Source of the DNA: an uncultured Acidimicrobiales bacterium
Lineage (GTDB): Bacteria; Actinomycetota; Acidimicrobiia; Acidimicrobiales; SHLQ01
Assembly: GCA_938040365.1 (NCBI GenBank)
Contig: CALHXU010000076.1
Location: 1 to 46,589, forward strand
DNA length: 46,589 nucleotides
Direction of reading: 5' to 3'
Shown: one piece after another, positions 1 to 46,589 of the stretch
How positions within the stretch are numbered: the first letter of the stretch is position 1
How the letters are laid out: every line of letters begins with the position of its first letter
Notes under the pieces: model-generated
Seen by the model: the letters and a program-made list of their open reading frames with translations, nothing else
What the model was told of the DNA's origin: nothing
Databases searched by the model: none
Translations under genes and position numbers: made by a program

Positions 1-30
1 CGAAAATGGGTGCACCGTCCGCAAGCGGCT

Positions 31-271
31 GTATTGGGCTCCGCCCAAACCCGAGTTTCTCGCCTTCGGCTCCAAACATCGCGCGTTCCAACGGATAGGC
101 CGATCCGGCTGCGCCGGTCGGCCGGACTCGGCCTCCGGCCAGCAGCCGAGGTATCGGGCTACGCCCGAACCCGAGTTCTTCGCCCAGGGGCTCAGAACAT
201 CGCGTGTTCTCACGGGTAGGCCGATCCGGCTGCGCCGGTCGGCCGGACTCGGCCTCCGGCCAGCAGCCGAG
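31..271. repeat. Two-copy tandem intergenic repeat (about 120 bp unit), hairpin-rich
   Basis: Unit 1 (31-150) and unit 2 (151-271) align end to end. Each opens with a TTGGGC/GCCCAA or TCGGGC/GCCCGA hairpin, where unit 2 changes both sides of one pair. Each closes with a nearly identical GC-rich block (from about 97 and 217) that holds a CCGGC-TGC-GCCGG inverted repeat and the core GGACTCGGCCTCCGG. The core recurs at 23005-23019, so this belongs to a dispersed family. The reading frames across it are low-complexity and have no recognisable protein, so 1-312 is treated as non-coding. A small hairpin at 278-291 (GAGCC-GTCA-GGCTC) lies just past the nrdB stop and could help end that transcript, but it has no T tract. 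Confidence 0.8.
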
Positions 272-312
272 CATCGAGAGCCGTCAGGCTCGGATTGCGA
301 CCGCTGAGTTAA

Positions 313-1410
313 CTAGAACTCATCATCGAAGCCGACGTCGCCTTCGATGCCCTTTGAGTAGGCCGATACGGTGCGCTCGAAGAAGTTCGTGAGCTCTTGG
401 ACGTCTTGAAGTTCCATGAAGTCGAAGGGGTTCTTGACGCCGTACACCGGCGTGATGCCGAGCTGTGCGAGTCGCTGGTCGGCAACGTATTGCAGGTAGA
501 TCCTGGTGTCGGCGAGGCTCATGCCCTGCACACCTTCGCTGAGCACGTCGGCTGCGAACTGGTACTCGCACTCGACCGCTTCGTCGAGCATGGCCTTGAT
601 CTGCTCTTCGAGATCAGCGTCGAAGAGGTCTGGCTCTTCTGCGCGAACGGTGTTGATTACTTCGAGGGCGAAGTTCATGTGGCAGCTCTCGTCGCGGAAC
701 ACCCAGTTGGTTCCTGCAGCGAGGCCGTTGAGCAGGCCCTTGCTCCGAAGGAAGTAGACGTAGGCGAATGCTGCGAAGAAGAACAAGCCTTCGATGCAGG
801 TCGCAAAGCAGATGAGGTTGAGCAGGAACGACTTGCGTTCTTCTTTGGTCTGGATCTGATCGAGACCCTCGATCGAGTTCATCCACTTGAAGCAGAACTC
901 GGCCTTTTGGCGGATCGACGGGATGTTCTCGACAGCTGCGAACGCCTCGGCGCGCTGGTCATGGTCGGGAATGTAGTTGTCGAGCAGCGTCAGGTAGAAC
1001 TGCACGTGAAGTGCCTCTTCGTAGAGCTGACGCGACAGGTACATGCGAGCTTCAGGAGCGTTGATGTGCTGGTAGAGGTTGAGCACGAGGTTGTTCGCAA
1101 CGATCGAATCGCCGGTCGCAAAGAACGCGACGAGGCGTTCGATCAGGTGACGCTCTGCGGGCATGAGCTTGCGATCGAGGTCGATCAGATCGTCAGAAAA
1201 GTCGATCTCGTCGACGGTCCAGGTGTTCTTGATTGCGTCTTCGTACATCCCGTAGAAGACCGGGTAACGCATTGGACGAAGCGTGAGATCAAAGCCGGGG
1301 TCGAGGATGTTCTTCGGCTTTGCGATGGTCGATGCGTCGAGCGCTGGTTCGGTCGCCTGCTGGCGCTCCGCGGAGAAGTCAGAGTGCAGAGCGTCGTCGG
1401 TGAGTGCCAT
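313..1410 (-). CDS. nrdB: Ribonucleoside-diphosphate reductase, beta (radical) subunit, class Ia
   Basis: Small subunit of aerobic ribonucleotide reductase, which supplies the tyrosyl radical used by NrdA to make dNDPs in the cytoplasm. At 365 residues it has the usual family length. The di-metal ligands are all visible: Asp101 (ATGDS), Glu132 and His135 (YEEALH), Glu207 (CIEG), Glu241 and His244 (RDESCH). The radical tyrosine is present at His+4 (Tyr139), so this is a Tyr-radical enzyme rather than a Phe-type class Ic one. The acidic C-terminus ending DDEF fits the flexible tail that docks on NrdA. It lies 75 bp downstream of nrdA on the same strand and is almost certainly co-transcribed. 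ATG start. Confidence 0.97.
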   Translation of the reverse strand: MALTDDALHSDFSAERQQATEPALDASTIAKPKNILDPGFDLTLRPMRYPVFYGMYEDAIKNTWTVDEIDFSDDLIDLDRKLMPAERHLIERLVAFFATGDSIVANNLVLNLYQHINAPEARMYLSRQLYEEALHVQFYLTLLDNYIPDHDQRAEAFAAVENIPSIRQKAEFCFKWMNSIEGLDQIQTKEERKSFLLNLICFATCIEGLFFFAAFAYVYFLRSKGLLNGLAAGTNWVFRDESCHMNFALEVINTVRAEEPDLFDADLEEQIKAMLDEAVECEYQFAADVLSEGVQGMSLADTRIYLQYVADQRLAQLGITPVYGVKNPFDFMELQDVQELTNFFERTVSAYSKGIEGDVGFDDEF

Positions 1411-1485
1411 GTTGGAAGGGTCTTTCGGGTGTTGTGTTAGAGAGGCGGGATAAATCGTTGATGAAGAGATGGTGGCGCTGCGAAC

Positions 1486-3933
1486 TCAGTCGCAGGCCTC
1501 GCAGTGCTCGGGGTTCTCGAGTGAACACGCAAGCGCTTCAGCGTCGGTGAAGGTCTTTGGTTCGCCACCAGGTGTTGGGGCTGGACCACTCGTTGTTGGC
1601 GTCGTCGTCGTCTTGTTGATGCGAGTCGCTGGACGTGAACGCAAGTAGTAGGTGGTCTTGAGACCAGATTTCCATGCGTGCATGTACATCGAGGACAGCT
1701 TGCCGATCGTTGGTGACTCCATGAAGAGGTTCAGCGACTGGCTCTGGTCGATGTATGCGCCACGGTCGGCTGCCATGTCGATGAGCGAACGCATCGGCAC
1801 TTCCCATGCCGTGCGATAGACCTCTTTCAGATCATCGGGCATGCGGTCGATGTTTTGTACCGAACCTTCGGACTGCTTGAGTGCGTTGATCATCTCGGCG
1901 TCCCACAGTCCACGAGACTGGAGGTCCTTGACGAGGTAACGGTTGATCTGCAAGAACTCACCCGAAAGCGTCTCGCGCTTAAACAGGTTCGACACCTGCG
2001 GCTCGATGCACTCGTAGCATCCCGAGATCGATGCAATGGTTGCGGTTGGCGCAATGGCGATCATCAGCGAGTTGCGAAGACCGTGTTTGCTGATGAGTTC
2101 ACGAACCTCTGCCCAGCGTTCGGTCTGGGTTGGCTCAACATCCCACAGATCGAACTGCAGGTCGCCCTTTGACACACGGGTGCGGTCGTAGGTCTCGTGT
2201 GGACCAAACTCTTCGGCGAGCTTCGCCGAGGCGGTGAGCGCGTTGAGATAGATCTCTTCAGAGATGCGTGCCGACAGGGTACGAGCTTCGTCAGAATCGA
2301 AGGGAAGGCCAAGCTTGAAGAACACGTCTTGGAGACCCATGAGGCCAAGGCCTACGGGGCGCCACTTGTTGTTCGAGTGGCTTGCTTCGTCGGTCGGATA
2401 GAAGTTGATGTCGATGACCCGGTCGAGGAACGGCATGACGTGCAGAACCGTCTCGGCCAAACGCTCGAAATCGAATGCGCCGTCTTCGACAAACTCGCCC
2501 AGGTTGACCGAGCCGAGGTTGCAGACAGCGGTCTCGTCTTGGTTCGTCACCTCGATGATCTCAGTGCAGAGGTTAGAGAGATGCACGACGTGTGCAGTGC
2601 CGTCTTCGCGGTTGTCGCCGGTCTGGTTGCACTTGTTGTTCGATGAGTCCTTGAAGGTCATCCAACCATTGCCGGTCTGGGCCAAGCTGCGCATCATTCG
2701 GCTGTAGAGGTCGCGAGCTTTGATCTGGCGCTCGTAGAGGCCTTGGCTCTCGGCCTCTTCATAGGCTGCACGGAACTCTTCGCCGTAGAGGTCGGTGAGG
2801 TGTGGGACCTTCTTTGGGTCGAACAGGCTCCACTGCCAGTCCTTATCGACGCGTTCCATGAACAGGTCTGGCACCCAGTTCGCAAGGTTTAGTCCGTGCG
2901 CACGACGCATGTGGTCGCCGGTGTTCTCTCGAAGGTCGAGGAACTCTTCGACATCTGCGTGCCAGCTCTCGAGGTAAATGCAGGCTGCACCCTTGCGTCG
3001 ACCGCCTTGGTTCACCGCAGCGACCGATGAGTCGAGGGTCTTGAGCCATGGGACGATGCCGTTGGAGAGACCGTTCGTGCCCGAGATGAGCGAACCCTTC
3101 GAGCGAATGCGGTGCCATGCAACGCCGATTCCGCCTGCGAACTTCGAGAGGCGAGCAATATCGGTGTAACGCTTGTAGATGCCTTCGAGGCTGTCGTCTG
3201 GTGAGTCGAGCAGGTAGCACGATGACATCTGCGCGTGGCGAGTGCCCGAGTTGAACAGCGTTGGGCTCGACGGCAGGTAGGCGAGGCTCGACATAAGGTC
3301 ATAGAAGCGGATGGCTTCGTCGGCGTCTTGGGAAAGGCCGCAGGCGACGCGCAAGAAGAAGTACTGCGGCGTCTCGGTTACCTTGCGGGTCTCGGGGTGG
3401 CGAAGCAGGTACCGGTCATAGACCGTGCGAAGCCCAAAGAACTCAAACTTGCGATCGCGGTCGGTGTTGATTGCGGCGTTCAGCGCCGGTGCGTTGCTCT
3501 CGACGAACTTCGCTACATCGTCGCCAATAAGGCCCGCAGCATGTCCAACTGCGATCGACTCTGAGAACCACGGAATGTTTTGGTTGCGTACCTCTTTGTC
3601 GATGTAGGTAGCGAGCAACCGGCCGGCGAGCTTTGAGTAGTTGGGCTCTTCGACGGTGAAGCCCGCTGCGGTCCGGATCGACAATTCGTCGAGCTCTCGG
3701 GTCGTTGCACCGTCGGCGAGCGCCGAGATCGTGCGGGTTGCGACTCGCATCGAGTCAACGTTGAGAAGACCTTCTGCACACCGGGCAACGGCATTGACGA
3801 TCTTGTTGAGATCGACCGGTTCGAGCGAACCGTTTCGTTTTCGCACGTGCATCCCAGAGGGAACCGACGATTCGCTCTCGTCGTTTCCAGCAGTGCTTAG
3901 CAGCGCCGTATTACCGCGTGCTTCTTCCATCAT
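1486..3933 (-). CDS. nrdA: Ribonucleoside-diphosphate reductase, alpha (catalytic) subunit
   Basis: Large subunit of class I ribonucleotide reductase, 815 residues. An N-terminal ATP-cone runs from about residue 28 (MHVRKRNG) to 118, so allosteric control of overall activity by ATP/dATP is likely. Active-site features follow: the SSCYLLD cysteine near residue 239, the radical-site NLCTEI motif near 455, the partner cysteine in AVCNLGSVNL, the TTYYLRS tyrosine pair of the radical-transfer path, and a C-terminal CxxC pair (HCEACD) that is re-reduced by thioredoxin or glutaredoxin. A Thr/Pro-rich linker precedes the CxxC tail. It is the first gene of nrdA-nrdB. The start is one of two adjacent ATG codons (3933 or 3930). 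Confidence 0.97.
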   Translation of the reverse strand: MMEEARGNTALLSTAGNDESESSVPSGMHVRKRNGSLEPVDLNKIVNAVARCAEGLLNVDSMRVATRTISALADGATTRELDELSIRTAAGFTVEEPNYSKLAGRLLATYIDKEVRNQNIPWFSESIAVGHAAGLIGDDVAKFVESNAPALNAAINTDRDRKFEFFGLRTVYDRYLLRHPETRKVTETPQYFFLRVACGLSQDADEAIRFYDLMSSLAYLPSSPTLFNSGTRHAQMSSCYLLDSPDDSLEGIYKRYTDIARLSKFAGGIGVAWHRIRSKGSLISGTNGLSNGIVPWLKTLDSSVAAVNQGGRRKGAACIYLESWHADVEEFLDLRENTGDHMRRAHGLNLANWVPDLFMERVDKDWQWSLFDPKKVPHLTDLYGEEFRAAYEEAESQGLYERQIKARDLYSRMMRSLAQTGNGWMTFKDSSNNKCNQTGDNREDGTAHVVHLSNLCTEIIEVTNQDETAVCNLGSVNLGEFVEDGAFDFERLAETVLHVMPFLDRVIDINFYPTDEASHSNNKWRPVGLGLMGLQDVFFKLGLPFDSDEARTLSARISEEIYLNALTASAKLAEEFGPHETYDRTRVSKGDLQFDLWDVEPTQTERWAEVRELISKHGLRNSLMIAIAPTATIASISGCYECIEPQVSNLFKRETLSGEFLQINRYLVKDLQSRGLWDAEMINALKQSEGSVQNIDRMPDDLKEVYRTAWEVPMRSLIDMAADRGAYIDQSQSLNLFMESPTIGKLSSMYMHAWKSGLKTTYYLRSRPATRINKTTTTPTTSGPAPTPGGEPKTFTDAEALACSLENPEHCEACD

Positions 3934-4305
3934 GTACGTCCCGTTCCACCCAGCCCAATAGCCAACACTCTTTTAGTTCATCCGAACCACGAGCGGAGCA
4001 TTAGGTTACAAGCTTGTAATTACATCGTTCAAGCCCATTTTTACGCTTCTTGACGCTCGGCCACGTTGGGTGCTCGGGCACTACCACCACCGAGAGGTGA
4101 ACAACTCCGAAACACTTAGGTCAAGCCACGTTCCGACCACAGAACGTGAAGGTTACGATTATGTTACGCATTCCTGTGTCCCAAAATGACCTAAAGAAAC
4201 GCAGAACACCGGCGCGCTCTGATCACTTGAGCAACACTGGCAACTTTGACAACATCTCACGCTCGAGAGTGACGGCGGCACCACCTTGGGTAGTTGTGCA
4301 AGTTC
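3934..4305. other. 372-bp gene-free region upstream of nrdA
   Basis: This stretch separates the nrdA start from the stop of the FAD oxidoreductase gene (transcribed the same way). It holds the candidate nrdA promoter and palindrome described separately. I see no convincing small gene, tRNA, cobalamin riboswitch or terminator with a T tract. The half closer to 4300 has only weak symmetry around a CTCGAG at 4262-4267. Confidence 0.5.
4003..4032 (-). promoter_or_regulatory. Candidate nrdAB promoter with embedded perfect palindrome
   Basis: On the minus strand a TTGAAC -35 (4032-4027) and a TAACCT -10 (4008-4003) are 18 bp apart, about 70 nt before the nrdA start. A perfect 14-bp palindrome, TTACAAGCTTGTAA (4006-4019), fills the spacer and touches the -10, a position suited to repression. 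It does not match the usual NrdR box (paired ACAC...GTGT-type boxes), so the regulator is not identified. Confidence 0.4.
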
Positions 4306-5538
4306 TTACCGTTGGTTCGCGAACTCGAGGGCCGCTCGTGCTGCTGCACGACCAGATTGGAGTGCTCCGTTAATCGATGGGTTGTATCGGTGGTCTCCTG
4401 CGACAAACACGTCGCTATCGAGGCGAGCCGTTGCCGGGACTGCCTCACCGGGCAAATGGCGCGGCTGAGCGTGGCGAATCACATCGGTGCGAAGCAACTC
4501 CCATTCGGTTACCGCACCGCCAAACCAGCCCCGAAGCTGGCTGCGAATGGCAGTCAGATCTTGCCCAGCATCAACATCGCCAGGTATCGAGACCGCCGAA
4601 AGGTGCTTGCCAGGCGGCGCGTAGCGCGGCGAAACATTCGACATAACCGCAACGTTGTTCACCGACCCTTCCCGAGTCCCGTTCAAGAACAACAACCGTT
4701 CCTCAAAGGGCGCAACATCAGAACTGAACCAATGGGTCGTGACGCTGTTCCACTCAAAGGTCGGTGTCGACGTGAGCGCAGATGAGGCGCCCATGTCGGT
4801 CGCAACGATCACCGCGTCGCTTTCGATGACCTCTCCCCCGGCGGTTTGTACCGAAGTTGCCTCGACCGAGGTGACCGGCGTCGACAACCTGACCGCGTTC
4901 GGTCCAAGTCGACCGGCCAGCTGTTTTCCGAGCTCGCCCATTCCGTTCAGCGGCACCGCGCCAAAGCCGGTTCCGAGCATGCGAAAGACAAACTCGGTAA
5001 AGCGGCTCGTGACCAACAGGTCGGGGTCCAATGTGATGCCAGCAAAAAGGGGGCGAAGGAACTGATCCACAAAATCATCGGAGAACTTCAAGTCGGCAAA
5101 GCGTGCCGCGGTGGTGCACTCAGGTTTACGCCATAGGTCATCGACCGTTCCGGCCATCACCGAGCGACGCCACTGCAACAGCCGCGTCTTGTCGATGAGC
5201 GAACCAACCGGTGCTTGAACCGTCTCGAAGAGGTCGCCCGGCCGTCGAAGCGGGTCGCCAACTCGCACACGTCCCGAATCGAGCTGCACGAACGAACCTG
5301 CGTCGAAGCGCCGCAAATCAAGGGCGTCGTAGTCGAAGACTCGCTGAGCGACTGGATAGGCCGTCAATAAGATCTGAAAGCCACGGTCGAGGAGATATCC
5401 GTCGACCTCGTCGGTGCGAACTCGTCCACCCACTCCGTCTGATTGTTCGAGGACGGTGACATCGTGTCCGCGATCGGTCAGTGTCACGGCGGCAGCCAGG
5501 CCAGCGAGGCCAGCCCCAACGACGGTGAACGTGCTCAT
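4306..5538 (-). CDS. FAD-dependent amine-oxidase-like oxidoreductase (protoporphyrinogen oxidase/phytoene desaturase superfamily)
   Basis: Flavoprotein of 410 residues. The dinucleotide-binding GxGxxG motif (GAGLAGLAAA) begins at residue 8, followed by a Glu ending beta-2 (VLEQSDGVGGRVRT) and the family GGR signature. The C-terminus has the second FAD contact (VFVAGDHRYNPSINGALQSGRAAA), as in NAD(P)/FAD amine oxidases, phytoene desaturases and HemG-like proteins. No neighbouring haem or carotenoid gene fixes the substrate, so only the superfamily is assigned. The ATG lies immediately next to the aroQ stop with no gap, so it is probably co-transcribed behind aroQ. Confidence 0.85.
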   Translation of the reverse strand: MSTFTVVGAGLAGLAAAVTLTDRGHDVTVLEQSDGVGGRVRTDEVDGYLLDRGFQILLTAYPVAQRVFDYDALDLRRFDAGSFVQLDSGRVRVGDPLRRPGDLFETVQAPVGSLIDKTRLLQWRRSVMAGTVDDLWRKPECTTAARFADLKFSDDFVDQFLRPLFAGITLDPDLLVTSRFTEFVFRMLGTGFGAVPLNGMGELGKQLAGRLGPNAVRLSTPVTSVEATSVQTAGGEVIESDAVIVATDMGASSALTSTPTFEWNSVTTHWFSSDVAPFEERLLFLNGTREGSVNNVAVMSNVSPRYAPPGKHLSAVSIPGDVDAGQDLTAIRSQLRGWFGGAVTEWELLRTDVIRHAQPRHLPGEAVPATARLDSDVFVAGDHRYNPSINGALQSGRAAARAALEFANQR

Positions 5539-6003
5539 TTAGGAATCCTTCAACGTTGAGGTCGGCGCCACATCGATGAGGTGACTGCGAAGGGCACGGT
5601 ACGCCCCCTCGTAGCTCCCCGCACCAAAACCTGCGACCGTGCCAAGGCACACCGCCGAGATGAGCGAGACATGTCGAAAGTCCTCGCGAGCAGCCGGGTT
5701 GGAGAGATGCACCTCGACCACGGGAAAGCTCACCGCGGCAACGCAGTCGCGAAGCGCAACCGACGTGTGGGTGTAACCGCCGGGGTTGAACAACGCACCA
5801 TCGGCCCAGTCGGCTGCCCCTTGGAGGTGATCGACGAGCGCCCCTTCACTATTGCTCTGATATGGCGTGATCTCATCGCCCAACTCAGCGGCGAGCGAAA
5901 CGAGGCCAGCCTCGATCTCGCTCAGCGTTGTTTGTCCATACACCTCAGGCTCTCGAGTACCGAGAAGATTGAGGTTTGGTCCGTTGAGTAGGAGAAGTCG
6001 CAC
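5539..6003 (-). CDS. aroQ: 3-dehydroquinate dehydratase, type II
   Basis: Cytoplasmic shikimate-pathway enzyme that dehydrates 3-dehydroquinate to 3-dehydroshikimate. Its 154 residues are typical for the type II dodecameric family. Catalytic and binding residues are in place: Arg17 and Tyr22 on the lid loop (GTREPEVYG), Asn73 and His79 (FNPGGYTH), His99 (VEVHLSN), and Arg110 (REDFRH). No other shikimate gene is nearby. The start is GTG at 6003 with no clear Shine-Dalgarno. It lies 93 bp past the wzt stop and is followed without a gap by the FAD oxidoreductase. Confidence 0.96.
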   Translation of the reverse strand: MRLLLLNGPNLNLLGTREPEVYGQTTLSEIEAGLVSLAAELGDEITPYQSNSEGALVDHLQGAADWADGALFNPGGYTHTSVALRDCVAAVSFPVVEVHLSNPAAREDFRHVSLISAVCLGTVAGFGAGSYEGAYRALRSHLIDVAPTSTLKDS

Positions 6004-6096
6004 GGGGACAGCTTACAAAGCAGCGGCCTCTGACGAAGCGCCTCACAACTGGTTTCCGCCTTCGACCGACTGTGAATTTGCCCGATGCTGTGGTGG

Positions 6097-7413
6097 CTAC
6101 GCGTGCTCGTCGGCCCTGGTCCAGTCGGCCAGCATTGGACTAAACGGCACCTCATCTTCGGGAGGCCAACGAACCTTCAGGCTGTGGTGTGCCGAAGCGA
6201 CGACGTTGCCGGCCGAGAGCAAATCGACCCGTAGGTTGTACAGCCCCGCCGACAATTTCAGTGCCTCCATCGTTGCCTCGATCGGCGAATCCAAGCCAAC
6301 GGCCTCGATTGGACCCGAGTCGAAGCCAAGTCCGGTCTCGCGACCCTTCACGGTCAAGACCCGAACCTCGACCGAGGGTTGAACAAGCTCTTGGTCCGGG
6401 CTGATTCGAAGCGTGAGCTTTGCTGGCTTGCCGGTGGTGAGATCTGGGGTCTCAACGCCGGTCAGTTTCAGTTCGTCAAACCACCCGGCGTGTAGGTCGC
6501 CGAGGGTAAGGCGTTCGGCGACCTCCTCGCGCTCAGCGGCGACCTTGGCAGCAGCGGCTTTCCGCTGCGCAACGGCTTGCTTCTTCGCTGCCTGCTTCTT
6601 TGCTGCCTGCTTCTTTGCCGCCTGCTTTGGAACCGGACCTCCACCAATCCGCCGGCCCGACCGATCGATGTTGCAGTGCTCGGTGTATTCGGCAATCACG
6701 TCGGCAGGGTCGCCAAGGCGACGAGTGCGTCCATGGTGCAACCACAGAATCTGGTCGCAGTTCTGCTGCAGCATCGGAAGGCTATGTGACACCTGGACGA
6801 TGGTCGCGCCGTTCTCGCGAAGCTCATTCATGCGTCGAACGCCGTGTTCTTTGAACGCGATGTCGCCAACCGCGGTGATTTCATCGGCGAGCAAAATCTC
6901 GGGTTGCATTTGCACCGAAACCGCAAAGCCCAGCCTCGCCCGCATGCCACTTGAGTAAGTCTCGATCGGTGCGTCGATAAACGAACCAATGTCGGCCATA
7001 TCGACGATGTCGTCCATCACCTCGTCCATGTAGTCGCGGCTCAGCCCAACCACCGCGCCATTCATGTAGATGTTCTCCCGGCCGGTGAGCTCGCCATGGA
7101 AGCCCGCCCCCAATTCGAGCAACGCGGTGATACGACCTCGCACAAGTATTTGGCCGGTCGTTGGGCGGTAAACGCCACAGAGCGCTCGCAACAAGGTCGA
7201 CTTCCCTGACCCGTTTCGTCCAATGATGCCGAGCATCGACCCGCGGGGCACCGTGACCGAAACGTCTTCGAAGGCCCAGAACTCTTCCTTGTTTCGATCG
7301 CTCGTGCCGGTAAGACGTTCTTTCAAACTGCTGCTGCGACGGCCGAGAAGAAACTTCTTTGAGATGTTCTCTGCACGAATTGCAAAGTCATCGACGTCGC
7401 GGAAACTCGACAC
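6097..7413 (-). CDS. wzt: Polysaccharide ABC exporter, ATP-binding subunit (Wzt/TagH type) with C-terminal cargo-like domain
   Basis: ATPase of 438 residues that would power export of a polysaccharide across the inner membrane together with the Wzm-like permease. The N-terminal nucleotide-binding domain (about 1-245) shows Walker A (GRNGSGKST), the signature YSSGMRARLGFA and Walker B (ILLADEI). A Lys/Ala/Gln-rich linker with repeated KQAAK units (about residues 260-290) leads to a C-terminal beta-rich domain of about 130 residues. That domain resembles the Wzt carbohydrate-binding domain, which in known systems reads the glycan end (family knowledge; ligand unknown here). The start is GTG directly after the wzm TAG stop with no gap, so the two are translationally linked. 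Confidence 0.92.
   Translation of the reverse strand: MSSFRDVDDFAIRAENISKKFLLGRRSSSLKERLTGTSDRNKEEFWAFEDVSVTVPRGSMLGIIGRNGSGKSTLLRALCGVYRPTTGQILVRGRITALLELGAGFHGELTGRENIYMNGAVVGLSRDYMDEVMDDIVDMADIGSFIDAPIETYSSGMRARLGFAVSVQMQPEILLADEITAVGDIAFKEHGVRRMNELRENGATIVQVSHSLPMLQQNCDQILWLHHGRTRRLGDPADVIAEYTEHCNIDRSGRRIGGGPVPKQAAKKQAAKKQAAKKQAVAQRKAAAAKVAAEREEVAERLTLGDLHAGWFDELKLTGVETPDLTTGKPAKLTLRISPDQELVQPSVEVRVLTVKGRETGLGFDSGPIEAVGLDSPIEATMEALKLSAGLYNLRVDLLSAGNVVASAHHSLKVRWPPEDEVPFSPMLADWTRADEHA
6575..6627 (-). repeat. 15-bp in-frame repeat coding the KQAAK linker of Wzt
   Basis: About three and a half near-identical 15-bp units encode KKQAA repeats joining the ATPase and C-terminal domains. The copies are close to identical at DNA level, which suggests recent expansion by slippage and possible length variation between strains. 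Confidence 0.7.
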
Positions 7414-8307
7414 CTACAGACCCTCAGCAACGTCGGCCGACGACCGAGCAAAGATCGCCCAGCCAGCAATGAGAATCGCAACCGACACAACGGACAGGTA
7501 CACCCAATCGATCAGCGGCGGCCAGCGCATAAACAAGATCCCGTCACGTCCGAAGCCGATCACCTTTGCGAGCGGGTTCGACGTCACGATCGGTTCGATC
7601 CAGGGAAAGCTGCCGAAACGCCCGGCCGCTTGCTGGACCGGCCAGATGATCGGAAGTAGGTAAAAGCCGAGACGGAGCGCAATCGCATAGAGGTAACCAA
7701 TGTCTTTGTATTTGCTGTTCACGACCGAAAGCGCAAGCCCGACACCGAGGCCCATGCACGCAGCGAAGAGCGATGCGGGAATCAAGACCACTGCGTGAAT
7801 AGAGATGTGCCCCCAAACCGCAAAGAAGGCAACGACGACGCCGATCAGGATAGAAGCTTCGACCATCGTGCTGAGGCCGGTGGAAAGCGCTGCTGCCACC
7901 GGCGGGAAGTACAGCTTTCGGCGGAGGCGCACCGTGGCCATGAAGTTGTTGAGGATCTTCGCTGAGACCGTCCGGAAAAACCCGAAGATGGCAATGCCCG
8001 AGATCAGGAAGTGTGCAAACGAATTGAACCCGTTCGGCGCATCGGGCACCGTTCGCGACACGTTGAGCAAAACGCCGAAGATGAACGAATAGATCGCCAC
8101 TTCTGCGATCGGATTCAGAAGCGACCACATCCAACCGAGGTAGCTGCGCGTGTACGTCGTCCGAAGGTCCCGCTTTGTCATGTACGAAATGAATCCGCGG
8201 TACTCCCACGCCTCGCGCGCAGACGCGCGAACCGTCGTGTGGGCAGAGTCCGACGAGAAGACTTTGACGTCGTCGAACGAACCGGCTGAATCTTCGTATG
8301 TGGTCAC
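7414..8307 (-). CDS. wzm: Polysaccharide ABC exporter, permease subunit (Wzm/TagG type)
   Basis: ABC-2 type permease of 297 residues. The amphipathic entry KRDLRTTYTRSYLGWMWSLLNP, typical of Wzm/TagG proteins, sits near residue 40, followed by about six hydrophobic membrane segments. With the adjacent Wzt-like ATPase it should export an undecaprenyl-linked glycan across the cytoplasmic membrane. A longer reading frame could begin at TTG 8313, but the GTG at 8307 is preferred because it overlaps the TGA stop of the asparaginase gene as GTGA, a common coupling arrangement. No glycan-assembly genes are directly adjacent; the EPS operon lies about 15 kb away. Confidence 0.92.
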   Translation of the reverse strand: MTTYEDSAGSFDDVKVFSSDSAHTTVRASAREAWEYRGFISYMTKRDLRTTYTRSYLGWMWSLLNPIAEVAIYSFIFGVLLNVSRTVPDAPNGFNSFAHFLISGIAIFGFFRTVSAKILNNFMATVRLRRKLYFPPVAAALSTGLSTMVEASILIGVVVAFFAVWGHISIHAVVLIPASLFAACMGLGVGLALSVVNSKYKDIGYLYAIALRLGFYLLPIIWPVQQAAGRFGSFPWIEPIVTSNPLAKVIGFGRDGILFMRWPPLIDWVYLSVVSVAILIAGWAIFARSSADVAEGL

Positions 8308-9293
8308 GACCAACTCACGCTCATAGACCCCACGATGCTACCTCGTGAGTTCTTGACATTGTGGACAGACCCAGCTGGTGCAAGCACGCCAAGATGTTCG
8401 AGTACGGCCTCCATTGCGAGGTCGGCACCGCGTCGCCCGCCATCACGTGCCTTGAGCGCAATACCAATGCCCCGCTCTGGAAGAGAAGCCATAAAGACCC
8501 CTTCGGCACCAATCTTTGAAATCAAAGGTTCGCGTGTGCGCTTCTGAAGTTCGACCTCGGCTCTTCCCTCCCCCGACATCCAATACGCGTTGGGGACGAG
8601 GGCCTCGACCACTCGCTCGGCAGCAGCGGCGGTCGCTGTATCGATTCCATCCTCTGGTCTTGGATCACCCAGTCGAACCATCGAGGTGGCGAGCTGATGT
8701 AGAGGAATTGCGTGAGTCGGGATTCCGCACCCGTCGATACCGTGTTCCTGGCCCGACAGGTCTGCTCCGGTGAACGCTTCGATCGCGCTGGTCACGAGGC
8801 GCTGCACCGGGTGGTCGGCTTCGATATAGCCAACATGGTCGATTCCGAGGTGACGGGCAATAGCGAGAAACCCGGCGTGTTTGCCAGAGCAACAGTTATG
8901 GATCGGTCGAAATGGCTCGCCAGCGGCCACTAAGCGGTCTGACTCTGCCGGGACGAGGGGCCGAGCAGGTCCACACTCCAGTGCCGATTCATCGAATCCG
9001 ATTCGCGCCAGCATGGCGGCGGTGCGGTCGACGTGTGCTTGCTCGGTGCTGTGACTCGCTGCAGCAAAGGCAACGTCTTGCGAATCGAACGAAAACGCAT
9101 CTGCAGCGCCTGATTGCACGAACGGAATGACTTGAATCGGCTTTAACGACGATCGGGCAATTACCGCGCGATCGGCCTCGCCAAAGGTATGTGTCGGCCC
9201 TAAACGCTCGGTGACTACACAATCGACGAAGTGCTCACTTTCGGCTGAATTACGGGTCAAAAGCACCCGAAGGGCCGAAAATTCTGTGGTCAT
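8304..9293 (-). CDS. Asparaginase II family protein
   Basis: A 329-residue member of the Asparaginase_II family (distinct from AnsA/AnsB), expected to hydrolyse L-asparagine to aspartate and ammonia in the cytoplasm. Family-typical stretches are visible, including RSSLKPIQVIPFVQSGAADAF, the NCCSGKHAGFLA motif and EHGIDGCGIPTHAIPL. The frame is open up to 9398 and would overlap the divergent start of the next gene. The ATG at 9293 (MTTEFSALRV) is preferred for family length, with a purine-rich AGAGG just upstream. Its stop overlaps the GTG of wzm, so an amino-acid hydrolase is coupled to a glycan exporter; whether that is functional is unknown. Confidence 0.88.
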   Translation of the reverse strand: MTTEFSALRVLLTRNSAESEHFVDCVVTERLGPTHTFGEADRAVIARSSLKPIQVIPFVQSGAADAFSFDSQDVAFAAASHSTEQAHVDRTAAMLARIGFDESALECGPARPLVPAESDRLVAAGEPFRPIHNCCSGKHAGFLAIARHLGIDHVGYIEADHPVQRLVTSAIEAFTGADLSGQEHGIDGCGIPTHAIPLHQLATSMVRLGDPRPEDGIDTATAAAAERVVEALVPNAYWMSGEGRAEVELQKRTREPLISKIGAEGVFMASLPERGIGIALKARDGGRRGADLAMEAVLEHLGVLAPAGSVHNVKNSRGSIVGSMSVSWS

Positions 9294-9396
9294 ACCTCTA
9301 AGTCTGGATGAAAAATGCTGATTTCCTTGTTTATGCGAGAGACCAGCTCGGTGGGAATCGAATATGCTGGAAAGACCAGTCTGAAAGGACACGCGC

Positions 9397-10110
9397 ATGA
9401 GCGTTCAAGATTCCTATCGCCCAACAGCAGCAATTAATGCTCCTGAAACCGACCGCGCCAGCTTTATGGCAAAGGTGTACCAACATGTCGGCTTGGCCCT
9501 CGCCGCCTTCATTGGTTTCGAAGTCGTGCTGTTCGTCACCGGCATTGCCGAGGAAATGCGAGAGTTCTTCGTCAACAACGGTCGATTCACCTGGCTGCTC
9601 CTTCTCGGTGCATTCATGTTCATCCAAGGGTTCGCCGCCAAGGCGTCCACGAACCTTGCCGACCCTGGCAAGCAGTACATGGGCCTGTTCGTCGCAGCCT
9701 TTGGCCAAGCGCTGATCTTTGCGCCGTTCCTCTCGCTCGTCTTCTTGGAACAAGGCGGAGGCAACACGGTCGCACAAGCAGCGGTTGTCACGCTCGTTTC
9801 CTTTGCGCTCCTCACCGCCATTGGCCTGTTCACCCGCAAGGACCTCTCGTTCCTGCGCCCAATCGTCATGTGGGGATTTGGTCTCGCACTGATCGCCATC
9901 GTGCTCTCGGCATTCATCGGCGGCATCCAGCTCGGCGTGTGGTTCTCCCTCGCGATGATCGGCCTCTCGGGTGCAGCCATCTTGTACAAGACCCAAGAGA
10001 TCCTGCGCACCTACCCAATCGGCGCTCACGTGCCAGCAGCGGTTGCGCTCTTTAGCTCGCTAATGACGATGTTCTGGTACGTGCTTCGTCTCTTCATGTC
10101 ACGCCGCTAA
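9397..10110 (+). CDS. Bax inhibitor-1/YccA family integral membrane protein
   Basis: Membrane protein of 237 residues with about seven hydrophobic helices after a short polar N-terminus, matching the Bax-inhibitor-1 (UPF0005/TMBIM) family. Family members are linked to calcium leak or membrane-protein quality control, but the substrate here is unknown. The ATG is preceded by AAAGGA at a good distance. It is transcribed divergently from the asparaginase gene with 103 bp between the starts, and stands alone, ended by a strong hairpin. Confidence 0.9.
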   Translation: MSVQDSYRPTAAINAPETDRASFMAKVYQHVGLALAAFIGFEVVLFVTGIAEEMREFFVNNGRFTWLLLLGAFMFIQGFAAKASTNLADPGKQYMGLFVAAFGQALIFAPFLSLVFLEQGGGNTVAQAAVVTLVSFALLTAIGLFTRKDLSFLRPIVMWGFGLALIAIVLSAFIGGIQLGVWFSLAMIGLSGAAILYKTQEILRTYPIGAHVPAAVALFSSLMTMFWYVLRLFMSRR

Positions 10111-10151
10111 GCGATGGGGCTGGTGCAGCCCGCAATATCTAAATGCTCTAG

Positions 10152-10186
10152 AGAAGAGTGAGCCATTGGCTCACTCTTCTTCGTTT
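10152..10186. terminator. Strong hairpin between convergent genes, likely bidirectional terminator
   Basis: A perfect 13-bp stem (AGAAGAGTGAGCC, 10152-10164, with its complement at 10168-10180) encloses a 3-nt ATT loop and is followed by TCGTTTT on the plus strand. It would end the Bax-inhibitor-1 transcript. The same stem contains the TGA stop of the opposing gene (10171-10173), so it may also stop that transcript, although the minus side lacks a T run. Confidence 0.8.
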
Positions 10187-10767
10187 TGCTCCACCGCCGC
10201 GCCCGATTCCGGCAGTGCTTCGACCTCGTCATCGGCGCTGAGCTCGGCCAGTTCGCCTCCAGAAAAGGTGATGTCGTATCTCGGTTCGTCATCCTTTAGC
10301 CGACGTAACTCCCACCGCACGTCACCCTCATATTCGGGGTGCACGTTCCACACCTCGTCGCCAACCGTGAGTTTCGACATTGCCGACTGCACTGTTTCGA
10401 AGTGGATTGGGGTTCGATCGAGGGGAATTGTTTCGACCGGCGCGTAGGTCTTGAGCAGCACCGGGCTTGTCGGACAGTAGTGAATCTCGTCAGAGGTCAC
10501 GACGATCTCGAAGTTTCGTAGCTTCGCTTGCTCATAGACCGGCTGGTTTGGCTTGACGACCTTATTGATCGTGCGTCGCAGCATCCGCAACGGTTGCATC
10601 GGGATTGCATATGCCGTGACGAGCAATCCGGAGAACTGCTGGTTTGGGTCAGAACCGAACGTGCCAATAACACCGTGGCCAGGTAAGAGCACGGGAACAT
10701 TGATCCGAACCTTCGCATCGACCGTCTCTTGCCTCGCGGCCACAAAGTCTTTCATCGGTCGCGCCAT
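10171..10767 (-). CDS. Conserved-looking hypothetical protein downstream of pyruvate carboxylase
   Basis: Unrecognised soluble protein of 198 residues. It has no signal peptide or membrane helix, a mixed alpha/beta composition with several Val/Ile-rich strands (KVRINVPVLLPGHGVIGTFG, RNFEIVVTSDEIHYC), and an acidic C-terminal tail of about 25 residues ending EQNEEE. It starts 11 bp after the pyruvate carboxylase stop on the same strand, so it is probably co-transcribed and may act with, or be regulated like, that enzyme (inference). No catalytic motif is evident. The ATG start at 10767 is the only good choice. Confidence 0.75.
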   Translation of the reverse strand: MARPMKDFVAARQETVDAKVRINVPVLLPGHGVIGTFGSDPNQQFSGLLVTAYAIPMQPLRMLRRTINKVVKPNQPVYEQAKLRNFEIVVTSDEIHYCPTSPVLLKTYAPVETIPLDRTPIHFETVQSAMSKLTVGDEVWNVHPEYEGDVRWELRRLKDDEPRYDITFSGGELAELSADDEVEALPESGAAVEQNEEE

Positions 10768-10778
10768 AACGACTTCGC

Positions 10779-13700
10779 TCAGCCTTCCAAGACCGCTTCG
10801 GGGCTCGACGCAAGTCCCGTCGGCCGAATCACCAGAATCAAGTCGCCACCTTCGAGGGACGATCCCGGAACGGCGGCGATCCGTTCGACCGTTCCGTCGA
10901 TGGGCGCAGAGATGGTCGATTCCATCTTCATTGCCTCGATGACCGCAACAGCCGAGCCCGACTCGACCTCGTCTCCAACCTCGACCGACACGTTGATCAC
11001 ACCGCGGAACGGCGCGCCGACATGACCCGGTCGAGATGGATCAACCCGTTCGGTTTTGGGTCGGTCCGTTGCAATGGAACGATCTCGAGTGTCGATATCT
11101 CGGGTTTGTCCGTTCACCGCGAAGCTGACCCGACGAAAGCCCTCTTCATCTGCGTCGCTGATCGCCTTGAGGCCGAGCAGAAGTCGCACGCCGCGACCGA
11201 GTCCGACCGATGCCTCGTGATCGCGCGTGTCGAGCCCGTACCAAAACAACAGTGAGGGAAGTACGGCCAAGTTTCCGTAGCGTTCCCGTTGCTCGGCTTG
11301 TGCTGCAGATGGCCCAGGGAACAAGAGCTTGTTGAGCGTCGCCCGGCGATCGTCTCCGGTGAGACCTTCAGCATCGGTCTCGGACAGATCCTCGTGGTGC
11401 GGCTCCCAGCTTCGACCTTCGACCGCCTTTGATCGGAACGGTTCGGGGAACCCTCCAGGTGGGGTGCCGAGCTCGCCGTGGAGGAACCCAACGACCGAGT
11501 CGGGGAGGTCGACCGTCTCTGGGGAATCGAACAGCTGCTGTGGGGTAACCCCCGACGCCACGAGGTGGAGCGCCAAGTCGCCAACGACCTTCGACGACGG
11601 GGTTACTTTGATTGGCCGGCCGAGCATCTCGTTGCATGCGGCATAGAGGTGTTCGACCTCTTCGAACCGGTGGCCGAGGCCGAGCGCTCGTGCCTGGGAG
11701 CGCAGGTTCGAAAGCTGCCCGCCCGGAATCTCGTGTCGGTATACGGTGCCGGTCGGAGAAGCCAATCCAGCCTCGAAAGGTGCATACACCTTGCGCACTG
11801 CCTCCCAATACGGCTCGAGGTCGCCGATTGCATCGAGCGAGACGCCAGAAGCACGCTCGCCGTCGTCTGTCACCGACACAACCGCAGCCATCGACGGTTG
11901 CGAGGTCATTCCCGATAATGGCGGCGCTGCAGCATCGACCGCATCGACACCGGCCTCGATCGCCGCGAGATAGGTCGCGACCTGACCACCGCTCGTGTCG
12001 TGGGTGTGCAGTTGAACAGGATGGTCAAAGCGAGACCGCAAGGCGCCGACCAGCGTGCGCGCCGCCTCGGGCCGAAGCAGACCAGCCATGTCCTTAATGC
12101 AGAGAATGTGCACGCCAGCATCGACGAGTTTCTCGGCGACGCCGAGGTAGTAGTCGAGTGTGTAGAGGTCTTCAGCCGGGTTTGTGAGGTTGCCCGAATA
12201 GCAGATCGTTCCCTCAGCAAGCCCTCCGACGTCGAGCACAGCGTCGATCGCCGGACGCATCTGTTCGATGTCGTTGAAGGCATCGAACACCCGAAAGATG
12301 TCCATGCCGGTTTCTTTCGCCTCGGCAACGAAGCTCTCGGCGACCATGTCGGGGTACGGCGAGTAGCCAACCGTGTTCCGACCGCGGAGCAACATCTGTG
12401 TGCAGATGTTGGGCGCAGCTTCTCGCAACCGTTCGAGACGTTCCCATGGGTCTTCGTGCAAGAAACGCAGCGCCACATCGAACGTTGCTCCACCCCAACA
12501 TTCGAGGCTGAACAGTTCGGGCATCGTGTGTGCGATTTGGCGAGCGCCGGCAACGAGGTCGATCGTCCGGACCCGGGTGGCGAGTATCGATTGGTGCGCA
12601 TCACGAAGCGTCGTATCGGTAATCGCCACCGCCTTTTGTGCTCGCAACTCGGCGGCAAAGGCAGCGGGCCCAAGCGCAACCAAACGCTGGCGCGTGCCCG
12701 GCTGGGGCTCGGCACTCGGCCGTTCCGCAAGCTTGGTCGCAGGGTTGACGCGTGTCGGTGCGGGTCCGTGCGGTTGGTTGACCGTGATGTCGGCGAGGTA
12801 ACGAAGCAAGCGGGTTGCCCGGTTGGCCCCTACCGAGGCAGCGGTGAGTTCGGGGCGTTGATCGATAAACGCGGTCGTCACCGCGCCAGAGATGAATTGT
12901 TCGTCTTCGAGAATTGCTCGAAGGAACGGCTGGTTGGTGGCAACCCCGCGGACCCGGTACTCGGCGAGTGTCCGCTGTAGTCGGCGCACCACCGTCGGGA
13001 AGTCTCGACCTCGACACGTGATCTTTTCGATCATCGAATCGAAGTACGGGGTGATTTCGACTCCCTGATAGACGCAACCGTCGAGGCGAACTCCCGGTCC
13101 AGTAGCGGGACGATAGGCGTTGATTCGGCCGGTGTCTGGGCGAAAGTCGTTCGCCGGATCTTCGGCGGTTACACGACATTGCATTGCGTAGCCCCGAACG
13201 GTGATCGACTCCTGATCGAGTCCGAGGTCCGCGAGCGAATGACCAGATGCGATCCGGAGCTGTGACTCGACGAGGTCAACATCGGTGATCTCTTCTGTCA
13301 CCGTGTGTTCTACCTGGATGCGAGGGTTCATCTCGATAAAGACATGCCGGTCGGTGCTATCGACGAGGAATTCGACGGTACCGGCGTTTTTGTAGTCGAT
13401 CGACTTCGCGAAACGAACCGCATCGTCGAGAAGTTGCGCTCGTACGTCGGGATCAAAGTTCGGAGCAGGAGCGAGTTCGACAACCTTCTGGAAGCGTCGC
13501 TGCACCGAGCAATCTCGTTCGTAGAGGTGAATGACCCCACCCTGGCCATCGGCCAAGACCTGCGCTTCGATGTGGCGCACGTTCGTCATGGCCTCCTCGA
13601 GAAAGACCGTCGAATCGCCAAACGCGCTCTGTGCCTCGCGGCGGGCAGCGTCGACCGCGGCGGTGAGGTCATTGGGGTCATCGATACGTCGGAGCCCTCG

Positions 13701-14195
13701 GCCGCCGCCACCTGCAGCTGCTTTCACAAAGATCGGAAACCCAATGTCGGCAGCAAAGTCGAGCGCGACCGCAGGATCTTCGATCGGTGGCGACTGTTGA
13801 AGCACCGGCAGGTTCGCTGCCTCAGCCGCCTCGCGGGCGCGCATTTTGTTTCCGGTCAGCTTGAGTACGTTCGAGCCGGGGCCCACAAAGGTAATACCAG
13901 CCACCTCACAGGCTTCGGCGAGGTCGGGGCTCTCGGAGAGGAATCCATAGCCGGGATAGATCGCGTCGGCACCAGCATCGAGCGCGGTTCGCACGATGAG
14001 GTCGTGATCGAGATAGGCCCGCACGGGATGGCCTCGCTCGCCAATCTCGTAGGCCTCGTCCGCCTTGATCCGATGAAGCGCCTTTCGGTCTTCCCACGGA
14101 TGAATCGCAACCGTCTTGATCCCGAGCTGAGTGGCAGCCCGAAACGCTCGAATGGCGATCTCCCCACGATTCGCTACGAGTACTTTTTCGATCAC
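10779..14195 (-). CDS. pyc: Pyruvate carboxylase
   Basis: Biotin enzyme of 1138 residues that converts pyruvate, bicarbonate and ATP to oxaloacetate (anaplerosis). All three parts are on one chain. The N-terminal biotin carboxylase (about 1-450) has MIEKVLVANRGEIAIR, a glycine-rich AAAGGGGRGLR and FIEMNPRIQVEHTVTEE. The central carboxyltransferase begins at about ITDTTLRDAHQS. The C-terminal biotinyl domain carries the lysine in EAMKMES. Length and order match the actinobacterial single-chain form. The start is GTG at 14195 behind a GGGGGC-type ribosome-binding site. A small unknown gene follows 11 bp later. Confidence 0.97.
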   Translation of the reverse strand: MIEKVLVANRGEIAIRAFRAATQLGIKTVAIHPWEDRKALHRIKADEAYEIGERGHPVRAYLDHDLIVRTALDAGADAIYPGYGFLSESPDLAEACEVAGITFVGPGSNVLKLTGNKMRAREAAEAANLPVLQQSPPIEDPAVALDFAADIGFPIFVKAAAGGGGRGLRRIDDPNDLTAAVDAARREAQSAFGDSTVFLEEAMTNVRHIEAQVLADGQGGVIHLYERDCSVQRRFQKVVELAPAPNFDPDVRAQLLDDAVRFAKSIDYKNAGTVEFLVDSTDRHVFIEMNPRIQVEHTVTEEITDVDLVESQLRIASGHSLADLGLDQESITVRGYAMQCRVTAEDPANDFRPDTGRINAYRPATGPGVRLDGCVYQGVEITPYFDSMIEKITCRGRDFPTVVRRLQRTLAEYRVRGVATNQPFLRAILEDEQFISGAVTTAFIDQRPELTAASVGANRATRLLRYLADITVNQPHGPAPTRVNPATKLAERPSAEPQPGTRQRLVALGPAAFAAELRAQKAVAITDTTLRDAHQSILATRVRTIDLVAGARQIAHTMPELFSLECWGGATFDVALRFLHEDPWERLERLREAAPNICTQMLLRGRNTVGYSPYPDMVAESFVAEAKETGMDIFRVFDAFNDIEQMRPAIDAVLDVGGLAEGTICYSGNLTNPAEDLYTLDYYLGVAEKLVDAGVHILCIKDMAGLLRPEAARTLVGALRSRFDHPVQLHTHDTSGGQVATYLAAIEAGVDAVDAAAPPLSGMTSQPSMAAVVSVTDDGERASGVSLDAIGDLEPYWEAVRKVYAPFEAGLASPTGTVYRHEIPGGQLSNLRSQARALGLGHRFEEVEHLYAACNEMLGRPIKVTPSSKVVGDLALHLVASGVTPQQLFDSPETVDLPDSVVGFLHGELGTPPGGFPEPFRSKAVEGRSWEPHHEDLSETDAEGLTGDDRRATLNKLLFPGPSAAQAEQRERYGNLAVLPSLLFWYGLDTRDHEASVGLGRGVRLLLGLKAISDADEEGFRRVSFAVNGQTRDIDTRDRSIATDRPKTERVDPSRPGHVGAPFRGVINVSVEVGDEVESGSAVAVIEAMKMESTISAPIDGTVERIAAVPGSSLEGGDLILVIRPTGLASSPEAVLEG

Positions 14196-14290
14196 ATCGC
14201 CCCCTTTGTGACTCCCTCACCGTAGCGGCCATTTTCGGTGTTGTCCGGATTCGTGTTTTCGCCAAGTGATCAAAGGCGACAGACTCAAAC

Positions 14291-15268
14291 ATGCGAGCAA
14301 TTCATGTACCCAGTGCCGGCGGACCAGAAGTTCTCTCCGTGGTCGAGATCGACCCTCCCGAGGCCGGGCCCGGCGAGGTGCTGATCAATGTCAGCGCAGC
14401 TGGCGTGAATTTCATCGACACCTACCACCGCAGCGGCTTGTACGCCGTGGACTATCCGTTTACCCCCGGCGTTGAGTGCGCGGGCGTCGTCTCGGCGCTC
14501 GGTCCAGACGTGACGAATCTCGCGGTTGGCGATCGCGTTGCGATCGTCGGCACGTTGGGGGCGTACGCCGAGGTGCTGGCTGCGCCCGCCGACCGGTGCG
14601 TGCACGTTCCCGACGACGTCGAACTCGATATCGCCGCTGCTGCGATGCTCCAGGCAATGACCGCCCACTACCTCATCACCGACACCTACCCGGTGCGGCG
14701 AGGTGATCAGTGCCTAATCCACGCGGGTGCGGGCGGAACCGGAAACCTCGCAATTCAGCTCGCCAAACAAACCGGCGCGACGGTCTACACCACGGTCGGG
14801 ACGCCAGCGAAGGCCGAAATCGCCGCAGCCGCTGGCGCAGATCACGTCATTGACTACACCGAGAAGGACTTCGCCACCGAGATCCGTGCGATCTCGGGAA
14901 GCGAGCGTCCACTCGACGTGGTGTTCGACGGGGTGGGCGCGACGGTCTTCGAACAAAGCATGAGTTTGCTCCGAACGCGCGGCCTCATGGCAACCTTCGG
15001 CAACGCATCGGGTGCGGTTCCACCGGTTGCGCCGCTCGATCTCATGGCAGCCGGATCGATCTACCTCACCCGGCCGACGCTGTTCGACTACATCCAAACC
15101 CGCGACGAGCTCGTCGACCGCGCAGACGCGGTGTTCGAAATGATCTCCGATAAGACCCTCGAGATTCGCGTTGGCGAACGGTACACACTCGACGATGCCG
15201 CCCAAGCACACACCGACCTTGAGGCGCGCCGAACTATGGGCAAACTCTTGATTATCCCGTCGTTGTGA
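14291..15268 (+). CDS. Zinc-independent quinone oxidoreductase (Qor-like MDR family)
   Basis: Cytoplasmic NADPH-dependent medium-chain reductase of 325 residues. It has the GroES-like N-terminal domain (GVNFIDTYHRSGLYAVDYPFTPGVECAG), the quinone-reductase signature region, and a Rossmann domain with the AGAGGTGN nucleotide loop in place of the common AxxGGVG. No structural or catalytic zinc ligands are seen, consistent with the QOR branch. It probably reduces quinones or related enones. It is divergent from pyruvate carboxylase with 95 bp between the starts; no regulator is adjacent. ATG start. Confidence 0.93.
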   Translation: MRAIHVPSAGGPEVLSVVEIDPPEAGPGEVLINVSAAGVNFIDTYHRSGLYAVDYPFTPGVECAGVVSALGPDVTNLAVGDRVAIVGTLGAYAEVLAAPADRCVHVPDDVELDIAAAAMLQAMTAHYLITDTYPVRRGDQCLIHAGAGGTGNLAIQLAKQTGATVYTTVGTPAKAEIAAAAGADHVIDYTEKDFATEIRAISGSERPLDVVFDGVGATVFEQSMSLLRTRGLMATFGNASGAVPPVAPLDLMAAGSIYLTRPTLFDYIQTRDELVDRADAVFEMISDKTLEIRVGERYTLDDAAQAHTDLEARRTMGKLLIIPSL

Positions 15269-15308
15269 TGCCCGTCCTCAGCTTCTGGGTTTTGGTGTCC
15301 GGGCTGGA

Positions 15309-16355
15309 CTAGCGCGACGCCATGAGCGGCATGATCTTCTCGCCGAACTCCTTTGTGGCGACCGGATAGTCATCAAACACACACATGACACCCTTGACGC
15401 CGGGAATCTCGGCTACCTCGTCGAGGCGTGCTGCGATCGTTGCGTGGCTCCCAACGATGGCGCCAATGTTGAGGTTGAACGCCTGTTGCATGTCAGCGAT
15501 CTTTTCGGCGGTCGCACCTGCGGTGTCCATTTCGGCGGCACCGATGAGGAACTTGATCGCTTCGAGGTCGGCACCATCTTTGTAGTGCTGCCACTTTGCC
15601 TCGGCCGCTTCATCGGTATCGGCCATGGTGATCTGGAACAAGACGTACACACCGACGTCTCGGCCGGTCTTCTCTGCAGCGGCGACCAAACGCGAAGCGT
15701 CGTTGCGGACAACGTCGAGGTCTTCGGTTCCAATGATGAACTGGAAGTCGCCATATTCGGCGCAGAACTCCATGCCGCGGTCGCTTTGGCCAGCACAGAC
15801 CAGCGGCACCTTGCCATCGCGGGGCGGCGGCGAAAGCCGACAGTCGTCCATTTCGAAGTACTCGCCCTTCAAGTCCGACACGCCGTCGGCCCACAGCTCC
15901 TGCATGATCTTGACGTACTCGGTGGCGTAGTCGTACCGCTTCTCGAGATACCAGTCACCTGGCCAGACGCCCATCTGGGAGTACTCGATTTGGTTCCATC
16001 CCGACACGATGTTGATGCCGAAGCGGCCATCTGAGATGTCATCGATCGTCGATGCCATTCGAGCGACCATCGCTGGTTCCATCGTCGGGAGCGCGACCGA
16101 TGCGAATAGGTTGATCTTGTTGGTCGCTGCTGCGAGGCCAGCCATGAGCGTGAACGACTCGAGGTTGTGGTCCCAGAACTCGGTGTCGCCACCAAAGCCC
16201 CGGAGCTTGACCATGCTCAACAAGAACTCGAACCCTGCCTCCTCAGCGTTGACCGCCGTCTCGTGGTTGAGTGCGAAGCTCGGCATGTACTGCGGCGAGT
16301 TCTTCGACATCATCCAGCCGTTGTTACCAATTGGGATAAAGATTCCTAAGTCCAT
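15309..16355 (-). CDS. rutA: RutA-like pyrimidine monooxygenase (LLM-class flavin-dependent)
   Basis: Flavin-dependent monooxygenase of 348 residues in the bacterial-luciferase superfamily. It closely follows E. coli RutA as I recall it: IPIGNNGWM, LRGFGGDTEFWDHNLESFTL, SDGRFGINIVSGW, CAGQSDRGMEF and a C-terminal FDDY segment occur in the same order and spacing. RutA oxidatively opens the uracil ring to ureidoacrylate, using FMNH2 from a reductase (RutF). No rutC, D, E, F or G gene is in the window. The only possible partner is the amidohydrolase 82 bp upstream on the same strand. ATG start. Confidence 0.88.
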   Translation of the reverse strand: MDLGIFIPIGNNGWMMSKNSPQYMPSFALNHETAVNAEEAGFEFLLSMVKLRGFGGDTEFWDHNLESFTLMAGLAAATNKINLFASVALPTMEPAMVARMASTIDDISDGRFGINIVSGWNQIEYSQMGVWPGDWYLEKRYDYATEYVKIMQELWADGVSDLKGEYFEMDDCRLSPPPRDGKVPLVCAGQSDRGMEFCAEYGDFQFIIGTEDLDVVRNDASRLVAAAEKTGRDVGVYVLFQITMADTDEAAEAKWQHYKDGADLEAIKFLIGAAEMDTAGATAEKIADMQQAFNLNIGAIVGSHATIAARLDEVAEIPGVKGVMCVFDDYPVATKEFGEKIMPLMASR

Positions 16356-16437
16356 GCAACAGCTCTAGCATGTTACGCCCGTCACATGTCGGGTAATTTC
16401 GATAGCGTAACGTTCCCTTTACAGTTCCGGGGCGCGG

Positions 16438-17070
16438 TCAGCTGATGCCTTCGGCGAGATAATCCAGCCCGGTGTGCTCATCGATGACATCGCCGTATTT
16501 TGCGGCGATGTCGAAAAGGTTTGCTTCGTGCACGGCGTTCGTTCGGTCGCCAACGGCTTCGCGAATGATGAACGGCGCGAACCCAAAGGCGGACGCATCG
16601 GTCACCGTCGCCCGCACACATCCACTCGTCGAGACCCCACAGACCAGAACCGTATCAACGCCGAGCACTTGCAGTTCTTCGTTGAGAGTCGTCCCGAAGA
16701 ACCCTGACGCGTGTTGTTTGGTGACGACGACCTCATCGGGATCAGGGGTGAGGCCCGGTACCCAGTCGGCGAGCGGATTGCCGCGATCGAACGAGTTGAG
16801 GGCGCCGACCTTTTGGTACCACACTCCCCCATTTGCCCCGCCCGGTTCGTACTCAACTCGCGTCCACAGGACCGGAACACTCGCTGTTCGTGCCGCCTCG
16901 ACCACGCGCTTTGCCGAGTTCACGACTTCGGGACGGTCGAGGTAAAGAGGCGAGCCTTCGGTGAAATAGGCCTGGCACATATCGACGACGATGACGCCAG
17001 GATGGGTACCAAACTCGGTTGCACGACCAAAGCCGGCCTCCTCGTAACTTGCCGTGGTGAGGTCATCCAT
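16438..17070 (-). CDS. Isochorismatase-fold amidohydrolase (N-carbamoylsarcosine amidase / RutB-like)
   Basis: Cysteine hydrolase of 210 residues. The Asp-Lys-Cys catalytic triad of the family is apparent: Asp in VIVVDMCQAYF (about residue 30), Lys in VVTKQHASGFFG, and Cys in GVSTSGCVRAT. The N-terminal region resembles N-carbamoylsarcosine amidohydrolases. Because it lies directly upstream of a RutA-like gene on the same strand, it could serve as the ureidoacrylate amidohydrolase (RutB role), but that is inference from context. It is divergent from the isocitrate-lyase-family gene, with only 36 bp between start codons. Confidence 0.85.
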   Translation of the reverse strand: MDDLTTASYEEAGFGRATEFGTHPGVIVVDMCQAYFTEGSPLYLDRPEVVNSAKRVVEAARTASVPVLWTRVEYEPGGANGGVWYQKVGALNSFDRGNPLADWVPGLTPDPDEVVVTKQHASGFFGTTLNEELQVLGVDTVLVCGVSTSGCVRATVTDASAFGFAPFIIREAVGDRTNAVHEANLFDIAAKYGDVIDEHTGLDYLAEGIS

Positions 17071-17090
17071 GGAGCGAAACTACACCGGGC

Positions 17091-17104
17091 ATGCAATAGT
17101 GCAT
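17091..17104. promoter_or_regulatory. Candidate operator in a 36-bp divergent start region
   Basis: The inverted repeat ATGCA-ATAG-TGCAT sits between two divergent start codons (17070 and 17107). There is no room for a Shine-Dalgarno before the plus-strand ATG, so that transcript may be leaderless, with this repeat next to its promoter. The arms are short, so chance symmetry is possible. Confidence 0.25.
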
Positions 17105-17106
17105 AT

Positions 17107-17997
17107 ATGGTCCAATTTCTCGGCCCCACATCCGACCGATCCGCACGGTTCCGCGAGCTGCTCGATGCGCCCGCTCCGGTGCTGCTCCCGGGCTGTTACG
17201 ACGCACTCGGCGCTCGATTGATCGAACAAGCGGGTTTCGACGCGGTGTACATGACCGGCTTTGGTGCCGCGGCGTCGTTGCTCGGTCGTCCAGACGTTGG
17301 ACTATTGGGCCTCGCCGAGATGGCCGACCAGGCTCGGCGCATCGCGTCGGCGACGTCACTTCCGGTGATCGCCGATGCTGACACTGGCTTTGGAAACCCA
17401 ATCAACGCCATCCGCACGGTGCAGATGTACGAACAGGCTGGGGTGAGCGGCCTCCACATCGAAGATCAGGTCCTGCCCAAAAAGTGCGGGCACATGGAAG
17501 GCAAGATCGTCATCCCCGCCGGAGAGTTCGAAGCGAAGATCGGTGCCGCCGCCGACGCCCGTCAGAACCCGAACTTCACGATCATCGCCCGAACCGACGC
17601 CCGAGCTCCCCACGGTCTCGACGAGGCGTTGTCACGGGCGCGAATGGCTCGTGACGCCGGTGCCGACGTGCTCTTTGTTGAGGCGCTCGAGAATCGCGAT
17701 GAACTCGAATTGGTCGCAAAAGAGCTCGCCGATGTGCCCTTGCTCTTCAACTGGGCAGAGGGTGGCAAGACTCCGCCGCTCACGCTCGACGAGATCACAT
17801 CGCTCGGCTTTGCCATGGTGATCATGCCGATATCGACGCTGCTCGCCGCTACCCGCGCCATGCAGGAGGCCCTCGCGCAGCTAAAGACTGACGGCACGCC
17901 GGTCAACGCGGTCGAACAAATGCCGGCATTTGGCGAATTCACCGACCTCATTGGCCTTCCCGAGATCACGAACCTCGAACAGCGATACGGCGCATAG
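17107..17997 (+). CDS. Isocitrate lyase / PEP mutase superfamily protein (2-methylisocitrate lyase or oxaloacetate decarboxylase-like)
   Basis: TIM-barrel enzyme of 296 residues. Diagnostic motifs are DADTGFGN for metal binding, LPKKCGHMEGK with the active-site cysteine loop, and IIARTDAR. The length fits 2-methylisocitrate lyase, carboxyPEP mutase and oxaloacetate decarboxylase relatives. Motifs alone do not choose between cleavage of methylisocitrate and other C-C or C-P reactions, and no prpC or prpD gene is adjacent. The frame is open far upstream to 16711, but that extension runs through the opposing amidohydrolase gene; the ATG at 17107 (MVQFLGPT) gives the family length. Confidence 0.9.
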   Translation: MVQFLGPTSDRSARFRELLDAPAPVLLPGCYDALGARLIEQAGFDAVYMTGFGAAASLLGRPDVGLLGLAEMADQARRIASATSLPVIADADTGFGNPINAIRTVQMYEQAGVSGLHIEDQVLPKKCGHMEGKIVIPAGEFEAKIGAAADARQNPNFTIIARTDARAPHGLDEALSRARMARDAGADVLFVEALENRDELELVAKELADVPLLFNWAEGGKTPPLTLDEITSLGFAMVIMPISTLLAATRAMQEALAQLKTDGTPVNAVEQMPAFGEFTDLIGLPEITNLEQRYGA

Positions 17998-18018
17998 TTC
18001 GAGCACTTGGCGCAAGCC

Positions 18019-19152
18019 TCAATCGAGGAGTCGTTCGGGTCTCGTGAGTATTGGCGACAGGTCATTCCACAGCGGAATCGAAAAGTCGTTCTGCACTTGG
18101 ATGTGCAGCGCGGCGACGCGATTGGCTTTGCGGTCGACGACAAAGCTCGTTCCCGCGTAGCCACCCCAGCCAAACCAACCCGACCCGTCACGACTGACGG
18201 CGCCGCCGAAACCAAACCCGGTCGTGTCACCTACGTTAAAGCCAGAATCGGGAAGGTCACTTTGCACGTGCGGACCGAGCTGATCGGTCATCATCTCGTC
18301 GACCGAAGCCTTTGACAGCACGCGTTGGCCCTGGTGCACGCCGCCGTTTCGCAACATGAGCAGGAAGCGCACATAGTCGTCGATGGTCGAGAAGAATCCG
18401 CCGCCGCACGAGACCATTCGGTCCGGGTCGCCATGGCTTGATTTCCCCCCGGCGGGGTCGACGAGTTCGAGCTCTGGAACTTCGCCTGGGTTGTGTTCCC
18501 AGCACGCCCCGAGCCGGCCGAGCAGCGCGGCATCGGCGTCGAGTCCGGAGTCGACCATTTCCAGAGGTTGAAAGATTCGGCGTGAGAACACGTCGGGAGC
18601 CGGCATTTCCGTCACGTGTTCGATGATCCGCCCGAGCAGATCGTGGGACAGGCTGTAGCGCCACCGCTGCCCCGGCTCGAAGCACATTGGTTGCAGCGAG
18701 AGTTTCTGGCTGAACACTTTCAATGTGTCGTTGCCATGAGCATCGATTCCAGCGTCGTGATACGCCGCATCGACGGGGTGGGCGTGGGGGTCAGATCCCG
18801 AAGCTGGATACGTCAGGCCCGAGGTATGGGTAAGGAGCTGTCGGACCGTAGGTATGCCGCTGGTCTGGCGCCGCTCCGACCATTCGGGCAGCAGCTCCGA
18901 AATCGGTGCATCGAGCGTGAGAAGTCCGTCCTCGACGAGCGCCAGCACCACTGCACTGGTGACCGCCTTGACCGATGAGTAGTACCGGCCCACCGTTTTC
19001 AACGTGAGCGCGTTACCCGCAGGGTCGGCGACCCCGTGAGCGAGGTCGAACCGCCGATCGCCTTCGACGACAACGACGCTCGCGCCCGGAACCACGCCGC
19101 GGTCGACGGCGCGCTCGACGATCGAGCGGATCTGATCGCGTGCATCCTCCAT
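18019..19152 (-). CDS. Beta-lactamase-fold serine hydrolase (class C / EstB-like)
   Basis: Serine hydrolase of 377 residues without a signal peptide, so probably cytoplasmic. The nucleophile motif SxxK is SSVK (in GRYYSSVKAVTS, near residue 60), the second motif is YSL (WRYSLSHDLLG), and the third is a Gly-rich GWGG near the C-terminus, as in EstB-type esterases rather than true lactamases. The substrate is unknown, with an ester, lactone or amide most likely. It begins 14 bp after the SDR stop and is probably co-transcribed with it. Confidence 0.9.
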   Translation of the reverse strand: MEDARDQIRSIVERAVDRGVVPGASVVVVEGDRRFDLAHGVADPAGNALTLKTVGRYYSSVKAVTSAVVLALVEDGLLTLDAPISELLPEWSERRQTSGIPTVRQLLTHTSGLTYPASGSDPHAHPVDAAYHDAGIDAHGNDTLKVFSQKLSLQPMCFEPGQRWRYSLSHDLLGRIIEHVTEMPAPDVFSRRIFQPLEMVDSGLDADAALLGRLGACWEHNPGEVPELELVDPAGGKSSHGDPDRMVSCGGGFFSTIDDYVRFLLMLRNGGVHQGQRVLSKASVDEMMTDQLGPHVQSDLPDSGFNVGDTTGFGFGGAVSRDGSGWFGWGGYAGTSFVVDRKANRVAALHIQVQNDFSIPLWNDLSPILTRPERLLD

Positions 19153-19166
19153 TTTGGAGAGACTAA

Positions 19167-19913
19167 CTACCGCCCGCCGGCTACGTCGATCAGCGCGCCG
19201 TTGACGTAGCTCGCTTCGGGTCCTGCGAGCCAGAGGATGAGGTTGGCGACTTCTTCGGGTTCGCCACCGCGCGCCATTGGAATGCCCTTCGCGACACGGC
19301 TAATTCGGTCGGGCTCTCCGCCCGAAGCGTGAATGTCGGTATGGATTGGACCGGGTCGGACGCAGTTGACGCGGACGCCGGCACCGCCGAGTTCTTTCGA
19401 GAGACCGATCGTTGCCGAATCGACCGCACCCTTGGTCGCGGCATAGTCGACGTATTCGAATGGCGAACCGAGCGTCGATGCCTTCGACGAGACGTTGATG
19501 ACCGAGCCTCCCTTACCGCCTCGTGCGGTGCTCATTCGCCGGGAGGCTTCGCGCATGCACAGCAGCGCGCCGGTGACGTTGACGTTGACCGTCCACGCAA
19601 TTCGGTCGGCGTCGAAGTCGGCGAGTTCTCCCTGTTGGCCAAGTACGCCAACGTTGTTGACCAGTACGTCTGGCACGCCCAGCGTTGCTTCGCATGTATC
19701 GAAGAGGTTGAGCACATCGGCCTCGATCGAGACATCTGCCCGCTCAGCGCGCACCCGAACCCCGAGCGATTCGATCGAGCTGGCGACAAGGTCGGCCGCG
19801 TCCGCATTGGAGTGATAGGAAAAGCAGACGTCATAACCTAACGCGGCTGCGGCTCGCGCTGTCGCCGCGCCAATCCCCCGAGAGCCGCCGGTGATCAACA
19901 TGATTGGAGCCAT
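19167..19913 (-). CDS. SDR-family oxidoreductase
   Basis: Classical short-chain dehydrogenase of 248 residues. The coenzyme motif is TGGSRGIG at about residues 8-15. NNVG replaces the usual NNAG, and the Ser-Tyr-Lys catalytic set appears in NVSSKAS and YVDYAATK. The C-terminal YVNGALIDVAGGR is typical of FabG-like members. A Ser/Tyr rather than acidic residue after beta-2 (FSYHSN) suggests NADPH preference. The substrate is unknown. AGGA lies about 8 bp before the ATG. It probably shares a transcript with the serine hydrolase that follows. Confidence 0.93.
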   Translation of the reverse strand: MAPIMLITGGSRGIGAATARAAAALGYDVCFSYHSNADAADLVASSIESLGVRVRAERADVSIEADVLNLFDTCEATLGVPDVLVNNVGVLGQQGELADFDADRIAWTVNVNVTGALLCMREASRRMSTARGGKGGSVINVSSKASTLGSPFEYVDYAATKGAVDSATIGLSKELGGAGVRVNCVRPGPIHTDIHASGGEPDRISRVAKGIPMARGGEPEEVANLILWLAGPEASYVNGALIDVAGGR

Positions 19914-19975
19914 GACGTGATCCTAGGTGCCGCCGATTTCTCTCGGCGGTGTTGGGCACGAAAGAGACGGGCTAA

Positions 19976-20713
19976 CTAGAGCAGGCGGACGAGAAGCGTG
20001 AGCGCGGAAACTGCGAGCAAGCCGATCACGAGATTTTCAAAGGCGGTAACCGAGATCCGTTCGCGAATGGCCGCGCCGATCGGAAGCGAGACCAGGCTCA
20101 GCGGTATGAGCGCGAGCCCGATCAGCAACGAACTCTGGGTGAAGAGATCGCCCGCTGCTGCGACGCCGAGCTGGCCGACTTGGGTCAGCGTAAAGAACGA
20201 AGCGATGGCAAAGATGAAGGTGTCCCGGTCGATGTCGACGGAGAGAAACCACGGAGTGACGACCGGGCCGGACACACCCGTTGCACCCTGAAAGACGCCA
20301 GCGACTCCGCCGACGAGCGGGGCGAAACGCTTCGCGGTTGGATCGGTCATGGTGAACGAGAAGCTGCTCAGCCGGTTGAAGAGGAAGGCGACCAAAATTG
20401 CAAAGAGAAGCAGGCGGAAGGCTTGCTCTGGGATGAGCGGCAGAACCAACGTGCCGACGACCGACCCAACGATGCCCGCAATCATGAAAACATTGAGCGT
20501 CGTTGCTCGCTCGCGGTGCTCTCGAAGCTTCCAGGCAATGCCGAAGTTGAGCACGAGGTTCGACGGGGCGATGATCAACACCGCATCGACCACGTCGATG
20601 ATCTGCGCAAGGATCGGCAGCATCAGCAGCGGATACCCAAACCCGGCAATCGACTTGATAACCGCGGCGAGACCAGCGATCACAAGGATGAGCAAGAACT
20701 GATCCGATGTCAC
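19976..20713 (-). CDS. TauE/SafE-family anion exporter
   Basis: Integral membrane protein of 245 residues with about eight hydrophobic segments and the paired glycine-rich family features (IKSIAGFGYPLLMLP near the N-terminus and GVFQGATGVSGPVV in the middle). Family members export sulfite, sulfoacetate and related organic anions. The frame stays open to 21037, but the GTG at 20713 is preferred because it overlaps the LysR stop as GTGA and puts the first helix directly at the start (TSDQFLLILVIAG). Coupling to a LysR regulator suggests inducible export of a specific anion. Confidence 0.9.
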   Translation of the reverse strand: MTSDQFLLILVIAGLAAVIKSIAGFGYPLLMLPILAQIIDVVDAVLIIAPSNLVLNFGIAWKLREHRERATTLNVFMIAGIVGSVVGTLVLPLIPEQAFRLLLFAILVAFLFNRLSSFSFTMTDPTAKRFAPLVGGVAGVFQGATGVSGPVVTPWFLSVDIDRDTFIFAIASFFTLTQVGQLGVAAAGDLFTQSSLLIGLALIPLSLVSLPIGAAIRERISVTAFENLVIGLLAVSALTLLVRLL

Positions 20714-21600
20714 GACTGCTTTCCATCGGCAGCGCTCGCATCGCCCATGAGCATTGCGGTGAACCGCCTCAGGGCCGCGGTAAGGGGGCGGTCGGTTCTC
20801 CACCCGAGGCTCAGCACCCGTTCGGCCAGTGGAACTTCGACCGCTCGCCGCAGCACGTGCGGTTCTCGTTCGGCGTCGACCGCTGGCAGGACTGTCCAGC
20901 CCATACCGAGGCGAACCATCTCGCAGAGAACTGCGGGCTGAGAACTCTCGGCGACGACGTTGACCGAAGCACCCCGTCGTTCGAGTTGGCGTGTTGCGAT
21001 GTGGCGCGTACGCGAGCCTGCGGGGAACCCGACCCATGGACCCCAGGTGTGCGGGCGCCCAATGCTCGTACCCGGTGGCGCATAGACAAACAATGGCTCA
21101 GACACGAGTGGCCGAAGTTCGAGGCCGTTCGACGTCGGCGGCGCAACCGCTACCACAACGTCGAGTTCACCAGCACTGAGCTGGTCGAAGAGGGCCGCCG
21201 AGGGGTCGACACTGAGCTGGACCGAAATCTCGGGGTGGATCGAGGCAAAGCGCACGAGCGTCTCGCCGAAGTGATGAACGGCGGCGGTGTCGGTCATCCC
21301 CGCGCGTATCTGTCCGGTTTCGCCAGTGCGGACCTCGTCGGCCCAACGGGCCAAGCCATCGAGTTCACCCAGAACCGCTCGAGCGTGGACGCTTGCTCGT
21401 ACCCCTTCTGGGGTCGGCACGCGCGAGCGACCCTCTTTGGAGAAGAGCACAATGCCGAGCCGTCGTTCGAGCTCCGCGATTCCCTGTGAGAACGCGGAGG
21501 TGCTTACGCCAAGCTCGCCAGCAGCCTCGCTCCAACCGCCGCGATCGATGGCGGCAACGAGATATGAGAGCTGGGTTGGCGAAGGGGTTTGCGAGGCCAC
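20710..21600 (-). CDS. LysR-family transcriptional regulator
   Basis: Regulator of 296 residues. The N-terminal winged helix-turn-helix (about 8-66: TQLSYLVAAIDRGGWSEAAG..., STSAFSQGIAELERRLG) is followed by a periplasmic-binding-like effector domain. It is translationally coupled to the TauE/SafE exporter, the most likely target, and diverges from ino1. The start is GTG at 21600. A 16-bp perfect inverted repeat lies 18 bp upstream of this start. Confidence 0.93.
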   Translation of the reverse strand: MASQTPSPTQLSYLVAAIDRGGWSEAAGELGVSTSAFSQGIAELERRLGIVLFSKEGRSRVPTPEGVRASVHARAVLGELDGLARWADEVRTGETGQIRAGMTDTAAVHHFGETLVRFASIHPEISVQLSVDPSAALFDQLSAGELDVVVAVAPPTSNGLELRPLVSEPLFVYAPPGTSIGRPHTWGPWVGFPAGSRTRHIATRQLERRGASVNVVAESSQPAVLCEMVRLGMGWTVLPAVDAEREPHVLRRAVEVPLAERVLSLGWRTDRPLTAALRRFTAMLMGDASAADGKQS

Positions 21601-21618
21601 ACCAACAGGTTAGGAGCA

Positions 21619-21634
21619 CTTCACGATAGTGAAG
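21619..21634. promoter_or_regulatory. Candidate LysR operator
   Basis: CTTCAC-GATA-GTGAAG, a perfect 6+6 inverted repeat that contains a T-N11-A pair (21620/21632), lies between the divergent LysR and ino1 genes. Its position and form fit an autoregulatory LysR-type site. Confidence 0.45.
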
Positions 21635-21686
21635 CATGTCTTTACAAATTCGTTCGATGGTTCAGACTCTGCATAGTTTGTGAGTC

Positions 21687-22991
21687 ATGACTTCAGCACG
21701 CGAAATTGCACCCGCATCCGGAAAGCTCGGACTTCTTATGCCCGGCCTCGGCGCCGTGGCCTCGACCGTGATCGCAGGCGTTCTGCAATCGCGACAGACC
21801 GGCGAAGCCCCTCTGGGGTCGGTGTCACAGATGGCCCACATCCGCCTTGGCAAGCGCGAAGAAGGGCGCAACCCGCTCATCAACGAGTTCGTGCCACTCG
21901 CCGACCTCGACGACCTCGTCTTTGGCGGATGGGACCCCCTCTCACCGAACGCGCTCGAAGCTGCCCGCACCGCAGGCGTAATGAAAGATGGCGACCTCGC
22001 CGCAATCTCGGGCGAGCTCGAAGGCGTCGTAGCAATGGACGCGGTGTTCGACCAGAAGTGGGTCAGCCGTATCGAAGGCGTTCGCGTGAAATCTGAGACC
22101 AACAAGTGGGATCAAGCCGCAGCGCTCATTGCTGACATCGAACGCTTCCGTACCGAGAACGAATGTGACCGCCTCGTGATGGTCTGGTGCGGATCGACCG
22201 AGGCCTTCCAAGAACCATCGGCTGTTCACGCCTCGATCGAGGCGTTCGAGCAGGGGCTTAAAGATGATGATGACAACATCTCGCCAAGCCAGATCTACGC
22301 CTATGCGGCGCTGCTTAGCGGCGTCCCCTTCGCAAACGGCGCACCAAACCTCACCACCGACCTTGACTGCATCGTCGAACTCGCAAAGCGTGAGGGTGTG
22401 CCGATCGCTGGCAAGGACTTCAAGACCGGCCAGACGCTTATCAAGACGCTCATCGCTCCTGGCCTCAAGTCCCGCATGCTCGGTATCCGCGGCTGGTACT
22501 CGACCAACATCTTGGGCAACCGTGACGGTGAGGTGCTCGACGCACCGGAAAACTTCCAGACCAAAGAGAACTCGAAGCTGGGCGTACTCGACACGATCCT
22601 GCAGCCAGAGGTCTACCCCTCGCTCTACGGCAACATCGATCACAAAGTGCGAATCGATTACTACCCACCTCGCGGCGACGAGAAAGAAGGCTGGGACAAC
22701 ATCGACATCTTTGGTTGGCTCGGCTACCCAATGCAGATCAAGATCAACTTGCTCGCCCGCGACTCGATCCTTGCGGCGCCGATCGTCCTCGACCTCGCAC
22801 TCTTTATGGACCTTGCACATCGCGCCGGCGAGTCTGGTGTCCAAGAGTGGCTGAGCTTCTACTTCAAGGCTCCGCAAAGCGCGACGGTCAACGACCCCGA
22901 GCACGACATCTTTATTCAGCAAACCAAGCTGAAGAACACGTTGCGCGAATGGATGGGCGAAGTTCCCGTCACCCACTCAGAAGCCGGTTAA
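21687..22991 (+). CDS. ino1: Myo-inositol-3-phosphate synthase
   Basis: Converts glucose-6-phosphate to inositol-3-phosphate with NAD+, the entry to inositol lipids and mycothiol in Actinobacteria. At 434 residues it has an N-terminal nucleotide loop (GLLMPGLGAVASTVIAGV), the mid-protein VWCGSTE segment and the lysine-bearing GKDFKTGQT loop of the active site. NILGNRDGEVL and the KTKENSK-type region (NFQTKENSKLGV) fit the family. ATG at 21687. It is divergent from the LysR gene; the intergenic inverted repeat may affect it too. Confidence 0.93.
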   Translation: MTSAREIAPASGKLGLLMPGLGAVASTVIAGVLQSRQTGEAPLGSVSQMAHIRLGKREEGRNPLINEFVPLADLDDLVFGGWDPLSPNALEAARTAGVMKDGDLAAISGELEGVVAMDAVFDQKWVSRIEGVRVKSETNKWDQAAALIADIERFRTENECDRLVMVWCGSTEAFQEPSAVHASIEAFEQGLKDDDDNISPSQIYAYAALLSGVPFANGAPNLTTDLDCIVELAKREGVPIAGKDFKTGQTLIKTLIAPGLKSRMLGIRGWYSTNILGNRDGEVLDAPENFQTKENSKLGVLDTILQPEVYPSLYGNIDHKVRIDYYPPRGDEKEGWDNIDIFGWLGYPMQIKINLLARDSILAAPIVLDLALFMDLAHRAGESGVQEWLSFYFKAPQSATVNDPEHDIFIQQTKLKNTLREWMGEVPVTHSEAG

Positions 22992-23004
22992 AGCCAGCTC
23001 CGAG

Positions 23005-23113
23005 GGACTCGGCCTCCGGCAGACCGCAGAGCACACCGAGCGAAGCGGATGTGCGATTGCGGCGAGTTACAGAGCACACCGAGCGAAGCGAATGTGCGAT
23101 TGTCGGCGAATTA
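23005..23113. repeat. Intergenic repeat pair plus dispersed core
   Basis: The core GGACTCGGCCTCCGG (23005-23019), also present twice in 1-271, is followed by two 43-44 bp direct repeats (23027-23069 and 23070-23113) starting CAGAGCACACCGAGCGAAGC and differing at only a few bases. The second copy runs into the stop of the sulfotransferase gene. There is no spacer between copies and only two units, so this is not a CRISPR. Confidence 0.8.
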
Positions 23114-23998
23114 GAGCCAGCTGAGGGTGCCTTCGGGGAGCATTTCGCGCAGCGCCTGGTTCGATGCGTCGAATACGTGGCCAAAGCGTTCACGGATTTC
23201 TGGGTCGACCGGGTCGTACTCGCGCTTGTTGTAGAGCGGGTAGTCCACGCCAGTCAGCGGAGGCAGCCCAAGAAAGTCGGTTGCTTTGCGAACAACGGCC
23301 TCGGGGTTTTCCGACATCTGGGACGAGTCCAAGACGAGCACGTTGTCGCTGCCAAAGAGATCGAAGTACCGCTGGAGCTGTTCGGCGTACTGACCGCGAC
23401 TGAGATATGCGTGGTGGATGTGCGGCAGTGAAATGTAGGTCGGGTCGGCACTGAGCTTTTCGACCTCGCCTTCGAGGCGACTCGGTTCGGCTTCAAACGC
23501 AGCTTCGAGGCCGAGCGTTTCGAATCCGCGCTTCGTCTCGTGGTTGTGATGCGAGATGGCACGATCCAACGGCTCTCGAAGAACGGCGAGTATGCGAGCG
23601 TTTGGGTTGACCGCATGGATCCGTTCTGGGATGAACGGGCTGAACAGGTAGTACGGAGCGCCCTCACCAACAGCTGGAGTCACCCCATGTTCTTTTTCTT
23701 GCGCGAGCAGTGTCGAGACACGAGGGAAGTTCCCTACGTACCAATCGAGCGACTTGTCGTAGTTGGTATCGAAATAGTGGACGCCCTTAGCCCGGCGCGG
23801 TCCGTGCACGAGCTCGTGGGAAAGCAAGTAGATGAATAGCGACGTCGTTCCGCCACGCTGGGTTCCAACGACATAAAAGTTCGGTACGGCTCGATCGGAG
23901 GGATCGAGCTGGCCGACGTTGCGGTTGACCCACACGTAGGCATCGCGAATTGGTTGGGGAAGCGCGGTTGCCTTCCCGAGCGCCTTACGCCCAATCAT
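23111..23998 (-). CDS. PAPS-dependent sulfotransferase (heparan-sulfotransferase-like)
   Basis: Sulfotransferase of 295 residues. The 5'-phosphosulfate loop is VVGTQRGGTTSLF (about residues 44-56) and the 3'-phosphate site is LREPLDRAISHH, arranged as in the carbohydrate (heparan N-/O-) sulfotransferase group. It probably transfers sulfate from PAPS to a glycan hydroxyl or amino group in the cytoplasm. It is the last gene of the EPS operon, and its ATG overlaps the previous gene by 14 bp behind a strong AGGAGG. It is the second sulfotransferase domain in the locus. Confidence 0.9.
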   Translation of the reverse strand: MIGRKALGKATALPQPIRDAYVWVNRNVGQLDPSDRAVPNFYVVGTQRGGTTSLFIYLLSHELVHGPRRAKGVHYFDTNYDKSLDWYVGNFPRVSTLLAQEKEHGVTPAVGEGAPYYLFSPFIPERIHAVNPNARILAVLREPLDRAISHHNHETKRGFETLGLEAAFEAEPSRLEGEVEKLSADPTYISLPHIHHAYLSRGQYAEQLQRYFDLFGSDNVLVLDSSQMSENPEAVVRKATDFLGLPPLTGVDYPLYNKREYDPVDPEIRERFGHVFDASNQALREMLPEGTLSWL

Positions 23999-25097
23999 CG
24001 AGCATCCTCCTCAAGGTCTCTTCGGTTTCCTTGTGACGGGGGGTGTCGAGCGCACCGGCTTCGTTGTGGCGCGCACACACCTCGAGTAAGTACATGATGT
24101 GCAGCAGTCGATGATGTGCCTGTGGGATTCCCTGTTCGGCGAGCTCGAGGGTCGCACCGCCAAAGCCAGAGCCATATTGGTAGTGCAGGTGCAACGCATC
24201 GAGGCCGGTGGGCACGCCCGACGTTGCGCGCTCCCAATCCCAGATCGCGAGTCGTCCATCTGAGGTTCGGCCGGTGTTCCACGGCGACCAGTCACCGTGC
24301 CAAGCCGAAACTTCAAGGGCGGCAAAGAACGGGTCGGCTATCACCTGTGAGATCGCAGAATTGAACAGTGGCTGCGGCTCGTCACCAAGCCGATCGCCGA
24401 GCTCTGCCCACCATGCTGACTCGCTGACGCTGGCGCCCTCGTGCACCCGTGAACGCAAGAACTCACGGAGGGTTTCGTTTGGCATTTCACCGATCGTCAC
24501 ACCGAGGTCATCGACGAGGTCGAGTGGAGCGGTTACGAGCAGAGCGCTGTCGCCGAAGGATCCATCGTGGAGCACCTCGGGTGTGACAACCTCGGGCAAC
24601 GGCGACTCCATAAGTGCCGACAACCAGACGGTTTCGTTCTCAACCATCTTTTTCGTGTGGGAATCAGGACCCAGCTTGGCGACCGCGACGAGACGGTCAT
24701 CGTTGTAGCACCGCACGATCGGCTTGAGGTTTGGTCGCGGCGGACCAACGGCGACCGAGAGTTGCACAGCGACGCCCAAGATCTCAGAGAGGTGCGAGCG
24801 GAGCGTTCCGACCGGGTCTGGCGAACGCACCGACCAATCGGCCTTTCGACGTGAGACGAGCGGCGAGAGTGAGCTGGCCATACTGCGAACCGTCGAGTTT
24901 GATGATCGAGAACTCGCCATTCGCTCGAGGGCGTCGCTCATTGCGACCCGACAGGCAACATCGACGACGACCCGGGGGCTGTTCGCACGCGGCAGGGCGG
25001 CATAACGCTCGGCCGAACCATCCTCGTCGCCAACGACGAGTGTTCCGGCGGGTCCAGTAAGAACTCTCTGCCACCAATCATGGCTCGTTGCGCTCAT
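23985..25097 (-). CDS. Phosphotransferase-fold protein (aminoglycoside/choline-kinase-like)
   Basis: Protein of 370 residues. Its C-terminal half has the APH-type kinase signature: WHGDWSPWNTGR (Brenner-like HGDxxxxN) followed about ten residues later by IWDWERA, the metal-binding DW(E) motif. An upstream KLGPDSHTKKMVENE region may supply the ATP lysine and its Glu partner. The first 95 residues are not recognisable. Within an EPS operon it may phosphorylate a sugar, nucleotide-sugar or glycan, but the substrate is not known. TGATG overlap of 1 bp with the preceding gene. Confidence 0.72.
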   Translation of the reverse strand: MSATSHDWWQRVLTGPAGTLVVGDEDGSAERYAALPRANSPRVVVDVACRVAMSDALERMASSRSSNSTVRSMASSLSPLVSRRKADWSVRSPDPVGTLRSHLSEILGVAVQLSVAVGPPRPNLKPIVRCYNDDRLVAVAKLGPDSHTKKMVENETVWLSALMESPLPEVVTPEVLHDGSFGDSALLVTAPLDLVDDLGVTIGEMPNETLREFLRSRVHEGASVSESAWWAELGDRLGDEPQPLFNSAISQVIADPFFAALEVSAWHGDWSPWNTGRTSDGRLAIWDWERATSGVPTGLDALHLHYQYGSGFGGATLELAEQGIPQAHHRLLHIMYLLEVCARHNEAGALDTPRHKETEETLRRMLDDWA

Positions 25098-26437
25098 CAG
25101 ACTGGCAACGGCGAGGAGAGCACCACCTCACGGCGAATATCGTCGTCGCGCCGATCACGGAAGAATACGGCGATGCAAATCATCATGATCGGCAGCGCTG
25201 CGGGGAGGTGGTCGTAGTAGAACATGGTCGGCAACGAAGACGCTACTGCTAAGTGCAGCAGTAGCTGTTCTTGGTTCCGAATTCTGCGACCGGTCTTGAA
25301 GGTCATCGTTACAAAGAAGCCGGTGTAGAAAATCGCACCCGGGATGCCTTGACTAAACAACGCAGTCCAAAAGTTTCCGTGGGTACCAATCGCTGGACGG
25401 AAGGGAATCGGATTCGAGACCGGCGCGCCATAGCCGAGGAGCGGAGATTCGGGTACCGCGTCGATCACCTGGGTGTAGATATCGCCGCGGGAGTTCGTCG
25501 AGTGGTCGGTCGTTGTGCGCTGACTCACGATGTCGCCGATCGGCGATGCAAGAAGGAGGCCACCGGCGATCACCAAGGCGACGATCAGGCGTCCAGCGAG
25601 CAACAGATTTCCCGTTGACACACGGCGGGCAGCGACGTAGACGACTGCGCCAACGAGCACGATCCACAGGCCACGATTTACCGATACCACCATCGGTACG
25701 ATGGCAAGAAGCGCGAATACCGGAACCAATGGGCGAGCCCGGCGGGTGCGTCCAGCGGCCGCTACCGCAGCGAAGGTAGCCGGTGCCAGCGTTGCTCCCC
25801 AGTCGTTGGAGAACGCGAAGGGAAAGCTCGGCCGATTGAGCGGAAAGCCGAGGAAGTCCTGCGTTTGGGCGAACGGCGGCTGGAAGATCGCGCGGACAAA
25901 GTCGATGTTCGCGATCGATCGAGGTAGCGCAACTGACGCCAACGTTGGGAACTTTGCCTCACCGAGCAACAGTCCGAGGTAGCCGCCCACAATCGCGGTG
26001 AAGAGAAAAAGATAGGCGATCATGCCGAGTATTCGCCCGGTCGGCAGGTACTTCGCTGGCAGGTTGTAGATGTAGAGGTAGATGATCGTGGCACCGATGT
26101 ATACACCAGCGCGCAACGTCCACGAGAGGAGGCGTGAAACAGTCGGGTCGAGCGTGACGGTCGAAACGATCATCCACCCAATAAAGAGGAACCAGAGACC
26201 GCTTCCCTTTGGGAAACGAATAGGTTTCATCGTCAAGAGCGAAATACCCATGGGAACCGCCGCGAGTGCGAACGTGAAGTACGCGAGGCCGAGGATCCAA
26301 AAGATCGGCATAAGGCCAATGACATAGAACGGCGCGGCAGGGTGGGTGAACAGCGAGAACTGCTTCCCAGGCCGCACACGCGTCCTTCGAAGTTCGGTCG
26401 ATACCCCAGCGGTCTCGATCGGATCAAGAATTGTCAT
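25097..26437 (-). CDS. O-antigen polymerase/ligase-like membrane protein (Wzy/WaaL family)
   Basis: Integral membrane protein of 446 residues with about ten to twelve hydrophobic segments. It has the large extracytoplasmic loop near residues 320-370 seen in Wzy/WaaL proteins, including RGDIYTQVIDAVPESPLLGYG and a histidine-bearing GTHGNFWTALFSQG. Such proteins polymerise lipid-linked repeat units or transfer glycan to an acceptor. Sequence alone does not separate polymerase from ligase. It is coupled by a 1-bp TAATG overlap to the glycosyltransferase gene before it. Confidence 0.82.
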   Translation of the reverse strand: MTILDPIETAGVSTELRRTRVRPGKQFSLFTHPAAPFYVIGLMPIFWILGLAYFTFALAAVPMGISLLTMKPIRFPKGSGLWFLFIGWMIVSTVTLDPTVSRLLSWTLRAGVYIGATIIYLYIYNLPAKYLPTGRILGMIAYLFLFTAIVGGYLGLLLGEAKFPTLASVALPRSIANIDFVRAIFQPPFAQTQDFLGFPLNRPSFPFAFSNDWGATLAPATFAAVAAAGRTRRARPLVPVFALLAIVPMVVSVNRGLWIVLVGAVVYVAARRVSTGNLLLAGRLIVALVIAGGLLLASPIGDIVSQRTTTDHSTNSRGDIYTQVIDAVPESPLLGYGAPVSNPIPFRPAIGTHGNFWTALFSQGIPGAIFYTGFFVTMTFKTGRRIRNQEQLLLHLAVASSLPTMFYYDHLPAALPIMMICIAVFFRDRRDDDIRREVVLSSPLPV

Positions 26438-27345
26438 TAGACAGACATTCCACGCTTTTGTAGCTGCGAAACAACGGTCGCCGACGGAACACCTGCAGCT
26501 ACTGACAGAGCAAGGCCAGCGCGGCCCTCCTTCGGGTTCAACTTGAGTGTCTTCTTCACAAGTTCAAGCGCGCCCTTACGATCCCCGAGCGATGCCTTCG
26601 CAAAGGCCATCTGGCCATAGATCCGAGCAAGACCGACCGGTTCGTTTTCGAACTCGGGATAACGATCGAGAATGTACTGAAGGCCGTCGATTCGCATCTG
26701 CCACCGCTCTGCGTAGAACGAGGCTGTATGCCAACGCACGCGAACGAGCGGGGCGGGCACCAACAACATGTCGGTCACTCGCGTTGCGCGCAGGAGCCAT
26801 TCGTAGTCCTCGCCGTAGCCGCCAGGCACATCCTCATCGATGAGGCCGATGCGGTCGGTGAGCTCGGCCCGGCGCATCAGGAAGGTCGACGGGTGCGCTT
26901 CAAAGACTCGGCTTTCGAGAAAATCGTCGAACGTGAGTCGCGATTCGTCGCGAACTCGTTCGACGCGTTCGTCCTCGTATTCGACAATGACGCCCGACCC
27001 AACAAAGTGGACGTCGGGGTTCGCATGCAGAACTTCGACCTGGCGACGAATTTTGCTCGGCACCCAAACGTCGTCGTCGTCACAAAAGGCAATGAGGTCG
27101 CTCTCGGTTGCGAGCATCCCGGTATTGCGGGCTCCTTGCAAACCTTGCTTTCGAGTGTTTGGCACGACGATGACGGGGCGATCCCCACCTTCGACGACGA
27201 GCGAGTAATCGGGCTCGGTGACGTCGAAGATCACGATGGTCGTAATGACGCCGTCGTAGTCTTGCGCAGCAATTGCGGCGAGCGTTTCGCGCAGAAGTTC
27301 GGGACGGTCCCGAGTAGCGACGATGGTGGCAACACTTTGCTGCAT
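26437..27345 (-). CDS. Family 2 glycosyltransferase
   Basis: GT-A fold transferase of 302 residues. The N-terminal beta strand (SVATIVATRDRPELLRETL) and the acidic DDD metal/nucleotide motif in LIAFCDDDDVW (about residue 87) are clear, followed by GGYGEDYEWLLRA with the GED catalytic-base-type motif. It should add a sugar from a nucleotide donor to the growing lipid-linked unit on the cytoplasmic face. The C-terminal 80 residues look helical (YGQMAFAKASLGDRKGALELVKK), resembling TPR-like repeats. It starts 4 bp after the fusion gene stop. Confidence 0.9.
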   Translation of the reverse strand: MQQSVATIVATRDRPELLRETLAAIAAQDYDGVITTIVIFDVTEPDYSLVVEGGDRPVIVVPNTRKQGLQGARNTGMLATESDLIAFCDDDDVWVPSKIRRQVEVLHANPDVHFVGSGVIVEYEDERVERVRDESRLTFDDFLESRVFEAHPSTFLMRRAELTDRIGLIDEDVPGGYGEDYEWLLRATRVTDMLLVPAPLVRVRWHTASFYAERWQMRIDGLQYILDRYPEFENEPVGLARIYGQMAFAKASLGDRKGALELVKKTLKLNPKEGRAGLALSVAAGVPSATVVSQLQKRGMSV

Positions 27346-27349
27346 TGGA

Positions 27350-28873
27350 CTACCCCTCTTTGCTGTAGCGATAGCGGCCCAGCATTGGACGGGTCACCGC
27401 GCTGACGAGCGACGCCATCTTTGGATCGAGGTCAGTCTTCCACTTTTCATCGACAGCGAGTTCCACCGCGGTCTTTTCGAGTCGGCGTGGGTTTCCTGAA
27501 ACCGAGTGACCCTCGCCGAGCATGAGCGGCTCATCACCAAACATTGCTTCGCTTGTCGACTCAAGCCCCACGAACTGAAAGATTTGATCGAGCGCCTCGA
27601 CCGGCTTCTTGACGAAGTCTTCGTATCGGATAGTCGTTGCCGGCACGCCGAGGCGTTCCATGTTGGAGAAGGCCCAGTTGAACCAGAGCCAACGCAGACC
27701 AATCCGGCCTGGATGGAGTCGGTCCATTTCGGCGCCGCCCTGCACCTCTGGACGGTCGATCACCTTCGACCAAGAATTTGCGACGCCACGGGGATCTCGA
27801 ACAATGTGGACGACGCGAAGGTCGACATCATCGAGTTGGCGGAGCAAGAGCGCCGTCGAAATGTGCTTCGACGTATCGACGATGATGGGCTTTTCGGAAA
27901 CTTCAAGAACGGCCCGCAAGATTCGGGTGACCACCGCGCCGTATTGGGTGATGCTCGGACCGACGAAGGGCAGGTTCTTCGAAGTCAAGAGCACAGGAAT
28001 ATGACGGGTGCGATCGACTCGTCGCTGCAATGTCCGCATGCGTTCGCCCGAGATCTGATTCCAGCCACCAAAGGCGATCTCACCGACCTTGTACCAGAAC
28101 TTGCAATCGCTAAATGGCTGACCGCAACCGCAGAGGTTGTTGTCGACTACGCCTCGCTGCCAAATATGTACGAGCTCGCCAATATTGACCATGTGCGGGT
28201 GCTCGTTGAGAAGGTCCGACATGATGGTGCTGCCAGAACGTGGGACCGACCCGATAAAGACCACGGGGATCTTGGGCAATTCCTCGGTTTCGTGCGCCTT
28301 ATCCGCAACGCCGTTGAGCGACCTCCGCGCCCGGGAGCCGAACAGCTCGACCATCAGCTCTTCGAACTTCATGACCGATTCTTCGGTATGTCCATCGTCG
28401 ACCGCAACCTCAGAAGCGCCGCGTTCGACCGCGAAGTCGAGCAGGCGAAAGAACTCGTCCTTCGTGCGGGCGAGTTGAATGTCACCATGGGCTGCGAGTC
28501 GTTCACAGAAGTCGACCTGGTGATCGTTGACGTGTTCGTCGAATCGTTCTTCACGAGGCACGACGATTGGAACCAAGCCGTTCTTTCGGCATTCCATGAT
28601 CGTTGCTGGTCCGCCGTGACAAACCACGACCGATGCCCGTTGAAACTCCTCGATCAATTGCGTGCGCTGCAAGTACTCGACACTGTGTGCGAGTTCCGAT
28701 GTAGCCGACGTCCCGCGCTGGACGATGACGTGGCCAACATTGCGGTCGACCGACATCCATTCGTCGAGCCACCAGATAAGACGATCGAAACGGTGGTAGT
28801 CGGTACCGACCGAGACAAAGAGCCGATCAATACCGGGAGCCCGGGACGCCGGGATTCTGATCATCTCGCTCAC
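27350..28873 (-). CDS. Fusion: PssE/Alg13-like glycosyltransferase domain + PAPS-dependent sulfotransferase
   Basis: Two-domain protein of 507 residues. Residues about 15-150 match the Alg13/PssE/MurG C-terminal (GT28) half: LFVSVGTDYHRFDRL and the donor-binding VVCHGGPATIMEC. After a linker of about 50 residues, a sulfotransferase spans about 203-500, with VFIGSVPRSGST (205-216) as the 5'-phosphosulfate loop and VHIVRDPRGVANSWSK as the 3'-phosphate site. The Alg14/PssD partner is encoded by the gene just before it, with a GTGA overlap. Alg13/Alg14-type enzymes work as a pair, so the complex would carry a sulfotransferase with it. The reading frame is continuous, with no sign of a frameshift. 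Confidence 0.88.
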   Translation of the reverse strand: MSEMIRIPASRAPGIDRLFVSVGTDYHRFDRLIWWLDEWMSVDRNVGHVIVQRGTSATSELAHSVEYLQRTQLIEEFQRASVVVCHGGPATIMECRKNGLVPIVVPREERFDEHVNDHQVDFCERLAAHGDIQLARTKDEFFRLLDFAVERGASEVAVDDGHTEESVMKFEELMVELFGSRARRSLNGVADKAHETEELPKIPVVFIGSVPRSGSTIMSDLLNEHPHMVNIGELVHIWQRGVVDNNLCGCGQPFSDCKFWYKVGEIAFGGWNQISGERMRTLQRRVDRTRHIPVLLTSKNLPFVGPSITQYGAVVTRILRAVLEVSEKPIIVDTSKHISTALLLRQLDDVDLRVVHIVRDPRGVANSWSKVIDRPEVQGGAEMDRLHPGRIGLRWLWFNWAFSNMERLGVPATTIRYEDFVKKPVEALDQIFQFVGLESTSEAMFGDEPLMLGEGHSVSGNPRRLEKTAVELAVDEKWKTDLDPKMASLVSAVTRPMLGRYRYSKEG

Positions 28874-29367
28874 ATCAACCGTCCGATCAATTCAGCCTTC
28901 GGGTGAAAAACCAACTGATCTTCCCATTGCACGAGGAAGCTACTTGCGAGGGGCGCGCACAAACGAGCGGTGAGCGACGCATGATCAATCCGGTCGTATA
29001 CCTCGATGAATACGGTCTTGATGCCCATCATTCGACCGAGCACAAAGAAAGGAAACGCGACCGCGGCACCGGTCGAGACAATGACGTCTGGACGTTCGCT
29101 ACGAAGTACTCGCAATGCAAGTCCCATGTTGCGAACCAGGTTTGGGATGTTGCGCGTCGTTGGGTAGTGCGCCCACTCACACCGCTCAGACTCGAGCAGA
29201 TCATGACTATCGGGCATATTGAAGGTCACCCAAAAGCGATCGTGTTTTTCCCACCATGACTTGAGCACCAAGAGGTGCGCGAGGTGACCACCCGACGAGC
29301 CAACGAGCGCGATCTTTAACGGCTGGTCTGACTCGGGCAAAACCGACACGATCGATTCGTTCGTCAT
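28870..29367 (-). CDS. PssD/EpsD-like (Alg14 homologue) glycosyltransferase subunit
   Basis: Protein of 165 residues of the Alg14 family (oligosaccharide biosynthesis). It has an acceptor-side Rossmann start, ALVGSSGGHLAHLL (about 20-33), then STGAAVAFPFFVLGRMMGIKTVFIEVYDR and a C-terminal FLVQWEDQ segment typical of bacterial PssD/EpsD proteins. It should recruit the Alg13-like domain of the next gene to the membrane to add a sugar. It lacks an obvious N-terminal membrane helix but has a hydrophobic central stretch. ATGA overlap with the co-polymerase gene upstream. Confidence 0.9.
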   Translation of the reverse strand: MTNESIVSVLPESDQPLKIALVGSSGGHLAHLLVLKSWWEKHDRFWVTFNMPDSHDLLESERCEWAHYPTTRNIPNLVRNMGLALRVLRSERPDVIVSTGAAVAFPFFVLGRMMGIKTVFIEVYDRIDHASLTARLCAPLASSFLVQWEDQLVFHPKAELIGRLM

Positions 29368-31307
29368 TTTGTCTCTCCGTCCGGTTCGGATCGGAAGAGT
29401 CCCTCGATGCTCGCGAATTTATCCATAGCGGGCTGACCCTCTCCGGGCGGTGGTTGGGTTACATACCCAGGTGCTTCCTGGTGGTTGGTTGCTCCCGCAG
29501 CCGCAGCCACTGCGTGCTGTGACTGTGTGCTTTGTTGTTCGGACTGTGAGGGGTTTTGCTGAGGATTGCTCGGACCGGCGGTTGCGTTTGAATACTCTTG
29601 CGGACCAGCTTGTGGCACCGCAGCATTACCGTTCACCGCAGCATTACCGTTCACCGCAGCTCCTGTTCCATTTACCGCAGCGCGATATTCGTCTGACACA
29701 AATGGGTTGCGCGACCCGTTCGCGACGTTGCCCGGAACGCCGGTCGGAATCGAAATCGTGGCGATGTCGCCGTAGCCCGCAGGCAGGAGGCTGAGACGGC
29801 TCGTTCGGTTGAATACAGCACCGGCGACGTAGGCCTGCACGTTGTCGAGCTGGCTGCGAAGTTCGTCGAGTTCGCTCCGTCGGCTTCGACCAGCGGCTGC
29901 GACGGCGAGGACCGAGTCGACCTCGGCGGCAATCTGAAGACCACCCGCATGGGTCAACGCTGGTGGCGTATCGAACACGACGATCATGTTGCGTTCCTTC
30001 GCCGCAGCGATGAGCGACTTGAGCGCAGCGCTCGATACCGAAACGTCCGCCCCTGTTCCGCTTGCGAACAAGCGAATTCCGACGCGCTGGCTTGCGTTCT
30101 CAATCGCGTGGTGTGCATCTGCAATGTCGGCCTTCGAGCGAAGGAAGTCGTTGAGACCTGGTTCGCCGACCATGCCAAAGATTCGATCGATGACCGGGTT
30201 ACGGCGATCGGTGTTCACGACCAAGACATCACGACCGGTCTGTGCGATTGCGAGCGCGAGGTTGATGGTGGTCGTCGTACGACCTTCGCCGTCATTGGCA
30301 CCAACGATGGCGATCGAGTTGACCTCGCCACCGGAGCGCTGTGCGAGGACCGCAGCAGCAACGCGACGGAATGCTTCGGCACCCGGTGTATGGGCACTAA
30401 CTGCGGTGACCAGCGCCGGGCTGTCTTGGGTAATTCGAGGAATATCACCGAGGATTGGGACGCCAAGGTCGGCTTCGAGTTCGTCGGCGCCGGCGACTCG
30501 CCGGTCGAGACGGTCGAGGGCAATTGCCACGACCGCGCCGAGCATGAGCCCGAGAAGGACGCCCGAAATAACTGCAAACAGGAACGGGATGCCGGTGCTT
30601 CCAGCTTCGGGAACCGACGGGGAGCCGAGCAGGCTACCTACTTCACTCGAACGGCTTCGAAGGTCGGTGAGTTGGCTAACGACGGTGAGCTTGGTGTCTT
30701 CGATGTCGCGAAGTCGACGCTCGATGAGTTCAGCTTCGAGCGAATCTTCTTCGGCGACGAGGAACGCAGCTCGCTCTGTAGCCCCACGCGTGTCGAGCTC
30801 TTCAACCTCGGCTTCGAGGTTTTCGATGCTCACAGAACGCAGCGCCTGCTCGCGGTCGCGGCGGAACTCAAGATAGGTATCGGCGGTGACGCTCACGACT
30901 TGTTCGGCCTGCTCTGGTGAGTCTGCCTGGAAGGTGAATTCCAAAATCTGACTGCTGCAGCTGTCGTTTGTGACGATGTTTTCCGCATTGAGACAGGCTG
31001 AAAGAAAGAGACCTTCGCTCCACTCATCGAGTGTGAGGTCCTCGACCTGGCTCACAACACGGTCGCCGATCACCTGGGAGACGGCAATGCCAATCTCGGT
31101 GTCCTCGTTGATGAGGTCGTTGCCTTGTTGGAGGTCAGAGTCGCCGGGCACCAAGAGCACCGACACGCTCGACTCATGAAATCTGCTCGCCGAGGGGAGC
31201 AACAAAATGGCCAGCAAAACGCCAACGACGGCGCCGATCGCTAGAACCCACCAGCTACGACGCAAAATTCGTCCGTAATTACCGAGCTCGATGTCATCAT
31301 CATTCAT
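29364..31307 (-). CDS. Wzz/Wzc-like polysaccharide co-polymerase with degenerate BY-kinase domain
   Basis: Protein of 647 residues, first gene of the EPS operon. A Wzz chain-length domain has two membrane helices (about 18-38 and 243-265) with a helical extracytoplasmic part between. A cytoplasmic CpsD/Wzc-like P-loop domain follows. Its Walker A is GANDGEGRTTTT, with Arg343 in place of the invariant Lys, and Walker A' reads VVNTDRRNP, with Asn365 in place of the first Asp. Walker B (VVFDTPP) is intact. The C-terminal tail (about 530-647) is Gln/Asn/Ala-rich with NGNAAV repeats and has no tyrosine cluster. It probably sets chain length without normal autokinase activity (inference). Confidence 0.87.
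   Translation of the reverse strand: MNDDDIELGNYGRILRRSWWVLAIGAVVGVLLAILLLPSASRFHESSVSVLLVPGDSDLQQGNDLINEDTEIGIAVSQVIGDRVVSQVEDLTLDEWSEGLFLSACLNAENIVTNDSCSSQILEFTFQADSPEQAEQVVSVTADTYLEFRRDREQALRSVSIENLEAEVEELDTRGATERAAFLVAEEDSLEAELIERRLRDIEDTKLTVVSQLTDLRSRSSEVGSLLGSPSVPEAGSTGIPFLFAVISGVLLGLMLGAVVAIALDRLDRRVAGADELEADLGVPILGDIPRITQDSPALVTAVSAHTPGAEAFRRVAAAVLAQRSGGEVNSIAIVGANDGEGRTTTTINLALAIAQTGRDVLVVNTDRRNPVIDRIFGMVGEPGLNDFLRSKADIADAHHAIENASQRVGIRLFASGTGADVSVSSAALKSLIAAAKERNMIVVFDTPPALTHAGGLQIAAEVDSVLAVAAAGRSRRSELDELRSQLDNVQAYVAGAVFNRTSRLSLLPAGYGDIATISIPTGVPGNVANGSRNPFVSDEYRAAVNGTGAAVNGNAAVNGNAAVPQAGPQEYSNATAGPSNPQQNPSQSEQQSTQSQHAVAAAAGATNHQEAPGYVTQPPPGEGQPAMDKFASIEGLFRSEPDGETK
29623..29658 (-). 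repeat. 18-bp perfect tandem duplication in the co-polymerase tail
   Basis: Two identical 18-bp units (GCATTACCGTTCACCGCA on the plus strand) encode the NGNAAV repeats. They keep the frame and lie in a low-complexity tail, so copy number may vary. Confidence 0.85.
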
Positions 31308-31564
31308 GTCGTGTTTTCCTGCCAGCGCAACGCTGGAATTTCATCGTGGAGAAAAGGCCATGCAATTACGGGTGAATTTCGCAGCGAGTCTGAGTAAGGG
31401 ACGTTTCGCCCATTGTGTAAGTCGCGTGTGTTGCCGAGACTTTGGACGAGAGCTGTTCCAGACTGTTTCTTAGCTACCTGGCCTAGTTCGTGGTTTACCT
31501 AGCCCTCTTATGTTCGACATTTGAGAGCTACCCTTAAACAGTTCGCCAAATACCACTACAAAGA
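31308..31564. promoter_or_regulatory. Divergent regulatory region between the EPS operon and the GH26 genes
   Basis: This 257-bp region must carry both promoters. A CCAGCG-CAA-CGCTGG hairpin (31322-31336) lies just before the CAGGAAA ribosome-binding site of the co-polymerase gene and would sit in its 5' leader. The GH26 side is richer in A/T (31500-31560). I cannot define the -35/-10 boxes with confidence. Confidence 0.45.
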
Positions 31565-32803
31565 GTGAGAGTCAATTCCTTGGTTCAATCAAGACACTAC
31601 CGAACGCCTTGGACCAGAACCAGAGCATTTCGTGGGCCGTTAGTCGCATTGTTGGTCCTCCTTACGGCCTGTTCTTCGACGATTCCAAGTGCTTCCTCAG
31701 CGAACGCGAACGGCGATACCGGCGCACCGAATGCCGCTACCGCAGACGGCTCCGACTCCGACATTGCGGCGCTTCGAGCACGCCTCGCCGAGCTCGAAGC
31801 CGAAATTGCCGAGATCGAAGCTGACATTTCGAATCTCGCTGGGCAAGACCCGCAACCACCAGCCGGAGATGATGGCGGCGAACCAGCGGGGCAAAATCCG
31901 CAAGGCGCGAGGTTTCCCACCTCGCCACTCATCAACATCGACGCTGACCACGAAGGGGCATTGCTCGGCGTTTCAACCGGACTCACCGGCGCCGAGCGCG
32001 GACCGCGTTTCGAGGCTCTAGAGCAGGCTGCGGGCCGACAGCTCGACATTGGCCATGTCTTTCATTCATGGGATACCGCAATCCCGACCGAGGACGATTT
32101 GATGCACCTCGAGGACGGGCGAATTCTGATGATTTCGTGGAACGGGACCGACACGATCGAAATCCAGAACGGTCAACACGACGACTGGATCCGAACCCAA
32201 GCAGCATCGGTGCGCGATCTCGAACAGCCGGTCATGCTCCGCTGGCTCTGGGAGATGGATGCCAACCGCCGACGGGCGTGGGTGCATTCGGGTGAAGACT
32301 TCATTGCGGCGTGGCTCCATGTCCGTTCGATCTTTGACGAGGTCGGCGCCGACAATGCCGAGTTTGTGTGGTGTCCAAACGAGTTCTTGTTCTGGGACGG
32401 TGGCGATCCAACACCGTGGTATCCCGGCGACGAAAACGTCGACTGGTTGTGCGCTGACGGCTACAACTGGGCCGACTCGATCAATAGTCCCGAGTGGGTT
32501 GATTTCAACGACATCTTTGGCGACTTCTATGCATGGGCCGAACCCCGCGGCCTGCCGATCATCATTGGAGAAACCGGGTCGAACGAGGCGCTCGATGCTC
32601 CGCAAGGAAAGGCGAGCTGGTTCCGAAACCTCCCCGCGCTCCTCCAAAACGATCTTCCCGAGATCGACGCGGTGGTGTACTTCGACAAGGACTTTACGTT
32701 CCAAGGTCACGCCGATTGGCGAGTCGATACCAGCACCCCGGCGCGCAACGGTTGGAACCAGCTGGCGAACGACCCGTACTTCAATACGTTGACCAACGGC
32801 TAG
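31565..32803 (+). CDS. Secreted lipoprotein, GH26-like glycoside hydrolase
   Basis: Predicted lipoprotein of 412 residues. A hydrophobic stretch ends in the lipobox LLTAC (Cys36). A Ser/Ala/Asp-rich spacer and a short coiled coil (about 66-92, DIAALRARLAELEAEIAEIEADI) then present the catalytic domain outside the cell. The domain resembles GH26 (endo-mannanase/lichenase clan): Glu230 in LRWLWEMD as acid/base and Glu336 in IIIGETGSN as nucleophile. The substrate is unknown; the neighbouring EPS is a natural candidate. The assigned start is GTG at 31565 with poor Shine-Dalgarno spacing; TTG at 31580 is an alternative. Confidence 0.82.
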   Translation: MRVNSLVQSRHYRTPWTRTRAFRGPLVALLVLLTACSSTIPSASSANANGDTGAPNAATADGSDSDIAALRARLAELEAEIAEIEADISNLAGQDPQPPAGDDGGEPAGQNPQGARFPTSPLINIDADHEGALLGVSTGLTGAERGPRFEALEQAAGRQLDIGHVFHSWDTAIPTEDDLMHLEDGRILMISWNGTDTIEIQNGQHDDWIRTQAASVRDLEQPVMLRWLWEMDANRRRAWVHSGEDFIAAWLHVRSIFDEVGADNAEFVWCPNEFLFWDGGDPTPWYPGDENVDWLCADGYNWADSINSPEWVDFNDIFGDFYAWAEPRGLPIIIGETGSNEALDAPQGKASWFRNLPALLQNDLPEIDAVVYFDKDFTFQGHADWRVDTSTPARNGWNQLANDPYFNTLTNG

Positions 32804-32840
32804 CGCGAAAGGCCGCGCACGCAATCTGCCGGCGCTCTCG

Positions 32841-32860
32841 AGGGCGCTGATGGCCCTTTT
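32841..32860 (+). terminator. Weak hairpin plus T4 after the first GH26 gene
   Basis: AGGGC / GCCCT (5 bp, 7-nt loop) followed by TTTT, 38 bp past the stop. It is short, so partial termination or none is possible. Confidence 0.3.
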
Positions 32861-32933
32861 GGAGTGGTGACAGTGCCGTGAAAGAACTGCGCTGCTGTTG
32901 GCATGACGCCTCGCTATTGACTAGACCACTGTT

Positions 32934-33953
32934 ATGGTCAGTTACATTTCATTTCGCAAACTGTTCGTAATACTGGTTGGAATAAGTGCACTCACTGCGT
33001 TTTTTCTCTACTCAAACACCACTGCAGAGGCTCAAGCTAACCGCACTCCCACGATCGGTGCGTACGCTCAGCCGCTCGGATCTCAGAGCAATATCGACGC
33101 CGTTCTCGAACTTGAGGCGACGCTCGGCACGAAGCTTCCAATGGTGCGCGGGTTCAACAGATGGGAGGACAAAATCGGGCAGGACAAACCATTCCACCGA
33201 TTCGTTCGCGACGGGGGACGTGACCTGACCATCTCGGTGAAACCCGTTCGAAGGAACGGCGATGTTATTCCTTGGGCCCAGATTGCAAACGCACGGCCCG
33301 GCTCAGCGCTCTATGCCGACATGGTCCGGATGGCAGATGGAATTCGCCGATACGGCGAACCCGTGATCTTCAATTTCCATCACGAACCCGAACAGGGCAA
33401 GAACTCGGCCCATGGATCGTCAGCAGATTTCCGAGCAGCATTCCGCAGAATCCACAACATCTTCGATGCAGAAGGCGTGACAAACGTTCAGCACGCGGTG
33501 ATCCTCACCGAGTGGTCATTCGAGGTTGGCCGCTTTAACTCGAACGATCGTCGACGAGCCGAGCTTTGGTACCCCGGTGACGACGTCGTCGACATCATTG
33601 GCTCAGACGAGTACAACTGGAACAACTGTCGCAACAACTCGAGCGACCCATGGATTGACCTCGCCGAAGACATGGAACCGTTCTTGGCGTTTGCGAACCA
33701 GCACCCCGACAAACAGCTCATGCTCGGTGAGTTCGGATCCGATCGGGGCGCTCCCGGCGATAAAGCGCTGTGGCTTCGGCGGGCCCGGAAATGGTTCAAG
33801 AATTCGCCCGACGGCGACCGGTTTGTCGCCTTGCTCTACTTCCACGACGATGGCCGCCAAGAGGGCTTTCAACAATGCGAATGGTGGCTCGACACAAGTC
33901 CGGGATCAACCGCTTCTGCTCGGCTCTGGTTCAACGACCCAGACTTTCGATGA
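32934..33953 (+). CDS. Secreted GH26-like glycoside hydrolase
   Basis: Protein of 339 residues with an N-terminal signal sequence (FRKLFVILVGISALTAFFL, probable cleavage after AEA near residue 33) and no lipobox. The catalytic pair expected for GH26 is visible: Glu151 in FNFHHEPEQ and Glu266 in LMLGEFGSDRG. It shares the YPGD...VDIIGSDEYNW segment with the upstream lipoprotein (YPGDENVDWLCADGYNW), so the two are tandem paralogues, one anchored and one probably free. The ATG has no Shine-Dalgarno, and an inverted repeat GACCA-N6-TGGTC (32924-32939) spans it. Confidence 0.83.
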   Translation: MVSYISFRKLFVILVGISALTAFFLYSNTTAEAQANRTPTIGAYAQPLGSQSNIDAVLELEATLGTKLPMVRGFNRWEDKIGQDKPFHRFVRDGGRDLTISVKPVRRNGDVIPWAQIANARPGSALYADMVRMADGIRRYGEPVIFNFHHEPEQGKNSAHGSSADFRAAFRRIHNIFDAEGVTNVQHAVILTEWSFEVGRFNSNDRRRAELWYPGDDVVDIIGSDEYNWNNCRNNSSDPWIDLAEDMEPFLAFANQHPDKQLMLGEFGSDRGAPGDKALWLRRARKWFKNSPDGDRFVALLYFHDDGRQEGFQQCEWWLDTSPGSTASARLWFNDPDFR

Positions 33954-33984
33954 GCATCGTAATCCCACTGGTGGCTCTTGAGGC

Positions 33985-35751
33985 CTAGGCGCCGCCGAGA
34001 CTCGTCACGATCGTGCTGATCACGACGATCGACAACACTGACAACGGAACCCCGAGTCGCAAGTAGTCGGTGAAGCGGTAGCCGCCTGGCCCGTACACCA
34101 TGGTGTTTGTTTGATAGCCAACCGGGGTGAGAAACGACGCCGACCCAGCGACTGCGGCGCCCATCACCATCAGACGAGGATCAAGGCCAGATCGCTCCGC
34201 AACGTCGAGCGCGATCGGGAACACGAGCGCAACGGCGGCCGCGTTCGTGATCAGTTCGGTGAGGACCATCGTCGTGAGCACAACGCCAACGACCGCGCCG
34301 AAGGTTCCAGCGGAACCGACGCTGGTCAGCAACGTCGCCGAAATCTCGTCGGCGAGACCCGAATTCGATACGGCTTGGCCAAGACCAAAGGCGCCTCCGA
34401 TCATCAGCACGACGTTGACGTCGACCGCGTCACGCGCCTCCCTCGGGCGAAGGACGCCGGCTCCGACGAGCAGTATCGCCGCCATGATCGTGCTCCGGGT
34501 TACTGACATGACGTTGAACAGTGGGAGCGCAACGACGAGCGCTATCGCGGCCCATGCCCAGATCGACTTTGATGAGGCGCCCGACATCTCGGCATCGAGG
34601 CGCGAGACGAGGAGGAACTCACCCGAATCACGCCACCGGGTACGAAACCCCTTCTCGGCAACGACGAGCAAGGTGTCACCGGTACGAAGTCGAGCAGTGC
34701 CGAGTTTCCCGGCCAACTGTTCGCCGCTGCGATGGACCGCCAAGATCGCGCCGTTGTACCGTTGACGGAATCCAACCTCGGCGGGAGTACGACCCGCAAG
34801 CGGCGAACTCGGCCCAACCACGACCTCGAAGAATGCAACGTCGTGATTAGCGTGCAACGCATCGAGCGCGTCAGATTCGGCTGCAGCCAACCCCGAGATG
34901 CCCTGCAGGTCGACAACGTCGTCCACGCTGCCTGCAAAGACGAGCGTGTCGCCTCCGCGCAGCGTCTGTGTGGGGCGAACCGGCGCAATAACGCGCCCGG
35001 GACGTTCTACCTCGACGAGGTACACCCCGCTCAGCGATCGGAGTCCAGCACCTTCAACCGACGCGCCATCGACGGCGCCTCCAACTTCCACGCTCATCCT
35101 CACCGTAAAGGAACGTCCCGCTTCGGCCTTGCGCGGGCGGCGCCGCTCGGGCAACACAATCGGGGCGAGCACCACGATCAACACGACGCCAGCCAGCGCG
35201 AGTGGAAGGCCGATCTTCGCCAGCTCGAACAACCCCAAGGCACCCAGCCCTTCCTCTTCGAGAAGACCTGAAGCAACGAGGTTTGTCGACGTTCCAATTG
35301 CGGTGACCGCACCGCCAAAGATCGTCGCGTACGAAAGCGGAATCAAAAAGGTCGACGCGCTCCTCCCCTTCTCGTCTGCCCACCGGGTTACCGCAGGGGT
35401 GAGCATTGCAACGATTGGCGTGTTTGCGAGGAACGCACTCCCGAACGACGCCGGGACGACGAGTCGGACAAGATCGAGGCGAACCGCACGCGGTTCCGCG
35501 AGCACCCGCGAGACGAGGGGCTGAAGCGCACCAGTCTTTTCCACCGCACCGGCGATCACATAGAGGCCAGCGACCGTTATCGGCGCGGTGTTCGAAAATC
35601 CCGAGAACGCCTCGCTGGCGGTCGTAACGCCGAGAACATAGAGCAACGCTGCTGATCCAATGATGCCAGCGGGCGGAGAAACCAGCCCGCGAACGAGCCC
35701 CACGACCATGGCCGCTAACACCAAGAGTGTGATCCATCCTTCAACTGACAT
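33985..35751 (-). CDS. SLC13/DASS-family permease with two RCK_C (TrkA-C) domains
   Basis: Membrane transporter of 588 residues. Two blocks of hydrophobic helices are separated by a cytoplasmic part (about 200-370) holding two TrkA-C-like domains (SLSGVYLVEVERPGR...GGDTLVFAG and NGAILAVHRSGEQLAGKLG...GDTLLVV). The paired family motifs GTSTNLVASGLL and TNAAAVALVFPIAL for sodium and anion binding are present. Relatives carry sulfate, di/tricarboxylates or other anions. Sulfate would fit the PAPS-using operon nearby, but this is inference only. It is separated from rpoC by a strong terminator, so it needs its own promoter. ATG start. Confidence 0.9.
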   Translation of the reverse strand: MSVEGWITLLVLAAMVVGLVRGLVSPPAGIIGSAALLYVLGVTTASEAFSGFSNTAPITVAGLYVIAGAVEKTGALQPLVSRVLAEPRAVRLDLVRLVVPASFGSAFLANTPIVAMLTPAVTRWADEKGRSASTFLIPLSYATIFGGAVTAIGTSTNLVASGLLEEEGLGALGLFELAKIGLPLALAGVVLIVVLAPIVLPERRRPRKAEAGRSFTVRMSVEVGGAVDGASVEGAGLRSLSGVYLVEVERPGRVIAPVRPTQTLRGGDTLVFAGSVDDVVDLQGISGLAAAESDALDALHANHDVAFFEVVVGPSSPLAGRTPAEVGFRQRYNGAILAVHRSGEQLAGKLGTARLRTGDTLLVVAEKGFRTRWRDSGEFLLVSRLDAEMSGASSKSIWAWAAIALVVALPLFNVMSVTRSTIMAAILLVGAGVLRPREARDAVDVNVVLMIGGAFGLGQAVSNSGLADEISATLLTSVGSAGTFGAVVGVVLTTMVLTELITNAAAVALVFPIALDVAERSGLDPRLMVMGAAVAGSASFLTPVGYQTNTMVYGPGGYRFTDYLRLGVPLSVLSIVVISTIVTSLGGA

Positions 35752-35779
35752 GGTGTGTTCCTATCGGCGGAATCCAAGC

Positions 35780-35812
35780 AGAAACGAGAAACCCCCGGCC
35801 GGTGGCCGGGGG
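35780..35812 (-). terminator. rpoC terminator
   Basis: On the minus strand CCCCCGGCC-ACC-GGCCGGGGG, a perfect 9-bp GC stem with 3-nt loop, is followed by TTTCTCGTTTC. It lies about 30 bp past the rpoC stop and should end the ribosomal/RNA-polymerase transcript. Confidence 0.9.
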
Positions 35813-35842
35813 CTACTCAATCGGTTCGTTTTTCGAGCGTCG

Positions 35843-39754
<3,912 letters not shown>

Positions 39755-39839
39755 GCTATTCCTCGCTGCGAGTTCGAGCCCTGCGGGCTCTCATGCGCAG
39801 ATTCGTCTCCTGGACCGTTCTTTGTCGTATCGATTGTCA

Positions 39840-42800
39840 TTAGTTGCCAGCGAAGCGTGCTGCACGCTCAGCTTCACGACGGGCATCTTCCTCGTCCGAT
39901 CCGCGCTCAGGGCGGGAAAGGTCGATTCCGAGTTGCTCGGCTGTGCGGTAAATCTCGTCGTCGATCTCGCGGAGTTCGACATCGGCGCCCTGCTTATCGA
40001 GAACCTCGACGTTGAGGCAGAGTGCCTGCATTTCCTTGATGAGAACCTTGAAGCTCTCGGGGATTCCCGGCTCGGGGATGTTCTCGCCCTTGACGATTGC
40101 CTCGTAGACCTTGACTCGGCCAAGAACATCGTCGGACTTGATAGTGAGCAGCTCCTGCAAGCAGTAGGCCGCGCCGTAGGCCTCGAGGGCCCACACTTCC
40201 ATCTCACCAAAGCGCTGGCCACCGAACTGGGCCTTACCACCGAGCGGCTGCTGGGTGATCATGGAGTACGGACCGGTTGAACGAGCGTGGATCTTGTCGT
40301 CGACCAAGTGAGCGAGCTTCAAGATGTACATGAATCCAACGGTGATTGGATTGTCGTACTGCTCGCCGGTGCGGCCGTTGAAGAGGATCTGCTTTCCATC
40401 GTCTTGAACCATGCGCTTGCCATCGGCGCGCTCAGGGTTCATGTTCCGGAAGATTTCCTGGATCGTTGGGTGCTTGCCAGCAAGTTCAACCTCGTCCCAC
40501 TTCGCACCGTCGAACGATGGCGTTGCGACCAGCGTTGCTGGACGCGTGGTTGGACGGGTCTTGTACTCGGTGCCGAGGATTGGATCGAGACCGACCTGCT
40601 TTCCGTCGATCTCCCAGCCCCAACGAGCGGCGTAACCAAGGTGCGTTTCGAGCACCTGGCCCACATTCATTCGAGAAGGAACACCGAGTGGGTTGAGGAT
40701 GATGTCGACCGGTGTGCCATCGGCCATGTGCGGCATGTCCTCGACCGGAAGAATCCGGCTGATGACGCCCTTGTTGCCGTGGCGACCAGCGAGCTTGTCG
40801 CCCACGCTGATCTTGCGCTTTTGGCCAACATAGACACGAACCAACTGGTTCACACCAGGTGGCAGTTCGTGGTTGTCGTCGCGGCTGAACACCTTGACGT
40901 CGATGACCTTGCCGGTCTCGCCGTGTGGCACCTTGAGCGACGTATCGCGAACTTCGCGAGCCTTCTCGCCGAAGATGGCACGGAGAAGCCGCTCTTCTGG
41001 GGTCAGCTCGGTCTCGCCCTTTGGCGTGACCTTGCCGACGAGCACGTCGCCTGGGTTGACGTCGGCGCCAACACGGATGATGCCGCGCTCGTCGAGGTCG
41101 GCGAGGATGTCATCGGAGAGGTTCGGGATATCCCGGGTGATCTCCTCGGGGCCGAGCTTGGTGTCGCGAGCATCGATTTCGTGCTCATGAATGTGGATCG
41201 ACGTCAGGACGTCATCACGCACCAGGCGCTCGGAGAGGATGATCGCATCCTCAAAGTTGTAACCCTCCCAGGTCATGAAGGCGACGAGGAGGTTCTTTCC
41301 AAGTGCAAGTTCACCGTGATCGGTCGACGGACCATCGGCTAGGATCGTGCCCTTTTTGACCGCTTGGCCTTCGACCACGCGTGGCTTCTGGTTGATCGAG
41401 GTGTCCTGGTTCGAACGCTCGAACTTGAGCAGGCGATAGACGACCTTGCCCATCGTCTTGTACTCGAGGGTCATCGTGCGTCCGTCGAGTTCGGTGACAA
41501 CACCGTCATCTTCAGCAATGACCATGTTCGCAGCGTCGCGTGCGGCTCGACCTTCGACGCCGGTGCCGATGTAGGGCGCTTCAGCAGCGATAAGTGGAAC
41601 AGCCTGACGCTGCATGTTTGCACCCATGAGCGCACGGTTTGCATCGTCGTGCTCGACGAATGGAATCAACGCAGTAGCGATCGAGATGATCTGCTTTGGC
41701 GAAACGTCCATGAGCTGGACTTCGTCTGGCGGCACGGCCGAGATCTCGGTCGTTGCACCGAAGAAGACGTCTTGTTCGAGCTGAAGACGAAGGTCTTGAA
41801 GCGATGCGGCTTGCGGCGACCGGCGCACGAGGACGCGGGCGTCGGTGAAGTTGCCCTTGTCGTCGACCTTCGCGTTGGCCTGAGCAACGACGTATTCCTC
41901 TTCCTCATCAGCTGCGAGGTAGAGAATCTCGTTGGTGACCTTGCCCTTTTTGACGACGCGGTACGGCGATTCAATGAACCCAAACGGATTGACTCGCCCG
42001 TAGGTGGCAAGCGCACCGATGAGACCGATGTTTGGACCCTCGGGAGTCTCGATTGGGCACATACGGCCATAGTGAGAGAAGTGAACGTCTCGCACTTCGA
42101 AGCCAGCACGCTCACGAGACAAACCACCCGGGCCGAGCGCCGAAAGACGGCGGCGGTGGGTGAGGCCCGAAAGCGGGTTGACCTGATCCATGAACTGGGA
42201 GAGCTGGGAGGTTCCGAAGAACTCCTTGATCGCCGCAACGACAGGACGGATGTTGATGAGCGTCTGCGGCGTGATGGCCTCGACGTCTTGGGTGGTCATG
42301 CGCTCGCGAACAACACGTTCCATACGCGACAGACCAATACGGACCTGATTTTGAATCAGTTCGCCAACGCTGCGAATGCGACGGTTTGCGAAGTGATCCT
42401 GATCATCGAGGCGGTAACCGGGCTCGCCCTTTGCGAGGTGCAACAGGTACGAACACGTTGCGAGGACCTCGGCTTGGGTGAGGACCGACTGGTCGATCTC
42501 GGGGCGCTCGAGGTCGAGCTTGAACAGCTCTTCGAGGCGATCCATCTCAGGACCGAGCTTGCGGTTGAGCTTGTAACGGCCAACACGGCTGAGGTCATAG
42601 CGCCGACTCTCGAAGAAGGCGTTCTTGAAGTAATTGCGAGCAGACTCAGCTGATGGCGGCTCACCTGGGCGAGCACGCTTGTAGATCTCGATGAGCGCTT
42701 CTTCTTGGGTCGGCGCGAGCTCGCGGTCCTTTTCCCACTGTCCTTCGAGGAAGTCGAAGTGGTTGACGAACTTATCGAGGAAGCCAGGAGCATTCTCTTC

Positions 42801-43436
42801 GTCGAACCCGAGGGCACGAAGCAGCACGAACAGGCTGAGGCGACGCTTGCGGGCAACACGGGTTCCAGCGGTGACGTCCTTGCCAGGCTTTTGCTCGACA
42901 TCGAACTCGATCCATTCGCCGCGGTACGGGTGAATGGTGCCGGTAACGAGCTGGTGCTTTGCGAGGTTACGAAGGCGATACCGCTCGCCCGGCTGGAAGA
43001 TGACGCCAGGTGAACGAACGAGCTGAGATACGACAACACGCTCGGTGCCGTTAATCACGAACGTGCCGCGATCGGTCATCATTGGGAAGTCGCCCATGAA
43101 GACGGTCTGCTCTTTGATCTCGCCGGTGTTGGAGTTCATGAACCGAGCGCGCACAAAGATCGGCGCGCTGTAGGTCATGTCCTTTTCTTTGCACTCCTCT
43201 ACCGAGAACTTCGGCGGCGGACGCAAGTCTTCGTCGTTCGGATCGAACTCGAGCTCGAGCTGAAGCGTCTCGGAGAAGTCCTTGATCGGGCTGATGTCGC
43301 GGAACGTCTCAGCGAGACCCTCCTCGAGTAGCCAGACAAAAGATTCTCGCTGAACAGCGATCAGGTCAGGGAGTTCGAGCGTTTCGTCGATATTTCCGAA
43401 CGAGTAGCGGTCGAGGGCAACAGAGCGTGAGGACAC
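39840..43436 (-). CDS. rpoB: DNA-directed RNA polymerase subunit beta
   Basis: RNA polymerase subunit of 1198 residues. The rifampicin-cluster segment [33 protein letters not shown] and the C-terminal [38 protein letters not shown] are typical. Position 419 is Val where E. coli has Asn518. The frame is open to 43496, but the GTG at 43436 is chosen because AGGAG lies 5 bp before it (CAGGAGACCCTGTG) and the protein then begins [15 protein letters not shown]. It is the gene after the rplL-rpoB attenuator-like hairpin and precedes rpoC. Confidence 0.97.
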
Positions 43437-43766
43437 AGGGTCTCCTGAGGGCGACGGAGGGCGACGTCGGGCAACATCGAAGCATTCACAAAGCAACGGT
43501 CCTCAAACACGCCAAAAATCAGCAATGTTGTGAAGAATCACCCGAAAACGCCGCGACAATCCTGCAGCCTAACGCCATAACCGTCATAACCGCAAACGGG
43601 CACGCCAGTCCAGCCCCACATGTTCTGCGGTGCTGGCCAAACGGTAACGAATCGCGGATGGTTTGGTCAAGTGAAAAAATCGACGACCCGGTGCAGAGCG
43701 GGGTTCGCAAGCACCGGATCGTCGCATAAATTGTGGCCGAATCGACGGTGCGATTCGGAAAGGAAA
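43437..43766 (-). other. 330-bp rplL-rpoB intergenic region
   Basis: Gene-free. Next to the rplL stop lies a hairpin CCGAATCG-N6-CGATTCGG (43737-43758, 8 bp), then the attenuator-like hairpin described separately. Past that, TTGACC (43670-43665) and TTACCG (43647-43642), 17 bp apart, could be a weak internal rpoB promoter. In enterobacteria this interval holds an attenuator and an RNase III site; the layout here is comparable. Confidence 0.5.
43673..43724 (-). terminator. Attenuator-like intrinsic terminator between rplL and rpoB
   Basis: On the minus strand a 14-bp stem (CGACGATCCGGTGC with GCACCGGGTCGTCG, one G-U pair, 16-nt loop) is followed by ATTTTTTC. It would end part of the rplJL transcripts and let a fraction continue into rpoBC, giving more L7/L12 than RNA polymerase. 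Confidence 0.75.
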
Positions 43767-44147
43767 TTACTTAAGCTCGCAGATGCCGCCGGCTTCTTCG
43801 ATTGCAGCCTTGGCCTTCTCTGCATCTTCCTTCGATGCCTTCTCAAGGACGGTTGCCGGTGCGCCGTCAACCATTTCCTTTGCGTCCTTGAGGCCTGCGC
43901 CGGTGAGTTCACGAACGACCTTGATGACGCCGATCTTCTTGTCGCCAGCGGCGGACAAGATGACGTCGAACTCGCTCTGCTCGTCTTCAGCAGCTGCGTC
44001 GCCGCCGCCACCTGGCATTGGACCACCCATCATGACGGGTGCCGCAGCAGTGACGTCAAAGCGCTCCTTGAATTCGTCGAGGAGTTCCTTGAACTCGAGG
44101 ACGGTCATGCTCTCGATGCTCTCGAGAATTTCTTCCTTGGTAGCCAT
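43767..44147 (-). CDS. rplL: 50S ribosomal protein L7/L12
   Basis: Stalk protein of 126 residues that recruits translation GTPases. N-terminal dimerisation helices (MATKEEILESIESMTVLEFKELLDEF), a hinge rich in Ala/Gly/Met (PVMMGGPMPGGGGDAAAED), and the C-terminal factor-binding domain (FDVILSAAGDKKIGVIKVVRELTGAGLKDAKEMVDGAP) are all standard. CAGGAG precedes the ATG. It follows rplJ by 62 bp. Confidence 0.98.
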   Translation of the reverse strand: MATKEEILESIESMTVLEFKELLDEFKERFDVTAAAPVMMGGPMPGGGGDAAAEDEQSEFDVILSAAGDKKIGVIKVVRELTGAGLKDAKEMVDGAPATVLEKASKEDAEKAKAAIEEAGGICELK

Positions 44148-44209
44148 TTCAGCTCTCCTGTTTCTTCGGTCTGTAGTGCGATTGGTGGATAAAGATGTAG
44201 ATAGTGGGA

Positions 44210-45025
44210 TTATTCGGCTTCGTCAGCCGGCGTTTCTTCTTCGGCGCCAGCGTCTTGGTCGGCATCATCGGCCGAAACCTCATCAGCGGCGGCCTCTTCG
44301 GCTGGCGCTGCATCCTGAGGTGTCTCCTCAGCTGGCGCTGCGTCGCTGTCTGCCGCAGCAGCATCATCATCAGCTGGCGCTGCGTCCTGAGGGGTTTCGT
44401 CGCTGTCTGACGCAGCAGCATCATCATCAGCTGGCGCTGCGTCGCTGTCTGACGCAGCTCCTGGGTCGCTGTTGCCAGCGCCGCCGGGGCCGCCCTTTTC
44501 GACGAGTGCCTCCATGCATCCAACAAACTCTTGAAGCTTGTTGTCGAGCACACCAGCAAAGTCTTGGAGCATGTGTTCCATAGCGCCAGCGAACTCAGCG
44601 AACAGCACATCGCGGGAAGGAAGCTCGGCGAGTGCCTTGATCTCTTCGGCGGTTACCGCCTTGCCATCGAGCACGCCACCCTTGATAACAAGTGCGGTGT
44701 TCGTCTTTCCGTACTCTTTGAGGGCCTTTGCTACAGCAGCAGCGTCACCTTTGGACCCATCGGGGGACTCGCCGACGATCGCAAGCGCGGTCGGGCCAAC
44801 GAGCAACTCGTCGAGATCCATGCCGAGCTCATTAGCTGCAAGCTTGACCAGCGTGTTCTTGTAAATCTTGTACTCGCCACCGGATGGACGAAGCGATGCT
44901 CGCAACTCGGCCATGCCGGGAACGTCTATGCCGCGATACTCGGTAAGCAGAACGCCGTCGGCGGTCTCAAGCTTTTCCTTGACCTCGGCAACCACCGCAA
45001 CCTTGTCGGCTCGTGGTTCTCCCAT
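44210..45025 (-). CDS. rplJ: 50S ribosomal protein L10 with long acidic C-terminal tail
   Basis: Base of the L7/L12 stalk. Residues 1-177 form a normal L10 (EYRGIDVPGMAELR, KIYKNTLVKLA, and the helix QDFAGVLDNKLQEFVG that carries L12). Bacterial L10 usually ends near here. This one continues about 94 residues (178-271) of Asp/Glu/Ala/Ser/Pro repeats (DAAPADDDAAA and ETPQDAAPA units). The frame is open upstream to 45085, but the ATG at 45025 has AGGAG at good distance (ACAGGAGTGACACC) and gives the family N-terminus MGEPRADK. Confidence 0.95.
   Translation of the reverse strand: MGEPRADKVAVVAEVKEKLETADGVLLTEYRGIDVPGMAELRASLRPSGGEYKIYKNTLVKLAANELGMDLDELLVGPTALAIVGESPDGSKGDAAAVAKALKEYGKTNTALVIKGGVLDGKAVTAEEIKALAELPSRDVLFAEFAGAMEHMLQDFAGVLDNKLQEFVGCMEALVEKGGPGGAGNSDPGAASDSDAAPADDDAAASDSDETPQDAAPADDDAAAADSDAAPAEETPQDAAPAEEAAADEVSADDADQDAGAEEETPADEAE
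44280..44475 (-). repeat. DNA repeats coding the L10 acidic tail
   Basis: Imperfect in-frame repeats built on TCAGCTGGCGCTGCGTC and GCAGCAGCATCATCATCAGC recur several times on the plus strand. Near-identity at DNA level points to recent slippage or recombination within the gene. Confidence 0.8.
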
Positions 45026-45261
45026 GGTGTCACTCCTGTGTGTATGTCCACACTGAAAAGCAGAATGGACGCTCGCATAAGACAAAGCGAACGTCCAGAA
45101 GGGGCACCGTTAAGCGCATTCTTTCGATCACCTACTCACGGCTTCTTGGTGTGCGTGAGGTCTTGGGCAAGTATTGAAATTTGTAAACCGACAGCGATGC
45201 TATCGGGATTTCGGTAATCCCACTCGCGTACGAGCGGGATTACCGAGCTTGCGAGACAGAT
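45026..45261 (-). promoter_or_regulatory. Structured rplJ leader, candidate L10-leader autoregulatory region
   Basis: 236 bp without a gene between rplA and rplJ. Two long hairpins stand out. The first is TCGGTAATCCC/GGGATTACCGA (45211-45246), which extends inward to 16 pairs with a G-U on the minus strand. The second is TGGACG(C/T)TCGC-type (45066-45097), with 11 pairs and a 10-nt loop, ending about 40 nt before the start codon. The second is well placed for L10/L12 feedback on translation, the first for partial termination after rplKA, though it has no T tract. The assignment rests on position and structure, not on a matched consensus. Confidence 0.5.
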
Positions 45262-45948
45262 TTACATTCCTGAAACGTCGATCTTGATGCTTGGGCCCAT
45301 CGTCGAGCTGATGCTCGCCTTCTTGATGTATTGGCCCTTCGCGCCGGCTGGCTTGAGGCGCTTCAGCTCCTCCACGACCGACTCGATGTTCTTTGCAATG
45401 TCTTCGTCGCTGAAGCTCACCTTGCCAACAGGCACGTGAACGTTCGCGAACTTGTCGGTGCGGAATTCAACCTTGCCACCTTTGAACTCCTCGACGGCCT
45501 TGCCAACGTCGGGCGTGACCGTACCGGTCTTGGGGTTGGGCATGAGGCTACGTGGGCCGAGCACTCGACCGAGCTTTCCGACGATCGGCATCATGTCGGG
45601 CGCTGCGATCGTCACATCAAAGTCGAGCATGCCACCCTCGACCTGTTCAGCGAGGTCTTCGGCGCCGACGAACTCGGCTCCGGCATCGCGTGCCGCCTGG
45701 GCCTGATCGCCCTGAGCAAACACTGCAACGCGAACCGCCTTGCCGGTGCCGGCTGGCAACGAAACCGTGCCACGGATCATCTCATCGGCCTTACGAGGAT
45801 CGACGCCGAGGCGCAAGACCATATCGACGGTCTCCTCATAGTTCCGCTTAGGGAACCCTGCGACGATCGTCGATGCCTCGGTGATCGAGTGCTGGCGCTC
45901 GAGGTCATAGCCTCGAGCAGCGTTCTGATACTTCTTTCCTTTAGCCAT
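45262..45948 (-). CDS. rplA: 50S ribosomal protein L1
   Basis: Ribosomal stalk protein of 228 residues that also represses its own operon in other bacteria. The hallmark [22 protein letters not shown] and the C-terminal [16 protein letters not shown] are present. The frame continues to 46059, but ATG 45948 (MAKGKKYQ) has GGGAG just upstream and gives normal length. It lies 129 bp after rplK; that gap contains hairpins GTCCGC-AA-GCGGAC (46053-46066) and GCTC-GCAAC-TTC-GTTGC...GAGC (46011-46034). Confidence 0.97.
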
Positions 45949-46077
45949 ACTGGCTCCCTCATTGTTCGGTCCCGCACCTGAGGTAGTGGATACGGAGACG
46001 GTTGTTTTGCGCTCGCAACTTCGTTGCTGTGAGCGGTGCTTCTCTCGACGAGTCCGCAAGCGGACAAATCGATCGAT

Positions 46078-46503
46078 CTATTTGACTTCGAGGCCCATCG
46101 AGCGTGCAGTGCCCTCGATCTGGAGGATCGCGCCTTCGATATCGATGGCGTTGAGATCGCCCATCTTCGTCTCGGCAATTTCCTTCACCTGTGCTGCGGT
46201 GACCGAACCAGCAACTTCACGCCCTGGTTCATTAGCTGCCTTGTCGAGGCCCGCGGCCTGGCGAAGAAGGAAGGCCGCCGGTGGGGTCTTTGTGATGAAC
46301 GTGAACGAGCGATCTTCAAAGATCGTGATCTCGACGGGGATCACCTGCCCGCGCTTGTCCTCGGTCTGTGCGTTGTATGCCTTGCAGAAGTCCATGATCG
46401 CAACGCCGTGTGGACCAAGCGCGGTACCAACCGGTGGAGCCGGCGATGCTTGACCAGCCGGGATCTGGATCTTTACAACTGCGGAGACTTGCTTCTTTGC
46501 CAT
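46078..46503 (-). CDS. rplK: 50S ribosomal protein L11
   Basis: Protein of 141 residues that binds the GTPase-associated centre of 23S rRNA. The N-terminal [32 protein letters not shown], with its proline cluster (the thiostrepton contact region), and the C-terminal [33 protein letters not shown] are standard. The start is ATG 46503 (MAKKQVS) rather than the longer frame to 46578; AGGA lies about a dozen bases upstream. It is the first gene of the block seen here; nusG and secE would be expected beyond the window edge. Confidence 0.97.
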
Positions 46504-46589
46504 GAAAAAGGATTCCTGAGATGAGTTCGGTATCGAGATGGATAATCCGACGGACCATTCTGCCGCTGCACACAACATCGCGCAACGTC

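Follow-up and report, generated by a model that had tools for sequence, protein, structure and literature searches.

A conserved seven-gene operon for a probably sulfated exopolysaccharide in an uncultured Acidimicrobiales bacterium

The window, i.e., the whole analysed stretch of 46,589 nucleotides from an uncultured Acidimicrobiales bacterium, carries a compact operon which, judged by its sequence, probably directs a Wzx/Wzy-route exopolysaccharide whose lipid-linked unit would be sulfated in the cytosol, probably phosphorylated as well, and then exported. This assignment draws on the genes and their order, their conservation in relatives, the intact motifs of the encoded proteins and the PAPS synthesis pathway of the genome. 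The seven genes, from the first to the last of the operon, and their two neighbors are the following:

29364..31307, minus strand: Wzz-like co-polymerase and BY-kinase-like ATPase in one protein, opening the operon (profile matches, EGRT motif)
28870..29367, minus strand: PssD, the Alg14-like half of a bipartite glycosyltransferase (NCBIfam NF041549)
27350..28873, minus strand: fusion of a PssE-like domain (residues 1-180, approximately) with a PAPS sulfotransferase domain (approximately 195-507) (profiles, motifs, model)
26437..27345, minus strand: GT2 glycosyltransferase (profile match, 1e-18)
25097..26437, minus strand: Wzy-type polymerase (Wzy_C)
23985..25097, minus strand: kinase of the APH/choline-kinase fold, extended by an additional N-terminal region (predicted fold, catalytic residues)
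23111..23998, minus strand: heparan-sulfate-type sulfotransferase, last gene of the operon (Sulfotransfer_1, 1.2e-13)
31565..32803, plus strand: GH26-like lipoprotein, divergent neighbor and probable polymer-trimming enzyme (CtLic26A, 1.3e-21)
32934..33953, plus strand: second GH26-like secreted protein (CtLic26A, 1.5e-14)

The seven ORFs (23111-31307) lie on the same strand and, as read from the sequence, either overlap or stand 4 nt apart. In detail, the overlaps are of 4 nt at the co-polymerase/PssD (ATGA) and PssD/fusion (GTGA) junctions, of 1 nt at GT2/Wzy (TAATG) and Wzy/kinase (TGATG), and of 14 nt between the kinase and the last sulfotransferase, with the 4-nt gap located between the fusion and GT2. 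The sequence-only reading, which had proposed a single seven-gene transcriptional unit with neither flippase nor priming transferase, is borne out by these junctions and by the gene order kept across relatives. The operon was found in 16 of the 19 genomes of the family, i.e., in 15 genomes besides the window's own, mostly in the same order, a presence that exceeds chance. Eleven of the 16 loci show seven genes in the window's order (in one of them the co-polymerase is cut by the contig end), two are cut by contig ends with a visible part in agreement, two represent a six-gene version without PssD and without the PssE half, and one (L065) is rearranged. These genomes are MAGs of 67-96% completeness, which weakens every absence call made from them. 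Scans for promoters (1 promoter-like site against 2.1 expected) and terminators (15 terminator-like sites against 7.8 expected, all 15 within the seven genes) were uninformative.

Under the proposed route, the unit would be started by a priming transferase encoded elsewhere, which would transfer a sugar-phosphate to undecaprenyl phosphate. PssD, together with the PssE part of the fusion, would then attach the second sugar, with a UDP-sugar as donor (that of GlcA or Gal, by precedent in the family), and GT2 would attach the third. The PssE-tethered and the separate heparan-sulfate-type sulfotransferases would sulfate the lipid-linked unit before flipping, because PAPS is cytosolic, and the APH-fold kinase would probably phosphorylate this unit or one of its groups. 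A flippase from elsewhere in the genome would move the unit out for polymerization by Wzy. The co-polymerase would control chain length independently of tyrosine phosphorylation, and trimming of the polymer may fall to the secreted GH26-like proteins. Within the family, the GH26-like lipoprotein gene is found near the operon in loci of the window's genus only, and such a gene is present in 10 of the 31 distant loci.

The co-polymerase has a significant AAA_31 match (4.7e-7) and a sub-threshold one to the Wzz Pfam family (16.2 bits; cut-off 25.5), and its position and conservation fit a role in chain length. In its Walker A motif Arg replaces Lys, and all 16 family sequences read EGRT there; their C-terminal 120 residues contain 0-3 Tyr and no Tyr cluster. 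An assignment as a BY-kinase of the Wzc/CapB type was rejected, with TIGR01007 at 78.4 against a cut-off of 108.05 and both the Walker A Lys and the Tyr cluster missing. PssD matches Alg14/PssD (7.4e-11), exceeds the NF041549 cut-off (114.6 bits; cut-off 110) and has an intact GGH motif. The polymerase of the Wzx/Wzy pathway is provided by the Wzy_C protein (1.6e-11; 44.7 bits, cut-off 31.7), and five PF02397 transferase genes located elsewhere in the genome are candidates for priming.

The fusion protein contains Glyco_tran_28_C at residues 63-128 and Sulfotransfer_3 from residue 203, and its model matches in fold both sulfotransferases with bound PAP and the half of a UGT that binds UDP-glucuronic acid. 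The PssE half scores under its cut-off (NF041548, 61.5 bits; cut-off 120) and keeps the HGG and EHVxDHQ motifs, so it may work like PssE though it is not filed as such. These motifs are shared with bipartite glycosyltransferases of the PssD/PssE, Cps14F/G and WelK types (NCBIfam); the window's PssD passes the PssD cut-off, whereas its PssE half differs from them in score and in being fused to a sulfotransferase. In relatives, PssE and the sulfotransferase are found as separate neighboring genes, and both PssE-sulfotransferase and sulfotransferase-GT2 fusions also occur. The PssE motifs are lost in two sister genera and the whole half is gone in two further genera, the sulfotransferase half being retained in the sister genera while the PssE half decays. 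The PssE-sulfotransferase fusion may have one origin or several, its tree having an unfixed backbone, a bootstrap short of convergence and a junction of two long branches. A plasmid search with the fusion matched 116 records, in none of which a match extended over 80% of the query, and a literature search on PssE with sulfotransferase matched only a mass-spectrometry review.

A further, tentative reading, possible but taken as a whole rather doubtful, is that PssD and the fusion form one complex which adds a sugar and then sulfates it on the lipid carrier. As parts of the same tentative reading, the motif-less PssE half of the sister genera would be kept as a scaffold for the sulfotransferase, and the dedicated kinase would turn the product into a sulfo-phospho polysaccharide, a class not described for Actinobacteria in any of the papers retrieved.

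Both sulfotransferases keep the residues of the PAPS site (5'-phosphosulfate and 3'-phosphate motifs) invariant in 13 of 13 sequences, in agreement with the two independent PAPS-binding domains noticed earlier. PAPS synthesis is encoded in the window's own genome by a cysDNC locus (G000:C245), where CysD, CysN and CysC all score above cut-off. No PAPS/APS reductase was recognisable in the 11 genomes (MAGs) of the window's genus; CysH is found in 0 of these 11 against 5 of the 8 other family genomes. PAPS genes adjoin related clusters in Nonomuraea gerenzanensis, L206, L210 and L212. Of the 50 relatives' loci, only 4 have such genes on the stretch retrieved; among the 15 family relatives there is none, with one weak CysN-like match in L066. 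APS kinase was dismissed as a discriminating marker, since every one of the 29 genomes with the kinase has a match to it (G453 by fragments only).

The window's kinase has no significant Pfam match and its predicted model shows the choline-kinase/APH fold; a Pfam APH match was obtained for only 3 of 13 kinase members, the window's not among them. Its six catalytic residues are kept in 46 of the 46 alignment rows with letters at those positions. Of the earlier proposal of phosphate on the glycan, the kinase fold and catalytic residues stand and make it plausible, phosphorylation itself being a prediction from them. The protein differs from LicA choline kinase and APH-fold kinases (8-18% identity) by its extra N-terminal region, its lack of a Pfam APH match and its place in polysaccharide clusters. 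It was rejected as a marker of sulfation and is not specific to it, because 11 of 31 distant kinase loci show neither of the two sulfotransferase types at the thresholds used; rather, it is the mark of a broader Wzx/Wzy system in which these sulfotransferases are often missing. A looser check of these loci added one weak match in L128 to the known one in L129, and L212 has another sulfotransferase of the PF00685 type. The survey left out seven genomes with weaker kinase matches, and 4 of the 25 non-family matches (G502, G530, G555, G558) were left out of the examined set.

Some clusters share the kinase-Wzy-flippase core and lack both sulfotransferase types, which would suit an ordinary Wzx/Wzy exopolysaccharide with "sulfotransferases" that have lost their sulfation activity or have a target other than the polymer. 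This reading is improbable in view of the invariant PAPS sites and of the sulfotransferase half that outlasts the decaying PssE half. About equally improbable is a reading of the Wzy_C protein as a ligase, under which the operon would yield a short sulfated oligosaccharide for attachment to protein, lipid or cell wall. The Wzy_C family includes ligases as well as polymerases, and three related clusters are adjoined by proteins of the LytR-CpsA-Psr type, which links glycopolymers to the cell wall; against a ligase, the co-polymerase is first in the operon in each of the 16 family loci that show its gene and is present in 23 of 31 distant loci.

Export in place of a Wzx flippase by the ABC pair at 6097-8313, as the sequence-only reading had envisaged (Wzm/Wzt), is highly improbable. 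The pair lies in the same window, 15 kb from the operon, and none of the 11 genus genomes (MAGs) has the flippase usual in such clusters. However, both ABC genes are near the operon in only one of 15 family relatives' stretches (L064), a count limited by the short reach of many stretches beyond the operon. A search for a Wzt C-terminal domain gave none, the operon has a Wzy, and a MOP-type flippase is present in related clusters. An alternative, unrelated MOP flippase is present in 10 of the 11 genus genomes, in the window's own at G000:C57. The own PF01943 flippase was rejected as an orthologue of the cluster flippases (best E only 0.08).

To our knowledge, sulfated polymers of this kind have long been thought rare in bacteria, and a sulfated capsule has reportedly been found in Cobetia. 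Literature searches returned no paper joining Acidimicrobiales, sulfated and exopolysaccharide, and for Acidimicrobiia with sulfotransferase only two works, unrelated by title. In passages of two papers, sulfated polysaccharides in bacteria are called exclusive to cyanobacteria (PMC8205485, PMC13390465). The operon belongs to a deeply conserved actinobacterial gene set tied to PAPS synthesis, and may bear on granular sludge, where sulfated glycoconjugates are described with makers not yet known (PMC10483923, in the part cited).

Judged on gene content, the closest published relative is wps-1 of Actinoplanes missouriensis (2026), for which sulfation is predicted and a sporangium phenotype is described (PMC13390465). 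As far as its described gene content goes, wps-1 shares two different sulfotransferases (one of heparan-sulfate type), a kinase-like protein, Wzy, Wzz, GT2 and GH26, and is adjoined by an APS-kinase gene. Of the two, only wps-1 has a WecG-type GT, a flippase, a methyltransferase and DUF4262, whereas the window's operon has PssD and the PssE-sulfotransferase fusion, not described for wps-1 in the cited part, and no flippase. Synechan (xss) of Synechocystis, whose product was shown to carry sulfate, is similarly of Wzx/Wzy type with two sulfotransferases of distinct subfamilies, but has eight glycosyltransferases and its own flippase; the cited passages mention neither a PssE fusion nor a kinase of the window's type (PMC8205485). 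In Vibrio sp. KMM 8419, where a sulfated product is proven, sulfotransferases and PAPS genes accompany the capsule cluster, described in the cited part as using the ABC-transporter route in contrast to the window's Wzy (PMC11641403). The cluster of N. gerenzanensis (NZ_LT559118.1) includes homologues of the window's kinase, Wzy, Wzz and fusion-type sulfotransferase, the last without the PssE half, and likewise a heparan-type sulfotransferase, GT2 and GH26. Unlike the window's operon, it also contains cysD, cysN, an APS kinase, a CysQ-like gene, a flippase, a WecG-type GT, a third sulfotransferase and a priming transferase. This sequenced species is one in which sulfation is directly testable.

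The seven genes, proposed by the sequence-only reading to be compactly joined, are all real, and the sequence places them with very tight spacing. On the minus strand they follow the order co-polymerase, PssD, PssE-sulfotransferase fusion, GT2, Wzy, kinase and sulfotransferase, and are best read as an operon that probably directs a sulfated polysaccharide of the Wzx/Wzy type. The surroundings of the operon are as follows:

19976-21037, minus strand, TauE/SafE-family permease
21687-22991, plus strand, myo-inositol-1-phosphate synthase, in convergent orientation to the last gene of the operon
31565-33953, two GH26-like secreted proteins, divergent from the operon and 257 bases away
33985-35751, minus strand, CitMHS/Na_sulph_symp permease with two TrkA-C domains (127 bits, under the DASS cut-off of 198.6)

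Both GH26-like proteins align with lichenase CtLic26A and keep two Glu positions, presumably the catalytic residues. The CitMHS/Na_sulph_symp permease adjoins the GH26-like genes in six loci of the genus; it could be a sulfate importer serving the operon, or mere synteny of the genus. The synthase adjoins the operon also in genus loci L059, L060, L061, L064 and L065.

The order expected in related genomes was recovered in 11 of 16 family loci. Two more are consistent with it but cut by contig ends, two have only six genes because they lack PssD and the PssE half, and in L065 the co-polymerase is relocated and the kinase and Wzy are swapped. Among the 19 family genomes, the full-length fusion is found in 14 (own genome counted) and the sulfotransferase half alone in two others (G006, G008); G007 gave only a weak PssE match, and no fusion match was found in G012 (85% complete) or G015 (67% complete).

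The two sulfotransferases are unlike each other. The last-gene enzyme resembles heparan-sulfate 3-O- and N-sulfotransferases (best match the bacterial-type sulfotransferase 3rnl, 8.3e-20; 3-OST-1, 1.1e-14), and residue E112 falls at the position of the Glu that serves as their catalytic base. Both the sequence and the fold of the fused enzyme resemble those of tyrosylprotein and olefin-synthase sulfotransferases, the fold comparison resting on a predicted model of mean pLDDT 74. For each of the two, the residues of the PAPS-site motifs are invariant in 13 of 13 sequences.

The sequence-only reading had also proposed a search for PAPS synthesis genes. The own genome (3.6 Mb, 277 contigs, 90.7% complete) carries adjacent cysD, cysN and cysC, each over its NCBIfam cut-off, with a CysQ-like gene alongside (115 bits, under the cut-off of 228.8). 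APS kinase is present in 18 of the 19 family genomes. CysH reductase occurs in five of the eight family genomes outside the genus, all five over the PRK02090 cut-off, and was found in none of the 11 genomes of the genus (67-96% complete). Weak extra matches in genus loci L159, L177 and L183 look like GMP synthase from their N-terminal sequence, a judgement by eye that covers these three among the genus's weak matches. Single absences mean little, since the genomes are incomplete and CysD was also not found in one of them (G017), but the eleven taken together are telling. PAPS is therefore made in the genus without visible reductive use. Two counterweights to this argument exist. APS kinase matches were obtained in all 29 kinase-bearing genomes tested (fragments only in G453), regardless of whether their clusters include sulfotransferases, and PAPS genes lie in the fetched stretch of only four of 50 relatives' loci (L130, L206, L210, L212) and of none of the family loci.

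In f10, a family of the same taxonomic order (L119, L203, L204, L205), the genes of the fusion's relatives lie on one strand as PssD, PssE, sulfotransferase, GT2, Wzy, kinase, sulfotransferase, flippase and co-polymerase; PssE and the sulfotransferase overlap in different frames and thus are separate adjacent genes. Flippase and co-polymerase position aside, this is the gene arrangement of the window as it stood before fusion. Further PssE-sulfotransferase fusions are found in L123, L126 and L134, and a sulfotransferase-GT2 fusion in L121. Both PssE motifs, HGG and EHVxDHQ, are preserved in the window, in the aligned genus rows except L065 (QGG), and in all 25 loci that their record titles assign to other phyla (one is labelled 'bacterium' only). 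In related clusters they are recognisable but slightly changed, with L119, L123 and L124 deviating. All five fusions of genera g2 and g3 have lost them, and their PssD partner likewise has no GGH motif. In the window's genus the PssE half is 80.1% conserved versus 74.2% for the sulfotransferase half (28 pairs), whereas in g3 the values are reversed, 58.0% versus 84.3% (three pairs). PssD and PssE are absent from g4 and g6, and the tree places these two together with the fused g2 row. The motif loss, the reversal and these absences indicate decay of the glycosyltransferase half, with the sulfotransferase half retained. A separate locus of G014 (L074, contig C371) has a distant fusion-type sulfotransferase, a priming transferase, a co-polymerase and a weak flippase match, perhaps for a second sulfated polymer.

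The flippases of the distant clusters are mutually homologous (31-43% identity), and no homology to the own PF01943 protein was detectable. Their profile matches strongly in all eight family genomes outside the genus, and only weakly and partially in three of the 11 within it. In G001 and G008 the flippase gene immediately adjoins the operon, and the copy of G007 has one internal stop. The own type is strong in ten of the 11 genus genomes, weak in three of the eight outside and missing from the other five. A fair guess from these matches is that the flippase was swapped in the window's genus, but only a single tree branch, and hence one event, is concerned; in addition, G012 and G015 have the own-type flippase, and the operon was not found in them. 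Also encoded on the contig of the own-type flippase (L131, G000:C57) are an apiosidase-like protein and a large surface protein with repeats of the SdrD_B/SpaA type.

Cyanobacteria are known to make sulfated polymers of the Wzx/Wzy type, synechan among them (PMC8205485), and one is predicted for Actinoplanes (PMC13390465, in part). The present analysis adds the PssE-sulfotransferase fusion and its decay, the conservation of the kinase, the lack of a visible reductase and the distribution of the two flippase types. The Nonomuraea gerenzanensis cluster (L130, NZ_LT559118.1), unannotated and with genes called in this analysis, spans ~18 kb and contains a PUA/APS-kinase protein, TauE, GH26, Wzz, Wzy, the kinase, a heparan-sulfate-like sulfotransferase, a flippase, a third sulfotransferase, a WecG-type GT, GT2, a fusion-type sulfotransferase without PssE, cysN, cysD, a CysQ-like gene and a priming transferase. 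Its TauE gene lies beside the APS kinase. This content is close to wps-1 of Actinoplanes missouriensis, as far as the consulted sections of PMC13390465 describe it. According to these sections, sporangium formation was disturbed when any one of the following was deleted: the heparan-sulfate-type sulfotransferase, the kinase-like gene, Wzy, Wzz or the adjacent gene for sulfurylase/APS kinase. Without the other sulfotransferase, sporangia were normal in shape but spore release was lower. Its authors regard the sulfation as still awaiting proof (PMC13390465).

In the ATPase domain of the co-polymerase, all 16 family sequences have Arg where the Walker A motif calls for Lys, and a C-terminal Tyr cluster was not found in these; tyrosine autophosphorylation would thus not be expected. 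In three related clusters that are without the two sulfotransferases, a LytR-CpsA-Psr protein is encoded next to the co-polymerase or close by, hinting at attachment of the polymer to the cell wall:

L206, 132-1301, LytR-CpsA-Psr protein
L208, 1853-3394, LytR-CpsA-Psr protein
L217, 15054-16664, LytR-CpsA-Psr protein
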